Source: Thermococcus sp.
GTDB lineage: Archaea > Methanobacteriota_B > Thermococci > Thermococcales > Thermococcaceae
DNA: 64,000 nucleotides
Direction: 5' to 3'
NCBI RefSeq assembly: GCF_027023865.1
Contig: NZ_JALVUC010000003.1
Coordinates: 66,327 to 130,326 of the forward strand
Shown: positions 1 through 64,000 of the stretch, piece after piece
Numbering within the stretch: the first letter of the stretch is position 1
How the letters are laid out: each line of letters opens with the position of its first letter
The notes under the pieces: model-generated
Told to the model about the DNA's origin: nothing
Seen by the model: only the letters and a program-made list of their open reading frames with translations
The model's database searches: none
Program-made: the position numbers and the translations under genes

Positions 1-79
1 ACTTTTCGGTCAACATCGAAACCTCTGGAAAGCTCCTAAGGGAATGAGGTTATCAGGGTGACAACATATTAATAGAAAA

Positions 80-89
80 TGATATAAAC
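80..89 (+). promoter_or_regulatory. TATA box of the amino acid ABC transporter operon
   Basis: TGATATAAAC lies in an AT-rich stretch. An archaeal start site about 25 bases downstream would fall near 112-117, right at two ATG triplets that are not in the frame of the binding protein. The 79 bases before it show no gene. The assignment is by sequence pattern only. Confidence 0.45.
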
Positions 90-138
90 GCGAACATTAA
101 AGCACTGGTCAATGGTATGATATCAAATTGCAGGCGTT

Positions 139-879
139 GTGGTGTCGGTTTTGATATTTGCCGTTGCCGCCAGCGGCTGTATAACTACCGGCACTCCCAA
201 GGAAAAGGTTCTCGTGGTGGGAACCAGCGCCGATTTCCCTCCATTTGAATATAAAAACCCAAAGACTGGGAACATAACCGGCTTTGACATGGACCTGATA
301 AAAATGGTGGCCAAGAAAATCGGGTACGATAAGGTCGAGATAAAAGACATGAGCTTTGACTCCCTGATCCCAGCCCTTCAGACTGGCAAGGTCGACGTCG
401 TGATAGCGGGGATGACGATAACGCCCAAACGCGAGCAGGTTGTTGACTTCAGCATCCCATACTGGAAAGCTGACCAGGCGGTCGTGGTGCGGAAGGGCTC
501 AGGTATAAAAATCAGCTCCCCGGAGGATTTGAAGGGGAAGACCATAGGCGTTGAGACCGGCACCACGGGGGCACTGTACGTCAAAGACAAGCTGGGAAAC
601 AGCGTCACTATGAAGGAGTACAGCACATACGTTGCCGCGCTGCAGGCCCTCCTAAACGGGCAGGTTAATGTACTCGTGATTGACTCCCCGGTTGCCAATA
701 TGTTCATACACAAGTACCCGTCCCTTGAAATTGCCTACGTGATCCAGACGAACGAGCACTACGGCATAGCCGTTAGGAAGGGCAACAAGGAGCTCCTGAA
801 CAAGATAAACAGTGCCCTTAAGGAGATAATGAACTCACCGGAATGGAACAAACTCGTGGCCAAGTACTTCGGTGGGTGA
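139..879 (+). CDS. Polar amino acid ABC transporter substrate-binding lipoprotein
   Basis: Extracellular solute-binding protein, family 3: it should capture an amino acid outside the membrane and hand it to the permeases encoded downstream. A lipobox-like AASGC (Cys about residue 14) predicts lipid anchoring. The mature part opens with GTSADFPPFE and contains GFDMDL and VDVVIAGMTIT, typical of the family's first lobe. The 246-residue length is normal. The start is doubtful. GTG 139 gives a signal peptide with no positive residue. The same frame has a TGA at 118-120, and ATG 117 is in another frame, so a short indel at the 5' end is likely. The substrate cannot be read from sequence; the family suggests a polar amino acid such as glutamine. 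First gene of a four-gene operon. Confidence 0.85.
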   Translation: MVSVLIFAVAASGCITTGTPKEKVLVVGTSADFPPFEYKNPKTGNITGFDMDLIKMVAKKIGYDKVEIKDMSFDSLIPALQTGKVDVVIAGMTITPKREQVVDFSIPYWKADQAVVVRKGSGIKISSPEDLKGKTIGVETGTTGALYVKDKLGNSVTMKEYSTYVAALQALLNGQVNVLVIDSPVANMFIHKYPSLEIAYVIQTNEHYGIAVRKGNKELLNKINSALKEIMNSPEWNKLVAKYFGG

Positions 880-917
880 CCCTTTTCTCACCATTTTTAA
901 AATCGGGGGTGTAGGCT

Positions 918-1607
918 TTGATATCCGCAACCAGCGTTCCGTGGAACATTGCAGTGGATATGCTGCTAAAAGGCGCCAAGATGACCATCGAGCTCTCAGT
1001 GCTCTCCATACTTCTGGGCCTGATCATCGGGCTTCCGGTTGCCCTCATGGAGACGTACGGGAACAAGACGCTGAGGTACATCGCGATGGTCTACGAGGGC
1101 ACGCTGAGGGGGATTCCCCTGCTGGCCATCTACTTCATCATATTCTTCTCGATGCCGCTGCTCGTTGGGGTGGGACTCCCCGCCTTCTGGGCCGCTGTTG
1201 TTGGGCTCGGCATAAGGTCCTCGGCCTACCAGTCCCAGATCTTCAGGAGCGGCATCCAAGCGGTCGGTGGGGGGCAGATAGAGGCGGCTTTATCCCTAGG
1301 AATGTCCAGGATGCAGATGATAAGGTACGTGGTACTCCCGCAGGCCCTCAGAATGGCGATACCGGCGTGGATGAACGAATACATTATCGTCCTCAAGGAC
1401 ACCTCGATAGCACTGGCCATAGGGATAGTGGAGCTAACGAGGCAGGCAACCTACCTCGTCTCGATAACGGCCGAGCCCTTCAAATACTACGGAATAGCGG
1501 CGCTCTTCTATCTCGCGATGGTTCTGCCGCTCACGTACCTGGCCGGACACGTGGGGCGGAAATATGGAATAAAGGGCACGGGAGGTGCCGCGAATGTCAG
1601 AATCTAA
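918..1607 (+). CDS. Polar amino acid ABC transporter permease (first)
   Basis: Inner-membrane permease of the His/Glu/Gln/Arg family (HisM/GlnP type), 229 residues with about five hydrophobic segments. The conserved EAA loop, which docks the ATPase, reads EAALSLGMS followed by VVLPQALR. TTG at 918 is taken as start because GGGGTG lies just upstream and no ATG gives the full N-terminal segment. It sits 38 bases after the binding-protein stop and overlaps the ATPase gene by 14 bases, so it is co-transcribed. It is paired with the second permease at 2363, presumably as a heterodimer. Confidence 0.88.
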   Translation: MISATSVPWNIAVDMLLKGAKMTIELSVLSILLGLIIGLPVALMETYGNKTLRYIAMVYEGTLRGIPLLAIYFIIFFSMPLLVGVGLPAFWAAVVGLGIRSSAYQSQIFRSGIQAVGGGQIEAALSLGMSRMQMIRYVVLPQALRMAIPAWMNEYIIVLKDTSIALAIGIVELTRQATYLVSITAEPFKYYGIAALFYLAMVLPLTYLAGHVGRKYGIKGTGGAANVRI

Positions 1608-2361
1608 CAATGTTCTGGTGATCCGGAACCTCACGAAGAAGTTCGGGGAAAAGCCCGTCCTGAGGGGGGTCTCCTTCAACGTGGAGAGGGGAGAGACCAA
1701 GGTGATAATCGGCCCCAGCGGCGCGGGCAAGAGCACCCTTCTGCGTTGCATCAACAGACTCGTGGAGCCCAACTCGGGGGAGATAATCTTCAACGGCGTC
1801 AACATTCTGTCGGGGGAGGTGGATATACGGAAGATCCGGGCGAGAATAGGCTTCGTCTTCCAGCACTTCAACCTCTTCAAGCACCTGACGGCCCTTGAGA
1901 ACGTCAAGATAGGCCTCAAGGTGATAAGGGGGCTGGACAATACAGAGGCCGAGGACAAGGCAAGAAAAGCCCTCAAAGCCGTCCACCTCGAGGACGACGC
2001 CTACGACAAGTACCCCGCGGAGCTCAGCGGCGGCCAGCAGCAGCGCGTTGCAATAGCGAGGGCCCTTGCAATGGAGCCGGAGATCATCCTCTTCGACGAG
2101 CCAACCTCGGCCCTCGACCCGCAGCTGGCCGGGGAGGTTCTGGACGTCATGAGGGATCTGGCGAAGAGAAAGGTCACGATGCTCGTAGTCACCCACGAGA
2201 TAGGCTTCGCCCTCAACGCGGCCGATGAAGTCCTCTTCTTCTACGATGGGGTCATCTGGGAGAAGGGGCGGCCCAAGGAGCTGCTCTATCACCCGCAGAA
2301 GCAGGAAACAAGGGAATTCCTAAGGAGGATAGCCGACCTCTCCATGTTCGGGGGGGAATGA
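1594..2361 (+). CDS. Polar amino acid ABC transporter ATP-binding protein
   Basis: Cytoplasmic ATPase that powers the transporter. Walker A is GPSGAGKST (about residues 38-46), the ABC signature is LSGGQQQR, Walker B is IILFDEPTSALD, and the H-loop is VVTHE. The 255-residue length matches the GlnQ/HisP group. ATG 1594 is chosen over an in-frame GTG at 1585 because GGAGGTG lies immediately upstream at Shine-Dalgarno distance. The gene overlaps the upstream permease and is followed after one base by the second permease, so the order is binding protein, permease, ATPase, permease. Confidence 0.93.
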   Translation: MSESNNVLVIRNLTKKFGEKPVLRGVSFNVERGETKVIIGPSGAGKSTLLRCINRLVEPNSGEIIFNGVNILSGEVDIRKIRARIGFVFQHFNLFKHLTALENVKIGLKVIRGLDNTEAEDKARKALKAVHLEDDAYDKYPAELSGGQQQRVAIARALAMEPEIILFDEPTSALDPQLAGEVLDVMRDLAKRKVTMLVVTHEIGFALNAADEVLFFYDGVIWEKGRPKELLYHPQKQETREFLRRIADLSMFGGE

Positions 2362-2362
2362 G

Positions 2363-3043
2363 ATGGGCTACGCAGGGTTGATAGCACACCACCTCCTGGG
2401 GGGTCTGGGGGTAACCCTCGAGCTCACCGTTGTGGGCTTCATCGGCGGCTTTGCCTTCGGGTTCCTTCTCGCTGTCGGGCGAACCTACGGGGGCCGGCTC
2501 TCAAGGCTGCTCTCAACCGCTTACATAGAGCTGATAAGGGGAACCCCAATGCTCCTCCAGCTCTACATAATAGGTTTTGGCCTCCCCCTCTTCATAAGGA
2601 GGTACCACCCGAGCTTCGTTATGAGCCCCCTACTCGCGGCCTCCCTGGGGATGGTGCTCAACAGCGCCGCCTATCAGGCCGAGTACATCAGGGGCGCGTT
2701 CAACTCGATAGACTACGGGCAGATTGAAGCGGCGCTCTCGCTCGGGATGTCAAAATGGAAGATAATCCGCCACGTCACGTTCCCCCAGGCCTTCAGGATA
2801 ATGCTGCCGAGCTGGACGAACGAGATGGTCTACCTGCTGAAGTACTCCTCGCTGGCGATGCTCCTGGCAGTCCCGGAGCTCATGTACAAGGCCAGCGTGG
2901 TCGCCTCAGAGACGTTCCTATACGCCCAGATATACCTCCTCGTTGCCGGCATCTACCTGGTCTTCGCGACGCTGATAATCCAGGCGATGAGGAGGGTAGA
3001 GCTGCGGCTCCACATACCGGGCGTTACGACGATAAAGCGCTGA
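2363..3043 (+). CDS. Polar amino acid ABC transporter permease (second)
   Basis: Second membrane subunit of the transporter, 226 residues. It shows the family hallmark YIELIRGTPMLLQ in the N-terminal half and the EAA loop EAALSLGMS followed by VTFPQAF. It starts one base after the ATPase stop, so translation is coupled. The 13-base gap to the convergent cobO gene leaves no room for another gene. Confidence 0.88.
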   Translation: MGYAGLIAHHLLGGLGVTLELTVVGFIGGFAFGFLLAVGRTYGGRLSRLLSTAYIELIRGTPMLLQLYIIGFGLPLFIRRYHPSFVMSPLLAASLGMVLNSAAYQAEYIRGAFNSIDYGQIEAALSLGMSKWKIIRHVTFPQAFRIMLPSWTNEMVYLLKYSSLAMLLAVPELMYKASVVASETFLYAQIYLLVAGIYLVFATLIIQAMRRVELRLHIPGVTTIKR

Positions 3044-3055
3044 GATCCCGGAGGT

Positions 3056-3583
3056 CTAGAACTCCACCCCCTGCCTCGCCAGGGTCCCCCTCTGGTAGGG
3101 GTGCTTTATTTCTTTCATCTCCGTCACGTAGTCTGCGAGCTCAAAGAGCTCCTCCGGGCAGTAGCGGCCGGTGAGGACGAGCTCCGTGTTCTCAGCTTTG
3201 TTTTCAATGAGCCCCTTTACCTCCTCGACGCCCAGCATCTTGAAGCCGAGGGCGACGCATATTTCATCGAGGATCACCAGGTCCCACTCGCCGCTCGAAA
3301 CGACCTCCCTGGCGCGTTCTAAAGCCTTCCTGGCGGCCTCTATGTCGTCCGGTTCGGGCTTTCCGTGGACGAACTTCGGCAGGCCGAAGGACTCTATAAA
3401 AGCTCCGCACTCCCTTATCTTCTTCTGCTCGCCGTAGACGTCGGGGGCTTTCATGAACTGTATGATTATCACCCTCCCGCCGGAGCCGAGCATCCTGACG
3501 GCTAATCCAAAGGCGGCGGTCGTCTTTCCCTTCCCGTTGCCGGTGTAGACGTGCACAAGACCGAGTTTATCCTTCCATGACAT
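3056..3583 (-). CDS. cobO: Cob(I)yrinic acid a,c-diamide adenosyltransferase
   Basis: CobO/BtuR-type corrinoid adenosyltransferase, which attaches 5'-deoxyadenosine from ATP to reduced cob(I)alamin precursors in coenzyme B12 synthesis or salvage. An unusual P-loop, YTGNGKGKTTAA, lies near residues 13-24. Other family motifs are IIIQFMK, LVILDEI and TGRYCPEEL. The 175-residue length is usual for the family. ATG 3583 is chosen because GGTGG precedes it at the right spacing; the in-frame GTG at 3592 lies inside that ribosome site. No other cobalamin gene is nearby. It is the last core gene before the defence island. Confidence 0.92.
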   Translation of the reverse strand: MSWKDKLGLVHVYTGNGKGKTTAAFGLAVRMLGSGGRVIIIQFMKAPDVYGEQKKIRECGAFIESFGLPKFVHGKPEPDDIEAARKALERAREVVSSGEWDLVILDEICVALGFKMLGVEEVKGLIENKAENTELVLTGRYCPEELFELADYVTEMKEIKHPYQRGTLARQGVEF

Positions 3584-3654
3584 GGGTTCCACCGGATGGA
3601 TATAATCGCCGGGGTTTTTAGGGGTTTGTATATTCCAGACTTCAAGAAGCCAAA

Positions 3655-3663
3655 CTTTAAAAA
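3655..3663 (+). promoter_or_regulatory. TATA box of the first defence operon
   Basis: CTTTAAAAA lies 50 bases before ATG 3713. A transcript from about 3685 would exclude the upstream in-frame ATGs at 3596 and 3668, which supports the start chosen for the helicase. Confidence 0.5.
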
Positions 3664-3712
3664 CCGTATGAGTGGTAAAATAGTTAGATATTTTAACCGA
3701 TGGGGATGTCTA

Positions 3713-5881
3713 ATGGACAAGTTAAATGACAAAGTGCCACGAAGTTTCATAAAGTTACCTCTAAGACAGAGATATACCTCCCAAGATGATACACTAAATG
3801 AGTTTTTCATTCCCGTTATTGCTAACTCAAAATATTATTACCGTGCGAGTGGATATTTCTCCTCCTCAATTCTTGCCGCTGCCGCGAGAGGACTCGTTCA
3901 CTTCATAAAAAAGGGAGAGAAAATGTACCTAATAACAGGGGTCTTATTGTCACAAAAAGACGTTGAAGCCATTAATAACGGATTAGCAACTCCACCTGAA
4001 ATTATCGAGCAAAAGCTCCTAAAAGAACTTGAGGAAACAGATTTCGAAGATGTGATCATAAAAAGGCGACTAGAAGTCCTGGCATGGCTAGTCTCGCAGG
4101 GAAAATTGGAAATCAAACTAGCTATACCCTTTGAAAATGACAAAATAAAATCTTCTCCAACAGGAGAAGCAATCTGGCATAGCAAATTCGCAATTTTCGA
4201 AGATTTTTACGGCAATAAATTGCATATAGAGGGTTCAATAAACGAGACTGCAAAAGGATGGATTGACAACGCAGAATCATTCTCGGTTCATAGAAGTTGG
4301 ATAGAGGGCGAGAGAGGGTACATACTATCAGCAGAGGAGGAGTTTTGGGCAACATGGAATAATATCAATCCAAAGGTGCGTACTTACACAATCCCCGATG
4401 CAGTGAAACAAAAACTGGTGAGAATTGCCCCCAAAGATATCAAGGAGATCGTGGATCCAGAGGAAGTTCTGAGAAAAAGAAGCTCTTCGAAGAAACTTAT
4501 TAAACTCTGGCCTCACCAAGAAGAGGCCATCCAGGCGTGGTATAATAATGGAAGAAAAGGAATTCTATCCATGGCTACCGGAAGTGGAAAGACTCTAGCG
4601 GCATTGTTTGCCATCAAGAGATTACCCAAAGATGCGTTTGTGATATTACTAGTCCCCTCAAAAGAGCTTGTAACACAGTGGATAAAGGAAATCAAAAGAG
4701 TTTTCCCAGAATCACCGATAATAATTTGCTCAAGCCAAAATCCGGGCTGGAAAAGTACCCTAAAGGAGTTCATATTGGCATACCAACAGAAAAGAAATAA
4801 AAAATTCATAATATCAACAATTCGTTCTGCAAGCTCGGATACATTTATAGAGATTATCAATCAAAAACTTGGAGAAAAATACGTTCTTATAGCGGACGAA
4901 GTTCACAGGCTTGGGGCTAAAAAAAGTAGGAGAATCATGAAAGATCTCGAACCAGCATTAGGACGACTGGGATTAAGTGCTACGCCCACAAGAATCTGGG
5001 ATGATGTTGGAACTGACATGATCATGAAATATTTTGGGGGTATAATCTATGAATACTCATTAAGAGATGCCATCAGAGACGGGAGGATAGTCCCATACGA
5101 GTACTATATTGAAATCGTGCCGCTAACAGAAGAAGAGCTGTATGAATACAAAGATATCTCACGGGGGATCTACCGGAAGTATAAAAGTATTCTAACTAAG
5201 TACAAGCTACCAGAAAACACACCTCTCAAGGAAATCTTAGTCAGATTAGAGGATAAAACAGAAGTCAAAACGATTCAGAGCTTGCTATTAAAGCGAGCAA
5301 ACATTATCAAAAAAGCAGAGAATAAGATTCAAAAAACAATAGAGATCCTCGAGAAAGAGGGTGATAAACTAGGCCGGTGTCTCATCTACTGTCAAGACAC
5401 CGAGCAGTTAGAGCTTCTGGCAAAAGAGATGTCAAGAAGAGGATACAAGTTTCTAAAATACTTAGGAGTGCAGGAAAAAGAAAAGAAAGCCGAACACCTG
5501 CGCCTTTTTGAAGAAGGTATTGTCAAGTTTCTTTTGTCTATTAGATGTTTAGATGAAGGCGTCGATATTCCAGCCAGTGACTCAGCAATAATCCTGGCTA
5601 GCAGCAAGAATCCCCGGGAATTTATCCAACGGAGAGGAAGAGTGCTTAGAAAGGCCCCAAATAAAGAAAAAGCAATTATCTACGATCTTTTCGTTTTTCC
5701 ATATGATGAAACATACAATTATGACATCGAACCGACTGAGATTGAGATCTTTGAGAGAGAACTTAACAGGAGCTTGATATTTCTAGAAAGTGCCGTAAAT
5801 TCTGAGGGTACCTTAATTAAGCTTTTGAGATTATACCGCAAATTAGCATCGTTAAGTAGGGGGGATTTCAATGTCAGTTGA
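3713..5881 (+). CDS. PLD-domain superfamily 2 helicase (defence island)
   Basis: A fusion of a phospholipase-D-like nuclease domain with an SF2 DNA helicase, 722 residues. The N-terminal part carries one HKD-type half-site, HSKFAIF (about residue 155) followed by EGSINET. The helicase part has Walker A MATGSGKT (about 287), motif II ADEVH (about 395), motif III GLSATPTR (about 420), and motif VI FIQRRGRVLRK (about 640) after CLDEGVDIPAS. PLD-helicase proteins recur in prokaryotic defence clusters; here it probably remodels or cuts foreign DNA (inference). ATG 3713 fits the TATA position. It is the first gene of a four-gene operon, and its 3' end overlaps the next gene by 11 bases. The region is much richer in A+T and in AGA/AAA codons than cobO, consistent with horizontal origin. 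Confidence 0.85.
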   Translation: MDKLNDKVPRSFIKLPLRQRYTSQDDTLNEFFIPVIANSKYYYRASGYFSSSILAAAARGLVHFIKKGEKMYLITGVLLSQKDVEAINNGLATPPEIIEQKLLKELEETDFEDVIIKRRLEVLAWLVSQGKLEIKLAIPFENDKIKSSPTGEAIWHSKFAIFEDFYGNKLHIEGSINETAKGWIDNAESFSVHRSWIEGERGYILSAEEEFWATWNNINPKVRTYTIPDAVKQKLVRIAPKDIKEIVDPEEVLRKRSSSKKLIKLWPHQEEAIQAWYNNGRKGILSMATGSGKTLAALFAIKRLPKDAFVILLVPSKELVTQWIKEIKRVFPESPIIICSSQNPGWKSTLKEFILAYQQKRNKKFIISTIRSASSDTFIEIINQKLGEKYVLIADEVHRLGAKKSRRIMKDLEPALGRLGLSATPTRIWDDVGTDMIMKYFGGIIYEYSLRDAIRDGRIVPYEYYIEIVPLTEEELYEYKDISRGIYRKYKSILTKYKLPENTPLKEILVRLEDKTEVKTIQSLLLKRANIIKKAENKIQKTIEILEKEGDKLGRCLIYCQDTEQLELLAKEMSRRGYKFLKYLGVQEKEKKAEHLRLFEEGIVKFLLSIRCLDEGVDIPASDSAIILASSKNPREFIQRRGRVLRKAPNKEKAIIYDLFVFPYDETYNYDIEPTEIEIFERELNRSLIFLESAVNSEGTLIKLLRLYRKLASLSRGDFNVS

Positions 5882-6116
5882 TATTGAGGAATTTAAAGAA
5901 ATTGTTCGTATCTATGACTCTGAGTTAGAGCTTGTAATTCCAAAGGAAGACTACGAAATATTGAAACAGATCGCTGATAAGCGTTCTATCCCTGTTGAAG
6001 TGCTATTCGAGATCATAATACGAGAAGAAAAAGCTGTGAAAATCGGGAAAAAGAGAGGAGTCAGAAAAGATCTGATGAGAATTATAACCAACTACTTCAA
6101 TCGTAATATTGGTTGA
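5871..6116 (+). CDS. Small hypothetical protein, possible ribbon-helix-helix fold
   Basis: 81 residues, no family recognised. The middle reads LVIPKEDYEILKQIADK and then SIPVEVLFEIIIREE: one strand-like stretch followed by two helices, resembling ribbon-helix-helix proteins and the small DndE proteins of phosphorothioation clusters. The C-terminus is basic (KIGKKRGVRK), suggesting nucleic-acid contact. The similarity is structural guesswork. It overlaps the helicase gene by 11 bases and precedes the DndD-like gene by 12, so it is part of the same operon. A GGGGGG run shortly before ATG 5871 may serve as ribosome site. Confidence 0.6.
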   Translation: MSVDIEEFKEIVRIYDSELELVIPKEDYEILKQIADKRSIPVEVLFEIIIREEKAVKIGKKRGVRKDLMRIITNYFNRNIG

Positions 6117-6128
6117 GGGGGATAAGAT

Positions 6129-6977
6129 ATGCGGCTACAAAAGATCGTCATGAAGAATTTCAAACCGTATCGAGAACAGATCGAGATAACCTTGAACCGC
6201 GATTGCACCCAAGCAAACAAACACATATTCGTAATTTATGGGGGTAATGGATTCGGAAAAACTTCATTACTAGATGCAATTTACTGGGGGCTCTTTGGAC
6301 AGAAAGCACGTAAAACACAGTTACTGTTTAATGATAAAGAAGCGAAAAGGAAGAAGACTGAAATGTTTGTTGAACTGACCTTTTATGATGAAGTTCTGGA
6401 CAGAACATATGTTATATTTAGAAAGGCAACAAAAACAGCTACCTCTATTCATGAGACTCTAGAAGTAATAGTTAACGGAGAAGCCATCGTTGGTGACCCA
6501 CTTCTTAAGCAGGAGTATATTGAACAATATATAATGCCATATGAGATCAGCAGATTTTTCTTTTTTGATGCAGAAGACGTGAAAACCCTTGCTAGAGAGC
6601 AAGGTGGCGACACCGTTAAGGATTCTGTTGAATTGCTCCTAGGACTGAAGGCTATTAGGGAATCAATTGAAGATATGGATAATGTACGACAAGATCTAGA
6701 AAAACAAAGAAAAAAGTATCTAAAAGAGGAGGGCAAGCTTCAAGAAATTGGACGGAAACTAAACGAGGTATCTGAAAAACTGGAACTATACAAGAAGAGA
6801 TATGAGAATGTTAAAGCAGAGTTAAAGAGTAAAAAGGAGAAACTATCACAACTAAGGAAAGACCTCGCTGAATTCGGGTACGAGGAAATCAAAAAGCTAG
6901 CAGAAAAAAGAGATGCCCTAGAACTAAAACTAAAGAGTCTAACAGAAAAAAAAAGAGGAGATCATGAGAGAAATTGA
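6129..6977 (+). CDS. DndD-like SMC/Rad50-type ATPase, N-terminal part (frameshifted)
   Basis: First part of an SMC-like ATPase interrupted by a frameshift. It begins LQKIVMKNFKPYREQ, then Walker A GGNGFGKTS (about residues 38-46). The Q-loop region RFFFFDAEDVKTLA (about 140-153) resembles the FFDGE motif of DndD, the ATPase of DNA phosphorothioation. A coiled coil starts about residue 175. The frame ends within the coiled coil, just after a run of nine A at 6946-6954. With eight A the coil would read straight into the next frame (EKKEEIMREIEELS). Whether the pieces are made separately, joined by slippage, or result from a sequence error cannot be told here. Walker B lies in the second part. 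Confidence 0.75.
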   Translation: MRLQKIVMKNFKPYREQIEITLNRDCTQANKHIFVIYGGNGFGKTSLLDAIYWGLFGQKARKTQLLFNDKEAKRKKTEMFVELTFYDEVLDRTYVIFRKATKTATSIHETLEVIVNGEAIVGDPLLKQEYIEQYIMPYEISRFFFFDAEDVKTLAREQGGDTVKDSVELLLGLKAIRESIEDMDNVRQDLEKQRKKYLKEEGKLQEIGRKLNEVSEKLELYKKRYENVKAELKSKKEKLSQLRKDLAEFGYEEIKKLAEKRDALELKLKSLTEKKRGDHERN

Positions 6978-8160
6978 AGAACTCAGTGCTAACATTCATC
7001 TTTTAATTCTCAAATCCGAGCTAACTGAAGCTGCTCAGGAAATTGAAAAGGAATTAAGAAAACTGCAAAAAAAGCGGGCCGGATTAAGAGAGTTAAATCT
7101 CAAAATGCAGCTCTTGGAAGAACTTTTAGAAGAGTCGAAGTGCCCAGTATGTGGAAAAATGATATCGGAACTGGACACTCCTTCAATAGAGGTCGAACTG
7201 GGGAGACTAAGGAGTGAGTACCCTCAAATATCCGAGAAATTGAAGAATATTGAGGATAAGTACTATAAATATCACAACCTGCACTCTCAGATTTTACAAA
7301 AGCTGAAAGAGATTGAGCGCCTTTCCACTGGAAATATTTATGAACTCCGTATAAAATTGCACGAAAAAGAAGAGGAAATCACTAATCTGCAAAAGCAGAT
7401 AAGGAGAATAAGTGAAACCCTGAAAAATGCTGGTATCTCTCTTGTATCCCAAACAGAAAACAAGATTTCAGAGCTGCAGTATGAGATAGGCAAGCTTGAA
7501 GGGGAGGCCGGCAGACTCTCAGGCGATATCGAAAAATTAGAAAATGAAAAGAAAAGGCTAGAAAAGAAGTTGAAACTATACATGTCCAAGGGCTCTGAAT
7601 TATCTGAAGTCGAAGCTAAAATTGAGTTTGTGGATAACATCAAAGCTGCATTAGAAGAATATTTAGAGTATATGATCGAAAAGAGAAGGAAGGAAATTAT
7701 AGAAACGTCTTCAGAAATATTCCTCAAGCTGACAAACAAAAAAGAGGAATATGTTGGATTTGAATTTAGCAGTCAAAATGACTACAAGTTTCAAATTGTG
7801 TGCAAAGATGGGTCTAGACCTGACATGGACACAATTTCCTATGGGGAGATGGAAGTCGTCGCGTTAAGTTTTATACTCGGCCTTAATAAGTATTCCCAGA
7901 TCAAAGCCCCAATTATTACTGATACATTGTTTGGACGACTAAGTCCATATGTCCAGGAGAACATTGCTGAACTTTTCTCAGAAATGGATAACCAGATAAT
8001 TCTCCTTGTCCTAAAAGATGAGAGACCCGGAGGCAAAACCGAAATTGATTCAATAGCCCCAATATTCAAGCACAAGATCTGTAAGGAATTCATTATTCAG
8101 AGAAATCAGATTAATAGAGAGTCCTCGATTTTTGAAGGTAAGGTTCTGGTGGGTGATTAA
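6964..8160 (+). CDS. DndD-like SMC/Rad50-type ATPase, C-terminal part
   Basis: Remainder of the SMC-like ATPase in the +1 frame, overlapping the first part by 14 bases. It carries a Rad50-style zinc hook, CPVCGKM (7141-7161), in the middle of a long heptad-rich coiled coil. Then come the ABC-type signature SYGEMEVVALS and Walker B IITDTLFGRLS, close to the IDTPLGRLD motif of DndD proteins. Joined, the two parts would be about 677 residues, the usual DndD size. ATG 6964 has GAGGAG four bases upstream, so re-initiation is possible, but a split in the coiled coil has no obvious function. The stop is one base before the next gene. Confidence 0.75.
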   Translation: MREIEELSANIHLLILKSELTEAAQEIEKELRKLQKKRAGLRELNLKMQLLEELLEESKCPVCGKMISELDTPSIEVELGRLRSEYPQISEKLKNIEDKYYKYHNLHSQILQKLKEIERLSTGNIYELRIKLHEKEEEITNLQKQIRRISETLKNAGISLVSQTENKISELQYEIGKLEGEAGRLSGDIEKLENEKKRLEKKLKLYMSKGSELSEVEAKIEFVDNIKAALEEYLEYMIEKRRKEIIETSSEIFLKLTNKKEEYVGFEFSSQNDYKFQIVCKDGSRPDMDTISYGEMEVVALSFILGLNKYSQIKAPIITDTLFGRLSPYVQENIAELFSEMDNQIILLVLKDERPGGKTEIDSIAPIFKHKICKEFIIQRNQINRESSIFEGKVLVGD

Positions 8161-8161
8161 A

Positions 8162-8521
8162 ATGCCCTGGGCAGGGAGCAAACCAAAAATTTACACTGGA
8201 TCAAAAGACAAATATGAAGAGCTTGTTAAGGATTACAAGGAATATTTTCCCACATATAGCGTTCTATTCCAGATAGCAGCTGCTGTTGGAATAGTACTTG
8301 ATCAAAAGAAAGAGCTAACAAAGAGAGAAGAATTAGTTAATACATATTCAATCGACAAAGATGGAACCCTAGAGCTGCTGATGAGAATTAAGTACCCAGA
8401 TCTAAGTCCCGAAGAAAGGCTTGAAGAATTAGAGAAATATGCCGAAGCAGGAATTGAGGTAATATACGAAGAGACAGTATCCAGTGGTCATTTTGACTTC
8501 AGAAAATATGCAGAGCTCTAA
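8162..8521 (+). CDS. Small protein resembling Dnd system-associated protein 4
   Basis: 119 residues. The core, about residues 11-45 (KYEELVKDYKEYFPTY, then FQIAAAVGIVLDQKK), resembles the short Dnd-associated protein 4 family found beside phosphorothioation genes. This is pattern memory and needs a profile search. ATG 8162 is used rather than upstream GTG/ATG codons because GGTGGGTG precedes it and the DndD-like stop is one base away. Last gene of the first operon; its stop overlaps the stop of the convergent gene by four bases. Function unknown. Confidence 0.6.
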   Translation: MPWAGSKPKIYTGSKDKYEELVKDYKEYFPTYSVLFQIAAAVGIVLDQKKELTKREELVNTYSIDKDGTLELLMRIKYPDLSPEERLEELEKYAEAGIEVIYEETVSSGHFDFRKYAEL

Positions 8522-8898
8522 AGAAGAACGCACTTCAATGCATTCAACGCTTTTCTTTCATATTTCAAATATAGCCGGTACCACCAGTAGACCTCATCCG
8601 AAGGAAGCTCTGCAATACCATTGGCAATCTTCCTGACTTTTTCTCGGTTTATAACGGTCTTAACTGTTTGAGCAGCTAAGATAACCCTCAGGGCGTCTTC
8701 TTCACTTATTTTCAAGAAGATGATCCCGTTTTTATATTGCTTCATTTCCTTTGCGGGTATCTTACTTAGGAGGGTTTCTTTAAGGATTGTGACCTTCCAC
8801 CCCTTTAACTTAGTGTAATATGACCTCTCTCCACTATCAGACTTGCGATATACCCTCAGTGAAGGTTTTGGTGAAAGACTCAGTTTAAAGTTTGTCAT
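8518..8898 (-). CDS. Hypothetical protein of the PglZ operon
   Basis: 126 residues, rich in Lys, no recognised family. It has a strand-rich N-terminal half (LSLSPKPSLRVYRKS), a central ISEEDALRVILAAQTVKTVI helix region and an aromatic stretch YWWYRLYLKYER near the C-terminus. It overlaps the PglZ gene by 14 bases, and GGAGGGAG precedes the ATG, so it is the last gene of the second island operon. Small accessory proteins in this position are common in BREX-like clusters, but no homology to BrxA, BrxB or BrxF is visible. Confidence 0.6.
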   Translation of the reverse strand: MTNFKLSLSPKPSLRVYRKSDSGERSYYTKLKGWKVTILKETLLSKIPAKEMKQYKNGIIFLKISEEDALRVILAAQTVKTVINREKVRKIANGIAELPSDEVYWWYRLYLKYERKALNALKCVLL

Positions 8899-9799
8899 GG
8901 GACTCCCTCCTCACAATTACAACCGGAATCAATGACTCCATGAGACTTATCCCCCCATGAGTTATAAATGAGTCCCTACTTTTGACAGCATGGAATCTAC
9001 CAATAGCGACCTTGTAATTTCCAACAGTCTCGTAAGGGGGGATTATGAGGTTTTCCCCAAATCTTGGGCTTTTTGTGTGCTTCCACAGATACAGATTGGG
9101 ATTATCCCCCAGAAACAAGTATCCATGATCCCCTGTTATTACTAAGTCAGCATGCCTAGAGAGGCTCTGTATTATTGTGATTAATTTTCCTATGACCTCG
9201 TTGATATCCTGCAGAGTAGTATGATGGATCTGAGCGTTATGGAGGGGTGCATCAGGATAATATGAATAGAATGCAAATCCCGTTTCATGACCTATTCTTG
9301 GAGGATTCGCTGGGTTCTCAATAAGGCGCGTTTTCCACGGTTTTCCTGCCATAATAAGCTCTTTGTTATTGAAGTGCTCCTTCATGATAGGAGTGCCAAA
9401 AGCCATCATGGCCGCTTTGGACGTTATTGTAGGAGGTGCCGCATATGAAAACTCATACACAATCCTCTCTTTCCCCAACTCGTTTATTAAAAGAATGAGC
9501 TCCCTTATGCTAAATCCGTCTGCAATTAGAACGTTAGCATTAGCTTCAGCAGCCTTTTGGAAAGCCTTGTTAATACTTACCTCTTCTTTGTGCTGTGGCA
9601 TCAATAACTGGTAAAACTCCCTGCCCCAAGTCTCGTATAGCCACTGCTCAAATAGGGATACCTTCTCCTCGAATTCTGAATAATAAGATAAATCTGGAGA
9701 AGAGAGAACTTTAGAGAAATTTTCCACTACGAATCTTCCGATTTCCCTTGTCGGATTTTCCATTGTGATGATCCTTTCCAGAAGTGCTTCTGTGATCAT
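8885..9799 (-). CDS. pglZ: PglZ-domain protein (alkaline phosphatase-like), short form
   Basis: PglZ belongs to the alkaline-phosphatase superfamily and is the hallmark of BREX and Pgl phage-defence systems. The metal-binding motifs are visible: VLIADGFSIREL (about residues 90-101), a central VITGDHGYLF (about 216-225), and near the C-terminus THGGISLMESLIPVVIV. At 304 residues it is much shorter than the usual 700-900, so it is close to the catalytic domain alone. ATG 9799 has GGAGGTGAAAAC just upstream and overlaps the stop of the DUF499 gene in an ATGA arrangement, so it is translationally coupled. The enzymatic role of PglZ in defence is still not firmly known. Confidence 0.82.
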   Translation of the reverse strand: MITEALLERIITMENPTREIGRFVVENFSKVLSSPDLSYYSEFEEKVSLFEQWLYETWGREFYQLLMPQHKEEVSINKAFQKAAEANANVLIADGFSIRELILLINELGKERIVYEFSYAAPPTITSKAAMMAFGTPIMKEHFNNKELIMAGKPWKTRLIENPANPPRIGHETGFAFYSYYPDAPLHNAQIHHTTLQDINEVIGKLITIIQSLSRHADLVITGDHGYLFLGDNPNLYLWKHTKSPRFGENLIIPPYETVGNYKVAIGRFHAVKSRDSFITHGGISLMESLIPVVIVRRESHDKL

Positions 9800-12700
9800 G
9801 TTTTCACCTCCATTTCAACGGTCATCTCCGAGGAGGCAGGAAGAATCTCTAAGACATCTACATCGATTACTTCTGCCATTGTCTCAGGCGTCTCTAATTC
9901 CCTCTCTATCCTCAAAGTGACATCCTTGAAGAAAAAGCCTGCCTGTGTGAGTAATTGTCTCAGGTTAGTTATCTTGCTCAGATCTCCCTCAGCTTCAATG
10001 AGTAACTTTTCAAAGCCTAGGTAATCCATCCGAGATTGTAATGACACCGTACATTTTCCTTCCTTTACCAAGGATGTTAAGATTGTTATGTTCTCGATGA
10101 AATCTTTTAGCGGAAGCTTCATGCTCATTTTAATGTACTTAACTTCCTTTTCCAAGTTTGAGCGAATAGTGCCTATGACTTTCTCAAGGGTTCCCGACTC
10201 TCTGAGTAGTATCCACCGTTCTCTTCCAAGTCCGGATCCCCCAGGTGACCTGCCCACTTTTTTGAACAGTGCAACTAATTCAAGATTGCTACGTGGACGT
10301 ATAGTGATTTCTTCGTCGCCACCTCCCCCCTGCCACGAGATGAACCTATATTCCTCAGTTGAGTGTACCCTGATTCTAAGTGAACTTCCCTCGGAAATCG
10401 AGACTGCTAATTGTCCGAATCCACTTTCCTCTCCGATTTCCTCGGATTCTACTATTATCGGAGCATTGATCGGATTTCCATCAATGTCCCGCGTTTTCAC
10501 AACTATCTTTATTTTAGGTTTCTGTTCACGTTTCTTCACCAGGGCTTCCAAATGGATGTCTTTTTCTAGTGTAATCTCTTTGACAAGATCTTTAGTTCCG
10601 TCACTCCATCCTAAGAACTCATAGTCCGCAGGGAGGTCTATTTTGACGACATGTTTGGAGCCGGGGAGGTCTTCAAGAGGCTCCCCTAAGCGAATTCTCT
10701 CTCCGTCAACGTACACTGCAATATCGCTTACCATTTTTCCCTCTTTGCCCTTTACAGTTATTGTTAATTTTACCATTTTCACATCCTTCGTGAGAACACC
10801 CCTGTCCGAAAGCCTGAAAACGGAAGTCTTTGTGTGTGCCCGTCCACTTTCATCGATGTACGCAAGTAGCCCAGCCTTCACGGCCTCAGTTATTGCATTC
10901 TCAATTTTCTCAGGTCTGGAAATGTATTCAAAGCTCGGAACTTTGTAGAAATATTCCTTCAACTCCCGCACTTCTAGTTTTTTCTTGTTTTGAGGCCAGT
11001 ATCTTTCCACAAGTGCCGCAGGAGATACGTTATTTATGACCTTTCCAAGGTTCAGAAGCTTCTCTTCGACTTTCAGGAGTATGTTTTGGTGCAGTAACCC
11101 AGTAGTTTCGAGTTCTTCTGCTTTCAATTCTTCATAGGGATAGACAAGGTATCTGTAGCTCAATATCGCCAGCTGGCTCAAGTGTGTGATGTTTCTGTGC
11201 TTCTCCAGTTCAAGGGACTTTTCTATGGTCTTCGTCTTCAAATCGGGGTTTTTTTCCTTTTCCTCTTCGATGAGTTCGATCGCCTTAAGTCTATATGCGA
11301 CGTCTTTTGCCCTCTCAGTTGTTTCGGCATCGGGAACTAAAAACACCACTGTGTTTTTGTATTCTCTGGGTCTGGAGCCGTAGTACTCAAAGAACTCTCT
11401 TACCTGAGATACTGCCTCCGCTTTACTGCTGGCACTCCTGTCCCAACTCACGAAGGCAAGTTTTAGAGCATAGTCCGGAGAATCAGGTATCATATCAGAA
11501 GAAGACGCCCACATTATGATCTTGCTCTTCTGGAATATCCTTTCTCTGGACTGCCTATTGTACTCCTTATACCTACTGTCCAGCCATTTGTCCAACGTCT
11601 CTTTTATCACATCTTTCCAGATCTCAGGGTTCTTGTTTTTGATGGTCTCAGTGTAATCGCTGATGATCTTGTTGATGTTCGGTTTTCCGTAGAGGAACCT
11701 TCCTGTGTGGGGGTCTACTGAAACAAACCATGTACGTTTGAGGACTTCGTTAATGGCCGAGTCCAATAGATTTTTGCTAATAGTGGGGGATGTAAGGGCA
11801 AAGTATATCGCGTTTCTACCAGTTCCACTCTCACCAGGAACTGTTTCAACCAAAGAATTTAGCACTATGAATCCGAGAACTTTCTTGGCAAGGTCTCTGA
11901 TTTCCGTATCATTAATGGAATCAAGTCGGTTCCAATCCCCTTTTAGCCTAGTGGCAAGGGGAAGATCTCCAATCTTCGCTATAGTCCCTGCCAATACATA
12001 ATCGTCAGTAATATCAATATGGGCAGGGGTTATCAGATAGGCATCCTTGGGGTTGTTTTTATACACCGAGTAAACCAAACTCGCCAGGAACCTCAACTCG
12101 TCCCTGACCAGCTGGAACTCCTTGCTGCCTTTGAGCCTTTCGAGGAGCATATCAACGGCAGGATGGAATGGGTAACTTTTGACTATGATCTCAGCTATGT
12201 CAGTAGAGAGCATCATTTTGTTCCTTATGTATGCGTCTTTGTAAGCTTGGGCGACTTCCTTTGCAGTTTCCAGGAAATGATTGCCTTTAAAGAGGGCGAT
12301 CCTCCGGATCTGCTTCGACTCGTCTGGAGAAGTCACTATCTTAATTGAGCTGTACCTTTCGAGGATGTTCTTTATCTTCCTAAACGCCTTTTCAAATTCT
12401 CCCTCTGGAGTGGCAATAAGTAACGCCGTTGTGTACGTTTCTTCAACTGCAGTCGTCAGGTTTTGGAGGAAAGCCTTAACTTTCTCCTGCTTTTCCTCGT
12501 CGAGTCTCTCAATGTACAGGGTCAGCTCATCTATAAGGATGAGCGTTGGAGCCTCGTTGAAAGCCTCTTTTAGTACCGTTGTGGATGGAACATAATCCCA
12601 AGAATCATATCTCTCATCGTATTTATCAAGCTGCTTCAGTATCATACCCCATATCGTTTTTACCTTAGTGCCATCGGGGAATGGATAGCCAAATATTTCG

Positions 12701-13113
12701 AGCTTTGTTCCGTCTACGACGACAGTTCTAACCTTGGGCGGCAATCCAACGTTCAATCCAAATTTCGAGGCAAAAATTGGCCCAATTTCATTCCAGTTTT
12801 CCGTTAAGTGATAGAGCAGGAGCAATGTGTGAGTTTTACCCCCACCGAGCCCAACCCTTAGGTGATAAACGGGCCTTCCGTCGGCCCCGTTTAGGCGACG
12901 GAATATCTCTGTCACAACTTCTCTCATTTTAGAGGTAAGATACGTCCTCTCAATGAACATTCTCGGGTTGTAGTACCTCTCCTCAACGTTTACATCCTTC
13001 CCGAGCTTCCTTTTCTCCCAAACGCTTCCAAGGTTCCCAACAAAACTGTTCTCGGTGAGCTTTCCCTGGAGGACTTCATCATGAGGAACGAGAACTTCCC
13101 ATACCCGCTTCAT
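9796..13113 (-). CDS. DUF499 (BrxC/PglY-like) ATPase with surface-repeat-like modules
   Basis: Large P-loop ATPase of the DUF499 family, related to BrxC/PglY of BREX systems, 1105 residues. Walker A is VGLGGGKTHT (about 87-96) and Walker B LILIDELTLYI (about 188-198). The first ~500 residues are the ATPase and its helical extension, followed by a winged-helix-like stretch. Unusually, residues about 775-950 hold two beta-rich repeats of the InlB-B/PEGA kind (YEFLGWSDG...LEALVKK and YRFISWQGG...LVALFKK), normally seen on cell surfaces. A final 155-residue domain of unknown kind follows. ATG 13113 is preferred to GTG 13122, because GGTGG overlaps the latter and serves as ribosome site. The reading frame is intact. 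Confidence 0.85.
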   Translation of the reverse strand: MKRVWEVLVPHDEVLQGKLTENSFVGNLGSVWEKRKLGKDVNVEERYYNPRMFIERTYLTSKMREVVTEIFRRLNGADGRPVYHLRVGLGGGKTHTLLLLYHLTENWNEIGPIFASKFGLNVGLPPKVRTVVVDGTKLEIFGYPFPDGTKVKTIWGMILKQLDKYDERYDSWDYVPSTTVLKEAFNEAPTLILIDELTLYIERLDEEKQEKVKAFLQNLTTAVEETYTTALLIATPEGEFEKAFRKIKNILERYSSIKIVTSPDESKQIRRIALFKGNHFLETAKEVAQAYKDAYIRNKMMLSTDIAEIIVKSYPFHPAVDMLLERLKGSKEFQLVRDELRFLASLVYSVYKNNPKDAYLITPAHIDITDDYVLAGTIAKIGDLPLATRLKGDWNRLDSINDTEIRDLAKKVLGFIVLNSLVETVPGESGTGRNAIYFALTSPTISKNLLDSAINEVLKRTWFVSVDPHTGRFLYGKPNINKIISDYTETIKNKNPEIWKDVIKETLDKWLDSRYKEYNRQSRERIFQKSKIIMWASSSDMIPDSPDYALKLAFVSWDRSASSKAEAVSQVREFFEYYGSRPREYKNTVVFLVPDAETTERAKDVAYRLKAIELIEEEKEKNPDLKTKTIEKSLELEKHRNITHLSQLAILSYRYLVYPYEELKAEELETTGLLHQNILLKVEEKLLNLGKVINNVSPAALVERYWPQNKKKLEVRELKEYFYKVPSFEYISRPEKIENAITEAVKAGLLAYIDESGRAHTKTSVFRLSDRGVLTKDVKMVKLTITVKGKEGKMVSDIAVYVDGERIRLGEPLEDLPGSKHVVKIDLPADYEFLGWSDGTKDLVKEITLEKDIHLEALVKKREQKPKIKIVVKTRDIDGNPINAPIIVESEEIGEESGFGQLAVSISEGSSLRIRVHSTEEYRFISWQGGGGDEEITIRPRSNLELVALFKKVGRSPGGSGLGRERWILLRESGTLEKVIGTIRSNLEKEVKYIKMSMKLPLKDFIENITILTSLVKEGKCTVSLQSRMDYLGFEKLLIEAEGDLSKITNLRQLLTQAGFFFKDVTLRIERELETPETMAEVIDVDVLEILPASSEMTVEMEVKT

Positions 13114-13161
13114 AATAACCACCTATTTCAGCAATACTCTTATAACTCTCCACGATGCAAA

Positions 13162-13169
13162 CTTATAAG
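13162..13169. promoter_or_regulatory. Shared palindromic TATA element between divergent defence operons
   Basis: CTTATAAG is its own reverse complement and sits midway between the DUF499 start (13113, minus) and the methyltransferase start (13204, plus). A start site 20-25 bases away in either direction leaves room for both ribosome sites (GGTGG and GGTG). It may serve both operons. A second plus-strand candidate, TTATAAAATA at 13175-13184, is too close to ATG 13204 unless the transcript is leaderless. Confidence 0.45.
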
Positions 13170-13203
13170 GGTTGTTATAAAATATCTCAGGACGGTGAAG
13201 AAT

Positions 13204-14112
13204 ATGAGGCGTTTAATTGAGAAATGGTTCCCTGTTGTAGAGGCAAGTAGTGAAGCCAGAAGGGAGAGAGCTGGAGCTAACATGTTACCACCCTTATTCT
13301 TCTTACAATTATATTGGACAAGAAAACCATTGACCCCCTCAAGAATAGCCTCTTATCTTGCTGTCCTTCCTGAAATCGAAGTAAATGATGAGATTAGAAA
13401 ACAAATCTTGTATCACCTGGGCATAAAGGGAGATCCCCTGAAGGTCGTTGGAAAAAAATTCGATTATCCAATGGCTGAGAGACAAAACCCCACCCCATTA
13501 TCAAAATTTAACATTAAAGCAGGGGACATCGAGATCAAACCAATCAAAATCCCCACTGGAGCAGACTTCATGGCCGGAGGAGGCTCCATACCTTTTGAAA
13601 TGACTAGAAGTGATTATAAAAAAGTAATTGCCGGTGAGTACAACCCCATCGCATTTACGATTCTAAAAGCATCCTTAGAGTATCCAGTTAAATACGGTGA
13701 TAAATTAGTCGTCGATGTTGAAAAATACGGTAAAAAGCTCATTAGGAAACTGAAAGAAGAGGTTAAAGAGTACTACCCTGAGCACCCCATTGGAGGACAG
13801 CCAGAAGATTACGTATGGGTCAGGGTCGTTAAATGTCCTCACTGTGGAAGAGAGACCCCCGTTTTGATGAGCAAATGGCTCGATAAAGAAAGGGGGTTTG
13901 CACTATACCCTGAAGATAAAGCAGATAACATCAAACTTCACGTCGTTAAAGTTAGGAAAATTAGCTCCCGTAAAAAAGGGAACACAACAATTGATCTAGT
14001 TGAGGTAACAGATGGATCGTTTAAAGGAACCCGATTCGAAACTGAAGGGAATCAAGCAAGGGGGCGGTTAAATGTCTCGGCTGCGGGTATGTCATCAAGT
14101 CCGAAGAAGTGA
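13204..14112 (+). CDS. DUF1156 DNA methyltransferase, N-terminal part (frameshifted)
   Basis: First part of a large DUF1156 adenine-specific-type DNA methyltransferase (PglXI in type 3 BREX). The family opening RRLIEKWFPVVEAS is followed by LYWTRKPLTPSRIASY. The SAM-binding motif is TGADFMAGGGSIPFE (about residues 118-132), and a zinc-type CPHCGRETP follows near residue 217. The frame is lost at the G run 14060-14064. One extra G would continue as ARGAVKCLGCGYVIK, which restores a second zinc knuckle and joins the next frame. ATG 13204 fits GGTG upstream; earlier starts (13081) lie across the promoter. The catalytic DPPY motif is in the second part, so neither part alone should be an active enzyme. 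Confidence 0.78.
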   Translation: MRRLIEKWFPVVEASSEARRERAGANMLPPLFFLQLYWTRKPLTPSRIASYLAVLPEIEVNDEIRKQILYHLGIKGDPLKVVGKKFDYPMAERQNPTPLSKFNIKAGDIEIKPIKIPTGADFMAGGGSIPFEMTRSDYKKVIAGEYNPIAFTILKASLEYPVKYGDKLVVDVEKYGKKLIRKLKEEVKEYYPEHPIGGQPEDYVWVRVVKCPHCGRETPVLMSKWLDKERGFALYPEDKADNIKLHVVKVRKISSRKKGNTTIDLVEVTDGSFKGTRFETEGNQARGRLNVSAAGMSSSPKK

Positions 14113-16058
14113 AGGAACAATACAAAGAGTTCATAGGGGAAAAAGAAGCTCAAGGCTATAAGGGGATGCACCTTCATAGAATGGTAGCCGTTGTTATGGG
14201 AAGTGGTAAAAATAGAAAATACTACGAGCCCACACAGGAGATGATAGAAGCTTATAAAAAAGCTGAGGAAGATTTGAGGGATCAATGGGATGAATTAGTT
14301 GCCAAGGAACTAGTCCCAATTCAACAGATTCCCCTTGGAGAGAAAACAAAAGAGCCAATGCTTAAAGGGATTACTCATTTCTACCAACTCTTTAATGCAA
14401 GGCAGCTTTTAGTTCATGCGAAGCTTGTTGAACTGATTAGAGAAACATACAACGAGGTCCTTAAGGAAGAACTCGACAAAGGAAAAGACAGGAAAGAGGC
14501 CACTGAATATGCAAAGGCCATAAGTACATACCTGACATTGTTTTTAGGAAAAGTTATTGGATACAATTCTGCATTTACTAGATGGAATAAACCAAAGGGC
14601 ACGATTGCTCATACGTTCGACTTACATGCATATAGATGGATATGGGATTACGGAGAATTTGATATGATACCAAAAAAAGGTGGGGCAGACTGGGCTCTTG
14701 TAAACATGCTAAAAGCACTTAAAGGCATTGTTAAACGCATTAAAGACTCGAATTCCCAAGTTGAGATAATCTACGGAGACGCTGAAAAAACCACCCAAAG
14801 ATACAGGGATTTAGACATCATCTTCATTGATCCTCCATATTATGGAGCAGTCCAGCATGGAGAACTCTCCGACTACTTCTACGTATGGTTCAGGCTGATC
14901 CTTAAGGATATCTATCCAGAGGCCTATCAGTTCCTTGAGGTTCCAAAGAGTGAGGAGGCAGTTTACAACGAAGTTAGATGGAAGAGATTAGCAGAAAAGA
15001 GATACGAAGAGAAGTTAAAAAGAATCTTCAAAAACATGAGATATTCTCTGGCAGACGATGGACTGCTATTGATCTGGTTCGCCCACAAAGCTGGAGAGGC
15101 TTGGATTAAGACTGTCAAGGCACTATTGGATGCGGGTTACTCGATCTCCGCCATGTGGAGTGTCAGGAGCGAATATGAGCATGGGCTACACATAGCAGGA
15201 AAAGCCGCCCTAAGAACCTCAATTCTCTTCGTATGCAGAAAGAGGCAAGGAGAAGGGGCATGGCTTCCCGATGTCATGAGAGACTTCGACGAAAAGATTC
15301 TCAAGAGAATTGAGGAGTTGGAAGGCTACGGCTTATTCGGGCCAGATTTAGTCATGGGGACACAGGCGGAAGCGTTAAGAATAGTCAGCGGAGGGTGGCC
15401 AGTAAAAGATCCAAGCGGCGAGAGAACACCTGAGCAAATACTGGATGAAGCACTAAACAGGGCAGTTGGTATAGTCATCAACCACACCCTCAGGAAAGTC
15501 GCACCACACATCACTAACGTTGATGCCCCCACGAAGTTCTACGCACTGGCATACAGCCTGGGCTACGGAGATATAATCGACTACGACGATGCGAGAAGAA
15601 TAGCATTGGCCTTGGGTACGACGGAAGGGGATCCGGTGGAGGAGATCGTGATCAAACACAACATTGGAAAGTTCCAGAAAGTTGACGTAGATGGAAAGAA
15701 AACCAAAGCCGTCAAGCTCTACAATGCCTTTGAAAGGGATGAAAAGTCATTAGAAGAGGATCTGATGATCAACGTCCTCCACAGGGCAGTAAGGGCCCTT
15801 GAGGATGGTGAAAGTATAGACAAAGTGGCGGCCATTTTGGCAAAAGGCGGCCATTACATCTGCGAGGTCGCAAAGGCACTGTACGAGGTCATTCCGGAGG
15901 AAACAAAGAACAAGAACCTCCAGAGGGAGAAACTCAGGCTTAAGGACATCCTTGTGGGAATATGCAACGTTGGCCTACACGAGATCGCGATTGAAAAGAT
16001 AGAGGAAGCCAAGGAGCAGAAGAGGTTAGACGAATTCATAAAGGTGAGGAAGGAATGA
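14109..16058 (+). CDS. DUF1156 DNA methyltransferase, C-terminal part
   Basis: Second part of the methyltransferase, 649 residues as an open frame from a GTG that is probably just an internal valine codon. The same frame can be read back to about 14061 and supplies GAVKCLGCGYVIK, missing from the first part. The catalytic motif is IFIDPPYYGAVQHGELSDYF (residues about 238-257), and LADDGLLLIWFAHKAGEAW follows. Joined length would be about 950 residues, usual for the family. GTG overlaps the upstream TGA in a GTGA arrangement, so coupled re-initiation cannot be excluded, but it would lose the zinc knuckle. The stop overlaps the next gene by four bases. Confidence 0.78.
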   Translation: MKEQYKEFIGEKEAQGYKGMHLHRMVAVVMGSGKNRKYYEPTQEMIEAYKKAEEDLRDQWDELVAKELVPIQQIPLGEKTKEPMLKGITHFYQLFNARQLLVHAKLVELIRETYNEVLKEELDKGKDRKEATEYAKAISTYLTLFLGKVIGYNSAFTRWNKPKGTIAHTFDLHAYRWIWDYGEFDMIPKKGGADWALVNMLKALKGIVKRIKDSNSQVEIIYGDAEKTTQRYRDLDIIFIDPPYYGAVQHGELSDYFYVWFRLILKDIYPEAYQFLEVPKSEEAVYNEVRWKRLAEKRYEEKLKRIFKNMRYSLADDGLLLIWFAHKAGEAWIKTVKALLDAGYSISAMWSVRSEYEHGLHIAGKAALRTSILFVCRKRQGEGAWLPDVMRDFDEKILKRIEELEGYGLFGPDLVMGTQAEALRIVSGGWPVKDPSGERTPEQILDEALNRAVGIVINHTLRKVAPHITNVDAPTKFYALAYSLGYGDIIDYDDARRIALALGTTEGDPVEEIVIKHNIGKFQKVDVDGKKTKAVKLYNAFERDEKSLEEDLMINVLHRAVRALEDGESIDKVAAILAKGGHYICEVAKALYEVIPEETKNKNLQREKLRLKDILVGICNVGLHEIAIEKIEEAKEQKRLDEFIKVRKE

Positions 16059-16462
16059 CAAGCGCTTCGAAGCTCTACTTTCTACCTTCCAAACATCTTT
16101 CAAAGTTCAAGACATTCATGAAGAACCTAGGCTACGAAGTTGAGTTAATGAAGCCGTTGGAGTTCATAAGAAAGGCACAGCAGGGGAAAGTGAACTCCTC
16201 CGGGCTGAAATGCATCATAATCGAGGATGTCTGCAAGTTCCTTAACGATGAGTTTGTGGATTTAAACCTGGCTCTCTCAACGCTCAAAACAGCCCTAACA
16301 AAGGTCAACTGCATGAAGGTTCTCGAAGTGCCAAGAATAACCGAGCTCGGTACCCATGTAGAGTTCTGTGGGATCGTGATGGAGATAAGTGCGGTTGAGA
16401 TTTACGAAATGCAGCAATACAAGGAAGACGAGGGAATAGAGCTGACTATTGTTAAGCTTTAG
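16055..16462 (+). CDS. Hypothetical protein of the methyltransferase operon
   Basis: 135 residues, no family recognised. It is a soluble alpha/beta-looking protein with LYFLPSKHLSKFKTFMKN at the start, a helical middle (DLNLALSTLKTALTKVN) and a strand-rich end. It overlaps the methyltransferase stop by four bases (ATGA), so it is co-translated. In other DUF499-DUF1156 clusters this position can hold a DUF3780 protein; this one is shorter and I see no clear match. It may be a partner subunit of the methyltransferase (inference from coupling). Confidence 0.6.
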   Translation: MTSASKLYFLPSKHLSKFKTFMKNLGYEVELMKPLEFIRKAQQGKVNSSGLKCIIIEDVCKFLNDEFVDLNLALSTLKTALTKVNCMKVLEVPRITELGTHVEFCGIVMEISAVEIYEMQQYKEDEGIELTIVKL

Positions 16463-16524
16463 TCTATTTTAGAAACCACATATCTTTCTTTTTCCCTTGA
16501 GAACCTTAGGAGGGGGTTGTAGTT

Positions 16525-17067
16525 ATGAGAGATGAGGAGTATCTTGAGTTGATACTAGCTGCCCTTCGCAGAATGGAGAGAAAGTATTACACCCTACGAG
16601 ACAAAACTGGCAAAGTCAAATATCAAGAACGGCCAATAGCCTATGAATTCTATCATCAACTACGGCAGATCTTGGAAGAAATGACTAGAGAAAAAGAAAT
16701 TGTGCTCCACGGGGAATTTGATAAGAGGTTCCAGCACTACTATCCAGACTGTGCTAGAAAAATGCCAGATTTTCTCATTCATGTCCCAGGAAAGCCAAGA
16801 AACTATGCCGTGATCGAACTTAAGCTGGCGTCAAGATCATTTAAAGACATTTTGAAGGATATAGAGAAGTTGAAGTGTTTCAGGGAGAAGCTAGGATACA
16901 TAACCCCTGTACTGATACTATTTGGGAACAAAAAGAACTTGGAAAGTAGACTTAATAAAATTCGCGAGATATCGGAAAGCAAAAGCATCTACATTTTGGG
17001 CTACAATCTGAACGATGGTTCTATTGTCCAATTAACTTCCAAACCAGAACAACTGCGAGAAACCTGA
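16525..17067 (+). CDS. PD-(D/E)XK nuclease-like protein
   Basis: 180 residues. The central stretch MPDFLIHVPG...AVIELKLA fits a PD-(D/E)XK nuclease core: Pro-Asp, then Glu-X-Lys about fourteen residues later, preceded by a helical region containing EFYHQLRQILEEMT. Proteins of this fold cut or nick DNA in restriction and defence systems; substrate and activity here are inferred only. The gene is preceded by a strong GGAGGGGG site and lies 62 bases after the previous gene, so it is probably the third gene of the operon, though a separate promoter is possible. It marks the right end of the AT-rich island proper. Confidence 0.65.
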   Translation: MRDEEYLELILAALRRMERKYYTLRDKTGKVKYQERPIAYEFYHQLRQILEEMTREKEIVLHGEFDKRFQHYYPDCARKMPDFLIHVPGKPRNYAVIELKLASRSFKDILKDIEKLKCFREKLGYITPVLILFGNKKNLESRLNKIREISESKSIYILGYNLNDGSIVQLTSKPEQLRET

Positions 17068-17214
17068 ATTAAAATCAGCTAAGCGATATTTTATGGATCA
17101 AATGATAATATTGGTCAGTGATTTCTGGCAGTCGTATAGCATCATTCAGGGGCACACTTATAATTACAAGAGTCAAAAGTGTTGCTACCCACTATCTAAG
17201 TTGGAGGTGAAATT

Positions 17215-18261
17215 TTGCCTCAGGTAGAAGTTGATGTTTTTGTTGATGAGATTCAGCCAAATCCAAGTAAAAAGATAAATTTCATGTACATCGGAGCATT
17301 GTTTGTCCCGGTGGACAAAAGGAGCTCTCTCGTTGGTCATCTTCTCCAGAGGAGATGTGCAATCTTAAAAACTTGGTATGTTAATCCAAAGAAATGTCCT
17401 GAGTTTAACAAATTTCCTGAATGTAAAAGACTCCACTGGAGAAGTGACGACAGAATACACTACACAGACATGGGTAAGATTGGTTCTCGTAAATATGAAA
17501 TTGCAGAAAGCTGGATAAGATTTCTTGTGGAGGAGAACAACAAAAAGGGTTTGGATTTAGTGTATTTCAATATACTCGGCATCAATCTGGACAACATTGA
17601 TCATAAAAAATTCGGTGGAAAACGAAGCTTATTGCCAATATATTCCAGATTTTTCCGTACGACTATCTTGGGAGGAGCAAAGTTCTTTTTTGGAAAGGAC
17701 GTCGTTATTAGAAAAATGTACCATGACAATGGAACCCAATCTAAAAATCCTAATTTCAAACGGCAAGTACCTCTGATGATGAGAAAAGGTTTAGCTATAA
17801 GGAACACCAAAGTCATTTTTGTGGACTCTAACCATCATTCATACAGAAATGATAATGATCTATACGAGGCATCTAACTTGTTACAGTTCATAGACCTGAT
17901 TTTAGGAACGGTGTATGGAAATATCCATACTCCATACGATATCACGTCAAAAAAAGGAAAAGCCAAGCACAACCTAGCCAAGCTCATGTATCCGTTAGTC
18001 TCAAGGCTTATTCTAAATCCCAAAAACCGCAATAGTTCATTCAACTACTACAAACGGCAACAGATAATGTTCTTTCCCAAAGAAAGAATCACAAGCAGGT
18101 CTAACTTTGTCACAATTCAGAAACGCTTGGACAATTTTTTAGAAACCTCCGAGGAGGGATACAACATCCTACATACTCAGAAAGACTTGTTTTACACTAA
18201 CATCAGACTGAAAATAGAAAGTGTAGGAACGAGACCTCTAGATAAGTGGATAAAACACTAA
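17215..18261 (+). CDS. DUF3800 family protein (RNase H-like fold)
   Basis: 348 residues. The family's acidic residues are visible: VDVFVDEI at the N-terminus, a central MYHDNG, and EASNLLQFIDLILGTVYGN about residue 222, where DUF3800 proteins place their last Asp. DUF3800 is predicted to have an RNase H/Holliday-resolvase-like fold and is frequent in defence islands and mobile regions. It starts with TTG at 17215, supported by a perfect GGAGGTGA five bases upstream. A TATA-like CACTTATAATT at 17154-17164 gives it its own promoter. A second DUF3800 gene lies at 19953. Confidence 0.75.
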   Translation: MPQVEVDVFVDEIQPNPSKKINFMYIGALFVPVDKRSSLVGHLLQRRCAILKTWYVNPKKCPEFNKFPECKRLHWRSDDRIHYTDMGKIGSRKYEIAESWIRFLVEENNKKGLDLVYFNILGINLDNIDHKKFGGKRSLLPIYSRFFRTTILGGAKFFFGKDVVIRKMYHDNGTQSKNPNFKRQVPLMMRKGLAIRNTKVIFVDSNHHSYRNDNDLYEASNLLQFIDLILGTVYGNIHTPYDITSKKGKAKHNLAKLMYPLVSRLILNPKNRNSSFNYYKRQQIMFFPKERITSRSNFVTIQKRLDNFLETSEEGYNILHTQKDLFYTNIRLKIESVGTRPLDKWIKH

Positions 18262-18316
18262 CACCAACTAAAAGGTTTATTTGCACAAGGACAGAGATTA
18301 AGAGTAGGTGATCCTC

Positions 18317-18748
18317 ATGACCTACTGGCTCTGTATAACCAACCGCGACAACTGGGAGGTTGTCAAAAAGAAGAACGTCTGGGGAGTCGCGAAGAGGCAC
18401 AAAAACACCATTGCCAAGGTTAAGCCCGGCGACAGGCTCATCTTTTACGTCAAGCAGGAGCGTAAGGACAAGGAAATTCTTGAACCAAAGATTGTCGGCA
18501 TCTTTGAAGTCGTGAGCGAGCCTTACACGGACTCGGGCAAGATTTTCAAGAGTCCCCCACACCTGAATGAGACTTACCCGTTGAGGATAAAGATCAAGCC
18601 CATAAAGCTCGGTGAGCTCGAGTTCAAGCCGCTCATTCCAAAGCTGAAGTTCATCACGAACAAGAAGAAGTGGAGCGGCCACCTGATGGGCAAAGCCATG
18701 AGAGAACTGCCAGAAAAGGATTACAAGCTGGTTGAAGGCCTGCTTTGA
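18317..18748 (+). CDS. EVE-domain protein (UPF0310-like)
   Basis: 143 residues, a complete EVE domain: [20 protein letters not shown] at the start, [12 protein letters not shown] in the middle, and [15 protein letters not shown] at the end. EVE belongs to the PUA-like fold and binds modified bases in DNA or RNA; in bacteria it is enriched in defence neighbourhoods. Codon use is more GC-rich than the island to its left. It is a single-copy gene in many Thermococcales, so it may simply flank the island. ATG 18317 follows GGTGATCCTC, a good ribosome site. Confidence 0.82.
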
Positions 18749-19100
18749 CTTTTCATTTTGAATAACAACCGCGAATTTTTTGATGGTTGTTATCAACCTT
18801 TGCTTGCGCAAAGCTTGACCAAATGGTTCTGACTCCATTTAATCGCCTTGGAGCAGTTCGTACGTGCTTTGTAATAGAGAGAATTTAGTTGGCTTTCTTG
18901 GGTAGAATAACCGACATCTGCTGGGTTTATCCCCCTCGCGCCCTTCGGGCGCTACTAAAAGTAAACCCTACCTAAAACCTCAGTTCGAGTGTGAAAGCCC
19001 CCAGAATTACAGCACTTGAAAAGCACGTACAAACTTTGGTGAAACTTTACCCAGCAACGTTTCTTTTGATCAAACTTTTCGCCAGAAAAGTTTGCTGTTA
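18749..19100. other. Gene-free stretch with inverted repeats before tRNA-His
   Basis: About 350 bases without a convincing ORF. It contains an inverted repeat ATAACAACC...GGTTGTTAT (near 18764-18795), a smaller CTTTGC-TTGC-GCAAAG hairpin right after it, and a hairpin CGCCCTTCGGGCG near 18939. It also holds TTGATCAAACTTTT near 19065. The same TTGATCAAACT word recurs in the other gene-free stretch at about 21751, also near a tRNA. It may be decayed mobile DNA or a structured RNA; nothing decisive can be seen. Confidence 0.3.
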
Positions 19101-19178
19101 TGGGGCCAGGGCCGGGATTTGAACCCGGGCTAGGGGATCCACAGTCCCCTGTGCTGACCAGGCTACACCACCCTGGCC
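19101..19178 (-). tRNA. tRNA-His (anticodon GTG)
   Basis: Read on the minus strand, the acceptor stem is GCCAGGG/CCCTGGC and the anticodon arm GGGGA-CTGTGGA-TCCCC has anticodon GTG. The T arm is CCGGG-TTCAAAT-CCCGG. The gene encodes both the extra 5' G (position -1, opposite C73) that identifies tRNA-His, and the 3' CCA. No intron. Confidence 0.96.
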
Positions 19179-19319
19179 ACGTCCAGCTAAACCTTTTGGG
19201 TTAGCTTTATAAAGTTTTCGACACAACGGGCTGAAAGAGGGAGGAAATGCCTGTTACTTACCGCAAGCCGTCTCTGAAGGCACTTTCGGAATAATTCAAA
19301 ACCGTCCGGAGGTTTCGAG

Positions 19320-19946
19320 ATGAAAGCCAAGCGTGAGGCCCTGACCAGCCTCTTCACCGCCATGAGAGGGGGAAAGGTGGACGAGGACATAATAGAACTG
19401 CTCCTGCTCATCAACTCTATCAAGGGGGTCTATACGACCTCCTCATGCTCCGGCAGGATCGGAATCATCGAGGAGCCGGCCCTCGGGGCGAAGCCCCTGT
19501 CGAGGTGGTTGATAAAGGTTCACAGGCCCATCGAGTTCGGTGAGGCCAGAGATGCACTTAAAAACGCGAGGGAAGGCCTCATATTCCTCAAGAGCCAGCC
19601 GCCGATTTTCCACGTTGTCGCGGAGGACATGGAAAGGGCAAAACGGCTCCACGAGCTTGGATTGGCCAGCGGCTTCAAGTACACGACGTTCAAGGTGGTC
19701 TCAACCCGCCACCTCGTCGAGATAAACGCCACAGAGTACCTGACGGCCCCCCTCGGGAAGGACGGGAGGGTTTTAGTCGATGACGACTACCTCCGCTTCG
19801 CGATTGAGATTGGCAACTCAATGCTGAGGCGCTCGAAAGACAGGCTTCCACGCCTTCAAGAGAACTTCAGAAATCTGAGGGGAGAGCTTGGCAAAGACGA
19901 ACTGTTCTACGAGCTCGCGGAGAAGTTCGGAATTTCAGTTGGGTGA
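19320..19946 (+). CDS. taw3: Wyosine-pathway tRNA(Phe) methyltransferase, TYW3 family
   Basis: TYW3/Taw3 N4-methylates the wyosine precursor at position 37 of tRNA-Phe, using SAM. The family signature TTSSCSGRIGI (about residues 40-50) is present, followed by KPLSRWLIKVHRP and a C-terminal block FAIEIGNSMLRRSKDRLPRL. The 208-residue length is typical. ATG 19320 follows GGAGG at good spacing. The next gene begins six bases after the stop, so the DUF3800 gene downstream is probably co-transcribed, although no functional link is known. Confidence 0.88.
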   Translation: MKAKREALTSLFTAMRGGKVDEDIIELLLLINSIKGVYTTSSCSGRIGIIEEPALGAKPLSRWLIKVHRPIEFGEARDALKNAREGLIFLKSQPPIFHVVAEDMERAKRLHELGLASGFKYTTFKVVSTRHLVEINATEYLTAPLGKDGRVLVDDDYLRFAIEIGNSMLRRSKDRLPRLQENFRNLRGELGKDELFYELAEKFGISVG

Positions 19947-19952
19947 ATCTCA

Positions 19953-20549
19953 ATGGAATTATTCATAGACGAGAGCGGGGACTTGGGAGGCATTAAAAGC
20001 AATAAAAGATACTTCGTAGTTGCGGGGGTGGTATGTGAGGAGGAGAAGGTTTCACATACCATAAAGCCGCTTCTCAGAGAGTTAAGTCTTCCTGAGTTGA
20101 AATTCAGCAGGCTCTCCTACGAGGAAAAGAAGGTTGTTCTTTCCAAGCTCGCAGCCCTTGATTTTGGCATAGTGTACACCGTCCTCTCAAAAAATGATGA
20201 AACCCTGAATAGGTGGCTCGACAGATCAAAGAGAAACAAACTCCTGGCGGCTAAAGCCCTTCATTCCGCTTTGATCTTGGGACTAGGGTTCCCAGAGGTT
20301 ATCCTTGACAGGAGTCACTATTCAAAGGAGCTGTCCAAATGGCTGGCACGCGAGGGGATCAAAGTTACTGCCGATGATTCCCTCATACGGCCGGGTCTTC
20401 AGCTTGCCGACGCGGTTGCCAACACGGTGTACCTTCATTACCAGCACAAAAACAAAGAGCTACTTGGGGTTATCAAAGATAAAATCATCTTCAAGCGGTT
20501 TATCACCGAAAAAGAGATTCTAAGAGGAAGGATCAAGTCGGGTGGCTAG
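19953..20549 (+). CDS. DUF3800 family protein, short form
   Basis: 198 residues. The N-terminus MELFIDESGDLGG is the standard DUF3800 opening (acidic DESG motif), VILDRSHY supplies the central Asp, and RPGLQLADAVANTVYLHY is the C-terminal LADxxA motif. It is a complete, compact RNase H-like domain and better matched to the family than the larger gene at 17215. GGGTGAATCTCA precedes the ATG. Its biochemical activity is not established for this family. Confidence 0.8.
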   Translation: MELFIDESGDLGGIKSNKRYFVVAGVVCEEEKVSHTIKPLLRELSLPELKFSRLSYEEKKVVLSKLAALDFGIVYTVLSKNDETLNRWLDRSKRNKLLAAKALHSALILGLGFPEVILDRSHYSKELSKWLAREGIKVTADDSLIRPGLQLADAVANTVYLHYQHKNKELLGVIKDKIIFKRFITEKEILRGRIKSGG

Positions 20550-20619
20550 TCCCCAGACGGGCGACCCCCACCCTCATTCTTCAATATGCAATTGGTGTCC
20601 AAACTTATTAACTTTTTGA

Positions 20620-21369
20620 TTACCTCATCTTGTTCCACTTCGGGTTTCCATACCTCTCTTCCACAAGCTTTTCGGCCAGATCAAGCTCGTAATCTGTGAG
20701 TTCTCCTTCCTCCAGCGGGAACGCGTTGAAGAAGCTCTGCCTGAGTAGCTCGTAGGCCTCCCAGCGGTTGAGCTTTACCCCCTCGCGCTCCAGCGTTGTA
20801 ACGCGCTCCCATATCGAGGAAACGCCCTTGTCCTGGAGCTTGAGCTTGGAAACGCGGAGAACTCTTCCGAGAACCTCAACGCGCGTGGAGTACATGAAGG
20901 TGCCGTGCTGCAGTATAACGCCCTTCTTCCTCGTCTGGGCGGAGCCGCTGATCTTCTTTCCGTTCACGGTGACGTCGTTCAGGCCGGAAAAGTCGGCATC
21001 AAGACTGAGCTCCTTCAATGCATCGACAAGCGGGCCGGCCAGATAGCGGTAGCTGCTCTCGACATTCTTTAGGGCAAGATGAAAGTCCTCGCCGATAACG
21101 ACCGAGTAGGTTACCTCACCAAACTCGTCATGGAAGACGGAGCCGCCGCCGGTGATGCGCCTGACGACCGGGATGTCGAGCTTCCTTGCCTCGTCGAGGT
21201 TCACGTCGTGGACGACGCTCTGAAAGCGGCCTATCGTGACTGAACTTGGTGAGAAGGCGTATAAGCGAACCGTGTTGGGGGCTTTGCCCTCTATCCTAGC
21301 GTGCATTATGGCCTCATCTATGGCCATTTGAACCTCGGGCCTTGCAACTATGAGCGGTATGAAGCGCAT
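20620..21369 (-). CDS. lplA: Lipoate-protein ligase A family protein
   Basis: Biotin/lipoate A/B ligase family, 249 residues. It has RLYAFSPSSVTIGRFQ, then the nucleotide-binding RRITGGGSVFHD, then a conserved Lys in VNGKKISGSAQTR, followed by GVILQHGTFMYS. The protein would adenylate lipoate (or octanoate) and transfer it to an E2 or GcvH domain. It lacks the ~80-residue C-terminal domain of bacterial LplA; archaea often encode that as a separate LplB, which is not seen in this window. ATG 21369 is chosen because CCGGTGATTC precedes it. Confidence 0.85.
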   Translation of the reverse strand: MRFIPLIVARPEVQMAIDEAIMHARIEGKAPNTVRLYAFSPSSVTIGRFQSVVHDVNLDEARKLDIPVVRRITGGGSVFHDEFGEVTYSVVIGEDFHLALKNVESSYRYLAGPLVDALKELSLDADFSGLNDVTVNGKKISGSAQTRKKGVILQHGTFMYSTRVEVLGRVLRVSKLKLQDKGVSSIWERVTTLEREGVKLNRWEAYELLRQSFFNAFPLEEGELTDYELDLAEKLVEERYGNPKWNKMR

Positions 21370-21381
21370 CGTTTGAATCAC

Positions 21382-22066
21382 CGGGGTTAAAAGCTCTCGA
21401 ATGTTTTTAAGCCCAGCGATGATAATGTTAAGCCCCCTAAGGGATGTGGGAGTTGGCCCTGTGGGGCAAGCAGGCTTTGTTCTACAAAGAGGCTTTTAGA
21501 AAAAGCTCCACCAGAAGTTTGTGATTCTCGTTAATACTTCCCTCCCTAAGGATTTCAAGCTGAATTCACAGCATTGATAAGTGGATTCGCTAGGGGGAAC
21601 CCTTTTGGAAGGGTTCACTCACCCGCGCTCCTTGGGGTGTTAAAACGCTGAACCCGTATGAAAAATGCTCTTGACAAGGAATCCACTCTCAAAAAGCAAC
21701 TTTAAAGGGAAATCCAACTGTAATGCCCCTTTAGGCGACAATCACCAACTTGATCAAACTCAACGGGATTACCGTCCCGTGTGTTGGGGCAATGCTCCAA
21801 CGTCGCGCAGGCAAACAAGCTTTTAGAAGGCTTGACCAAAAGAATACCTTCTCACAAAAGAGCAAGAGGTCAGTCGTGCACTGCCCGAGACATAATTCTC
21901 AGGGGTTTCCATGAAAAAGGGCCTTTAAAATCGTTTCAACTTCATCATTGGTCCCCTTGGGTGAAACACTTGCAAAGGACCAAATTGGTGAGAAACCCAA
22001 TTAAAATTGAACCTTCAAAAGAAGCACACCTTATCCCGCCAGCGTTTTGCGAGGCAAAGGGCTAAA
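21382..22066. other. 685-base gene-free stretch with many hairpins beside tRNA-Trp
   Basis: No ORF here looks coding: frames are short and codon use is unlike the neighbours. The stretch is full of inverted repeats. GAACCCTT-TTGG-AAGGGTTC forms a perfect eight-base stem near 21598-21617. AGTGGATTC (about 21580) pairs with GAATCCACT (about 21681), enclosing it in a 110-base unit. It directly abuts the 3' end of tRNA-Trp, a position often used by integrating elements, and shares the word TTGATCAAACT with 18749-19100. It could be a decayed element or unrecognised structured RNA. Confidence 0.35.
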
Positions 22067-22206
22067 TGGTGGGGGCACGGGGATTTGAACCCCGGTCCGC
22101 GGGTTTCTCCGGGTCAGAGCTCCAAAGGCTCATCCCCACTCAGCAAACCCGCAAGTCCTCATACCTCTGGAGCCCGCGATGATGGACCAGGCTACACCAT
22201 GCCCCC
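22067..22206 (-). tRNA. tRNA-Trp (anticodon CCA) with 62-base intron
   Basis: On the minus strand the acceptor stem is GGGGGCA/TGCCCCC, the T arm is CGGGG-TTCAAAT-CCCCG, and the 3' CCA is encoded (22067-22069). Anticodon C34-C35-A36 is at 22170-22168. The 5' stem GCGGG pairs with CCCGC at 22103-22099 only if 22166-22105 is removed, i.e. an intron between positions 37 and 38 as in other euryarchaeal tRNA-Trp genes. A TATA box lies upstream on the minus strand (TTTATAAG read on plus, about 22233-22240). Confidence 0.95.
22105..22166 (-). ncRNA. Box C/D guide RNA inside the tRNA-Trp intron
   Basis: The intron carries, in order, C box ATGAGGA (22162-22156), D' box CTGA (22143-22140), C' box GGATGA (22135-22130) and D box CTGA (22117-22114). 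Counting five bases upstream of each D-type box gives a G that pairs with C34 (22170) for D and with position 39 (22103) for D'. This matches the known euryarchaeal design in which the intron guides 2'-O-methylation of positions 34 and 39 of its own precursor tRNA. Confidence 0.85.
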
Positions 22207-22380
22207 ATCCGGCTTTAGCTTAACAGTGCGGGGTTTATAAGTTTTGTGGAGGGACAGGTTTTATTAACCATAACAAAACCTTACGGTGGGGGCCCCATGG
22301 GGAGCTTGTCGCTGTGGGGGCAACATCTGCGACCGACCCTTCTTTTCTTCAGGATGGACACTTTTTGCCATCCCTATGTG
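22207..22380. other. Possible small RNA between tRNA-Trp and fbp
   Basis: After a TATA-like TTTTATTAA (about 22258-22266) on the plus strand comes GC-rich sequence with a stem GTCGC...GCGAC (about 22309-22335) and a GGGGGCCCC-type hairpin. A pyrimidine tract CCCTTCTTTTCTTC then follows and could end transcription. No ORF is present. This would be a transcript of about 65-70 bases; no known family is recognised. Confidence 0.2.
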
Positions 22381-22412
22381 TATCATCGACGGTGATATTA
22401 ACGTTTTATAAA
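22381..22412 (+). promoter_or_regulatory. fbp promoter: TGM-like operator upstream of TATA box
   Basis: TATCAT-CGACG-GTGATA (22381-22397) matches the Thermococcales glycolytic motif TATCAC-N5-GTGATA at 11 of 12 fixed positions. It lies just upstream of the TATA box TTTTATAAA (22404-22412). In Thermococcus kodakarensis the regulator Tgr (TrmBL1 in Pyrococcus) activates gluconeogenic genes when the motif is upstream of TATA and represses glycolytic ones when it is downstream. The position here predicts activation under gluconeogenic conditions. Confidence 0.8.
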
Positions 22413-22443
22413 CATAAAAGTGTTAAGGATACTGGTGGTTGCT

Positions 22444-23571
22444 ATGGCAGCTGGTGAAAAAATAACCGTTAGCGTTATCAAGGCGGACATCGGCGGCTGG
22501 CCGGGGCACTCCAGAGTGCATCCGCAGCTCGTTGAGACCGCCGAGAAAGTCCTCTCAAAAGCAGTCGAGGATGGAACCATAATTGACTTCTACGTTGCGA
22601 CCTGCGGCGACGACCTTCAGCTTATCATGACCCACAAGAAGGGTGTTGACAGCTCTGAGGTTCACGGTCTCGCCTGGAATGCCTTTGAGGAGGCCACTAG
22701 TGTTGCAAAGGGACTCGGTCTCTACGGTGCCGGCCAGGACCTCCTTAAGGATGCATTTAGTGGAAACGTCCGCGGAATGGGACCGGGCGTTGCGGAGATG
22801 GAGATAACCCTAAGGAAGAGCGAGCCTATAGTTACCTTCCACATGGATAAGACCGAGCCTGGAGCCTTCAACCTGCCAGTATTCAGAATGTTCGCGGACC
22901 CGTTCAACACCGCTGGTCTCGTCATCGACCCGAACATGCACATGGGCTTCCGCTTTGAAGTCTGGGACATCAAGGAGCACAAGCGTGTGGTTCTCAACAC
23001 TCCAGAAGAGCTTTATGACCTGCTGGCGCTTATAGGTGCTAAGAGCCGCTATGTCATCAAGCGTGTCTTCCCCAAGGAAGGCCACAGGATAAGCAAGGAC
23101 GAGCCCGTTGCGGTGGTCAGCACCGAGAAGCTCTACCAGATAGCAGGAGAGTACGTTGGAAAGGACGACCCTGTTGCCATCGTCAGGGCGCAGAGCGGTC
23201 TTCCCGCCCTCGGTGAAGTCCTCGAGCCCTTTGCCTTTCCACACCTCGTCAGCGGCTGGATGCGTGGCTCTCACAACGGCCCGATAATGCCAGTCTCGAT
23301 GCACCAAGCCAACCCAACCCGCTTTGACGGTCCACCGAGGGTTGTCGCCCTCGGCTGGCAGATAAACCCAGAAGGGAAGCTTGTCGGTCCGGTTGACCTC
23401 TTCGACGATCCGGCCTTCGACGGCGCGAGGCAGAAGGCAGTCGAGATCGCGGATTACATGCGCAGGCACGGCCCCTTCGAGCCGCACAGACTCCCGATGG
23501 AGGACATGGAGTACACTACTCTTCCGGGCGTCCTCAAGAGGCTTGAGGAGCGCTTTGAGAAAATTGAGTGA
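22444..23571 (+). CDS. fbp: Fructose-1,6-bisphosphate aldolase/phosphatase (type V FBPase)
   Basis: Archaeal bifunctional FBP aldolase/phosphatase, which makes fructose 6-phosphate in gluconeogenesis. The N-terminus has VIKADIGGWPGHSRVHPQL with metal-binding Asp and the His of the family. FHMDKTEPGAFNLP and FRFEVWDIKEHK follow, and SMHQANPTRFDGPPRV lies near the C-terminus. The 375-residue length is standard for Thermococcales. ATG 22444 follows GGTGGTTGCT; the upstream GTG would extend into the leader. It is followed by the GAPOR gene on the same strand, as in T. kodakarensis. Regulation by the upstream TGM-like site is likely. Confidence 0.95.
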   Translation: MAAGEKITVSVIKADIGGWPGHSRVHPQLVETAEKVLSKAVEDGTIIDFYVATCGDDLQLIMTHKKGVDSSEVHGLAWNAFEEATSVAKGLGLYGAGQDLLKDAFSGNVRGMGPGVAEMEITLRKSEPIVTFHMDKTEPGAFNLPVFRMFADPFNTAGLVIDPNMHMGFRFEVWDIKEHKRVVLNTPEELYDLLALIGAKSRYVIKRVFPKEGHRISKDEPVAVVSTEKLYQIAGEYVGKDDPVAIVRAQSGLPALGEVLEPFAFPHLVSGWMRGSHNGPIMPVSMHQANPTRFDGPPRVVALGWQINPEGKLVGPVDLFDDPAFDGARQKAVEIADYMRRHGPFEPHRLPMEDMEYTTLPGVLKRLEERFEKIE

Positions 23572-23594
23572 TCCTTCTCCTCTTTCCCTTCCGC

Positions 23595-23602
23595 TTTTTT
23601 GA
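23595..23602 (+). terminator. Oligo-T terminator after fbp
   Basis: A pyrimidine-rich stretch ending in CTTTTTTG follows the fbp stop by about 25 bases and precedes the promoter of the next gene, as expected of an archaeal oligo-T terminator. Confidence 0.35.
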
Positions 23603-23671
23603 TGCCGTTCCTTCTGAGGGGTTAAGGTTTTTATACTGGACAGTCCAACCTTCGTGCCAGTTATCGGAAGC

Positions 23672-23712
23672 CTTAAATATGCTCCGGGAAGAAACCAACA
23701 CTTAGAGTGATA
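23672..23712 (+). promoter_or_regulatory. gor promoter: TATA box with downstream TGM-like half-conserved operator
   Basis: TATA-like CTTAAATAT (23672-23680) is followed by CAACAC-TTAGA-GTGATA (23696-23712). Its right half is a perfect TGM half-site; the left half matches four of six bases. Being downstream of TATA, around the expected start site, it would act as a repressor site under gluconeogenic conditions, opposite to the fbp arrangement. Confidence 0.55.
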
Positions 23713-23727
23713 CAAAGGGGTGGGATC

Positions 23728-25686
23728 ATGAGGTTCACGGTTCTCAGACTCAACCTGAGTGATGGAAGCGTCGAAAGCGGGGAGATCGAGGAGGAGGGTA
23801 TCTACGGGGTCATAGACTACGGCCTTGAGCTTCACGAAAAGCTCAAAACTCATGGTGTTGACCCATACGATCCCAAGAACATCGTCGTGATGGGTAGGGG
23901 CCCCTTCGCAGGCTCAATCCTCCCGGGAGCGCACAGGCTCATGTTCTTCTTCCGCTCGCCTCTCTACGGAACGCTCTTTCCATCGGCCATGGGTGGAGCC
24001 GCTTATGCCTTCAAGAACGTGGGAGTGGACTTTGTCACCTTTAAGGGAAAAGCTAAGAAGCCCGTTGTTGTTGTTCTCTACAACGACGGAGAGAACGTGA
24101 GGGTTGAGCTCCACGAGATAGAGCTGGAAAAGGTCACAGAGATATGGCGGAATTACAAGGGTGAGGAGGGTGTCTATGCCCTCACACAGTACATCATGGA
24201 TACCTTTGGAAACCGCTTTGATTTCGAATACAGGATAGCGGTCGTCGGACCTGCTTCACTGAACACCAACTACGGTGGGATCTTCTCCCAGACCCTGAGA
24301 AAGGGCAAGCGTGTTGAGGGAAGCGAGGACTGGGCGGCCCGCGGCGGCTCCGGAAGCGTTCTCCTGAGGGCTCACAACGTCGTTGGAATCCTCTTCGGTG
24401 GAAAGCCGAGGAAGAGGACATTCCCGGGGGAGGACATCTCATCGTTTAGAACTGTCAAAGGCATCGTCGAGGGGGTGCACAAGAAGCCTTATAACGACGC
24501 CATAGCGGAAAAGACCGTTAAGTACAAGTACAATCCCAAGCTGAAAACAGGCGGAACCTTTGGCGGCAACTACCCAGCAGAAGGCGACTTCGTTCCGATA
24601 CTCAACTGGAGCATGCCCTACATCGAAAAGGAGGAACGCATAAAGGTTCATGAGGCCATAATGAAGCACTATTGGGAGCCCTTCAACAAAGAGGCTATTG
24701 AACCAAAGAACTGGACGAACTGCGGCGAGCCGTGCCCTGTCGTCTGCAAGAAGTATGCCAACGGTCACCACATAGAGTACGAGCCGAGGGAGGCGAACGG
24801 CCCGCTCAGTGGCGTTATAACCCTTCGTGCAAGCGACATAAGCGTCCCAGCGGTGGATGCAATGGGTTTTGATGCGATAGAGTTCGGTGGAACTGCCGCC
24901 TGGGTTCTCGAGCTCGTCCACAGAGGCCTTCTCAAGCCGGAAGAAGTAGGACTGAGCGACAAACCTGACTTCACGAAGGAGGCTCTCCTCACGAGGCCAG
25001 TTGAAGCGAGCGAGAGGAACGCGAAGCTCGTTGCAGAATTAGCCCACCGCGTCTCCTTTGCCGAGAACGAGATAGCCAAGATAATCGGCCTCGGCAAGAG
25101 GAAGGCAAGCGTCATCCTCGATGAGAAGTTCAAGGACAGGCTCAAGTATGGGGAGAGCTTCAAGGACTACGCCGTTTTCACTCCGCTCGGTGAGGCTGGT
25201 GAAATAACTCCTACAATGTACTGGGCCATTGGCAACTACATACCGCTTCCAATACAGGGTCGCTACTGGACGTTCTATCAGTTCGGCGTCTTTCTTGAGC
25301 CTGAAGAGTTAGCTGGCAAAATAATAGCTAGTACCATCTGGGAGTTCTGGTATGATAACGTCGGCTGGTGTCGCTTCCACCGCAAGTGGATGAAGCCCGT
25401 TCTCAAAGCCCTCTTCATGGACGCTTACGGCGAGAACGTCGACATGGAAGAGCACTCCAAGAGACAGCTCAAGCGCATGATAGAGTTCGCGAGGAGAGCA
25501 GGCTACACGCCGGTCTTCTGGGACTCAATGAGGGTCATAGATCTCATCGCGAGAGGGAGCAAGGAGTTCGGAAACGAGCACTGGGCGGGGAAGTTCCAGC
25601 TGGACAAGGTCGGCACCGCCAAGGAATACCTAGAGAAGGTTCTGGATGCTTATAGCGAGGAGCTTGGAGTGGAGTGGAGGCTCTGA
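23728..25686 (+). CDS. gor: Glyceraldehyde-3-phosphate:ferredoxin oxidoreductase (GAPOR)
   Basis: Tungstopterin aldehyde oxidoreductase family, 652 residues. GAPOR oxidises glyceraldehyde 3-phosphate to 3-phosphoglycerate with reduction of ferredoxin in the modified Embden-Meyerhof pathway. The N-terminal domain shows GPFAGSILPGAHRLMFFFRS and then AARGGSGSVLLRAHNV, a pterin-binding segment. Cysteines in NCGEPCPVVCKK and a later Cys in NVGWCRFH could ligate the 4Fe-4S cluster. Length and the neighbouring fbp gene favour GAPOR over AOR or FOR. ATG 23728 follows GGTGGGATC. Placement of the TGM-like element suggests glycolytic control. Confidence 0.92.
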   Translation: MRFTVLRLNLSDGSVESGEIEEEGIYGVIDYGLELHEKLKTHGVDPYDPKNIVVMGRGPFAGSILPGAHRLMFFFRSPLYGTLFPSAMGGAAYAFKNVGVDFVTFKGKAKKPVVVVLYNDGENVRVELHEIELEKVTEIWRNYKGEEGVYALTQYIMDTFGNRFDFEYRIAVVGPASLNTNYGGIFSQTLRKGKRVEGSEDWAARGGSGSVLLRAHNVVGILFGGKPRKRTFPGEDISSFRTVKGIVEGVHKKPYNDAIAEKTVKYKYNPKLKTGGTFGGNYPAEGDFVPILNWSMPYIEKEERIKVHEAIMKHYWEPFNKEAIEPKNWTNCGEPCPVVCKKYANGHHIEYEPREANGPLSGVITLRASDISVPAVDAMGFDAIEFGGTAAWVLELVHRGLLKPEEVGLSDKPDFTKEALLTRPVEASERNAKLVAELAHRVSFAENEIAKIIGLGKRKASVILDEKFKDRLKYGESFKDYAVFTPLGEAGEITPTMYWAIGNYIPLPIQGRYWTFYQFGVFLEPEELAGKIIASTIWEFWYDNVGWCRFHRKWMKPVLKALFMDAYGENVDMEEHSKRQLKRMIEFARRAGYTPVFWDSMRVIDLIARGSKEFGNEHWAGKFQLDKVGTAKEYLEKVLDAYSEELGVEWRL

Positions 25687-25738
25687 CCGGTGTTTTATCC
25701 ATTCCTCTTCCTTACTAACGAAAAATTAATGAGAAGGG

Positions 25739-26455
25739 TTAAAACGGCTTCTCAAGCATATAGCCGGAACGTAGACTTCTGAGTGCAAAGAGCAAGAAAA
25801 TTCCTGTTAAGCCCGCTGAGACCAGCCAGGGTATGGAGCTTACACTCTGCAGTCCAATGGCCGAGCGGATGCAGGATAGTAGGTAGGTAACGGGATTCAG
25901 ATAGAGCGCCGGAAAGCTGGAGCGGTAGTAGGCCGGAGAGAACACTACAAGAAGCCAGGGCAGTATCCCGGTAACGGCCATCGCCTTGTAGGGGTTTCCA
26001 ATCTTCGCACCTATGGAGACGGCAAGTGTCCCCAGCTCACTAAAAGTGATCAAAAGGGCCAGGATCAGGAGAAAGATGTTTATCCTACCTGCTCCTTGGT
26101 AGTAAACAATAACTGCGAGACCGATAAGCACTTGGGGGAGAACCAGGAGAGAATATGTGAGGAACTGGGCGAAGACTACTGTCGATATCCTCGGGGGTAG
26201 CGTTGAATACAGCTCAAGAACGCTGGGTTCGAAGACGTTGCTGACCCTGCTCGTCAGTGTCCCAAGAAAAGAGCTTACCAGCGAAACAACGATAAAGCCA
26301 CTCACGAGGTACGAGATATCCTCAGGCGTTCTTGAGGTGGAGTCCATGATCATCATGAAGAGCAGGGCCAGCGGCATAAGTAGGAGATTGACGAAGAGAA
26401 ACGTTTTGTAGATCCTCATACCCCTTAGCTCCATTCCGATTAGAGGGCGAATCAT
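25739..26455 (-). CDS. ABC-2 type transporter permease
   Basis: 238 residues with six hydrophobic segments (for example LLMPLALLFMMIM, LTYSLLVLPQVLIGLAVIVY and LLVSAGLTGIFLLFAL-like stretches). The pattern is that of ABC-2 membrane subunits that export drugs, lipids or polysaccharide. Its start overlaps the stop of the ATPase gene by four bases (ATGA), so the two make one transporter. The substrate cannot be predicted. The stop lies 52 bases from the convergent gor gene. Confidence 0.8.
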   Translation of the reverse strand: MIRPLIGMELRGMRIYKTFLFVNLLLMPLALLFMMIMDSTSRTPEDISYLVSGFIVVSLVSSFLGTLTSRVSNVFEPSVLELYSTLPPRISTVVFAQFLTYSLLVLPQVLIGLAVIVYYQGAGRINIFLLILALLITFSELGTLAVSIGAKIGNPYKAMAVTGILPWLLVVFSPAYYRSSFPALYLNPVTYLLSCIRSAIGLQSVSSIPWLVSAGLTGIFLLFALRSLRSGYMLEKPF

Positions 26456-27360
26456 TCGCCATCCCTCCCTATGAGGTTTATCACAAGGTTCTCAAATGAG
26501 GGGGACTCGATTTCGAGGTAAGACACGCCTGCAGTCTTGAGGACCGTCTCTACAGTATCCAGGGCATCTTCAAGCGTCTCAAACGCCAGCTCATAGAGGT
26601 GTCCACGCTTTCTGTGCTCCTTTGGAAGGACGCTTGAGGGTATCTCCCTCTGCGGTATAAGACGAACTTCAGTGGGCATCTTAATCATTGAGACCATATC
26701 CGCTGGAGTGCCAGAGGCCACTATTTTCCCGTGGAGGAGAAGGTATACCCTGTCGCACAGGGCTTTTACCTCGTTCATGTCGTGGCTGGCGAGGAGGGTC
26801 CCTTCACGGTTGGAGTCCCTTATCACCTCCCACAGCCGGTGCTTTGTAACGATGTCTACCATGCTCGTTGGTTCGTCGAGCACGAGAACGGGAAGCTCCT
26901 GAACGAGGGCCATTGCCAACAGTAGGGACTTCTTCATGCCTCCCGACAGCTGATACCCGAAGAACTTTGCTGCTCCACTGAGGCCCACGAGGTTCAAAAC
27001 ATTAGATATTCGTTCTCTTATTTCATCTTCTGAAATGTTTTTGCCCCTCATCCTAAGGACGTATTCCAGCACCTCCTCAACCCTCAAAGAGGGAAAGCTG
27101 AGGGGATACTGGGGCACGTAGGCGAGGGTTTTCTTTATGATATCGGCGTTGTCTTCAATGTCTTCGCTCATTACTTTAATTGAGCCGCTTGTTGGCTTCA
27201 AAAGTCCCAAAAGCTGTCGTATTAGTGTAGTTTTTCCAGCGCCGTTGGGACCTATGATCCCAACGATTTCGTTCTTTCCAATGCGGATTGAGATTCCATC
27301 GTTGGCCTTTGTGCCGTCGGGATATATCTTAGTGAGGTTGTTGATTTCTATCACGTTCAT
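26452..27360 (-). CDS. ABC transporter ATP-binding protein
   Basis: 302 residues. Walker A is GPNGAGKTT (about 38-46), the signature is the slightly unusual YQLSGGMKKSLL, Walker B is LPVLVLDEPTSMVD, and the H-loop is LASHD. A C-terminal ~80-residue extension (VRLIPQREIP...EDALDTVETVLK) resembles the regulatory tail seen in CcmA/NatA-like exporters. GGAGGG precedes ATG 27360. It pairs with the permease downstream. The secreted protein gene 36 bases upstream on the same strand may belong to the same transcription unit. Confidence 0.88.
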   Translation of the reverse strand: MNVIEINNLTKIYPDGTKANDGISIRIGKNEIVGIIGPNGAGKTTLIRQLLGLLKPTSGSIKVMSEDIEDNADIIKKTLAYVPQYPLSFPSLRVEEVLEYVLRMRGKNISEDEIRERISNVLNLVGLSGAAKFFGYQLSGGMKKSLLLAMALVQELPVLVLDEPTSMVDIVTKHRLWEVIRDSNREGTLLASHDMNEVKALCDRVYLLLHGKIVASGTPADMVSMIKMPTEVRLIPQREIPSSVLPKEHRKRGHLYELAFETLEDALDTVETVLKTAGVSYLEIESPSFENLVINLIGRDGE

Positions 27361-27396
27361 TTTTAACCCTCCAGAAGTTCCCTGTATTCGGATACT

Positions 27397-28785
27397 TCAA
27401 TTGAATACCTCAACATAAAACCCTACTGGAACGTTGGTATCCACGTGATCTGACCCCCATAGCTCCCACCACGGTTTGTTGATGGGAATTGACATTTTGT
27501 ATGCTGATTTCTCTGCTGAGAATACCACATTGTTGATTGGACCGTCGTTCCTAATTTCACCCATTACCGCATATGTGGAGTAACCCTCAACACTGAAGCC
27601 CACGAGGAGTGCATCGAACCATGCCGGTAAGCTTTCCCTGGTGAGGTAGTTTATTAGCGCTCCCACTGGAACTCCTACCCCAAAGGAATAACCTTTTGTT
27701 CCAGTGTATATCCTGTTAAAGAAATCTGCAAGGTAAATGTCCCTGCCCTTGGAACCACTTAGAGTCACGTATTCAACCGGTATACCCTCAGTATAAAATT
27801 GCGGCCTCTCAAAGCTTACCCCCGATTTTATGTCCTTAACCGAACCGTGTTGCGATGAGGTATCGAAGTGATCGATCTTTGCGAAGTACCTCTCATTTCC
27901 GGTGAATATGCACGTTGGCTGGGAATGATAAGCACTTTTATAACAGTAGTACTCCTTTTGATGTATATAATGAACTGTGCCTCTTACCCAGATGTACCCC
28001 CACGTGTTGTCTGCCCCCATGTTCATTATGCTTCCACCACGATACCAATCTGTAAAAGACCTACCCAGAACCTTCAGTTTTATCGAACTCGGATCAAAAG
28101 ATGTTTTATCTGAGATCTTATCTCCAATGGCAACTACAATATCAGGCCCCATGTACGACCCGTGTTCTGCTCCGAGTTGAACTGTAGCGCTGATTTTAGT
28201 CTTTGAGGTTTTGTGAACTATCAATAGAGGTATTTTAACGTCGGTGAAATACCGTTCATCGACCGTTCTCCATTCGTACCAGTGCTCTGTTGGGCTCTCT
28301 GGTGTGATCTCTTTTGATAGAGTTTTTATCCTCTCATGAGGGATGGGTACTGCGGAAGCATCTTTGAAGTTTGGCGTGAGTTCTATGCTTTTCTCAAATC
28401 CCCATCCACTCAAGGCACTCAGGGGCTTATCAACCCCGTCAATCAAACTGTACACTTTACCATCCTTTTCTATCCACAGATCCACCCCTATGAAGGAAGT
28501 TTTTGAGCCAATAGTATCCGCACTATTTTTAATCTCCTGAAGTTCACCTTTAGACAGATAAATACTGTTTTTAAAGAAGAGATGACCACCGAGCGTGCCT
28601 CTCTTTATGACTACAATGCTTCCATTTTTGGTGAATGTCCATACGTCGTAGTACACTTTGGCTCCCCGTAAACCCTGTGGCGTGGAAACTTTTACATCAA
28701 TCTTGCCGATTGGTGTGGCACTGGCTGTTACAGCTAGGAAGATGGAAGCTATTAATAAGGCCCCTACAAGTAGCTTCCACCGCAT
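27397..28785 (-). CDS. Secreted protein of unknown function
   Basis: 462 residues with a clear signal peptide, MRWKLLVGALLIASIFLAV followed by TASATP, so it is exported. The rest is beta-rich and contains several aromatic-rich segments (EHWYEWRTVDERYF, DNTWGYIWVRG) and two cysteines in a short loop (YYCYKSAYHSQPTC) that may form a disulfide. No known family is recognised. ATG 28785 is chosen over 28812 because GGAGGTGAACTCT immediately precedes it. It is transcribed toward the ABC exporter genes, so it could be their substrate-associated partner; that is inference from position only. Confidence 0.7.
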   Translation of the reverse strand: MRWKLLVGALLIASIFLAVTASATPIGKIDVKVSTPQGLRGAKVYYDVWTFTKNGSIVVIKRGTLGGHLFFKNSIYLSKGELQEIKNSADTIGSKTSFIGVDLWIEKDGKVYSLIDGVDKPLSALSGWGFEKSIELTPNFKDASAVPIPHERIKTLSKEITPESPTEHWYEWRTVDERYFTDVKIPLLIVHKTSKTKISATVQLGAEHGSYMGPDIVVAIGDKISDKTSFDPSSIKLKVLGRSFTDWYRGGSIMNMGADNTWGYIWVRGTVHYIHQKEYYCYKSAYHSQPTCIFTGNERYFAKIDHFDTSSQHGSVKDIKSGVSFERPQFYTEGIPVEYVTLSGSKGRDIYLADFFNRIYTGTKGYSFGVGVPVGALINYLTRESLPAWFDALLVGFSVEGYSTYAVMGEIRNDGPINNVVFSAEKSAYKMSIPINKPWWELWGSDHVDTNVPVGFYVEVFN

Positions 28786-28948
28786 AGAGTTCACCTCCGG
28801 AAGTTTTTGCATTATATTTTGACCAACTTCATCTTATAAGTTTTTCCTTTTACTTTAAGTAAAAATTCTTCCTTTTTTTTTCGAGTATAAATTTATTCTA
28901 ACACAAATTTTAATCTTAGAACGAGTCAAAAGAAACTTAAGTAAAAGA

Positions 28949-28981
28949 GTTGCATGACCGTGCAACGGCCAAACTCTTATA
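28949..28981 (+). promoter_or_regulatory. Perfect inverted repeat next to the TATA box of the FAD oxidoreductase
   Basis: GTTGCA-TGACCG-TGCAAC (28949-28966) is a perfect six-base inverted repeat ending seven bases before ACTCTTATAG (28972-28981), the likely TATA box for the gene at 29015. Its size and position suit a dimeric regulator. The rest of the 230-base divergent region is very AT-rich and carries the minus-strand TATA box (CTTATAAG, about 28834) for the secreted protein. Confidence 0.4.
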
Positions 28982-29014
28982 GTCCCCTGTCACCTCATCT
29001 CTTCAGGTGATAGA

Positions 29015-30277
29015 ATGAGGGCAGTGGTGATAGGCTCTGGAATCGGTGGGCTCTTGATGTCATCGTTCCTTGCAAAGAGGGGCTATGAAGTTACCGTCCT
29101 TGAGAAGGCTCCCTACGTTGGCGGCCGCTTCACGAATTTAGATTACAGGGGCTTCGGCCTCTCTACAGGGGCGTTCCACATGCTCCCCCACGGCGAAGAC
29201 GGTCCTCTGGCATACCTCCTTAACCTCCTCGGTGCAAACGTCAAGATAGTTAACTCAAAGCCAAAGGGCAGGATATTCTACGGGGGAAAGACCTTTCACT
29301 ACCGCGACGGCTGGAAATACCTCGGCTGGATGGAGAGAGTTAAGGCAATGAAACTTCTGGTAGACATAAAAAGGAACAGACCCCCCACGGGCGAAGAAGC
29401 CGAGATGAGCGGGAGGGAGTGGATAGGGGAGAAAATTGGCGACAATGAGTTCGTTGACCTCTTCATTAAAAGCTTCCTCGGCTGGGCGGACAGCGTTCTG
29501 GATGTTCCAGCCGGGGAGCTGGCGAAGGAAATAAAGGCGGTGCTGAGATGGGGCGGGCCGGGGCTGATAAAAGGTGGCTGTAAGGTCATAACCGGCGAGC
29601 TGGTGAGGATAACTGAGGAAAGCGGCGGAAGAGTCCTAACGAGGAAGAGGGTCGTTGGGATTGATCCCGAGGAAAAGAAGGTCATCACCGCCGATGGCGA
29701 AGAGTTCGCCTACGACGTACTGATCTCCAACGCTGGAATAAAGGAGACCGTTGAACTCATCGGTAGAGACAACTTCGACCGTGATTATCTCAAGCGTGTA
29801 GATGCCCTCAAACCGAGCGAAGGCATCAAATACAACGTTGCCCTGAAGGGAGAACCGAGGATAGGTAATACCGTCGTCTTCACCCTTGACACTGGGAGGA
29901 TAAATGGCTACAATGAACCCTCATCGCTCAGCCCTGAGCTGGCTAAAGAGGGTTATACACTGATTATGCTCCATCACGCTCTTCAGTCAAGGAACGTCAA
30001 GGCCGAGCAGGAGAAGGGGATCGAGGATATCTATAAAATCTTTCCGAACCTTGATAAAGAGGGTGAAATCCTCCTCGTCCAGACCTACCTTGACGGGAAC
30101 CCCGTCAACAGGGTCGCCAGCGGGCAGACGGTTGAGAACTTCCCGATTCGGGATGTCTACATCGTTGGCGACGCCTACAAGCTTCCCGGCGGGATAGAGG
30201 TTGAAGGCATCGCGCTGGGTGTGATGAGAACCATTGAGAGGCTTGGTATGGGCAGCTTCTCGGAGTGGTACCTTTGA
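29015..30277 (+). CDS. FAD-dependent oxidoreductase, phytoene desaturase-like
   Basis: 420 residues. The Rossmann motif [20 protein letters not shown] is followed by [11 protein letters not shown], and the C-terminal FAD motif is [20 protein letters not shown], the layout of COG1233 phytoene dehydrogenase and related amine-oxidase-like enzymes. It could act on an isoprenoid chain (for example saturation or desaturation of lipids), but the substrate is not readable. GGTGATAG precedes ATG 29015. It stands alone, with a candidate operator upstream. Confidence 0.8.
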
Positions 30278-30413
30278 ATCTCCCGCTTCTATTTGCCTTT
30301 ACCTTTGTCAACTTATCCCCGCACCAGTCGAACCTTTTTCCAGTGAACAGTCTTGGCACCTAACGAACGTTTTTATGCTCGCAAACGTACTTATCCTTCC
30401 CGGAGGTGAGAGA

Positions 30414-31355
30414 ATGAAGAGGGTAGTCATAGCCCTAGGGGGCAACGCCATTCTCCAGAGGGGCCAAAGAGGTACTTACGAGGAGCAAAGGGAAAACGTC
30501 ATGGAAACTGCCGGACAGATAGTCGATATGATTGAGAGGGGTTACGAGGTCGTCATCACCCACGGAAACGGCCCGCAGGTCGGTGCTCTCCTCCTTCACA
30601 TGGACGCCGGCCAGCAGCTCTACGACATTCCCGCCCAGCCGATGGACGTTGCCGGAGCCATGACGCAGGGGCAGATAGGTTACATGATTCAGCAAGCCCT
30701 GATCAACGAGCTGAGGAAGCGTGGGATCGAGAGGCCCGTTGCAACGATAGTCACCCAGACAGTTGTTGATAAGGACGACCCCGCCTTTCAGCACCCAAGC
30801 AAGCCGGTTGGCCCGTTCTACGACGAGGAAACGGCAAAGAAGCTCGCGGAGGAGAAGGGTTGGACTGTTGTGGAGGATGCTGGAAGGGGCTGGAGGCGCG
30901 TCGTACCGAGTCCAGACCCAAGGTGTCACGTTGAAGCGCCAGTCCTAGTCAACCTCGTTGAGAAGGGTTTCATCGTCATAGCGAGTGGCGGTGGCGGCGT
31001 TCCAGTAATCGAGGAAGATGGTCAGCTCAAGGGCGTCGAAGCCGTCATAGACAAGGATCTCGCCGGTGAGAGGCTGGCGGAGGAGGTCAAAGCGGACATC
31101 TTCATGATCCTCACAGACGTCAATGGTGCCGCGGTGAACTACGGCAAGGAAAACGAGCGCTGGCTCGAAAGGGTTACGGTGAATGAACTGAAACGCTATT
31201 ACGATGAGGGCCACTTCAAGAGGGGTAGCATGGGGCCCAAGGTTCTCGCCGCGATGCGCTTCGTTGAGTGGGGTGGGGAGCGGGCGGTTATAGCGGTCCT
31301 TGACAGGGCAGTTGAAGCCCTCGAAGGGAAAACAGGCACGCAGGTCGTTGGATGA
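30414..31355 (+). CDS. arcC: Carbamate kinase
   Basis: Amino acid kinase family, 313 residues, usual length for carbamate kinase. It opens [17 protein letters not shown], has [17 protein letters not shown], the substrate loop [19 protein letters not shown], and ends with a [16 protein letters not shown] motif. In Thermococcales this enzyme exchanges phosphate between ATP and carbamate/carbamoyl phosphate, feeding pyrimidine or arginine synthesis, or making ATP. ATG 30414 follows GGAGGTGAGAGA; the longer open frame to 30234 covers the promoter. TATA-like TTTTTATGC lies near 30369. Confidence 0.95.
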
Positions 31356-31484
31356 GTGGTTGCGTTTCTTCTTTTCATCCCGTTGGTGGTCACCCGGCCA
31401 AAAAGTTTTTATTTACTGTTCCCTTTCTGGGTTCAGAATGTTTGAGCAGGACAGCTGTTCTAAAAAGGGAGAGGGGTAAGAGCG

Positions 31485-32387
31485 ATGCAGACGAAAGTTG
31501 ACCCAGCGGAAATTAAGAGGATCAAGAGGGAGATGGAGGCCCTTGAAAAGGAGAGAAACGAGATAAGGGCCAAACTTGACGAGCTTGAAAAGGAGCTCCA
31601 GGGATGGATTCAGAAGAGGGACGAGAAGAACAAGGAGGTTCAGCAACTCCGCCAGAAAGGCAGGGAATACAAGGCTAAGCGTGATGAGATCAACAAGCAG
31701 ATACAGGAGCTTAAAAAGAACCGAGAGGAGATAAACGCGAAGCTCGATCTCCTCTATCAGGAGATACTGGAGTACCGGACGAAGAGGGACGAGTACAACC
31801 AGCTCCGCAGGCTCAAAATGCCACCTGAGAAGATCCAGGAGAAGATAGAGAAACTTGAGTGGGAATTGCAAACCAACCCGAACATCACTCCCGACAGGGA
31901 GAAGCAGATAGTAGACCAGATACAGGTTCTTGCAACGGAGCTTGAGATAATCCAGCAGGCCGACCGCTTCCACAAGAAGCTCGTTGAGAGCAGGAAGAAG
32001 GTCGACCAGCTCAAGAAGGCTAGGAGGAATATCAGCCTCGAGATACAGAAGCTGGCAAACCAGAGCCAGCAGTTCCACGAGCAGATGATAGGGGCATTCA
32101 ACAAGGCCGACGAGGTCAAGAAAGAGGCCGACGAATACCACGCCAAGGTTGTCGAGCTTCGCGACAAGATGAGGGATGTTAGGAAGGAACTCCGTGCTCT
32201 TGAGAAGAAGATACGCGAGTACGACGAGAAACACAAGGAGCTTATAGCCTATCGCCTCGTCGCTAGGATGCATGCAAGGAAGGATGTCAGCTTTGAGAAG
32301 GCCGTTGAGGCCCTTGAGAAGTTCAAGAAGGGCGAGAAGCTCACTCTCGACGAGCTGCTGCTCCTCCAGAGGTACAACCTAGTTTGA
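31485..32387 (+). CDS. Archaeal coiled-coil protein (COG1340-like)
   Basis: 300 residues, almost entirely charged heptad repeat from about residue 7 to 240 (for example EALEKERNEIRAKLDELEKE), with a short globular end (LVARMHARKDVSFEKAVEAL...LTLDELLLLQRYNLV). Proteins of this type are conserved in Euryarchaeota next to translation or tRNA-modification genes, with no proven function. It ends nine bases before arcS and should be co-transcribed with it. GAGGGGTAAG lies upstream of ATG 31485. Confidence 0.75.
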   Translation: MQTKVDPAEIKRIKREMEALEKERNEIRAKLDELEKELQGWIQKRDEKNKEVQQLRQKGREYKAKRDEINKQIQELKKNREEINAKLDLLYQEILEYRTKRDEYNQLRRLKMPPEKIQEKIEKLEWELQTNPNITPDREKQIVDQIQVLATELEIIQQADRFHKKLVESRKKVDQLKKARRNISLEIQKLANQSQQFHEQMIGAFNKADEVKKEADEYHAKVVELRDKMRDVRKELRALEKKIREYDEKHKELIAYRLVARMHARKDVSFEKAVEALEKFKKGEKLTLDELLLLQRYNLV

Positions 32388-32396
32388 GGCCTGACT

Positions 32397-34103
32397 ATGG
32401 AGGTCCTTAGGCACGAGGGGCCTGGAAGGCTGGGCCTGGTTAAGTTGGGGGAGCGCTCCTTTGAAACTCCCGCCTTAGTTGGGATAGACTTCACCCTCTC
32501 CCCGTTCAACTCCTTCTTCCACCCGGACGGGCCGGGTAGCTATGACTTCAACCTCGCCCCTTCCATCCCCCTTGGTTTCTACACGCCGGGCGAGGTTATT
32601 GAGAAGGCCCTCGGAAGGCTCTGGAGCGTGGACTACGGGGGCTTCAACGCCTTCTACTTCCCGGCTTTGAGGAGAACCGAGTACCTGGGGGAGTTCTTCA
32701 AGATAATGGAACGATACAGCTTCGAGGCCATCTACCTTGGAAACTCCAAAACCCTCGCCAAGGAGTACCGCTACTTCGTGAGAATTCTAAGGGAACTGCG
32801 CGAGAGGTTCCCGAACGTCATGATAATAGCCGATCTGGAACCTTTCTTCTACCCCCTCTCTGTCTATCTCGGGATAGATGCATTCGACACCCGCTCGCTC
32901 AGGCTCTACGACTTCGAGGGCAAAGGATTCACCGGGTTCAGCCCGTTCATCTGGAGTGATACTCCGAATTCCTTCGACTTCGCCAGGGAGACCATTACTG
33001 AAGTGCGGAAGGCCCTAGAAAGCGGGAAGCTCCGCTACCTGGTGGAGAACTACTTCCCGACCCAGTACCACGCAGGAACTTTGAGAATAGCTGACCTGGA
33101 GCACGGGGATTACCTCGAAAAGTACACTCCAATTCAGAAAGAGACCCTCTACTTCATAAGTGACGCCTCGATAAGGAGGCCGGAAGTGAGGAGGTGGCAC
33201 GAGCGCGTTGAAGAGCGTTTTACCCCACCGAAGAACACCGAGCTTGTACTCCTCTTTCCCTGCTCTGCCAAAAAACCCTACTCATTCTCCCGCTCACACA
33301 TCCTCTACAGGAAGGCGGTTAAAGACGCCCTCGGCTCTGGAATTTTCAGGGTTCACGAGTTGATCTTAACTTCCCCGTTCGGCGTCGTCCCGCGCGAGTG
33401 GGAGTGGCTGGCCAAGTACGACATAGTCGTTACCGGCCACTGGAGCGAGGAGGAGATAAAGCCGGCGGCAGAGCTTCTGGCCAAGATCCTTGAGAAGTAC
33501 CCTAAGGATGTCCCGGTTATAGCTCACCTCGACGAAGCATACGTCGAAATCGCGAGGCTCGCCTCCAAAATGACCGGAAAGGAGATAATCTTCACGGAAG
33601 TGAAGAACGGCACGACGAGTAACGAAAGTTTGAAATCCCTCGCCGAGACGCTGAAGGAGTTTGAGATTGAAGGAACCAAGGAAGACAGAACCTATCGCTA
33701 CTTTGAGAACATAAGGAAGGTCTTCGACTTTCACTTTGGCTCTGGAGCAGGAGAGGCCGTTCTCCCTGAGACAGGAAAGGTCAAAGGCTCAAAGATGCTC
33801 CGCCTCTTCGTTGGTAACCAGCAGACCGGGACCTTCAAGGACGGCGTTATAAGTGTCACACCCTTTGGAATGGGGCGCATCTACGATAGGCTCAAGGCCT
33901 ACTGGGTGAAAGTTGACTTCGATCTCAGGGGAGACGTCTTCGCGGTTGGCGTTGATGAGGCGGACGAGAGGATAAGGCCCAACGACATCGTTGGCATAGT
34001 TCGCGATGGTACCGTTGTGGCCGTTGGGAAGGCCGTTCTATCTGGAGAGGAGATGGTTCGCTCTAAAAAGGGCGTCGCTGTCAAGGTAAGGAAGAGAGCG
34101 TAA
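32397..34103 (+). CDS. arcS: Archaeosine synthase
   Basis: ArcS converts preQ0 at position 15 of tRNA (placed there by TgtA) toward archaeosine. The 568-residue protein has the TGT-like N-terminal domain and the diagnostic motif LFPCSAKKPYSFSRSH (about residues 286-301). A C-terminal PUA domain begins near SKMLRLFVGNQQTG and contains VGVDEADERIRPNDIVGIV. Length is normal. In some Thermococcales a radical-SAM partner (RaSEA) completes the reaction; it is not seen here. It follows the coiled-coil gene by nine bases. Confidence 0.92.
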   Translation: MEVLRHEGPGRLGLVKLGERSFETPALVGIDFTLSPFNSFFHPDGPGSYDFNLAPSIPLGFYTPGEVIEKALGRLWSVDYGGFNAFYFPALRRTEYLGEFFKIMERYSFEAIYLGNSKTLAKEYRYFVRILRELRERFPNVMIIADLEPFFYPLSVYLGIDAFDTRSLRLYDFEGKGFTGFSPFIWSDTPNSFDFARETITEVRKALESGKLRYLVENYFPTQYHAGTLRIADLEHGDYLEKYTPIQKETLYFISDASIRRPEVRRWHERVEERFTPPKNTELVLLFPCSAKKPYSFSRSHILYRKAVKDALGSGIFRVHELILTSPFGVVPREWEWLAKYDIVVTGHWSEEEIKPAAELLAKILEKYPKDVPVIAHLDEAYVEIARLASKMTGKEIIFTEVKNGTTSNESLKSLAETLKEFEIEGTKEDRTYRYFENIRKVFDFHFGSGAGEAVLPETGKVKGSKMLRLFVGNQQTGTFKDGVISVTPFGMGRIYDRLKAYWVKVDFDLRGDVFAVGVDEADERIRPNDIVGIVRDGTVVAVGKAVLSGEEMVRSKKGVAVKVRKRA

Positions 34104-34134
34104 CGCCTAAAAACCTCTCTTCCCTCCTCCCACC

Positions 34135-34416
34135 ATGCCTAAGCACTTTCGCAGGGGAGTCAAGAGGGAGCACCACTTTCTCAAGGATCTTGAGAAACCG
34201 CTTGAGGAGATAGCCCGAATTCCGGGAGTTAAAAAGGTTATCCCGGGCAGGATATACGCCAGCGATTCACGGGGCTTCGAGATAAAGGTTTCCCGCGAGA
34301 CGAAAACGGGGTTAAAACTCATAGCCAAGAGTGATGGCTCCGTCCAGGAGGTTTTCCTGGTTGTGGATAAGGAGGACCGTGAAGCCGTGCGGGAGGCTGT
34401 ATCCAGTATGTTCTGA
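34135..34416 (+). CDS. DUF2103-like small protein
   Basis: 93 residues: HFRRGVKREHHFLKDLEKPL, IPGVKKVIPGRIYA, LKLIAKSDGSVQEVFLVV. This resembles DUF2103, annotated as possible metal-binding proteins of Euryarchaeota; the N-terminal His residues are the candidate ligands. It is basic and may contact RNA. It starts 31 bases after arcS, in a pyrimidine-rich gap with no clear ribosome site, so a leaderless message is possible. Function unknown. Confidence 0.65.
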   Translation: MPKHFRRGVKREHHFLKDLEKPLEEIARIPGVKKVIPGRIYASDSRGFEIKVSRETKTGLKLIAKSDGSVQEVFLVVDKEDREAVREAVSSMF

Positions 34417-34455
34417 CGACCGAAACTTTTTTAATTCCAGTTTTTAACTCTCACC

Positions 34456-35856
34456 GTGGTGAGATTTAATTTAAAATTCAGGTTATCCACTTACGACTTA
34501 ACTGCGGTTACCGTTGGGGTATTTTACTCGCTCATCATGGTTCATCTAAGCTTTCTTAAGTTTAAATACTTCCGCTACTCTAGTTTTGACTTGGGCATAT
34601 TCACCCAGTCGCTTTATTCGGCCCTCCATGGGGGGTTCTTTTTCAACACTCTTGAGTGGCAGTTCCATGATGTTTCGACTCATTTCGGGGTTCACTTCCA
34701 GCCCGTTCTTTTTCTGTTGGTTCCGATTTTCTGGATTCATCCCTCGGCGGTTACACTTCTCGTAGTTCAAAGTCTGGCCCTGGGCTTCTCGGTTATCCTC
34801 GCATATGCTCTAGCAAAGAAAGTCCTCGGAGAGAAATTGGCCCTCCCATTAACGGTTCTTTACGCCTCTAATTCCTCGCTTGTTGGAATAAACCTATTCG
34901 AGTTCCATCCCGTTTCTCTTGCGGTTCCGCTGTTTCTACTCGCTTCCATCTTTCTCGTCGATAAAAGGGAGTGCGCCTTCATCATGACGTCCTTTCTGAT
35001 CCTCTTGGTGAAGGAAGATGCGTTTCTTGGAGTTGCCTCACTGGCCATGTGGTGGGCAATCCGTGACGGTCTCTCCTTTGAGGGACTAAAGAAAAATTCA
35101 CGCTTTGTTATCCTCGCGGCTCTTGCCGTCCTGTATGGTATCATCGTTATCAAGCTCGTGGTTCCCTACTTTGGAAGGGGCTACATCTACAGTAATCTCT
35201 ACCAACACGTTCACATAACCGGAAGAAAGCTCACCTACTTCCTTCTTTTCAATTTGAGCTTTGGACTTTTACCACTCTTTCTCCCACGTAATTGGCTTCT
35301 CCTGGCTCTTCCCTGGCTTGAAAGCCTCCTGGCCTCGCGGGCAAGCCAGTACACCTTTGGCTTTCACTATCCTTACATGCTTGTTCCTCTTTCCTTTGTT
35401 GGGGCCGTCTTTGCACTTAGAGAGGTTGATATCAGAAAGATCCTTTCGGTTTTGTTCGTCCTTGGGTTCATGACGTCGTGGGCGACGATGCCTGTTACTG
35501 GAAAACCGCCGAAGGGGCAGTTCTCTATGGTTTACTACTCTGTCTTTGAACCGATTCCCGGCTACAAAACGGCCTGGAAAGTTGTTGGTGCCCTCCTTGA
35601 GACTAACCTTTCCGTCTACACTCAACCAGCTTTTTATCCCGCTTTAACCTCCAAGCAGAATGTATACGTCTATCCCGCTAAAACCGTGCCTGATTTGGTG
35701 TTGGTGGATATGAAAACGTATCGGGGTCGTGTGTACCTTAAGAGACTGAAGGAAATGGTAAAGGCCGAATACGTTCGCGTTTACTCAAGAGACGGGATAG
35801 AGGTTTATATAAGGTCGGGTTTAAAGCTCCCTCCTCCCCTCAAAGAACTCCACTAA
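34456..35856 (+). CDS. DUF2079 multi-pass membrane protein
   Basis: 466 residues with about ten membrane segments. The family motifs are FKYFRYSSFDLGIFTQSLY near residues 37-55, a luminal FHDVSTHFGVHFQPVLFL, and HPVSLAVPLFLLA. The DUF2079 fold is GT-C-like, and the Asp in SSFDLG sits where GT-C glycosyltransferases keep a catalytic acid, so a role in surface glycan transfer is possible. GTG 34456 starts the frame; no better start exists. The last 36 bases overlap the convergent SPOUT gene. Confidence 0.78.
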   Translation: MVRFNLKFRLSTYDLTAVTVGVFYSLIMVHLSFLKFKYFRYSSFDLGIFTQSLYSALHGGFFFNTLEWQFHDVSTHFGVHFQPVLFLLVPIFWIHPSAVTLLVVQSLALGFSVILAYALAKKVLGEKLALPLTVLYASNSSLVGINLFEFHPVSLAVPLFLLASIFLVDKRECAFIMTSFLILLVKEDAFLGVASLAMWWAIRDGLSFEGLKKNSRFVILAALAVLYGIIVIKLVVPYFGRGYIYSNLYQHVHITGRKLTYFLLFNLSFGLLPLFLPRNWLLLALPWLESLLASRASQYTFGFHYPYMLVPLSFVGAVFALREVDIRKILSVLFVLGFMTSWATMPVTGKPPKGQFSMVYYSVFEPIPGYKTAWKVVGALLETNLSVYTQPAFYPALTSKQNVYVYPAKTVPDLVLVDMKTYRGRVYLKRLKEMVKAEYVRVYSRDGIEVYIRSGLKLPPPLKELH

Positions 35857-36456
35857 TTCCTCATCGCTTATCTCATCGTCTGCACCTGTGTAGCCGAGTT
35901 CTCCCCTTTGGAGTTCTATCAGGCCTGGAGTAAGCAAAAGCCTTCCGTCCAGTTTGGGCACCGCGTAGTGGAGGGTTATCTCGCTGAACTCATCGAGCCT
36001 TATCGTCGGGTTCTCCTCGTATTCAATCTCCTCCAGCCTTTTGCCGTCCGCTATGAGCCTCGCCACTATCGAAGCCCCGTCTATTGAGTACTGGGGTTTT
36101 CCTATATGTCTCACCTTAACGCCCTTCATCCTCGACGTTATGAACTTCTTCGTTCTGCCCCTCGGAACCGCATCGCCGAGTATTCCACCAACGACTATCA
36201 TCGTATCCTCTTCTACATCTTCGGGCTTAAGCTTCTCCCCCGCCTGAAGGTCAAGGACTATGAGCTTTGAGCGGTTGAATGGGAAGCGGGTAACGCTCTC
36301 CGTTACGACACTCCCCAGCTTCGCCAGCCTTTTCCTCTCGTCTCCGCGGACGTTCGTGAAGACGAGCTTATCCTTCCACCACTCAGCCACGTGACTGTAC
36401 TCCAGCCAAAGCCACTCGCTTATATCCTCGAGGTGCTCGATTATCAGGTATGGCAT
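35821..36456 (-). CDS. SPOUT-family methyltransferase (DUF431/SFM1-like)
   Basis: 211 residues. YLIIEHLEDISEWLWLEY opens the protein, and VVGGILGDAVPRGRTKKFIT followed by IVARLIADGKRL gives the knotted SAM-binding C-terminal region. The family includes yeast Sfm1, which methylates arginine in ribosomal protein uS3, and archaeal homologues annotated as RNA methyltransferases. Which substrate applies here is open. ATG 36456 follows GGTGGGAGC; the upstream GTG start would bury that site. Convergent overlap with the DUF2079 gene is 36 bases. Confidence 0.75.
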   Translation of the reverse strand: MPYLIIEHLEDISEWLWLEYSHVAEWWKDKLVFTNVRGDERKRLAKLGSVVTESVTRFPFNRSKLIVLDLQAGEKLKPEDVEEDTMIVVGGILGDAVPRGRTKKFITSRMKGVKVRHIGKPQYSIDGASIVARLIADGKRLEEIEYEENPTIRLDEFSEITLHYAVPKLDGRLLLTPGLIELQRGELGYTGADDEISDEELVEFFEGRREL

Positions 36457-36512
36457 GCTCCCACCGTTTCCCATTGGAAACCTTTTTTAAAAGCCCTGCG
36501 GTTTTTCCAGTT

Positions 36513-37135
36513 ATGCCGTTCCGCGAGAAGTATGCAAGAATTGCTAACTATTATGATTCGCTTGAAAAGCCCCTTGACGGGTTTTTTGTCCCCTGAGACA
36601 GAGGGCAATCTCGTTCATCAGGAGAAAGCGCGTTCTTGAGGTGGGCATTGGGGTAGGCAAGACTCTGCAGTATTACCCAAAGGAGGTGGAACTGTGTGGA
36701 ATCGATGCCGTTCCGGAGGCGCTTGAGATTGCCAGGAAAAAGGTGGGAGAACTCGGTCTCAATGCCTGCTTCAGGGGGGCCGACGTCGAGAACCTGCCCT
36801 TCCCCGATGAAATCTTCAATACTGTCATCAGCTCCTTTGTCTTCTGCACCGTTCCCGACCCGGAGAGTGGCATGAATGAAATCTTCCGCGTTCTGAAACC
36901 CGGTGGGCGGGCGATCTTCCTCGAGCACACAAGGAGCGATTCGAAGCTGGTCGATTGTCTCTTCCTCTGGCCGATGAAGCTTATCCTCAAACCCCTTCTC
37001 GACGACGACACCCTCAGGGATACCCACCTTCTCGTCAGGCGATACTTCGAGGTTGAGCATAAGGAGAGCTACTACCATGGAATCGTTCGTCTTATAGTTG
37101 GGAAAAAGCCCTCAGGTGGGGATCAGGTTGATTAG
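36513..37135 (+). pseudogene. SAM-dependent methyltransferase, frameshifted near its start
   Basis: Class I methyltransferase of the UbiE type. ATG 36513 opens a 27-codon frame (PFREKYARIANYYDSLEK...GFFVP) that stops at 36594. The rest is read in another frame from about 36590, as LRQRAISFIRRKRVLEVGIG, then VGKTLQYYP, with the acidic loop CGIDAVPEALEIA and FRVLKPGGRAIFLEH. One extra C in the CCCC run 36590-36593 (or T in the T run just before) would join them into a protein of about 207 residues with a complete SAM site. An internal ATG-less start inside motif I makes translation of the second frame alone unlikely to give an active enzyme. Confidence 0.75.
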
Positions 37136-37611
37136 CCCCCCAGGCCGAGGGCGTCCCTTATCCAGAGGGATATGAGACCTATCTTCGGGAAGACGAAGAG
37201 GGCCTTGTCCTCGACGGCATAGGCTGGAACGCAGGGTATTTCGCCGTATTTCGTTGGATACGGCGGGTCAGGAACGGGATTGTTGTCCCCCCATGTTAGG
37301 AAGCACTTCTCTGTCTTCCCCCCGAGGTTTACCTCGCTTATCTCCCTAACTCTATGGATTATCGGGTACTCGTAGCCGGGGCGCTTGTAAACTACGACGT
37401 CGTTGACGTGGATGCTGTTTATGTTGTTCATATTAATCCCCTCAAGCAGAACGACGTCGCCGCGATAGAAAACGGGTTCCATCGAGCCGCTGACGACTAT
37501 AACGAGCGGAGAATCCGTGTGGAGGGCAAATTTGAGGCCGTATTCAAAGGCGAAAACCGCCACTATAACTATCAAAACCCATGCGAGTTCCTTCTTCCAT
37601 CCGTCTTCCAT
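37132..37611 (-). CDS. Signal peptidase I (archaeal SEC11-like)
   Basis: 159 residues. One membrane segment, LAWVLIVIVAVFAFEYGLKF, lies near the N-terminus. The catalytic Ser is in VVSGSMEPVFYRGDVVLL, and YPIIHRVREI supplies the His that replaces the bacterial Lys in the archaeal/eukaryotic type. WGDNNPVPDPP holds the acidic residues of the third box. The enzyme cleaves signal peptides from secreted proteins such as those at 27397 and 56066. It overlaps the DUF531 gene by 40 bases. Confidence 0.9.
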   Translation of the reverse strand: MEDGWKKELAWVLIVIVAVFAFEYGLKFALHTDSPLVIVVSGSMEPVFYRGDVVLLEGINMNNINSIHVNDVVVYKRPGYEYPIIHRVREISEVNLGGKTEKCFLTWGDNNPVPDPPYPTKYGEIPCVPAYAVEDKALFVFPKIGLISLWIRDALGLGG

Positions 37612-38135
37612 CTTAGGGCCTCCATAAATGTGCTTATTCTCACAGGGATGGCACCTATTGCGGTGCAGGTCTCGAGGCTGACGCCCCTCCCGGTCACGTC
37701 CATGTGGTGGCGAGCCAACTTAAAGGTTTCCTTTGGAAGTCCGTGCCTTCCGAGCCCCACCAGTAGAAGAAAGCTCTCGCCCCTCAGTGCCCGCTCCGCC
37801 ACTTCAAACGGAGTTATAGACTTATCGGCAGAGGGTTTCCTTGTCGTGGCAACTACCGTCCCGAACTGGGGTGAGAATCCTTTCTCGGGGAATTCGAGCA
37901 GGTGAAAGGCGTTTTTCCCAGCCAGATCTATGAGGTATTCTCCCCTTTCCCCCACCGTTGTGTGCTTCCTTATCTCCTCCGCAACGTCTGGTGGCCTTCC
38001 CTTTAACGGAAATCCTATCAAGGCTAGGTGGAAGCCGTAGGCGTAGGCGATAGGCCCGGCCCTCGCTATGGCCCTTAAATGGGCTTCGTGGAGTTTCTTC
38101 TTGTCGTACGTGTTGTAAAGCGCGAGAGTCAGCAT
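37572..38135 (-). CDS. DUF531 family protein
   Basis: 187 residues from ATG 38135. Conserved features are LALYNTYDKKKLHEAHLRAIARAGPIA at the start, a middle FGTVVATTRKPS, and SFLLLVGLGRHGLPKE near the C-terminus. The last resembles the knot region of SPOUT methyltransferases, so an RNA-modifying role is possible. DUF531 is found across Euryarchaeota with unknown function. The longer frame to 38204 crosses the promoter, so the shorter start is used. Its 3' end overlaps the signal peptidase gene by 40 bases. Confidence 0.72.
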   Translation of the reverse strand: MLTLALYNTYDKKKLHEAHLRAIARAGPIAYAYGFHLALIGFPLKGRPPDVAEEIRKHTTVGERGEYLIDLAGKNAFHLLEFPEKGFSPQFGTVVATTRKPSADKSITPFEVAERALRGESFLLLVGLGRHGLPKETFKLARHHMDVTGRGVSLETCTAIGAIPVRISTFMEALRWKTDGRRNSHGF

Positions 38136-38197
38136 GGCTACCACATGGAATGGCCGACAAAGATTTATAAGGATTTGGCGCGGATTTTTAGCTTGAT

Positions 38198-39274
38198 ATG
38201 ACAACGCTTGATGATGTGGTACCTCTGATTGAAAGGGGACAGTATGAAGAAGCCCTTGAGAGAATAGCGGAGCTTGATGACCCTCTTGACCGGATTGACG
38301 CTATCACCCGCATCATACGCGGGGTTTACAACAACGGACCTTTGGAGTGGATACCAGAGCTTGTTGATGACGCCGCTTACGTAATTGAAGGGGCCGATGA
38401 TCCCTCGGATAGGGTTGCAGGGTACGCACTCCTTGCTTCGACCCTGGCCGCTATTGGTTACACCGACGAGGTTGTGGACTTCTTTGATCTCGCCGTTGCC
38501 GAGGCAGACTCCATAGATAACCCCGTTGACAGAGCGGTCTCAACGTCGATACTCGCATATTACCTCGCGATCTCAGGTTATTCCGAGCAGGCGCTGGAAA
38601 CGTTCAACGCCGCCTTTGATGCCCTCGTGGGTGCCGAGGCAGCCTACAGGCTCAAGGTCGATGGGATGATGAGGATAGCCGAGCTTATGGAGAAGGCCGG
38701 TGATGGACTGCCTTCCAAGGACGCGCTGGAGTTTTACAGGGCCGCTTTCGATATATTCGACAAGCTCAGTGTCAACCAGAGAGCGGCTATGGTCGAGAAG
38801 AAGATAGAGCTTGCAAAGACCGTTTACGACGTCGGGCTGCCTTTCATCAGGTCAGCAGTTCTTGAGGGCAGAAACCGCTATGCCCTCGCACTGATAGACA
38901 AGATGTACAGTGGAGTTGCTAGGTTTATAGGCTACCTTGAGGTCTCCCTCTGGTTGAAACGGGTTAACAATCCTGAGTATCTTGATATAGTGAGCGAGGC
39001 TTTTAAGAAGTGCACCTCCTCGCGCTTTACTGACTCAAATGTTCGGATTATAGTCAGGCTCCTCACCGAGCTTGGAAACCTTAAAGAGGCCCTGAAATTC
39101 GCCGCTGGAATTGTGGACCTCCGTAAGAAGAGCGAGGCCCTGAAAGTCATAGCCTTTGAGCTCCTCACCAGGGGCGACTACGAGGCCGCCCTTAAGATCG
39201 TTGAGAGCATCCCTGACCCCGCCGTCAGGGATGAGGCTATGATAGAGATAAACGCCGTGAGGGGAGAACGGTGA
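38198..39274 (+). CDS. Helical-repeat (TPR-like) protein
   Basis: 358 residues of paired helices repeating about every 34-38 residues. Units such as IERGQYEEALERIAEL, LTELGNLKEALKFAAGI and LTRGDYEAALKIVESIPD have the G/A/L spacing of TPR repeats, with recurrent DPxDR loops (DDPLDRIDA, DDPSDRVAG, DNPVDRAVS). It is likely a scaffold for protein contacts; the partner is unknown. ATG 38198 lies about 30 bases from the TATA box ATTTATAAG (38162-38170), so the message is probably leaderless. It overlaps the dipeptidase gene by four bases. Confidence 0.75.
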   Translation: MTTLDDVVPLIERGQYEEALERIAELDDPLDRIDAITRIIRGVYNNGPLEWIPELVDDAAYVIEGADDPSDRVAGYALLASTLAAIGYTDEVVDFFDLAVAEADSIDNPVDRAVSTSILAYYLAISGYSEQALETFNAAFDALVGAEAAYRLKVDGMMRIAELMEKAGDGLPSKDALEFYRAAFDIFDKLSVNQRAAMVEKKIELAKTVYDVGLPFIRSAVLEGRNRYALALIDKMYSGVARFIGYLEVSLWLKRVNNPEYLDIVSEAFKKCTSSRFTDSNVRIIVRLLTELGNLKEALKFAAGIVDLRKKSEALKVIAFELLTRGDYEAALKIVESIPDPAVRDEAMIEINAVRGER

Positions 39275-40203
39275 TATTTGATGCCCACTCGGACATACCA
39301 ACCCTCGTCTACGCTGAGCGCTCCAAGGGTCACTCCGGTGTCCTCGAGGAGAACTTCGACCGCTTCTTTAGAAACGTTTCCGCGAGGGTGATGGCCGTCT
39401 GGACGCCTCCGAGGAGACGGAAGGACGCGGTTGAATACGGACTCAGCGTGGTTAACGCTCTCTTGAACGACATTGCTGAGAGCAGGCACTTTGAACTCGT
39501 TACGAATGTTGATGGGATGGATTCCGCCATAGAACACGGGAGAGTGGCCCTGTGGCTTGGACTCGAGGGGGGAGAGCCAATAGGGACGAACCTTGACCTC
39601 CTGAAGGTCTTCCACCGGCTTGGACTTAGGGTTTTAACCCTGACGTGGAGCCTGAGAAACGCCATAGGCGACGGCGTCTTTGAGAGGACCCGCGGCGGGC
39701 TTACCAACTTTGGCGTTGAAGTTGTGGGGAAGGCAGAGGAGCTTGGAATAATCATCGATCTGAGTCACATAAACGAGGCCGGCTTCTGGGATGCGCTTGA
39801 TGTCACCTCCTTTCCGGTTATAGCCTCTCACTCCAACGCGAGGGCACTCTGCGACCACCTGCGGAACCTGACGGACGAGCAGTTGAAGGCCATAGCGGAG
39901 CGCGATGGTGTTGTCGGTGCCGTTGCAGTCCCAAGCTTTGTCGATCCTGAGAAGCCCACCATTGAGCGCTATGTCGAGCACATCACCTACATGGTTGACC
40001 TTATCGGTTATGAACACGTTGGCCTCGGCTTCGACTTCGTCTACTACCTTCCCGGCTGGAGTGGTAGGAGCGTTGAGGGCTTCGAGGACGAGTCTAGGAT
40101 ACCGCGTTTAATCGAGATGCTCAATGAGAGGTTCAGTGGAAAGGAGGTCGATGCAATCACCTTTGGAAACTTCAGAAGGGTCTTTGAACGAGTGGTGGGG
40201 TGA
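39271..40203 (+). CDS. Membrane-dipeptidase-family (M19) peptidase
   Basis: 310 residues, renal dipeptidase fold (TIM-barrel amidohydrolase). Zinc ligands are visible in IFDAHSDIPTL (HxD at the start), ALWLGLEGGEPIG (Glu), IIDLSHINEAGFWD and IASHSNARALCDH (His residues). The C-terminal GLGFDFVYYLPGW and FGNFRRVFERV are also typical. It would hydrolyse dipeptides, fitting peptide-fermenting metabolism. It starts with GTG inside the stop of the TPR gene (GTGA overlap) and is followed after four bases by the DUF257 gene. Confidence 0.88.
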   Translation: MIFDAHSDIPTLVYAERSKGHSGVLEENFDRFFRNVSARVMAVWTPPRRRKDAVEYGLSVVNALLNDIAESRHFELVTNVDGMDSAIEHGRVALWLGLEGGEPIGTNLDLLKVFHRLGLRVLTLTWSLRNAIGDGVFERTRGGLTNFGVEVVGKAEELGIIIDLSHINEAGFWDALDVTSFPVIASHSNARALCDHLRNLTDEQLKAIAERDGVVGAVAVPSFVDPEKPTIERYVEHITYMVDLIGYEHVGLGFDFVYYLPGWSGRSVEGFEDESRIPRLIEMLNERFSGKEVDAITFGNFRRVFERVVG

Positions 40204-40207
40204 TACC

Positions 40208-41224
40208 ATGCTTGAATTCCTGTTAGATGCTATCAGACCTGGTGAAACTGCCCTGATCGAGTACGATCCCCTCTCAAGCCCGGAGTTAGCGTTCCGTGAG
40301 ATAGTTGAGAGGTACTCCTCCCTTGGCTATCCAATCCTGGTGGTTGATATACTCGACACGCTCCACCTCTTTATGGAGCACCTCCGCGTTCGCGGCTTCT
40401 CCATCCCACTAGATGCGTTCAGCGTCGTCAAAGAGGGTGGGAGGGTAAGGGTTGGCAACATACTCGGTGAGGTTCCACCCAGTATTGACTTTGAGTACCA
40501 CATTGCCAGGTACTCCAAAGCGGTCAGGGACTTCTTCATGAGGAACGCTGGCTTACCCAGGGTCGTCATCGTCTTGGGGCTTGAGAAGTTTATCTATCCC
40601 TTCCAGGACGATGCTACTTCCCTTGAACGCTATTTTGAAGTCATTGAGCGCCCGCTGATTGCACCGGAGAGCAAGCTCACGTTCCTCTTCCTCAACAAGG
40701 GTGTGGTGCGTAGGGAGGTTCTCAAGAGCCTAGAGGCTGATAAACAGCACGTCGTTGAGGTAACACCTGAGACTGCACTGATTAAAACCGAGGCCCCGTT
40801 TATCAGGCTCTCAGAGGGCATAACCGGTGATGGTCTTGCGGTCTTTGAGTATACCCCAACGATTCCTAAGGGTTCCACTCTTCTTGAGATACTTAGGACC
40901 GTGGACGGTGGGGTGGTCGCAGTTGATATCGTTGACATAGGGGTTACCTTCTGGAAGGTGGCTGGTATGGGTTCAGTGGAGCTTAAGAACCTATTCGACA
41001 ACATGCGGGTAATAAAGATTGGAGGTAGGACCGAGTGGGGTGTTGTAATCCTAAAGCTTGACCCAAGGAGCGACCCAGCAGTGATAATTGAAAAAATCTC
41101 ACGGAAGCTCGACCAATTTGAGGGCACGATATTGATGTTTGGAATCGAGCACCTTCCACGGATACACGGTGGTTCCCCGCGCGTGGTTCTGGGGATGTTT
41201 GACTATGTGTCCGCCTCTCTCTGA
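40208..41224 (+). CDS. Tandem DUF257 protein, frameshifted near its C-terminus
   Basis: Two copies of the Thermococcales DUF257 domain in one chain. The first (about residues 1-200) has GETALIEYDPLSSPELAFRE, then YPILVVDILDTLHLF and VIVLGLEKFIYPF. The second (about 208-338 plus a missing tail) has GSTLLEILRT, GVVAVDIVDIGVTFW, MRVIKIGGRTEWG and ILMFGIEHLPR. It stops at YVSASL, where the domain should continue; the missing strand and helix (RIICFINRE...LALLEDAATSVVDL) are in another frame right after. The break lies in a (CT)4 repeat at 41215-41222. DUF257 has a RecA/KaiC-like look, without a Walker A here. ATG 40208 follows GGGGTGATACC. Confidence 0.8.
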   Translation: MLEFLLDAIRPGETALIEYDPLSSPELAFREIVERYSSLGYPILVVDILDTLHLFMEHLRVRGFSIPLDAFSVVKEGGRVRVGNILGEVPPSIDFEYHIARYSKAVRDFFMRNAGLPRVVIVLGLEKFIYPFQDDATSLERYFEVIERPLIAPESKLTFLFLNKGVVRREVLKSLEADKQHVVEVTPETALIKTEAPFIRLSEGITGDGLAVFEYTPTIPKGSTLLEILRTVDGGVVAVDIVDIGVTFWKVAGMGSVELKNLFDNMRVIKIGGRTEWGVVILKLDPRSDPAVIIEKISRKLDQFEGTILMFGIEHLPRIHGGSPRVVLGMFDYVSASL

Positions 41225-41387
41225 CAGGAATAAGCGCATCATATGCTTCATCAACCGGGAACTGTCCGACCGGGGATTCTTGGCGCTTCTTGAGGATGCA
41301 GCCACATCGGTTGTGGATCTCTCATCTGGGACACTGACTCTAAAGAAGGTACTCAGAGGCCCCTCCACAGGAACCCCGGGCTCCTGA
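41220..41387 (+). pseudogene. Displaced C-terminal end of the tandem DUF257 protein
   Basis: Frame 41220-41387 reads SDRNKRIICFINRELSDRG, then FLALLEDAATSVVDL and TLTLKKV. This is what the second DUF257 domain lacks. Inserting one CT unit or deleting one base in the (CT)4 tract restores a 392-residue protein. The end overlaps the convergent gene at 41353. Confidence 0.7.
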
Positions 41388-41781
41388 GCATTTTTCTCCT
41401 CTTGAGTACCCCGGGTATGTTGAGGACACTGACACGGTTCAGTATTTTTTCCCTGCTTTTCCTGCTCCTTCTCCCGCTGACGAGGACTACGGGGGTTCTC
41501 GCCCTTCCACCCTTCTCCCCATTAATCTTATATGAGAGTCTTCTCAGGATCTCTCCTTCCTTAAGAGCCCTGCCTTTGTTCTTCCCTGCGCGGTAGGCCT
41601 TGAGTGCCTCACCCAGCTTTCCAGAGTGCTCGGCCCAGTTGAGGACAAGTCTCTTAAGCTCGTTTCCCCTCCCGACCCACTCGGAGCTTCCAGTGTACCC
41701 TATCCAGTAGCCCGCTAGGAAAGCCTTCCTAACCGGATCCTCCTCCAGCTTCACTTCTTCAATCCGCGGCGGCTTTTTCAT
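41353..41781 (-). CDS. Hypothetical basic protein coupled to KaiC-like ATPase
   Basis: 142 residues, strongly basic in the last third (GRRSRKSREKILNRV, KRRKMLRSPGF). The N-terminal half is more conserved-looking: DPVRKAFLAGYWIGYTGSSEW, then LKRLVLNWAEHSGKLGEALKAYR, both helical. Its ATG overlaps the KaiC-like stop (ATGA), so the two are translated together, suggesting a physical or functional partnership. The last 35 bases run over the displaced DUF257 tail, so the true C-terminus may be shorter. No family recognised. Confidence 0.55.
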   Translation of the reverse strand: MKKPPRIEEVKLEEDPVRKAFLAGYWIGYTGSSEWVGRGNELKRLVLNWAEHSGKLGEALKAYRAGKNKGRALKEGEILRRLSYKINGEKGGRARTPVVLVSGRRSRKSREKILNRVSVLNIPGVLKRRKMLRSPGFLWRGL

Positions 41782-42485
41782 TCTCCTTCCTCCCCCACGA
41801 CCTTAAGCCCGCGGGAGGAAAACCTGAGTGGGAGTATCCCCGTATCGTGTTTTGTCCTGCGCATCTTGAGAACCTGTATCCCTCGAACCATTCTCCCGGA
41901 TGAGTCGTCCATAAAGTAGTGGAGCAGTATAACACCGTCCGCGAGGTAGTGTTCGTCGGTGTACTTGTCCATGTCCATCAGCTCAGTAACGAGGATGGCG
42001 GTTATGCCCATTTCCTCTATTGCCCTTATAAAATTCGCGAGCTGTGCCCTCTTTTCGGCAGGGTTTGTGTTGTGGAATTCTATCGCGCTGAGGGGGTCTA
42101 TCACCAGGCGGTTTACCTTTTGAAATCCAGCCAGCTCTTTGATGCTCATCAGAACGCTTCCCCAGGTTGGGGGTTTTCCGGCTCCCTTCCAGAGCGTTTT
42201 TCCATAGTCGTGAAGAACTATCCTCCCAGACTTCACGTAGCTCCATATGGAAGGGTCAAAACGGGCAACGTCTTTAACCGCCTCGTTAGGGTCGTGGATG
42301 AGCGAGATGTAGGCGGTGTTCTCTCCCCTCCTCGCGCCTTCTAGGAGAAACTGCATTGCAAATGTTGTCTTCCCGCTTCCCGGGGGTCCCACAAGCAGGT
42401 AGGTCTTCCCTGCTAACAGACCGCCCTCGACGAGTTCGTCAAAGCCTATTATGCCCGTTGGCATCCGTTCAGGCAGCAGATCCAT
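41778..42485 (-). CDS. KaiC-like RecA-superfamily ATPase
   Basis: 235 residues, a single KaiC domain. It opens PTGIIGFDELVEGGL, Walker A is VGPPGSGKTTFAMQFL (about 30-45), Walker B is NRLVIDPLSAIEF (about 126-138), and the C-terminal part has ILVTELMDMDKYTDEHYLADG. Such stand-alone KaiC proteins in archaea are signalling or DNA-associated ATPases of unsettled role. ATG 42485 is used because GGGGTGAGGTGC precedes it; GTG 42494 is inside that site. It is followed by the small basic protein gene in an ATGA overlap. Confidence 0.85.
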   Translation of the reverse strand: MDLLPERMPTGIIGFDELVEGGLLAGKTYLLVGPPGSGKTTFAMQFLLEGARRGENTAYISLIHDPNEAVKDVARFDPSIWSYVKSGRIVLHDYGKTLWKGAGKPPTWGSVLMSIKELAGFQKVNRLVIDPLSAIEFHNTNPAEKRAQLANFIRAIEEMGITAILVTELMDMDKYTDEHYLADGVILLHYFMDDSSGRMVRGIQVLKMRRTKHDTGILPLRFSSRGLKVVGEEGE

Positions 42486-42557
42486 GCACCTCACCCCGGC
42501 ACCGTATTAAGACTTCAACCAGCAGATATAAAAGGGTTTTCACGACGTAATGCTCCG

Positions 42558-43415
42558 GTGGAAACGGTGGATGAAGTGTACTTCCTCACCCCCAAGGACG
42601 CGAGGAGGTTAATCCTCTCCAAGGGGAGGGTGAAACTCAACTTAGACCTCAGGAAAACGAACAGGACATTTGAAATTCTCCTAAAAGGCGGGGAGTTCGT
42701 CTTTCCAGATGGGACTAGGGTTGAAATGGGAGTAATCGAGAGGATCGCAAGAGATGACGATACCGTTTACTTCGTCAAAAGCGGAGTTTATAAGGCGGCG
42801 ATAGCTTGTGAAGGTTATTACAAGCTTGTCCCAACGATTCCACCGACGATAGAGATAAACGGCATAAGAATGCACAGGACGAAGGAAACCAACCCCCTCC
42901 AAGATACGAGGGACAAGGTGAACGCGGTGAAGCCTGGGGAGGGTGAGACTGTCCTTGACACCTGCATGGGGCTCGGTTACACTGCCATAGAGGCCTCAAA
43001 GCGGGGGGCGTACGTCATAACGATTGAGAAGGATCCCAACGTGATTGAACTCGCCAGGATAAATCCCTGGAGCAGGGAACTGTTCACCGGTGGGAGGATC
43101 CAGGTAGTTCAGGGAGATGCGTTCGATGTGGCGAAGCGCTTTAAGGACGAGAGCTTTGATGTCGTAATCCACGACCCACCACGCTTTTCTTTGGCCGGTC
43201 AGCTTTACTCGAAGGAGTTCTACCGCGAGCTGTTCAGGGTTTTGAAGCCGGGAGGGAGGCTCTTCCATTACGTAGGTAACCCTGGGAGAAAATACAGAAA
43301 AAAAGACCTCCCTCGGGGGGTAATGGAGCGCCTGAGAAGGGTCGGATTTGTGGACGTTAGAAAGGTGGAGGAAGCACTTGGAGTAGTCGCAGAAAAGCCA
43401 AAAAGGGGAAAGTAA
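42558..43415 (+). CDS. Archaeal SAM-dependent methyltransferase (COG2521-like)
   Basis: 285 residues. The N-terminal ~100 residues form a separate domain (VYFLTPKDARRLILSKGRVK). The SAM motif is VLDTCMGLGYTAIEASKRGA, followed by ITIEKDPNVIELA and the catalytic-type loop DVVIHDPPRFSLAG; motif VI is FRVLKPGGRLFHY. The D-PP-R loop suggests methylation of a base nitrogen, so an RNA or DNA substrate is plausible. GTG 42558 is the annotated start; GTG 42567, which has GGTGG five bases ahead, is an equally good choice. The 3' end overlaps the convergent S9 peptidase by 59 bases. Confidence 0.78.
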   Translation: METVDEVYFLTPKDARRLILSKGRVKLNLDLRKTNRTFEILLKGGEFVFPDGTRVEMGVIERIARDDDTVYFVKSGVYKAAIACEGYYKLVPTIPPTIEINGIRMHRTKETNPLQDTRDKVNAVKPGEGETVLDTCMGLGYTAIEASKRGAYVITIEKDPNVIELARINPWSRELFTGGRIQVVQGDAFDVAKRFKDESFDVVIHDPPRFSLAGQLYSKEFYRELFRVLKPGGRLFHYVGNPGRKYRKKDLPRGVMERLRRVGFVDVRKVEEALGVVAEKPKRGK

Positions 43416-45288
43416 AGTCAGTCCCCCCTGATTTCAGAATCTTCTCGGCGTCGAAGCCCTCCTTGTACTCCTTTAACTTCCTCTCAAAGAACTCGATGAA
43501 GAGCTTGTAGCGCTTGGAGCGGTGTCTCGGGCTTCCCCTCATGCTGTGACCGTGTGGGCCCTTCTTGAATATCGCGATGTAAGCTTCCTTGCCGAGGTCT
43601 TTTAGCACGTGGTAAAACATCAGACTCTGGTCGAGCGGACAGCGGTAGTCTTCAAGGCTATGGATGAGCAGGAGCGGCACCTTAACGTTCTTCGCGTAGA
43701 AGAGAGGGCTTAGCTTCCTGTAGTTCTCGTTCTCCAGCGGGTTCGGCCCGATGACTTCAACGTCGTACCAGAGGCCTACGTCGGAGAAGGCGTGGCTCGT
43801 CAGCCAGTAGCTTATTCCGTTCTCGCTTATTCCTGCCTTAAAAAGATCGCTCTGAGTTAAAGCCCAGTTCGTCATGAAACCGCCGTAGCTTATGCCCGTT
43901 ATTCCAACGCGCTCCCTGTCGGCTTGCGGCTCAAGCTTAAAGAACTCCTTGATACCGTTCATAATATCCTGGAAGTCTTCCAGGCCCGTTCTCTCAAGGA
44001 CTCTAAGCGCAAAGTCCTCGGTGTAGCCGTCGCTGCCGCGTGGGTTCACGAAAGCGACGTAGTAGCCCTTGCTTGCCATCAGCTGCATTTCGTACTTGAA
44101 GTAGTGGCCGTACATCCCCTTTGGTCCGCCGTGGGCGAAAACAATGACCGGTGCCTTCTCTTCTTCCTTCAGCTCGGGCTTGAGATACCAGCCGTCTATC
44201 TCAAGATCCCCTCTCTTGAACCTGAAGTGTCTTGGCTCGAAGGTTTTCAGCTTTGAGAATATCGGCCCGTTGTAGTCCGTTAGTTGCTTAAGCTTGCCGT
44301 CGTAGATATAAAGCTCTCTCAGCCTCGTCGCGGTATCAATGAGGGCTGCGACCTTTCCTTCGTGGGCGTCGAAGCCCATCACCCAGTGGTCACCGACTGT
44401 TATCGGTTTCACCTCGCCGTCCCAGAGGTAGAGGTTCACCCTTCCTGCATCCGCGAGCGTGAAGTAGGCCTTTCCGCCGTCGAGCCTAGCCTGCCCCGCG
44501 CTGAGTGGCCCTTCATAGACCGACTTGAGTCCCCCGTCCCAGATGTAGAGCCAGTCATGCTCGCTCATGAAACGCTTTTCTTTCTTCCCATGGAGGAGTA
44601 GGCTTTTCCCGTCGGAATCGACAGCCTCGAAGGAGACCCTTTCAAAGAGTTTCTTTTCTTCACCTTCATTCCACAGGAGAATATCCCAGAACTTGAAGAG
44701 AGCTGGCTTTGAGTCCTCCCGGTGCGGGATGTTCACAGCTATCGCATCGCCGTGCCAGATTCCACTGGAGAAGCGGGGCTTCTCGAACTCTTCGATTATC
44801 TCCTCACTCTCAGTGTCAAGCACCCAGAAAGTAGTTTTTTCACCGTCCAAGAATCCCATACCGTCGAACCAAGCTGGAATGTCGTCCTCAAAGACGAAGT
44901 CATCGTCGTCGCGTCTCTTGAAGCCGACCACCAAAAGTCGCCTTGAATCATCATTCCACTGGATGGAGCGGATGTTCTTGGCGGTCAAAACGCGCTTGGC
45001 ACTGAGTGTCTGAAGGTCGGCGACCCATATCTCACTCGCCTTTTTCTCCTCGTTTGATCTCATAAAGGCAAGCTTCCGTCCATTTGGAGAAATCCTGGGC
45101 ATTGATGCGTTATCAACGAAGCGCCTTGAACCGGTTTTAAGGTTTTCAATGACAATGGTGCTCTCGTACTTGTTGTCCTCCATGTTGGCCTTGGTCAAGG
45201 TATAAACAGCGAGGCTGCCGTTTATCCTTGGGTCGCCAAGGTAGGCAAATCTAGAAAATGTCTTCTCATCCCATTCGATATTGCTCAT
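43357..45288 (-). CDS. S9 family serine peptidase (acylaminoacyl-peptidase type)
   Basis: 643 residues: an N-terminal beta-propeller (residues about 1-370, with repeats like MPRISPNGRKLAFMR and SIQWNDDSRRLLVVG) and a C-terminal alpha/beta hydrolase. The catalytic Ser is in GITGISYGGFMTNWAL, Asp in IHSLEDYRCPLDQ, His in KGPHGHSMRG. It cleaves peptides or acylated amino acids in the cytoplasm. GGTGATACC precedes the ATG. The last ~25 residues (KSGGTDFTFPFLAFLRLL and beyond) look unlike the family and lie antisense to the end of the methyltransferase gene, so the stop may have been lost by a small mutation. Confidence 0.9.
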   Translation of the reverse strand: MSNIEWDEKTFSRFAYLGDPRINGSLAVYTLTKANMEDNKYESTIVIENLKTGSRRFVDNASMPRISPNGRKLAFMRSNEEKKASEIWVADLQTLSAKRVLTAKNIRSIQWNDDSRRLLVVGFKRRDDDDFVFEDDIPAWFDGMGFLDGEKTTFWVLDTESEEIIEEFEKPRFSSGIWHGDAIAVNIPHREDSKPALFKFWDILLWNEGEEKKLFERVSFEAVDSDGKSLLLHGKKEKRFMSEHDWLYIWDGGLKSVYEGPLSAGQARLDGGKAYFTLADAGRVNLYLWDGEVKPITVGDHWVMGFDAHEGKVAALIDTATRLRELYIYDGKLKQLTDYNGPIFSKLKTFEPRHFRFKRGDLEIDGWYLKPELKEEEKAPVIVFAHGGPKGMYGHYFKYEMQLMASKGYYVAFVNPRGSDGYTEDFALRVLERTGLEDFQDIMNGIKEFFKLEPQADRERVGITGISYGGFMTNWALTQSDLFKAGISENGISYWLTSHAFSDVGLWYDVEVIGPNPLENENYRKLSPLFYAKNVKVPLLLIHSLEDYRCPLDQSLMFYHVLKDLGKEAYIAIFKKGPHGHSMRGSPRHRSKRYKLFIEFFERKLKEYKEGFDAEKILKSGGTDFTFPFLAFLRLLQVLPPPF

Positions 45289-45355
45289 AACGGTATCACC
45301 TATCTATGAGAGAGGTTTAAAAGTATATAAGGCTAACCCCAGGCCAGGTGGGTTT

Positions 45356-45682
45356 ATGAAAGAAGAATACGCGGTTGGAATCCTTCTCACGGTCGGAATC
45401 GCTATCTCACTGCTCTTTAGGACGTACTTAGGTATAGCCTTTGCCGCTGTGGTGATACCCCTCTACCTGACGTACATAGCCCGCGATCAGAACATTCTGG
45501 CAAAGTCCCGGCTCTACGATAGGGACCTCTTTCTTATGATAGGGATAACGGCAACCATCTTACTCGGCTTCAACCGCCTCTGGGCTCCGAGGGTGGGGCT
45601 TGTCGCCCTTGCCGTTGTCATACCCCTGTTGGCACTCTACGTGGATAGGTTAAAGGCTGGAAAGGAGGCTCAAAAGGTTTGA
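45356..45682 (+). CDS. Small membrane protein, conserved-type hypothetical
   Basis: 108 residues with four hydrophobic segments (VGILLTVGIAISLLF, YLGIAFAAVVIPLYLTYIA, FLMIGITATILLGF, VGLVALAVVIPLLALYV), two antiparallel hairpins with a similar VVIPLYL/VVIPLLAL ending in each half. No family recognised. GGTGGG precedes ATG 45356; the longer open frame to 45281 crosses the promoter. The 3' end overlaps the convergent kinase-like gene by 33 bases. Confidence 0.65.
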   Translation: MKEEYAVGILLTVGIAISLLFRTYLGIAFAAVVIPLYLTYIARDQNILAKSRLYDRDLFLMIGITATILLGFNRLWAPRVGLVALAVVIPLLALYVDRLKAGKEAQKV

Positions 45683-46297
45683 GAGTCTTCCCGTTCTCTT
45701 GTATTTAGTGAGCTCGCCTCTCAGCGATAAAAGGAAATCTTCATCCACCCCAAACTTCTTTCTTAACCTCTTTGAAATGATGTTGTCATTTAGGAAAAGC
45801 ATGGCTATAGCAGAGGTCAGGTTCTTTGGCTTCCTCCAACCGGCCTTCTCGAAGTCTATTATATAAACATCCTCCCCGATTATTATGTGTTTTCCTCCTT
45901 GTATCTGCCCGTGGTCAAGGCCGAGCCTGTCAAGCAGGGCGGTTTTTTCGACTATCTTGAAGATGTGGCGTCTCTCAAGGTCTGCCTGTAGTATTATCTC
46001 CCCTTTGGCGAACTCCCTGATGATGTAATCGAGGTTTTCAAATCTCCCGTAGGCAAAGAGGGGCGGTGTTACTCCAAAGGGTTCAATCACCCTTACTAGC
46101 TCCGCCTCCCGCTTGAAATTCTGCCTCGGCGAATCAGGTCTCTGCAGCTTGATAACGACCCGCTTTCCGTCCATTTCGCCCAAAAAAACCAGTCCCGTGG
46201 TTCCCTTTGAGTAGGGTTTAACCTCGGTGATTCCGAGGGATTTGAGGTGAGAAAGAAAATCCTCGAGGAGCGAACCGCTTATGATGTGATCGAACAT
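45650..46297 (-). CDS. Small serine/threonine protein kinase-like protein (COG2112-like)
   Basis: 215 residues, a reduced protein-kinase fold. KGTTGLVFLGEMDGKRVVIK is the glycine loop and catalytic Lys, YIIREFAKGE the hinge, and LGLDHGQIQGGKHIII takes the place of the catalytic loop (DHGQ.QGG instead of HRDxKxxN). DVYIIDFEKAG supplies the metal-binding Asp in place of DFG. RIO- and Bud32-like archaeal kinases show similar reductions. Substrate unknown. ATG 46297 is used; the longer frame to 46423 runs over the divergent gene at 46350. Confidence 0.75.
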   Translation of the reverse strand: MFDHIISGSLLEDFLSHLKSLGITEVKPYSKGTTGLVFLGEMDGKRVVIKLQRPDSPRQNFKREAELVRVIEPFGVTPPLFAYGRFENLDYIIREFAKGEIILQADLERRHIFKIVEKTALLDRLGLDHGQIQGGKHIIIGEDVYIIDFEKAGWRKPKNLTSAIAMLFLNDNIISKRLRKKFGVDEDFLLSLRGELTKYKRTGRLSNLLSLLSSL

Positions 46298-46349
46298 GTC
46301 CCTCGATAGACTTAAATACCTGCGGGATAAAATACTTTTGGTGATAACC

Positions 46350-46577
46350 ATGGTGACGGCTTTTATTCTGATGGTTACGGCCGCTGGAAAGGAAAGGGAA
46401 GTTATGGAAAAGCTTCTTGCCATGCCTGAGGTTAAGGAGGCCTACGTGGTCTATGGGGAATACGACCTCGTCGTCAAGATCGAAACCGACACGCTGAAGG
46501 GCCTTGACCAGTTCATAACCGAGAAGATAAGGAAAATGTCTGAGATCCAGATGACCTCGACGATGATAGCCATCTGA
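46350..46577 (+). CDS. Stand-alone Lrp/AsnC ligand-binding (RAM) domain protein
   Basis: 75 residues, only the C-terminal effector-binding domain of Lrp/AsnC regulators: FILMVTAAGKEREVMEKLLA, then EVKEAYVVYGEYDLVVKIE and MTSTMIAI. There is no helix-turn-helix, so it cannot bind DNA itself. It probably senses an amino acid as a ring-shaped oligomer or pairs with full Lrp proteins. GGTGATAACC precedes ATG 46350. Such single-domain proteins are common in Thermococcales. Confidence 0.88.
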   Translation: MVTAFILMVTAAGKEREVMEKLLAMPEVKEAYVVYGEYDLVVKIETDTLKGLDQFITEKIRKMSEIQMTSTMIAI

Positions 46578-46632
46578 GACTCTTGTTCTTCTCTTGTCAT
46601 TCTTCCGTTGGTTATTTAAAGAAAAGAGTTAC

Positions 46633-47307
46633 TCACTTGTTCATCATGAGCCTTATTCTTTCCGCCGCGTCCTTTGCCTTGTCTGAGATATTGCTGAGTG
46701 TTCTCGCCACGTTGAGAATGTAAAGACCGTCGCCCCAGCTCAGACTGCCCTCCATCTCGAAGACCTTTTGCATAAGCTTGGTGTCGAGGCCGTCTATTTT
46801 GCTCTCAACGCTCTCTATCTCATGGATTATTCCGTACTCCTCCGCTATCTCCTTCTCTGCAAAGCCGCTCTCTATGACCCTGTCCATCTGGACTATCGCC
46901 TTGTGAACTAGCTTCGCCGCCTTTATGCTCTCCACCCCCATCTGGATTATGGGGGCCTTCAACTCGTCCGGAACCGCACCGGGCTTCTTCACGAGGAGCC
47001 ACTTCGCTGTGTCTTCTGCGGCATCGGCCACCTTGTCCTGCATGTGGAGGTAGATAAGAACGTCCTCGCGAGAGACCGCCATCATGAGCTTCGAGTTTAG
47101 TGAGTCTCTTATCCCCTCCTTTATTCTGTCTGCGACGTCCTCAAGGCGGTCCACCTCAACAGCCAGATCCCTCATCTCCTCGTAATTTCCGTTGTACCAG
47201 GCGTTAATTGCCTTTTCAAGGGTTTCAACCGTTTCCAGAACGGCCTCGGAGTGTTTTATCAGAGGTTTAAACGGGCTTTTTGCAAAGAGTTTCATCCAGA
47301 CCTGCAT
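46633..47307 (-). CDS. DUF47 (PhoU-like) phosphate transport partner protein
   Basis: 224 residues, all-helical: FAKSPFKPLIKHSEAVLETV at the start, VDRLEDVADRIKEGIRDSL (first metal-binding helix), VADAAEDTAKWLLV, and VARTLSNISDKAKDAAERI (second). The ExxxD patterns are the PhoU-type metal sites. DUF47 proteins are encoded with PiT permeases and are thought to control them. GGTGATAGC precedes the ATG, and the gene starts four bases after the PiT stop, so the two form an operon. Confidence 0.88.
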   Translation of the reverse strand: MQVWMKLFAKSPFKPLIKHSEAVLETVETLEKAINAWYNGNYEEMRDLAVEVDRLEDVADRIKEGIRDSLNSKLMMAVSREDVLIYLHMQDKVADAAEDTAKWLLVKKPGAVPDELKAPIIQMGVESIKAAKLVHKAIVQMDRVIESGFAEKEIAEEYGIIHEIESVESKIDGLDTKLMQKVFEMEGSLSWGDGLYILNVARTLSNISDKAKDAAERIRLMMNK

Positions 47308-47311
47308 GCTA

Positions 47312-48523
47312 TCACCCCACCAACAGGAAGACCTTGAATATGACCGCGCTTATCGCGGCGGCAACCGGAACGGTAACGAACCACGAGATGATTATATCCT
47401 TCAGTATTGAAGTGTTTATCGCCTTGACGCCCCTGGCCAGCCCAACGCCGACGACGGCGCCGACGACAACGTGAGTTGTGGAGATTGGCATTCCGAGCCA
47501 ACTGGCTACGAGAATAACCGTAGCGGCCGAGAAGTCTATTGAAAAGCCTCTCGTGTTCGTCAGCTCTGTTATCCTCTTCCCCACGGTTTCCATGACCTTG
47601 TAACCGTAGGTGAATATCCCAATCGCAATGCCAAGGCCCCCGAGGGCCAGTATCCACCTTGGAACCGGAACCTCCATGCCTTTTAAACCCATCGATAGGA
47701 CAGCGTATGCGGCCGCTATCGGTCCGACGGCATTGGCGACATCGTTGGAGCCGTGGGCGAGGGCAACATAGGCCGACGTAACAACTTGCACTTTTCTGAA
47801 TATCCTCTCGACGCCGAGGTAAGGGTCCTTCGGCCTGAAGCGGACCTTTATGAGCGCGTAGCTGAGGATGAAAATCGCGAAACCCACGGGAATTCCGTAA
47901 AAAACCATCCCTTTAAGCAGGTTGGAACCGTGGAGAACTTTGATATAGAACATCGTTCCGATAACGACGAACGCCAGCCCGGTCCAGAAAGGCGCCCAGC
48001 GCCTGGCACTTCCGAGCGGGTCCTCTCGGGCCAGTATGCTCCGCTTCACCGCCAGAAACACGAAGAACGCAACGATCGCGCCGAGTATTGGGGAGAGTAT
48101 CCAACTGAGGACAACCTGTCCTAACTTCCACCAGTCCACTATGGCCGTTCCTGCATAGACGAGGCCGTAGCCAACGACACCACCGATTATCGAATGGGTT
48201 GTTGAAACTGGCAGTCCGTTGTAAGTCGCGAAGATGAGCCATATACTTGCCGCAAGGAGTGCCGCAAGAGAGCCGTAGACGATGACCATGGGATTGTGTA
48301 TCATGTTGATGTCGAGTATTCCCTTCCTTATTGTCTCGGTAACGCTCTTGCCAAAGAAGTACGCCCCAATGAAGTTCATCAGACCGGCTATGACCGCGGC
48401 CTGCTTGGGAGTTATGGCCTTCGCACCCACCGCAGTTCCCATCGAGTTCGCGACATCATTGGCACCAATGTTCCATGCCATCCAGAAACCAAGGGCTATC
48501 GTTATCAGCAACCATGCGTCCAT
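47312..48523 (-). CDS. pitA: Inorganic phosphate transporter, PiT family
   Basis: 403 residues with about ten membrane segments. The two PiT signature repeats are visible: GANDVANSMGTAVGAKAIT near the start and HGSNDVANAVGPIAAAYAV in the second half, plus two copies of PVSTTHSIIGG/PISTTHVVVGA. It should carry phosphate with a coupling ion. ATG 48523 follows CCGGTGAACACG; the frame to 48607 includes the promoter, where a TATA box (GATATTTATAGAT on the minus strand, about 48553-48565) is visible. It is followed by the DUF47 partner gene. Confidence 0.93.
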   Translation of the reverse strand: MDAWLLITIALGFWMAWNIGANDVANSMGTAVGAKAITPKQAAVIAGLMNFIGAYFFGKSVTETIRKGILDINMIHNPMVIVYGSLAALLAASIWLIFATYNGLPVSTTHSIIGGVVGYGLVYAGTAIVDWWKLGQVVLSWILSPILGAIVAFFVFLAVKRSILAREDPLGSARRWAPFWTGLAFVVIGTMFYIKVLHGSNLLKGMVFYGIPVGFAIFILSYALIKVRFRPKDPYLGVERIFRKVQVVTSAYVALAHGSNDVANAVGPIAAAYAVLSMGLKGMEVPVPRWILALGGLGIAIGIFTYGYKVMETVGKRITELTNTRGFSIDFSAATVILVASWLGMPISTTHVVVGAVVGVGLARGVKAINTSILKDIIISWFVTVPVAAAISAVIFKVFLLVG

Positions 48524-48628
48524 CGTGTTCACCGGAACTGGTAACGAAAAATCTATAAATATCTTGCCGCAGTAGAATATAGTTTGATTGACATCTCTAT
48601 ATAGCACTATAGAAAATATTGGGAGAAG

Positions 48629-49441
48629 TCAAGGCTGAACCTTCATCGGCTTCACTGAGATGGTTCCGTTGGCCTCCATCGTTAGTCTGACGTAGTGGTA
48701 GAAGCCGCCCTGATCAGGTGGAGCGTAGAGCGGTGCACCGCCGCCACCGGTTATGAGCATCTGGACACCGTCCTCCTCGCCGTACCAGTATATGTGGATG
48801 TGGCTGAAAATTCCAAAGGCGTTGTACGCCTTCATCATGGTCAGGAGCCTCTTCCCATCCTTTGGATTCATGGAGTGGTGGCCGTTGGACCGTGGGTCTA
48901 CCGGCGGGGCGTGGAGAACTAGGACCGGTCTCTGGCCGCTCTCATTAGCGAGCTTCATCTGCCCGTCAATCCATTTGAACGTCTCGTTGTTGAGTCCGTA
49001 GTTGTCCTCGACGTCGTTAATGATGATGTAACGGTACCCCCCGAGGCTGAAGGCGTAGTTGCTTGGGCCAAAGATGCGGTGGAATATGCTTATCCCGTCA
49101 CCCTGGTACTCGTGGTTGCCGGGGGCGACGAATATCGGCTTGTTCCACTTCCAGACCTTGAGAAGGGCCGCCCACTGTTCAACGGTTCCCGAGTAAACGA
49201 GGTCACCGCCGTCTATGATGAAGGCGCCCTTATCCTCGTTGATGTCGTTGCGTATCTTCAGGAATACCCCCGGCGGTTTAACCCCGCTTGGCGGCCTGTG
49301 GTCCCCGAAGGCCAGAACGGTGTAGTTGCTCACGTTCTTCGCAACTAGGGAGAAACTCGTCTTATCGGTTGTGAACTCGACGGTGGTGTTGCCCACAACT
49401 CTCGCGTTTGAAGGGAGGATCATAAATTTGAGCTGTTTCAT
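48629..49441 (-). CDS. Calcineurin-like metallophosphoesterase, N-terminus probably lost
   Basis: 270 residues. The metal motifs are VLAFGDHRP (D-x-H with Arg), FIIDGGDLVYSG (GGDL in place of GDxxD), VAPGNHEYQGD (GNHE), VLVLHAPPVD and FSHIHIYWYGE (GHxH replaced by SHIH). The start is poor: ATG 49441 has no ribosome site, no signal peptide, and lies in AT-rich sequence next to an IS607-type element. The ~40 residues before the catalytic domain look like the end of a beta domain. Upstream of the insertion, on the same strand, lies a lipoprotein gene that may be the missing front part. Confidence 0.75.
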   Translation of the reverse strand: MKQLKFMILPSNARVVGNTTVEFTTDKTSFSLVAKNVSNYTVLAFGDHRPPSGVKPPGVFLKIRNDINEDKGAFIIDGGDLVYSGTVEQWAALLKVWKWNKPIFVAPGNHEYQGDGISIFHRIFGPSNYAFSLGGYRYIIINDVEDNYGLNNETFKWIDGQMKLANESGQRPVLVLHAPPVDPRSNGHHSMNPKDGKRLLTMMKAYNAFGIFSHIHIYWYGEEDGVQMLITGGGGAPLYAPPDQGGFYHYVRLTMEANGTISVKPMKVQP

Positions 49442-49501
49442 AAATAATAACAAACAAAACTTTTAAATATTTTTGGCACTAACTTCTTTTGGGCGAGAGC
49501 G

Positions 49502-50110
49502 GTGAGGCTTTACCGGACTGGTGAAGTCGCAAAGAAACTCGGAGTTTCCAAGATGACAGTCCTCCGCTGGATTAAATCGGGAAAACTCAAAGCCCACAGG
49601 ATTGGCAAAGAATACCGCGTTCCGGAAAGCGAAATCAAGAGGATTCTTGAAGGCAAAATCCCCGATAAAGTCGTGGTTTACGCCAGAGTCCCAAGCCGGG
49701 ACCAAAAAGAAGACCTTGAGAGACAAGTAGAATACCTCAAGAACTACTGCTCCTCCAAAGGTTATCAAGTGGCTAAAATTCTTACGGACATTTCATCAGG
49801 CTTAAACGAGAACCGGAGGGGATTAAAACAGCTCTTCAAACTCGTCGAGAGCGGAGAGATAACCAAAGTCGTGATAACTTACAAGGACAGACTTACTCGC
49901 TTCGGCTTCAGATACCTTGAACAATACTTCAACTCTCACGGCGTTGAAATTGAAGTAATTTTTGACGAGGAGGACAAAACTCCAGAGAAGGAGTTGGTCG
50001 AAGACCTTTTGGCCATCGTAACTTCCTTCGCCGGAAAGCTTTATGGCATGCGTTCTCACAAGAAAAAACGCCTCGTCGAGGCGGTAAAGAATGCCCTCAG
50101 AGACGATTAA
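49502..50110 (+). CDS. tnpA: IS607-family serine transposase, catalytic serine changed
   Basis: 202 residues. The N-terminal MerR-like helix-turn-helix is LYRTGEVAKKLGVSKMTVLR, then a serine-recombinase domain starting VVVYARVPSRDQKEDLERQ (about 59-77), with ITKVVITYKDRLTRFGFRYL and a C-terminal region ending LVEDLLAIVTSFAGKLYG. In this family the catalytic serine is the first residue after ARV (ARVSS); here it is Pro64 (codon CCA at 49691-49693), leaving only Ser65. A single T-to-C change from TCA would explain it. The enzyme is therefore probably inactive unless Ser65 can substitute. GTG start with a weak ribosome site. Confidence 0.9.
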   Translation: MRLYRTGEVAKKLGVSKMTVLRWIKSGKLKAHRIGKEYRVPESEIKRILEGKIPDKVVVYARVPSRDQKEDLERQVEYLKNYCSSKGYQVAKILTDISSGLNENRRGLKQLFKLVESGEITKVVITYKDRLTRFGFRYLEQYFNSHGVEIEVIFDEEDKTPEKELVEDLLAIVTSFAGKLYGMRSHKKKRLVEAVKNALRDD

Positions 50111-51272
50111 ACTCACTGCCAAATTCAAGCTGAAAGAAACACCCGGAGGGTTAGACGAGCTTTTCCGGACTTATCGTGAAATCGTGAATTTTCTAATCGC
50201 TTACGCTTTCGAGAACAAGGTTACGAGCTTTTACCGACTGAAGAAAGAGACTTACAAGAGTTTGCGGAAGGAGTATCTGGAACTCCCAAGCCATTATCTT
50301 TACACGGCCTGCCAGATGGCGACGGCGATATTCAAAAGCTTTAGGAAGCGTAGGAAAAAGGGCAAAGCCAAAGGGAAACCGGTCTTCAAAAAAGAAGTCA
50401 TAATGCTGGACGACCACCTCTTCAAACTCGACCTTGAGGCGAGAATAATAAAACTCTCCACTCCTAAAGGGAGGATTCAACTGGAGTTTTACCCGACCAA
50501 GTATCACGAGCGGTTTAAGGACTGGAAGGTTGGACAGGCCTGGCTGGTGAGAACTCCAAAAGGAGTCTTCCTGAACGTTGTATTCTCAAAAGAAGTCGAG
50601 GTTAGGGAGCCTAAGGCCTTTGTCGGTGTGGATTTAAACGAGAATAACGTAACGCTTAGCCTTCCTAACGGGGAGTTTGTCCAAATCATCACTCACGAGC
50701 GGGAGATTAGGACGGGTTATTACGTGAAGAGGAGAAAGATTCAGAGGAAGTTGAGGAGTGGGAAACGAAGAAAAGAGCTTCTGGAAAAGTATGGGCAAAG
50801 GGAAAGAAACAGGCTGAATGACTTGTATCATAAGCTGGCCAATAAAATCGTTGAGCTGGCGGAGAAGTATGGTGGTATTGCTCTGGAGGATTTGACTGAA
50901 ATCAGGGATTCGATTAGGTATTCGGCTGAAATGAATGGTCGTTTGCACAGGTGGAGTTTTCGCAAACTCCAGTCAATCATCGAGTACAAGGCTAAGCTGA
51001 AGGGCGTTAGGGTTGTCTTCGTGAATCCTGCTTACACTTCTTCCCTGTGCCCGGTATGTGGGGGAAAACTAAGCCCGAATGGGCATAGGGTTTTGAAGTG
51101 TTCAAAGTGTGGTTTTGAGGCCGACCGTGATGTGGTTGGAAGTTGGAATATTCGTTTAAAAGCCTTGAAGATGTGGGGAGTTTCCGTTCCCCCCGAAAGC
51201 CAGCCGATGAAGAAGGGAGGCTGGAAGGTTAGTCGTAACGAGGCTTACAAACTTTACGCAAGTTACGACTAA
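50091..51272 (+). CDS. tnpB: TnpB RNA-guided nuclease of the IS607-type element
   Basis: 393 residues, complete. The RuvC residues are present: Asp in FVGVDLNENNVTLS (about 179), Glu in GIALEDLTEI (about 266), and Asp in FEADRDVVGSWNI (about 347). The zinc ribbon has CPVCGGK and CSKCGF. TnpB uses an RNA from the element's 3' end to cut DNA and help keep the element in place. It overlaps tnpA by 20 bases. With tnpA apparently dead, TnpB may be the only active part. The stop overlaps the stop of the convergent lipoprotein gene by three bases. Confidence 0.92.
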   Translation: MPSETIKLTAKFKLKETPGGLDELFRTYREIVNFLIAYAFENKVTSFYRLKKETYKSLRKEYLELPSHYLYTACQMATAIFKSFRKRRKKGKAKGKPVFKKEVIMLDDHLFKLDLEARIIKLSTPKGRIQLEFYPTKYHERFKDWKVGQAWLVRTPKGVFLNVVFSKEVEVREPKAFVGVDLNENNVTLSLPNGEFVQIITHEREIRTGYYVKRRKIQRKLRSGKRRKELLEKYGQRERNRLNDLYHKLANKIVELAEKYGGIALEDLTEIRDSIRYSAEMNGRLHRWSFRKLQSIIEYKAKLKGVRVVFVNPAYTSSLCPVCGGKLSPNGHRVLKCSKCGFEADRDVVGSWNIRLKALKMWGVSVPPESQPMKKGGWKVSRNEAYKLYASYD

Positions 51273-52114
51273 CCAGAACGGTTGACGTTCTCCAGAACGT
51301 AAGTAATGGGGACGTTCTTCGGATTCTCAACCTTAACGCTCATGTTGAAACCGAGGGCGTGAATGTGAACGGTGGAGCCGTTGACGAGCCTAATGAAGCC
51401 GCCCTTAACTGTCACGTTCTCCCCATCGACGACGCGCCAGTAGTAAATGAAGGGTTCAACCGTGGCGAAAGGCTCAATCGTCCAGTACTCCCCTTTATCC
51501 GGAACCCCGTTCCAGTTGGTGTCCCCGATAACTTTCAGGATGATGCCCTCAAACTGACCGCGTCGGACGACATCCCCGGTTGGAACCTTAGCCCCGTCCT
51601 TGAGCTTCATAGCGTAGTCGAGAGCCGCCCCGGCTCCTGCCTTGCTCAGGCCGGTGAAGACGAAGTAGGCCTTCCCGTCCTTGTTGAAGGCCGCCATTAC
51701 ACCCTTGTCTGCCCCAACGAACTCGAAGCCCATCTTGTAAACGATGTAGCCGAAGTAGTCGCGCACGGTTATAACTATCGGCTTTCCGCGGAGGAGCGGT
51801 CTCGCGTCGGCCGGCGAGAGTATTGCCACACCGCCCTTGTAATCGCTCGCGGGAAGTATCTTGGCGCTGGGGAAGTAGTGCTTGGCAATGTTTTCGTAGC
51901 CTTTGCTGGTATAGACCAGTGAGGTGTTCGCGAGCTTTGCCCAGTCCTCAAGGGCCCCTCCCTTTCCGTAGGTGCTGAAATTCATTCCCCCTACCCCCGT
52001 CTGGGTTGCTGTTGGAGAAGGGGTTGACGTTCCCGTTTTATTCCCCCCCGAACCTATACAGCCCGCCGCTAGAACCACGAAGGCGAGCAGAAATGCCAGT
52101 GTATACTTTCTCAT
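51269..52114 (-). CDS. Surface lipoprotein of unknown function, possibly 3'-truncated
   Basis: 281 residues. The signal peptide with lipobox is MRKYTLAFLLAFVVLAAGC, followed by a Ser/Thr/Pro linker (TSTPSPTATQTG) typical of archaeal surface lipoproteins. The body contains ILPASDYKGGVAILSPADA, DYFGYIVYKMGFEFVG and GDTNWNGVPDKGEYW, the last a calcium-loop-like motif. No family recognised. GGTGAACTGC precedes ATG 52114. The last codons (VNRSG) overlap the end of the IS607-type element, so the natural C-terminus may have been cut off; the metallophosphoesterase on the other side of the element may have been part of it. Confidence 0.7.
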   Translation of the reverse strand: MRKYTLAFLLAFVVLAAGCIGSGGNKTGTSTPSPTATQTGVGGMNFSTYGKGGALEDWAKLANTSLVYTSKGYENIAKHYFPSAKILPASDYKGGVAILSPADARPLLRGKPIVITVRDYFGYIVYKMGFEFVGADKGVMAAFNKDGKAYFVFTGLSKAGAGAALDYAMKLKDGAKVPTGDVVRRGQFEGIILKVIGDTNWNGVPDKGEYWTIEPFATVEPFIYYWRVVDGENVTVKGGFIRLVNGSTVHIHALGFNMSVKVENPKNVPITYVLENVNRSG

Positions 52115-52209
52115 GCAGTTCACCGGGGTAGATTGGGGCGTAACCTTAAAGCCTTTTGCAGTTTCCGAATGCCTTTTAAGATATCCCGGGAACTCCGGCC
52201 GGTGAGAGC

Positions 52210-53487
52210 ATGCTCAACAAACTCGTTGGACTACTGGAGAGATTGGATGTTGAGTGGGAGGTCTACTGGGAGGCTGGACGGGGTGGTTCCTTCAGGATAG
52301 AGCGCGAGAATCTTGAGCGCTCCCAGAGAAAGTTCTATTCCGGTGTGGGCCTTAGGATAGGTTACCGGGGCAGGATGGGATTCTCATACATCACCGGACT
52401 TAACCACGACCTAAAAACCCTTGAGGACTTCGTCAGAAAAACGGTCAAGCTCGCCCGAGTTAGCGAGGTCCCCTTCAGGGGGTTCCCTGAATCGAAAAGG
52501 CCCGCCAGCGTTGAGAACATCTACGACCGGAGGATTGAGGAGATCCCCTTTGAGGATGCCCATTCCCTATCCAGAGAATTCGCGGCGATGATGACAGAAC
52601 TTAAGGGCGATGCCACCCTCTCCGGGTCAATATCGCTTGGATTCAACCACTACGGCGTCTTGAACTCAAACGGCCTCGAGCTTGAGGGCCGCTCCACGGG
52701 GATGGGTGTCTCGGTTTACGCCGTCCTCGGTAGGGGAACGGGCTCTTACTACCAGTCTTACCGCTCGCTCCAGTCGCTGGAAGAGCTTGGAAAAGGTATA
52801 GAAGAGTCCCTCCACGATGCTGAGCTGAGCGTGAGGGCGAGGCCGATTGAAAGTTACTCCGGCGAGGTTATCCTCGAACCTATCGCGTTCCAGTCTGTTC
52901 TTTCGATATTCCTCGAGAACGTCTTCGGCGACAGCGTTTACTTCAAGAGGAGCAGGTTTTCATCCCCCGGCGAGACCGTGGGGAGTGAGCTTTTGACGAT
53001 AGCGGACGATGCCACACTTCCCAGCGGTTCAGGGAGTTACCCCTTTGATGGTGAGGGTATTCCGGGTCAGAGAACTGTCCTCATTAAGAATGGTGTTCTC
53101 GAGTCTTTCCTCCTTGACTTCACCTACGCCTCTTTCCTCGGCATGGAGAGCACGGGCAACGCGGCGAGGGACTTTAGGACGAAGCCCCACATAGGGATGA
53201 GTAACCTCGTTGTTGAATCGGGGAAGGACTCTCTAAGGGACTTTGAGGGAGTCGTGGTCAAAGAGGTCTTCGGCGAACACACTGCCAATCCGATAAGCGG
53301 GGACTTTTCACTCACGGTCGGACTCGGTTACGTCGTCAAGAACGACGATGTCAGGCCGTTCCGGGACAACATGCTCTCCGGAAACATCTTCGAGCTTTTG
53401 AAGTCAGTGAAAGCGGTTGAAAGAGAACCCACCCGCATCGGAAGCTTCATCTCTCCCCGCGTTCTTGCCCTGGCTAGGATTGTCTAA
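52210..53487 (+). CDS. pmbA: TldD/PmbA family metallopeptidase-like protein
   Basis: 425 residues, PmbA (TldE) type. GVGLRIGYRGRMGFSYITG in the N-terminal domain is followed by SYSGEVILEPIAFQSVLSIF. C-terminal motifs are GIPGQRTVLIKNGVLESFLL and GEHTANPISGDFSLTVGLGY. TldD and TldE form a heterodimeric protease with the zinc site on TldD (HExxxH). No such motif is present here, which fits the TldE role; a tldD partner is not in this window. ATG 52210 follows GGTGAGAGC. Confidence 0.88.
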   Translation: MLNKLVGLLERLDVEWEVYWEAGRGGSFRIERENLERSQRKFYSGVGLRIGYRGRMGFSYITGLNHDLKTLEDFVRKTVKLARVSEVPFRGFPESKRPASVENIYDRRIEEIPFEDAHSLSREFAAMMTELKGDATLSGSISLGFNHYGVLNSNGLELEGRSTGMGVSVYAVLGRGTGSYYQSYRSLQSLEELGKGIEESLHDAELSVRARPIESYSGEVILEPIAFQSVLSIFLENVFGDSVYFKRSRFSSPGETVGSELLTIADDATLPSGSGSYPFDGEGIPGQRTVLIKNGVLESFLLDFTYASFLGMESTGNAARDFRTKPHIGMSNLVVESGKDSLRDFEGVVVKEVFGEHTANPISGDFSLTVGLGYVVKNDDVRPFRDNMLSGNIFELLKSVKAVEREPTRIGSFISPRVLALARIV

Positions 53488-53541
53488 CCCTCGCTAATTT
53501 TTTATACCAAAAGGGGTTTAATTATTCATGGGTGGTGGAAA

Positions 53542-54039
53542 ATGGTGGTAAAAGATGTCTTCAGCCTGTTCTCTTGCCTCCACCCGGGCGAGACTGTCTT
53601 GGTCGAATATCCATCAGAGTTCCCCTCGGAGGTTCTCTTCTCGAAGCTCCTGGTGTGGGCTGAGGACAGGGGCATTCCCGTTGTCGTGGACGATGTTCTC
53701 GATACGTTTCCACAGTACCTCTCGCGGCTTGAGCTTAGGGCAGTAAATGTGGAGGGGATATCCTCAATACCGATTATAAAGATAGGTGGTAATTGGAAGG
53801 TGGGGAACGTCGTGGGGAGTGTTGACGTGGACAAGCACTCCCTAGGCACCGAGTATTACGAGAGGGCCTATGCTGAGATCACCGGTCGGGAGTTCGTCCT
53901 CAATCCCGTCCTTGGCTTTCACAAGTTCTTCCTCAACCTACCAAACCGAGAGCTTTTACGTCTCATCCGGAACATCTCAACCTTCGTCGGGAAGAGGGAT
54001 CGCGTGGCCGTTTACTTTTCTCAACGTGGACGCCGTTAA
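53542..54039 (+). CDS. DUF257 protein, frameshifted near its C-terminus
   Basis: Single DUF257 domain: HPGETVLVEYPSEFPSEVLF, PVVVDDVLDTFPQYLSRLEL, SIPIIKIGGNWKVGNVVGSV, EFVLNPVLGFHKFFLNL. At VAVYF the frame turns into SQRGRR and stops, while the expected continuation LNVDAVKSGSFYGYYHLLRE lies in the next frame from 54020. One T too many in the TTTT at 54016-54019 explains this. With one T fewer the protein would be 214 residues. It is the second broken DUF257 gene in this window. The ATG follows a GGTGGAAA site. Confidence 0.75.
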   Translation: MVVKDVFSLFSCLHPGETVLVEYPSEFPSEVLFSKLLVWAEDRGIPVVVDDVLDTFPQYLSRLELRAVNVEGISSIPIIKIGGNWKVGNVVGSVDVDKHSLGTEYYERAYAEITGREFVLNPVLGFHKFFLNLPNRELLRLIRNISTFVGKRDRVAVYFSQRGRR

Positions 54040-54187
54040 GAGTGGCTCCTTCTATGGATACTACCACCTGCTCAGGGAGGTATCCACCACCCTCCTCTCC
54101 ATCGAGCGCTCTGGAGATGGTTACGTGGGCAGGGTTCTAAAGGCCGCAGATGACGGGCTTATGGGTGCCAAAATCCCCCTGCCGTGA
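54020..54187 (+). pseudogene. Displaced C-terminal end of the single DUF257 protein
   Basis: This frame reads LNVDAVKSGSFYGYYHLLRE, VSTTLLSIERSGDGYVGRV and ends LMGAKIPLP. It contains the last strand and helix of the DUF257 fold, missing from the frame that starts at 53542. Confidence 0.7.
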
Positions 54188-54394
54188 AGTTTATATCTTC
54201 CACCACCTTGATGATACAGCCTGCGGCGGGGCTTTGGGTTTAATTACTTCGCTACTTGCTTTGGCGCTTCCCGCAGCTCCCGCTTATGTATATCTGGTTT
54301 CTTAACGGGTAATGACCCGCCGGATGGCTGTCGACCACTTTTACGACGGCAGTGAGAGCGGCGATGGGTTTGTCTGTGGCTTTAGAAGAGAGGG
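54188..54394 (+). other. Candidate structured RNA after the DUF257 gene
   Basis: 207 bases without a gene, GC-rich and hairpin-rich. A TATA-like GTTTATATC (54189-54197) could start a plus-strand RNA near 54222. Then come a long stem CTGCGG.GGG/CCCGCAG (about 54222-54277), a stem CGGGT-AATG-ACCCG (about 54307-54320) and GTCG...CGAC (about 54329-54346). It does not match a family I recognise. Confidence 0.3.
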
Positions 54395-54976
54395 TTAAAT
54401 CTGCTCCAAAAGCTTCTTCCTCTTTTCCTCGTATTCCTCCGGGCTTACCACCCCCATGTCGTAGAGTTCCTTGAGCTTTTTGAGCTTTTCAAGCGCGTCT
54501 TCCTTCGCGGCAGGCTCGTGCTCTATCACCTTTCCCGCGGGTGCAAAGCGCGTTACGAGTTCCTTCGGCTTCTCAAGTGTCCACTCCTCACTCGTCAGTC
54601 CCTTGTGCACCTCTATCGATACAGGCTCGACCGCTATCGCGTTGAGGGCGTCCTTAATCGCGTTTATAGTTTCCCTGGCCTGCTCTTTGTTCATCCAGCC
54701 GAGTTTAAGTCTGAACTCGTCCTCCTGTTTGATGACAAAGTCAGAACTCATGATTCCGAGCTTCACGGTTATTCTCTCGAGCTTTTGATATGGGATGGTC
54801 TTTATCTCGTACCTCCCTAGTATCTTCTCGTCAAGGTAGATGATCCTTCTGTCAGTCACTATGACCCACTTCGGCTTCTCTAGGCTTACCTTTTTCTTTA
54901 CAGAGTGGAGTATCCTTTCGCCGGGTTCGAGGGCCTTTTCGAGGGATTTGGGGAGATTCTCACCTTCTTCACCCAT
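54395..54976 (-). CDS. PH-like (bPH) domain protein with SHOCT tail
   Basis: 193 residues. A bacterial-type PH domain covers about 15-110: EPGERILHSVKKKVS, VIVTDRRIIYLDEKILGRYE, then IPYQKLERITVKLGIMSSDF. A short SHOCT motif ends the protein: LEKLKKLKELYDMGVVSPEEYEEKRKKLLEQI, cited here only in part, which usually helps oligomerisation. The protein is soluble; targets are unknown. A GGTGGGAAC site precedes the ATG on the minus strand. Confidence 0.75.
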   Translation of the reverse strand: MGEEGENLPKSLEKALEPGERILHSVKKKVSLEKPKWVIVTDRRIIYLDEKILGRYEIKTIPYQKLERITVKLGIMSSDFVIKQEDEFRLKLGWMNKEQARETINAIKDALNAIAVEPVSIEVHKGLTSEEWTLEKPKELVTRFAPAGKVIEHEPAAKEDALEKLKKLKELYDMGVVSPEEYEEKRKKLLEQI

Positions 54977-55066
54977 GTTCCCACCGTTTTTAATTGGTCA
55001 GCATTGTATATTAACCTGCCGGAAGTCTTTAGTACGTCCATAGACAAACGTTCCTTGGTGTGCACG

Positions 55067-55843
55067 ATGAACTTTGAGAAAAAGCTCCTCATAGGAATGA
55101 TCCACCTCAAACCTCTCCCAGGCTCTTACCTCTACGACGGCGATCTTGATGGTATCGTTGAGGCGGCGCTGAAGGATGCGAAAACCCTGGAAAAAGCGGG
55201 CTTCGACGCGGTGATGGTTGAGAACTTTGGTGACGTGCCCTTCCCGAAGTACGCTGACAAGATCACCGTCGCGGCCTTTACTGCCGTGGCGAAGGCCGTC
55301 CGTGACGAGACCAGCCTTCCCCTTGGAATAAACGTCCTCCGCAATGATGGTATTGCCGCTTACTCCATTGCCTACGCTGTAAAAGCGGATTTTATGAGGG
55401 TGAACGTGCTGAGCGGCGTTGCATACACTGACCAGGGGATAATAGAGGGCATCGCCCACGAGCTTGCGAGGCTCAGAAAGCTCCTCCCCTCAAGGGTCCA
55501 AGTCTTTGCCGATGTGCACGTCAAGCACGCCGTCCACTTTGGGGACTTCGAGGACTCGCTGAGGGACACAGTTGAGCGCGGCTTGGCGGATGCTGTTGTC
55601 ATCAGCGGGAAATCCACCGGAAAGCCCGTCGATGTGGGAAAGTTAGCTCTGGCCAAACGGATTTCTCCCGTCCCGGTTATAGTTGGCTCGGGAACGACCT
55701 ACGACAACCTTTTAGAACTCTGGAAGCATGCTGACGGCTTCATAGTTGGCACGTGGATCAAGCGGGACGGCAGGGTTGAACACGAAGTTTCTTTGGAAAG
55801 GGCAAGAAAACTGGTTGAGTTGGCGAAGAATCTTCGAATTTAG
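55067..55843 (+). CDS. BtpA/SgcQ family protein
   Basis: 258 residues, a TIM-barrel family named after the cyanobacterial photosystem I biogenesis factor BtpA; archaeal members have an unknown, probably enzymatic role. Motifs: LIGMIHLKPLPGSYLYDGDL, FDAVMVENFGDVPFPKY, DFMRVNVLSGVAYTDQGIIEG, ADVHVKHAVHFGD, and VIVGSGTTYDNL with FIVGTWIKRDG at the C-terminus. ATG 55067 follows TTGGTGTGCACG; the open frame to 54905 runs back through the promoter and antisense to the PH-domain gene, so it is not used. Confidence 0.85.
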   Translation: MNFEKKLLIGMIHLKPLPGSYLYDGDLDGIVEAALKDAKTLEKAGFDAVMVENFGDVPFPKYADKITVAAFTAVAKAVRDETSLPLGINVLRNDGIAAYSIAYAVKADFMRVNVLSGVAYTDQGIIEGIAHELARLRKLLPSRVQVFADVHVKHAVHFGDFEDSLRDTVERGLADAVVISGKSTGKPVDVGKLALAKRISPVPVIVGSGTTYDNLLELWKHADGFIVGTWIKRDGRVEHEVSLERARKLVELAKNLRI

Positions 55844-55859
55844 TGGGTTTTCGTTTGTT

Positions 55860-56065
55860 TAAGTTTTATTTCGAATTTTCTTTTCCGAAAGTCTTATTAC
55901 CCAGAAATGCGTAACAAGATAAAACACAGAACCTGTCCCGCTTTTCTTTTCCGCGAGGCGGGTTTCATGGGGGAGTCCGTGAGGGCTTACAACTCCCACG
56001 GCCACCGGTAGTTCACGCCCTACCCCGCCTTTGCGGTTTCTCCCTGAGGAAAGGAGGCGAGATGT
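55860..56065 (+). promoter_or_regulatory. Structured leader of the calcium-repeat surface operon
   Basis: After a TATA-like TCTTATTA (about 55892) comes a run of hairpins: CCCGC/GCGGG (55937-55941/55958-55962), GGGAG/CTCCC (55971-55975/55993-55997), GGTAG/CTACC (56007-56011/56020-56024) and CCGC-CTTT-GCGG (56025-56036). The ribosome site GGAGGCGA follows ten bases before GTG 56066. It could be a regulatory leader or a separate small RNA; no known riboswitch class is recognised. Confidence 0.35.
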
Positions 56066-58597
56066 GTGAGGAATAATAAAACCCTCTGGATTGTGGCAGT
56101 TGCAATCTTCCTCCTCGGTTCCACGGTATGGTACGCACTGGCACTGTCCCCCCCGAGCCTCTCAGGAACCGGAGTCCAGGTTATCAAAACCTCCTCCGGA
56201 ACGAAAGACGGTGGGGAATACCTAATTGAGTACGGCAAGGGAACCTACGGCGATATCGAGTACGAGGTTTTGGCATGGATAGTTCGCTATCCGCCGTCCG
56301 AGATGAAGGACATGGGCTACCATCTGAGCAGCTGGCAGGTGAATTCACTCATCAGCGCGGAGAGCCACGTTGGCATGTACATCGAAGATGCACTCATGGT
56401 GGGTAAGAGTAATGGCACGGAGTTCTATTTCTTCCAGCAGAACCGTACCCTCACCCTGGAAAACAGCGTCAGCAAGAACGGTCAGGTTATAAGCTCACAG
56501 GTAAGGGAAAGGCTCATCAAGCTGAACCCCGAGTTCGTGTACATCCGCTACGCGGTTTTTAACAACTATGTGATCGTTGTTGAGGTATTTGGCCACTGGA
56601 AGTCGCTGACCGTAAAGAATCCTCAGGATAAGTTCGTCAGGAAAACCTGCCACCAAGACACCTTTAACAGGACGGTCTGTGATGAGACGTTTCGGGCGAA
56701 GGAATACGAGTCGTATAAATCGTCGATAGGCCCCTCTAAGATAGGAGTGATGGGCAAATCCCTTGGCGGCGTCATCTCGAGGAACGTTCTCAAAGCGGTC
56801 ATCAACCACATAAAGTCCTCCCCCTCCAAACCCGAGGTTATCAAGGTCACGGTAATGAACGGGGAGGGGAAGGGCGTTGATGTGAAGTCCGGCTACCTCG
56901 GGAAGGTGCCCTTCACCGAGGAGGACGTGAAGAAGGGCTTGAAGCTTACCCTCCTCTTCAGCACCTTCGACGAAAACGCAAACGTCAAATCCTACTCCTT
57001 CTCCTACTCAGGCCCAGGTGGACCGGCGAGTGGGGGTGCGGTGGTCTTCAACGACCTGATGGAGTTTTACTCCTTCATGGCAAACTCCCCTAACAGGACG
57101 CTCGCCTACACCTACTCCGGCTGGGTTTCCAACGCGTCAGGAGGCGTCGTTGTTCAGGTTTACATCCCGCCCGGGAAGCTCAAAGCAGGCCCCTTTCAGG
57201 TGGCCGTCAACGTCAACGACGGCGACGGTGGAACGAAGGCTGAGGTGAGCTGGACTTTCGTTCCCAAGGGCACCGAAGGGAACTCAACTGGCTATTCAGT
57301 TAGGATAACCGCACCCAGGGACGGGGCGACGCTCAAGCAGATCTTCGACGGCTACTTCACTATGTCTCTCTTAGCTGACGTGAAGGGGAGCGGTGCTAAG
57401 AACCTCTATGCCGTGGTTACCCTACCTGACAGCTCTAAAAAGCAAGAGGAGGTCATGGGAGGCACGGTCGCGGATATTATAGAGATAAGCGACCCGGCGG
57501 CGAAGGGCGGAACGGTCAGGGTTGCCCTCTACGGCACGGTGAACGGCTCCAAAAAACTTCTCGCATCGGACTCCGCAAGGGTGAGCTTCGTCTCCAAGGA
57601 GGTTCCAGGGGACAACATCGACAACGACCTCGATGGCCTCGTCGACTGCGACGACCCTGACATAGCGACCTGCAACGCCTGTATCCAGCAGAAGAAGCTC
57701 GAATGGGCTGAATCGCTGATGAACAGGCACATAGCCTACATCCAGAAGATGATGGAAGTCTCGCCGAACATGAGGTCCGTCTACGAGATTTACATCGGCC
57801 ACCTCCACGAGATTCAGGACAAATACAAGGATGATCCGGACCGGATGGTCAAGGAGATGAACGACTACATGGAGGCCAAGGTCTACGCCAACCAGAAGAT
57901 AAACAGCTATCTGAGCATCTTCAAGGACGACCCGGAGAAGAGGCACCGACTGAGGCTTATAGCGGAGAAGTACCGCTACGACCCCATAATGCGCGACATC
58001 AAGATGAAGGACTTCATCTACAGGAACGCCCAGAGCGTGGCCGAGAGTACCGCGATTACCAACGCGATAATAGCAGGGGTCATCGAGCCGCCGCAGTGGC
58101 TCGTCGGCGGCCAGTACGGCTCCGGCGGTGCCCTCGACTGGGCGCACTTCATAGCGTCCAACTTCGAGAAGATCGGGGATACGGTGAAGTTCAAGGGGAA
58201 CGCCAAGGTGAAGATGCTCAGAACGCCCGCAACTGTCTACCTGGTTGCCCTCGACGCCAAAGCCCTGATGGACCAGGCGAGGGAGCTTCAGGACATGAAC
58301 CTGCCCGAGAACACGAAAGTTTCCATAATCGTCCTCGACGGGGCGACGAAGATAGGAAAGCTCCTCGACCCGACGGGCTACTTCGGCAACATGGCGGACG
58401 CGACTTTGGGTGCAATTGTGAACCTCAGGAAGAAGATAGAGGAGCGCAACCAGGGCTGGTTCACCTGGAACGGTTACGTCCTCCACGAGACAGCTATTCC
58501 GGGAATCTACGAGGACTATGAGACCGGCAAGAAGTTCAAACGGGTCGGCGGCGGCTGGCTCAGCATGAACCTCGTGGAGGTGAAGAGCAATGGGTAA
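56066..58597 (+). CDS. Large membrane-anchored extracellular protein with calcium loop
   Basis: 843 residues. The N-terminus KTLWIVAVAIFLLGSTVWYA is a signal anchor. An N-terminal ~190-residue domain, a beta-rich middle (to about 500) with GDNIDNDLDGLVDCDDPD (a calcium-binding loop of the thrombospondin type-3 kind, about 513-530), and a long helical C-terminal part (about 540-843; for example LMNRHIAYIQKMMEV) follow. No known family. It starts with GTG, supported by GGAGGCGA. It overlaps the next gene by eight bases and heads a four-gene operon of exported proteins. It may be part of a cell-surface machine or an S-layer-associated complex. Confidence 0.75.
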   Translation: MRNNKTLWIVAVAIFLLGSTVWYALALSPPSLSGTGVQVIKTSSGTKDGGEYLIEYGKGTYGDIEYEVLAWIVRYPPSEMKDMGYHLSSWQVNSLISAESHVGMYIEDALMVGKSNGTEFYFFQQNRTLTLENSVSKNGQVISSQVRERLIKLNPEFVYIRYAVFNNYVIVVEVFGHWKSLTVKNPQDKFVRKTCHQDTFNRTVCDETFRAKEYESYKSSIGPSKIGVMGKSLGGVISRNVLKAVINHIKSSPSKPEVIKVTVMNGEGKGVDVKSGYLGKVPFTEEDVKKGLKLTLLFSTFDENANVKSYSFSYSGPGGPASGGAVVFNDLMEFYSFMANSPNRTLAYTYSGWVSNASGGVVVQVYIPPGKLKAGPFQVAVNVNDGDGGTKAEVSWTFVPKGTEGNSTGYSVRITAPRDGATLKQIFDGYFTMSLLADVKGSGAKNLYAVVTLPDSSKKQEEVMGGTVADIIEISDPAAKGGTVRVALYGTVNGSKKLLASDSARVSFVSKEVPGDNIDNDLDGLVDCDDPDIATCNACIQQKKLEWAESLMNRHIAYIQKMMEVSPNMRSVYEIYIGHLHEIQDKYKDDPDRMVKEMNDYMEAKVYANQKINSYLSIFKDDPEKRHRLRLIAEKYRYDPIMRDIKMKDFIYRNAQSVAESTAITNAIIAGVIEPPQWLVGGQYGSGGALDWAHFIASNFEKIGDTVKFKGNAKVKMLRTPATVYLVALDAKALMDQARELQDMNLPENTKVSIIVLDGATKIGKLLDPTGYFGNMADATLGAIVNLRKKIEERNQGWFTWNGYVLHETAIPGIYEDYETGKKFKRVGGGWLSMNLVEVKSNG

Positions 58598-59819
58598 ACT
58601 CGCCGCCGTCATCGTAATCCTCCTGCTCCTCGTTGGCTTCTACGTCTACTACACGAATCCCCACGTAATAGACGACCTAACCAAGCGACAGGACACCTTC
58701 AAAGGCGGCCATTTAGGTTCGGGAGACTCTGGAGGCGGAACCGGGGGGAGTAACGGGGCTGCCGGGGGGAGTGGGGGATTTAGTGGAACCGGCTGGGTCG
58801 AGAACAACACCACCGGCTCCCCGGAGGTTTACATAGGAGACAACTTCGCGGCCGTGCCGGTCAACTCGAGTTACATCCTCTTTGCAGACAGGAACAAGGA
58901 TGGGAAGGTCGATGCGGTGTACATGGACACCACCGGCGACGGGAACTATGATACCGCCTACCTCGACGAGGACTACAACGGAAAGACCGACACGTGGAAG
59001 ACGACATTCAACGGCGTCTCCTCCTACTCGTGGGACGTTACCGGCGATGGAATTCCCGACGTCTACGATACAAACGGTGACGGGAAGGTCGACGCCTGGG
59101 ACCTGAACTCCGACGGCGTCATAGACGAGAGGGACGTTGACTACGACGGGAACCCGGATCTTCACGACTACAACTTCGACGGGGTCTTCGACGAGTTTCA
59201 GTCCAACGTGACCTTCGCCCCGCCAGAGAACGGGGGCACCTCCGGAACTGGCTTTACCTGCCCCGACAACAAGGAAGACGCCTACAGGCTCTACGTGCAG
59301 GCCTACAACAACCTTACACAGCTCATGGCGAAGAACCAGTCGAGTGAGGAAGCCAAGAGGGCCTACGAGGTCTATCTAAAAGCAAGGGAGTGCTACGGGT
59401 CCTTCTCCTCCTCAACGACATCATCCCCCGGTCAGGTAACCGGGACGCTCGGCCCGGTGCAGGGGGTAACCCTCGACACTGATGGATCCGCGGCAGTAAA
59501 GTTCTCGACAGGTGAGGTCGTGGAGAGCTTCGGCGGTAAGGACGTTGACCTCTTCGCTGAACCGTGGTGCGTTGATTACCCGGCAGTCCTCGGCCACTAT
59601 GTTGACCTCGGTGAGATAAGCTTGGAGGAAGTTACCATTGGAGACATCCCCTCCACCGGCTATCCAAGCGACGAGGTTGGCGGTGAGATAAGGGCCGGCC
59701 ACGTTTACGTCAACAGGAACTCGGACGGAACCTACACGATCTTCGCCCTCGTGAGCCACGAGAGGACATCTGAATGCTCCCACAGGATAACGATAGCCTA
59801 CAGGAACGTGGAGGGGTGA
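58590..59819 (+). CDS. Membrane-anchored protein with eight calcium-binding (EF-hand-like) loops
   Basis: 409 residues. An N-terminal membrane anchor (LAAVIVILLLLVGFYVYYT) and a Gly/Ser-rich linker (DSGGGTGGSNGAAGGSGGF) lead into eight tandem Asp-rich loops between about residues 100 and 205. Examples are DRNKDGKVD, DTTGDGNYD, DVTGDGIPD, DTNGDGKVD, DLNSDGVID and DYNFDGVFD. The loops repeat every 11-20 residues and should bind Ca2+ outside the cell, stiffening the chain. The C-terminal half (about 220-409) has a helical segment and a beta domain with two Cys that could pair. It overlaps both neighbours in the operon. Confidence 0.78.
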   Translation: MGKLAAVIVILLLLVGFYVYYTNPHVIDDLTKRQDTFKGGHLGSGDSGGGTGGSNGAAGGSGGFSGTGWVENNTTGSPEVYIGDNFAAVPVNSSYILFADRNKDGKVDAVYMDTTGDGNYDTAYLDEDYNGKTDTWKTTFNGVSSYSWDVTGDGIPDVYDTNGDGKVDAWDLNSDGVIDERDVDYDGNPDLHDYNFDGVFDEFQSNVTFAPPENGGTSGTGFTCPDNKEDAYRLYVQAYNNLTQLMAKNQSSEEAKRAYEVYLKARECYGSFSSSTTSSPGQVTGTLGPVQGVTLDTDGSAAVKFSTGEVVESFGGKDVDLFAEPWCVDYPAVLGHYVDLGEISLEEVTIGDIPSTGYPSDEVGGEIRAGHVYVNRNSDGTYTIFALVSHERTSECSHRITIAYRNVEG

Positions 59820-59944
59820 AAACGCCGCTCACGGGCTTCCACGTCCTCGGCCCCATTCTCGGGCTTTTTCTATTTTTGTTAGTTGCGATTTTCCTTCTCT
59901 GGGCGACGTGGAAGGTGGTAAGGTGGATAACTTCAAGGGGGTGA
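59816..59944 (+). CDS. Tiny membrane protein of the surface operon
   Basis: A 42-residue frame from GTG 59816, overlapping the previous stop by four bases (GTGA) and ending five bases before the next ATG. It encodes one strongly hydrophobic helix, GLFLFLLVAIFLLWATW, flanked by TPLTGFHVL and a basic end VVRWITSRG. Coupled overlap, correct spacing and the transmembrane pattern support it as a real gene although it is very short. A GGAGG run lies just upstream. It may assemble with the other anchored proteins. Confidence 0.55.
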   Translation: MKTPLTGFHVLGPILGLFLFLLVAIFLLWATWKVVRWITSRG

Positions 59945-59948
59945 TGAT

Positions 59949-60332
59949 ATGGGACTGATCAAAAAGCTTATCGTTGGCTTCTTCCTTTTCATCGTCATAG
60001 GCGTCGTGGCGGTCTTCGGGATACAGTACTATTACCTCAGTACCTACGACAGGGTTCCCGTCGAGGTCAAAACGGAAACCGTCTCCGGTGATGTCTTCTA
60101 TCTCTCGCACGTCCTTGAGCCCGGGAAGTACTACATTAAGACGAGCAGCGAGGGAACCGTTGAGAAGATAACAATCCTGGACCAGAACGGTAACGTTTTA
60201 ACGGAATCAAAAACGGGCAGCATGATCTACGGTTCCAGCAGGCCATTCCAGGTCAGGATTGACTACAAGAGTCCCGTGAACGTGGACTCCTATAAAGTCA
60301 GCGTCGGAATCTACCGGCTCGTGAAGAAGTGA
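59949..60332 (+). CDS. Small membrane-anchored beta-domain protein
   Basis: 127 residues. A single N-terminal membrane segment (LIVGFFLFIVIGVVAVFGI) is followed by an extracellular beta domain (VPVEVKTETVSGDVFYLSHV, YYIKTSSEGTVEKITILDQ, SSRPFQVRIDYKSPVNVDS). The layout matches the other three proteins of the operon: short cytoplasmic basic start, one helix, outside domain. GGGGGTGATGAT precedes ATG 59949. No family recognised. Last gene of the operon. Confidence 0.7.
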   Translation: MGLIKKLIVGFFLFIVIGVVAVFGIQYYYLSTYDRVPVEVKTETVSGDVFYLSHVLEPGKYYIKTSSEGTVEKITILDQNGNVLTESKTGSMIYGSSRPFQVRIDYKSPVNVDSYKVSVGIYRLVKK

Positions 60333-60558
60333 TGCCCTTGGGCGTCACTCATCTGCTTCTTTTTGCTTTTTCCCAGTTTCTGGCCCATATATCTCTCACT
60401 ATGCGCTCCATCTCCCCTCCTCTTTCTCCCTCCCGATGGCAAGCACTATAAACGTGGCGACGAGTATGGTCCCCTTGTTGAGGTTTATATAGTATGAACG
60501 CCTAGTGAAAGTTAGGAGGACGATTCTTTCGCCCTTTCTAAGTCTGGAGATGGTATGA

Positions 60559-61008
60559 ATGGAGAGGGTTATTTATGTGGTGCCCAACGTTTCTTACAAG
60601 AAGGGCTTTTTGAGTTCGGCCGCGGTAAACCTCGTGATAACAGACGAGAGGGTCATAGCGGCCCACATCACAAAGGAAACAATCGCAAAGGGCAAGGAGA
60701 AGTCCAGAGGCCTCGGGGGATACCTCGCCGGCGTTACCTCCGGCTACAGCGAGAGGTATTATGAGATGGAGCCCGAAGAGATACTGAGGGAGTCCGGCGA
60801 AAATTTTGAGGTGCACATGGGCGAGATCAGCGAGGTCAAGCTCAAAACGGGGGACAATGAGAGCGGGAAGATGGACGAGCTGGAAATCAAAGGGAGGAAG
60901 GGCCTCAAGTTCCGAGCCAATCCCGGCACTATGGATGTGAAGAAGATCAAGGAGACATTCAAAGCGGCCGGCGTAAAGGTGAAGGGTGGCGGTTTCTTCA
61001 ACATCTGA
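60559..61008 (+). CDS. Conserved-type hypothetical protein, PH-like
   Basis: 149 residues. VVPNVSYKKGFLSSAAVNLV followed by ITDERVIAAHITKETIAKG has the strand-turn-strand pattern of bacterial PH-like domains. The second half (MGEISEVKLKTGDNESGKMD, LEIKGRKGLKFRANPG) contains further strands and a C-terminal helix. It is predicted to be cytoplasmic. A TATA box TTTATATAG lies at 60485-60493. The family is not identified. It stands alone between the surface operon and the mutase gene. Confidence 0.6.
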   Translation: MERVIYVVPNVSYKKGFLSSAAVNLVITDERVIAAHITKETIAKGKEKSRGLGGYLAGVTSGYSERYYEMEPEEILRESGENFEVHMGEISEVKLKTGDNESGKMDELEIKGRKGLKFRANPGTMDVKKIKETFKAAGVKVKGGGFFNI

Positions 61009-61071
61009 GCGGAAACGTTATATCCTACCCCTCCCTTCCCCCATCGTATCACAGTTCCACGGGTGATTCTC

Positions 61072-62421
61072 ATGGGGAAGTACTTTGGAACCAGCGGCAT
61101 CAGAGAGGTCGTTAATGAAAGACTGACGCCGGAACTGGCTTTGCGTGTCGGAAAGGCCCTCGGCACGTACCTCGGTGGCGGAACCGTCATCGTTGGGAAG
61201 GACACACGGACGAGCGGCGAGATGCTGAAGAACGCCATCATAAGCGGTCTTCTCTCGACGGGCGTTGATGTCATAGACATTGGTCTGGCTCCAACCCCCT
61301 TAACGGGCTTCGCGATAAGGCTCTACGGTGCCGATGCGGGGGTAACCATCACAGCCTCCCACAACCCGCCTGAATACAACGGGATAAAGGTTTGGCAGCC
61401 GAACGGGATGGCATACACCCTGGAGATGGAGGCTGATCTCGAGGCGATAATCGACTCCGGGAACTTTAGAAAGGCCCCCTGGAATGAGATTGGAGCCGTT
61501 AGAAAAGCCGACCCAAGGGGGGATTACATCAAAAGGGCCCTTAAGATGGTCGAGATTGAAAGCTCCTACACGGTAGTTCTCGATGCCGGCAACGGTGCAG
61601 GCTCGATTCTGAGCCCCTACCTCCAGCGCGAGCTTGGAAACACCGTCATATCGCTCAACTCCCACCCAAACGGGTTCTTTGTGAGGGAGCTTGAGCCGAA
61701 CGCCAAAAGCCTCTCGGCCCTAACGAGGACCGTTAAAGCGATGAAAGCGGACGTTGGTATCGCCCACGACGGTGATGCGGACAGGATCGGTGTCGTTGAT
61801 GATGAGGGCAACTTCGTGGAGTACGAGACCATGCTTTCGCTCATAGCAGGTTACACACTTCGGAAGTTTGGGAGAGGGAAGGTAATAACCACGGTAGATG
61901 CCGGCTTTGCCCTCGATGATTACCTCAGGCCGCTCGGCGGAGAGGTTATAAGAACGCGCGTTGGAGACGTTGCCGTTGCGGATGAACTGGCCAGGAACGG
62001 CGGAGTTTTCGGCGGCGAGCCTTCTGGAACGTGGATAATCCCCCAATGGAACCTTACACCGGACGGAATCTTCGCCGGTGCTCTGGTTCTCGAAATGATA
62101 GATAGGCTCGGGCCGCTCAGTGAGCTTGCCAGAGAAGTCCCACGCTACGTAACCCTTCGCGCCAAAATCCCCTGCCCCAACGAGAAGAAAGCCAAGGCTA
62201 TGGGGGTAATAGCTGAGGAAGCTCTGAATGCCTTCGACTACAAGAGGCTAATAGACATCGACGGTGTCAGGATAGAAAACGACGACTGGTGGATTCTCTT
62301 CAGGCCAAGCGGAACCGAGCCGATAATGAGGATAACCCTCGAGGCGCACACGGAGGAGAAGGCGAGGAAGCTGATGGAGAATGCTGAGAGGCTGGTAAGG
62401 GGGGCGATAGAGAGGGCTTAG
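61072..62421 (+). CDS. glmM: Phosphoglucosamine/phosphomannomutase family enzyme
   Basis: 449 residues, alpha-D-phosphohexomutase family. [19 protein letters not shown] is the family start, the phosphoserine loop is [18 protein letters not shown], the metal loop is [17 protein letters not shown], the sugar-binding loop is [14 protein letters not shown], and the phosphate-binding loop is [15 protein letters not shown]. It interconverts hexose 1- and 6-phosphates. The loops fit the archaeal GlmM/ManB group, and GlmM is the best guess, but PMM or PGM activity is equally possible in Thermococcales. ATG 61072 follows GGGTGATTCTC. Confidence 0.85.
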
Positions 62422-62993
62422 TCATCAAGGGCTTCTCTTACCCTCTCAACGCTCTCCTCCACGTCATCTTTGTCAAATTCCAGATAAAGGGCCTCTGGAA
62501 ACCTCGTCATGAGTATCTCGAAGAGTATCCCAGGCATCTTCACTAACCTGAACCCCTGTTCTTCAACGAGTTCCTTCGAGCGCTTGATCCTCTCCCCCCT
62601 GCTCATGTAGAAAAACTCCTGCATTGCCCGGTATGGGTAACCTCCGGGGTCGCTTGAGCTCGTGTGGAAGACGCCGCAGGTTGGGGAGTCTTTGACGCCG
62701 AGGAAGACAACTTTCTCCGGCTTCTCCTCTGTGAGGACTCTTCCAATGAAGTCCGCTATCACCTTCGCCCTCTCGTGCATGCCGAGCCTCTCGTAGACTT
62801 CCCTGCTCGCTGGTGCCCTAGGCCAGCCGATTAGAGCGTATTCTGGGCATGGATATGCTAGAACCTGCCAGTCATCGCCGAGCTTCCCAATTACCTTGCG
62901 GAGCCTCTTTGCAGTTTCGTACTCCTTCCCCTTCGGCCCGCGGTAGACGTAGAACGGGCTGAGCAGACAGGGAGCGATGACGAGGAGGTTCAT
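62418..62993 (-). CDS. DUF523/TudS-like protein
   Basis: 191 residues. Family-like cysteine motifs are [17 protein letters not shown] at the start, [16 protein letters not shown], and [16 protein letters not shown]. These three cysteines match the spacing of DUF523 proteins, some of which (TudS) bind an oxygen-sensitive iron-sulfur cluster and remove sulfur from thiouracil. Activity here is inferred only. Its start overlaps the stop of the P-loop kinase gene by four bases, so it is in the same operon. The 3' end overlaps the convergent mutase gene by four bases. Confidence 0.68.
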
Positions 62994-63562
62994 CCAACCA
63001 CCTCGGTGATTATCCCTTCTACCTTCTTCTTCAGTTCCTCAAGGGTCCCCTCGTTCATTATCACGTAATCTGCCATGCCCTTAAGCTCACTTGTGCGGTA
63101 TAACCTTTCCTCGGCGTCGTCCATCGTCTTGAAGTCATTAAAGCTCTTAATTGTTCTGTCCTTGCTCGCCTTTCTCTTCACAAGCCTCCTGAACCTCGTC
63201 TCCGGGCTTGCCTCTACGTAGATGACCCTGCCGCCGAGCCTCTTCACGGTGTTGATTTCGCCCTCGGAGCGGACGCCGTCTATTACGATGTTTCTACAGT
63301 CCCTTTTCTTGTCCACAGCCAGCCTGATGAGTACATCCTCTCCATACCGATCCTTCAGGTACTTCCCAAACTCTATAAGCCTGTCGCGCGTTGGCTCGAC
63401 CTTCTCCGGAAGCTCAGGAATCCAAGAATAACTGGAAACGTTGTGGGTAAGCAGGTCTATCAGCGGATCGCTACATGAAACCCTGCAAAAGCCTTTCTCC
63501 TCAAAGAACCTTGCAATAGTGGTTTTTCCAGCGGCTATTTTTCCGACCACTCCGATTATCAT
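62990..63562 (-). CDS. P-loop kinase, dephospho-CoA kinase/adenylate kinase-like
   Basis: 190 residues. Walker A is VVGKIAAGKTTIARFFEEKG (about 5-24). RVSCSDPLIDLL follows as in nucleoside or dephospho-CoA kinases, then a lid-like region RRLVKRKASKDRT and DYVIMNEG near the C-terminus. The substrate is uncertain; annotated relatives are called AAA-family ATPase or CoaE-related. ATG 63562 is chosen because it overlaps the upstream stop (ATGA) with GGAG just ahead; ATG 63580 has no ribosome site. Middle gene of a three-gene minus-strand operon. Confidence 0.72.
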   Translation of the reverse strand: MIIGVVGKIAAGKTTIARFFEEKGFCRVSCSDPLIDLLTHNVSSYSWIPELPEKVEPTRDRLIEFGKYLKDRYGEDVLIRLAVDKKRDCRNIVIDGVRSEGEINTVKRLGGRVIYVEASPETRFRRLVKRKASKDRTIKSFNDFKTMDDAEERLYRTSELKGMADYVIMNEGTLEELKKKVEGIITEVVG

Positions 63563-64000
63563 CTTCTCCACATCCTCCATATCAGGTTCGCCCCATCTGT
63601 TGACTCCATCAGACCCGCGTAGGTTAGGTTTGCCACGAACTCCACTAAGGCTTTTCTGTCGTAAACCACGGGCCTTTCAAAACCGAATAGGTACTTCAGC
63701 TCGAAGAAGCTGATGTGCAGGAAGCGGAAGGGGTTCATAAGGGCAATCTCGTCTCTCCGTTTCAGACCGAAAGGAAAGTCCGCGAGGACAAGCTTTGCAC
63801 CACTCTCCTTGGCGAGCCTTACGAGCTTCTCCTCATTTGGGAAGAAAATCTCCCTGGAGATCCCCTCCACGGGCTCGTACTCCCGCTTGGGAAAGGTATA
63901 CTTTATCCCAACGGCATTGTATGGCAGTCCCAACCTTTCAGCGAAGCCGAGCAGGGCTTTGGCGTTGAAACCCATGAAGACGAGCGTTTTGACATCCCCC
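63559..64000 (-). CDS. Hypothetical protein, 5' end outside the window
   Basis: The frame is open up to the right edge of the window (it reads DVKTLVF before MGFNAKALLG), so the true start is probably beyond 64000; an internal ATG lies at 63975. Visible sequence: NAKALLGFAERLGLPYNAV, FPNEEKLVRLAKESGAKLVL, ADFPFGLKRRDEIALMNPFR, FVANLTYAGLMESTDGANL. It is alpha/beta in character, but no family is recognised. It overlaps the P-loop kinase gene by four bases and heads the same operon. Confidence 0.6.
   Translation of the reverse strand, partial: GDVKTLVFMGFNAKALLGFAERLGLPYNAVGIKYTFPKREYEPVEGISREIFFPNEEKLVRLAKESGAKLVLADFPFGLKRRDEIALMNPFRFLHISFFELKYLFGFERPVVYDRKALVEFVANLTYAGLMESTDGANLIWRMWRR

What the first reader, a model, noticed from the sequence alone, without database searches (positions are those of the whole stretch)
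6129..8521. DndD-like ATPase and Dnd-associated-like protein without any sulfur-transfer genes
The FFFFDAEDV and DTLFGRLS motifs and size point to DndD, and the 119-residue neighbour resembles Dnd-associated protein 4. Yet no cysteine desulfurase (DndA) or PAPS-reductase-like DndC lies anywhere in the 64 kb. A DndD-type motor working with base methylation instead of phosphorothioation would be a new use.
Basis: partly seen in the sequence, partly recalled or inferred. Interest (0 to 1): 0.6.

Follow-up and report, generated by a model that had tools for sequence, protein, structure and literature searches.

The report
PbeABCD joined to BREX-related methylation genes
The DndD-like gene is not a stray sulfur-modification motor but PbeC of a PbeABCD antiviral cassette, here joined in three archaeal genera to a DUF499/adenine-methyltransferase/PglZ module; methylation-paired Pbe cassettes were already known, this particular partner was not, and the copy in this genome carries two frameshifts.

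Summary
The ATPase, its small neighbour and the missing sulfur genes are real; the reading needs correcting. 6129-8160 is PbeC (CxC-type sister of DndD), split in this assembly by a one-base shift at an A9 run. 8162-8521 is PbeD, a DndE homologue (fold search: the 17 best PDB hits are all DndE). Upstream lie PbeA (HKD nuclease-helicase) and PbeB. The genome (98.7% complete) has no DndC or DndA over cut-off. Facing this PbeABCD cassette are a DUF7680 protein, a PglZ-like protein, a DUF499 ATPase and a DUF1156 adenine methyltransferase (also frameshifted): a BREX-related core without its own helicase. Two other Thermococcales genera keep the same order with intact genes and different flanks. Methylase-paired Pbe cassettes are already published; of 39 Pbe loci sampled, 18 have a methylase and no DndC, none has DUF499. 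So: a new variant of a known kind. Two further results: PbeB resembles the C-terminal segment of DndC that docks on DndD; and PbeBCD together with the methyltransferase's recognition insert are the recombination-variable parts of copies otherwise about 94% identical, which suggests, without proving, that they read the same site.

The parts
3596..5881 (+). pbeA: N-terminal HKD/PLD-type nuclease motif (HSKFAIFED..GSIN) fused to an SF2 helicase; true start may be the ATG near 3713
   Evidence: PADLOC PbeA E 3.8e-210; TIGR04095 dnd_restrict_1 E 1e-108, below its 600-bit cut-off, and NF042964 PLD anti-phage protein E 1.3e-19
5871..6116 (+). pbeB: 81-aa small protein resembling the DndC C-terminal segment that docks on the DndD head
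   Evidence: PADLOC PbeB E 4e-4 and DndC (profile 401-457 of 481) E 4e-4; profile-profile match to DndC tail, P 4.7e-5 to 6.4e-5, 52-57 gapless columns
6129..6977 (+). pbeC, N-terminal ORF: ABC-ATPase half with Walker A (GGNGFGKT, 6240-6263) and FFFFDAEDV; ends early after the frameshift
   Evidence: PADLOC DndD/PbeC E 8e-39/5.5e-38; intact orthologues 679/678 aa
6946..6954 (+). A9 run where the pbeC frame shifts by one base; no such run in the two relatives
   Evidence: DNA alignment, sequence
6964..8160 (+). pbeC, C-terminal ORF: coiled coil, CPVCG zinc hook (7141-7155), ABC signature, DTLFGRLS
   Evidence: PADLOC PbeC E 4e-37; 77% identical to G089
8153..8521 (+). pbeD: DndE homologue with two ribbon-helix-helix units (GTG 8153 or ATG 8162 start)
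   Evidence: AlphaFold2 pLDDT 90.4; Foldseek: top 17 PDB hits all DndE, prob 1.00 for the first 12; TIGR04062 E 7e-4
8518..8898 (-). DUF7680 protein (126 aa); DUF499 neighbour in BREX-related systems of haloarchaea
   Evidence: PF24728 E 1.9e-11; the protein next to DUF499 in Haloferax is DUF7680, E 3.8e-38
8885..9799 (-). PglZ-like protein (304 aa, standalone)
   Evidence: weak matches to the C-terminus of PglZ models, E 7e-5 to 8e-4
9796..13122 (-). DUF499 AAA+ ATPase (1108 aa, HmaC/BrxC-like)
   Evidence: PF04465 E 1.5e-38; PADLOC HmaC E 7.8e-64
13081..14112 (+). DUF1156/COG1743-type N6-adenine MTase, N-terminal ORF (motif I FMAGGGS, start of the recognition insert)
   Evidence: DUF1156_MTase/HmaB matches; 951-aa single ORF in relatives
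14060..14064 (+). G run (position approximate) with a one-base deletion that splits the MTase ahead of the second CxxC of its zinc finger
   Evidence: DNA alignment
14109..16058 (+). MTase, C-terminal ORF (DPPYYG motif IV, C-terminal region)
   Evidence: PADLOC HmaB E 2.5e-55
16055..16462 (+). 135-aa protein of the unit, 87-88% identical in both relatives, no family
16525..17067 (+). 180-aa protein of the unit; the 226-aa gene that precedes it in both relatives is absent here
18308..18748 (+). EVE-domain protein (predicted modified-base reader) at the edge of the unit in all three genomes
   Evidence: PF01878 E 5.8e-24; present in L032 and L035

Best explanation
It is one composite restriction-modification-like defence unit: a BREX-related modification core (DUF499 ATPase, DUF1156 N6-adenine MTase, DUF7680, PglZ-like protein) whose usual Swi2/Snf2 helicase is absent and whose restriction arm is a PbeABCD cassette. 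Most likely mechanism: the MTase, aided by DUF499, methylates adenines in a target site of host DNA (inferred from family). PbeC and PbeD, the counterparts of DndD and DndE, scan DNA and recognise the unmethylated site (inferred by homology). PbeB clips onto the PbeC head where DndC docks on DndD, so that no sulfurtransferase is present (similarity shown, docking inferred). Recognition licenses PbeA, an HKD nuclease fused to an SF2 helicase, to attack or stall the foreign DNA, with PglZ and DUF499 as co-effectors or licensing parts (inferred). In this genome's assembly pbeC and the MTase each carry a one-base frameshift and one accessory gene is missing, so this copy is either recently inactivated or mis-assembled; relatives hold the intact version.
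For: Gene identities. Same gene order and orientation in three genera (window, G089, G093) with different outer neighbours. No DndC/DndA over cut-off in the genomes. The only strong BR-type helicase hit in the own genome lies on another contig with its own DUF499 and MTase. PbeD = DndE fold. PbeB = DndC docking segment: profile-profile score 36.8 against at most 15.4 for 40 column-shuffled controls, and E. coli L458/E462/R471, whose mutation breaks DndC-DndD binding (PMC12193691), fall on I/E/K of window PbeB. Purifying selection on nearly every part, including both sides of both frameshifts (PbeC and MTase parts: pN 0.07-0.13, pS 0.68-0.79 against G089). G089 and G093 are 91-96% identical over DUF7680-PglZ-DUF499 but 57-80% over PbeB-C-D and 73-85% over the MTase N-terminal and recognition-insert part; site patterns put the window with G089 in PbeBCD (24/62/66/25 against 11/16/32/5) but outside both in the backbone.
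Against: The Pbe genes and the DUF499-MTase genes lie in separate, convergent or divergent transcripts, so they might be two neighbouring systems. All three occurrences are in one order (Thermococcales). The MTase insert is a patchwork: part sides with G093, part with G089, so co-switching with PbeBCD is not clean. The PglZ assignment rests on weak C-terminal matches. No activity, methylation or binding was measured.
Confidence: 0.6

Rival explanations
1. Two separate defence systems that travel side by side in a defence island: a solitary PbeABCD and a helicase-less DUF499/MTase/PglZ system, with no shared target.
For: PbeABCD occurs elsewhere without DUF499 (0 of 80 PbeC/DndD-type loci), and DUF499 systems occur elsewhere without Pbe (21 of the 24 DUF499-bearing Thermococcales genomes). 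Separate transcripts.
Against: Same order, tight packing (pbeD and DUF7680 genes overlap by 4 bases at 8518-8521) and different flanks in three genera; the DUF499 side lacks the helicase present in the ordinary Thermococcales and haloarchaeal DUF499 loci examined; both DNA-recognition parts are the recombination-variable parts.
Confidence: 0.3
2. The window copy is a decaying, non-functional locus; the split ATPase and MTase are pseudogenes and nothing is at work in this organism. (This concerns the copy, and is compatible with the best explanation for the type.)
For: Two one-base frameshifts and loss of the 226-aa gene found in both relatives.
Against: All parts downstream of the frameshifts still show strong purifying selection, so any decay is very recent; one-base changes in homopolymers of a 26-contig draft are also the classic assembly error. 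The locus as a type is intact in two other genera.
Confidence: 0.4
3. A phosphorothioate system whose DndC/DndA act from elsewhere in the genome.
For: One 633-aa PAPS-reductase-domain protein exists (C19), with 25% identity to DndC over 165 residues.
Against: That protein scores 28 bits against a 290-bit DndC cut-off, similar hits occur in both relatives, and the same model rings in genomes such as M. jannaschii; it lies on another contig and carries a ferredoxin-like tail. No DndA over cut-off.
Confidence: 0.03
4. Programmed transcriptional slippage at the A9 run makes full-length PbeC plus a truncated head-only form on purpose.
For: A9 is a slippery run exactly at the frame change.
Against: Neither relative has the run and both are in frame; the MTase frameshift has a different sequence context.
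Confidence: 0.05

Closest known systems
PbeABCD / CxC-ABC ATPase-DndE systems (Xiong et al. 2019, PMC6459918; Rakesh et al. 2024, PMC10853773)
   Same: All four genes in the same order: HKD nuclease-helicase, small protein, CxC ATPase, DndE homologue; often paired with methylases instead of dndC
   Different: Here the modification side is a DUF499/DUF1156-MTase/DUF7680/PglZ core, which the 2024 paper does not mention (no 'DUF499' or 'PglZ' in its main text)
DUF499-centred BREX-related (BR) systems, also called Hma (Rakesh and Krishnan 2026, PMC12839542)
   Same: DUF499 ATPase plus DUF1156 N6-MTase with an insert-type recognition domain and 4C zinc finger; standalone PglZ as in Type-3; EVE neighbour as noted for DUF499 loci in PMC7641849
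   Different: No Swi2/Snf2 helicase in the unit and no recognised iSTAND; PbeABCD takes the helicase-nuclease place. That paper's main text does not mention CxC, Pbe, DndD or DndE
DndABCDE phosphorothioation system
   Same: PbeC, PbeD and PbeB correspond to DndD, DndE and the DndC C-terminal docking segment
   Different: No sulfurtransferase catalytic domain, no cysteine desulfurase of the DndA type, no DndB in the unit
Rad50
   Same: ABC ATPase heads, coiled coil and CxxC zinc hook
   Different: Shorter protein (679 aa against about 880); profile scores far lower than DndD/PbeC

Membership tests
PbeABCD (CxC-DndE) cassette | HKD nuclease fused to SF2 helicase (PbeA) | tested here: met
   PADLOC PbeA E 3.8e-210; HxK..D..GSxN visible in the sequence
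PbeABCD (CxC-DndE) cassette | small protein PbeB between pbeA and pbeC | tested here: met
   81 aa, PADLOC PbeB E 4e-4; same position in relatives and other Pbe loci
PbeABCD (CxC-DndE) cassette | CxC/CxxC zinc-hook ABC ATPase on the Pbe side of the DndD/CxC split | tested here: met
   CPVCG conserved; tree places the three Thermococcales sequences with PbeA-linked ATPases, apart from DndC-linked DndD. The window gene itself is frameshifted.
PbeABCD (CxC-DndE) cassette | PbeD is a DndE homologue | tested here: met
PbeABCD (CxC-DndE) cassette | protects against viruses | not testable with these tools
   needs a plaque assay
Dnd phosphorothioation | DndC sulfurtransferase | tested here: not met
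   best genome hit 28 bits against a cut-off of 290
Dnd phosphorothioation | DndA desulfurase | tested here: not met
   best own-genome hit 136 bits against a cut-off of 480; the model rings in all 14 controls
BREX-related Type-3 (DUF499) system | DUF499 ATPase and DUF1156 N6-MTase | tested here: met
   the window MTase is frameshifted, intact in relatives
BREX-related Type-3 (DUF499) system | standalone PglZ | tested here: inconclusive
   304-aa protein with weak C-terminal PglZ matches only
BREX-related Type-3 (DUF499) system | BrxHII-like Swi2/Snf2 helicase in the locus | tested here: not met
   the BR helicase probe finds only PbeA, weakly (E 1e-4), in the window; the genome's BR helicase is on C15 with another DUF499
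BREX-related Type-3 (DUF499) system | iSTAND protein | tested here: inconclusive
   no informative Pfam or NCBIfam family for the other small proteins of the unit; no fold search done

The most novel reading that the evidence does not exclude
Probability: 0.45. Interest if true: 0.7.

Novelty: new variant of a known kind. Interest (0 to 1): 0.5.

Why it matters
If the unit works as one machine it links two families described separately (Pbe/Dnd and BREX-related DUF499 systems) and gives a direct way to ask what DndD/DndE-type proteins do when no phosphorothioate is made: do they read adenine methylation? The PbeB-DndC match suggests a concrete function (docking on the ATPase head) for a small protein so far described as mostly disordered and of unknown role, and it can be tested with three point mutations. 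For this genome, the practical message is that an automated 'DndD' annotation would wrongly suggest phosphorothioation.

Tried and rejected
Phosphorothioation in trans: rejected. Rad50/RecN identity: rejected, DndD/PbeC profiles score far higher, although the only sequence-level PDB relatives are Rad50 heads. Programmed frameshifting: unlikely, the run is not conserved. PbeD by sequence against the PDB: nothing useful; the fold search worked. PglZ by sequence against the PDB: nothing. PbeB fold: low-confidence helical model (pLDDT 62), not used. DUF499 in viral contigs: none. DUF499 near Pbe outside Thermococcales: none in 80 loci; DUF499 hits in 9 of 49 genomes lie on other contigs or outside the locus (one about 15 kb from a DndD, L116). 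A clean co-swap of PbeBCD with the whole MTase insert: not found, the insert is a patchwork. A test of assembly error by comparing the rest of the window with complete genomes of the genus was only started.

Full report
What is there. PbeA (3596-5881) is an HKD nuclease fused to an SF2 helicase (PADLOC PbeA E 3.8e-210; TIGR04095). PbeB (5871-6116) is an 81-aa protein. PbeC (6129-8160) carries Walker A, the FFFFDAEDV motif, a CPVCG zinc hook and DTLFGRLS; its intact orthologue matches DndD (202 bits) far better than Rad50 (84 bits) but stays below the DndD equivalog cut-off, and a tree places it with PbeA-linked ATPases rather than with DndC-linked DndD. PbeD (8153-8521) folds, at pLDDT 90, into a structure whose 17 best PDB matches are all DndE.

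The ATPase is split. In the window the ATPase is two overlapping ORFs in different frames. The change falls at a run of nine A (6946-6954). Two other Thermococcales genomes of different genera, G089 and G093, have the gene intact at 679 and 678 aa and lack the A run. A second one-base change near 14060 splits the methyltransferase, which is a single 951-aa ORF in both relatives. A 226-aa gene of both relatives is missing between 16462 and 16525. Against G089, synonymous sites are near saturation in PbeC and the MTase (pS 0.68-0.79) while non-synonymous differences are low (pN 0.07-0.13) before and after both breaks. The breaks are therefore either very recent or assembly errors in a 26-contig draft; I cannot tell which.

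No sulfur chemistry. In the 98.7% complete own genome and in both relatives, no DndC reaches its cut-off: the best own-genome hit is a 633-aa PAPS-reductase/ferredoxin protein with 28 bits against 290. No DndA reaches its cut-off; the model also rings in all 14 control genomes, so the hits are generic.

The partner. Facing PbeABCD are a DUF7680 protein, a PglZ-like protein and a DUF499 ATPase on the minus strand, then a DUF1156-type N6-adenine MTase and small proteins on the plus strand, and at the edge an EVE-domain protein. DUF499 plus DUF1156 MTase is the core of the BREX-related (BR, Hma) systems of PMC12839542. DUF7680 sits next to DUF499 in a haloarchaeal BR system, together with a DUF1156 MTase and a PLD-helicase. 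Ordinary BR loci in Thermococcales have their own Swi2/Snf2 helicase; the window unit has none, and the helicase found in the own genome belongs to a second DUF499 locus on contig C15. The same PbeABCD-plus-core order, with different outer neighbours, occurs in G089 and G093 and in no other of the 94 Thermococcales genomes searched.

How unusual. Pbe cassettes with methylases instead of phosphorothioation genes are known: 155 of 320 solitary pbeAC pairs lie near MTase genes (PMC6459918), and cytosine methylases in CxC-DndE systems are described in PMC10853773. In a sample of 39 PbeA-linked loci from genome contigs, 18 carry a methylase without DndC, 8 carry DndC, 13 carry neither within the DNA held, and none carries DUF499, the DUF1156 MTase, PglZ or DUF7680. 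The BR paper's main text does not mention CxC, Pbe, DndD or DndE. The combination is therefore a new variant as far as these sources show; papers outside the held library and supplementary tables were not searched.

PbeB and DndC. A PADLOC DndC model matched PbeB weakly at its C-terminal end. Profile-profile comparison of PbeB sequences with a diverse DndC alignment gives a gapless match of 52-57 columns at the DndC C-terminal segment (P 4.7e-5 to 6.4e-5; score 36.8, against at most 15.4 in 40 column-shuffled and 10.7 in reversed controls). A DndC-tail model finds the PbeB of L094 at 23.5 bits against 10.6 for the best of 3800 shuffles; the window PbeB itself scores only 9.3. That segment (E. 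coli residues 433-482) is the part predicted to dock on the DndD head, and L458D/E462A/R471A breaks DndC-DndD binding (PMC12193691). In the gapless alignment these positions are I, E and K in window PbeB. So PbeB is probably a free-standing version of the DndC docking segment. I found no mention of this in the papers read; it is an inference from weak but controlled similarity.

Mosaic evolution. G089 and G093 are 91-96% identical in DNA over DUF7680-PglZ-DUF499 and mostly 83-97% over the MTase C-terminal part and the next two genes, but 57-80% over PbeB-C-D and 73-85% over the MTase N-terminal part and recognition insert. Counting sites where two of three copies agree, the backbone supports G089 with G093 (DUF499 145 against 21 and 10; PglZ 72 against 8 and 6), while PbeBCD supports the window with G089 (PbeB 24, PbeC 62 and 66, PbeD 25, against 11, 16, 32 and 5 for G089 with G093). 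The MTase is mixed (42, 53, 58), with one segment siding with G089 and others with G093. PbeBCD was thus exchanged by recombination, and the MTase insert too, though not cleanly in step. This fits a shared target specificity but rests on three genomes.

Mechanism. Shown: gene content, conservation, absence of sulfur genes, DndE fold (predicted model), purifying selection, mosaic pattern. Inferred: the MTase marks self, PbeC-PbeD scan for unmarked sites with PbeB on the ATPase head, and PbeA executes, with DUF499 and PglZ assisting. The main rival is two adjacent independent systems. The window copy itself may be dead.

Noticed in passing
5871-6116; L094, L125, L163: PbeB resembles the DndC C-terminal segment that docks on DndD, including the positions whose mutation breaks docking.
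   Followed up: yes
L160 (G000:C15) 3135-15090: The same genome carries a second, ordinary DUF499 system (Swi2/Snf2 helicase with NOV_C domain, DUF1156 MTase, DUF499) on another contig.
   Followed up: partly
L032 5462-8119 against L034 3506-6155: PbeB-C-D differ strongly between two genomes whose DUF499-PglZ genes are about 94% identical: a recombination-exchanged cassette.
   Followed up: yes
49502-51272: IS607-type pair: serine recombinase with a MerR-like HTH followed by a TnpB-like (Cas12f1-like TNB) protein.
   Followed up: no
17215-18261 and 19953-20549: A 348-aa protein shared with G093 next to the EVE gene, DUF3800-like by eye only (no Pfam match), and a true DUF3800 protein close by.
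   Followed up: no
43357-45288: Prolyl-oligopeptidase-like gene whose ORF appears to run past the stop used in several complete genomes of the genus; possibly another indel.
   Followed up: no
L001 823-2724: Thermococcales PAPS-reductase-domain protein with a ferredoxin-like C-terminus that weakly rings DndC models; similar hits in both relatives.
   Followed up: partly
L032 17295-17756: G089 has a DUF365 (EVE-like) protein where the window and G093 have the 348-aa protein.
   Followed up: no
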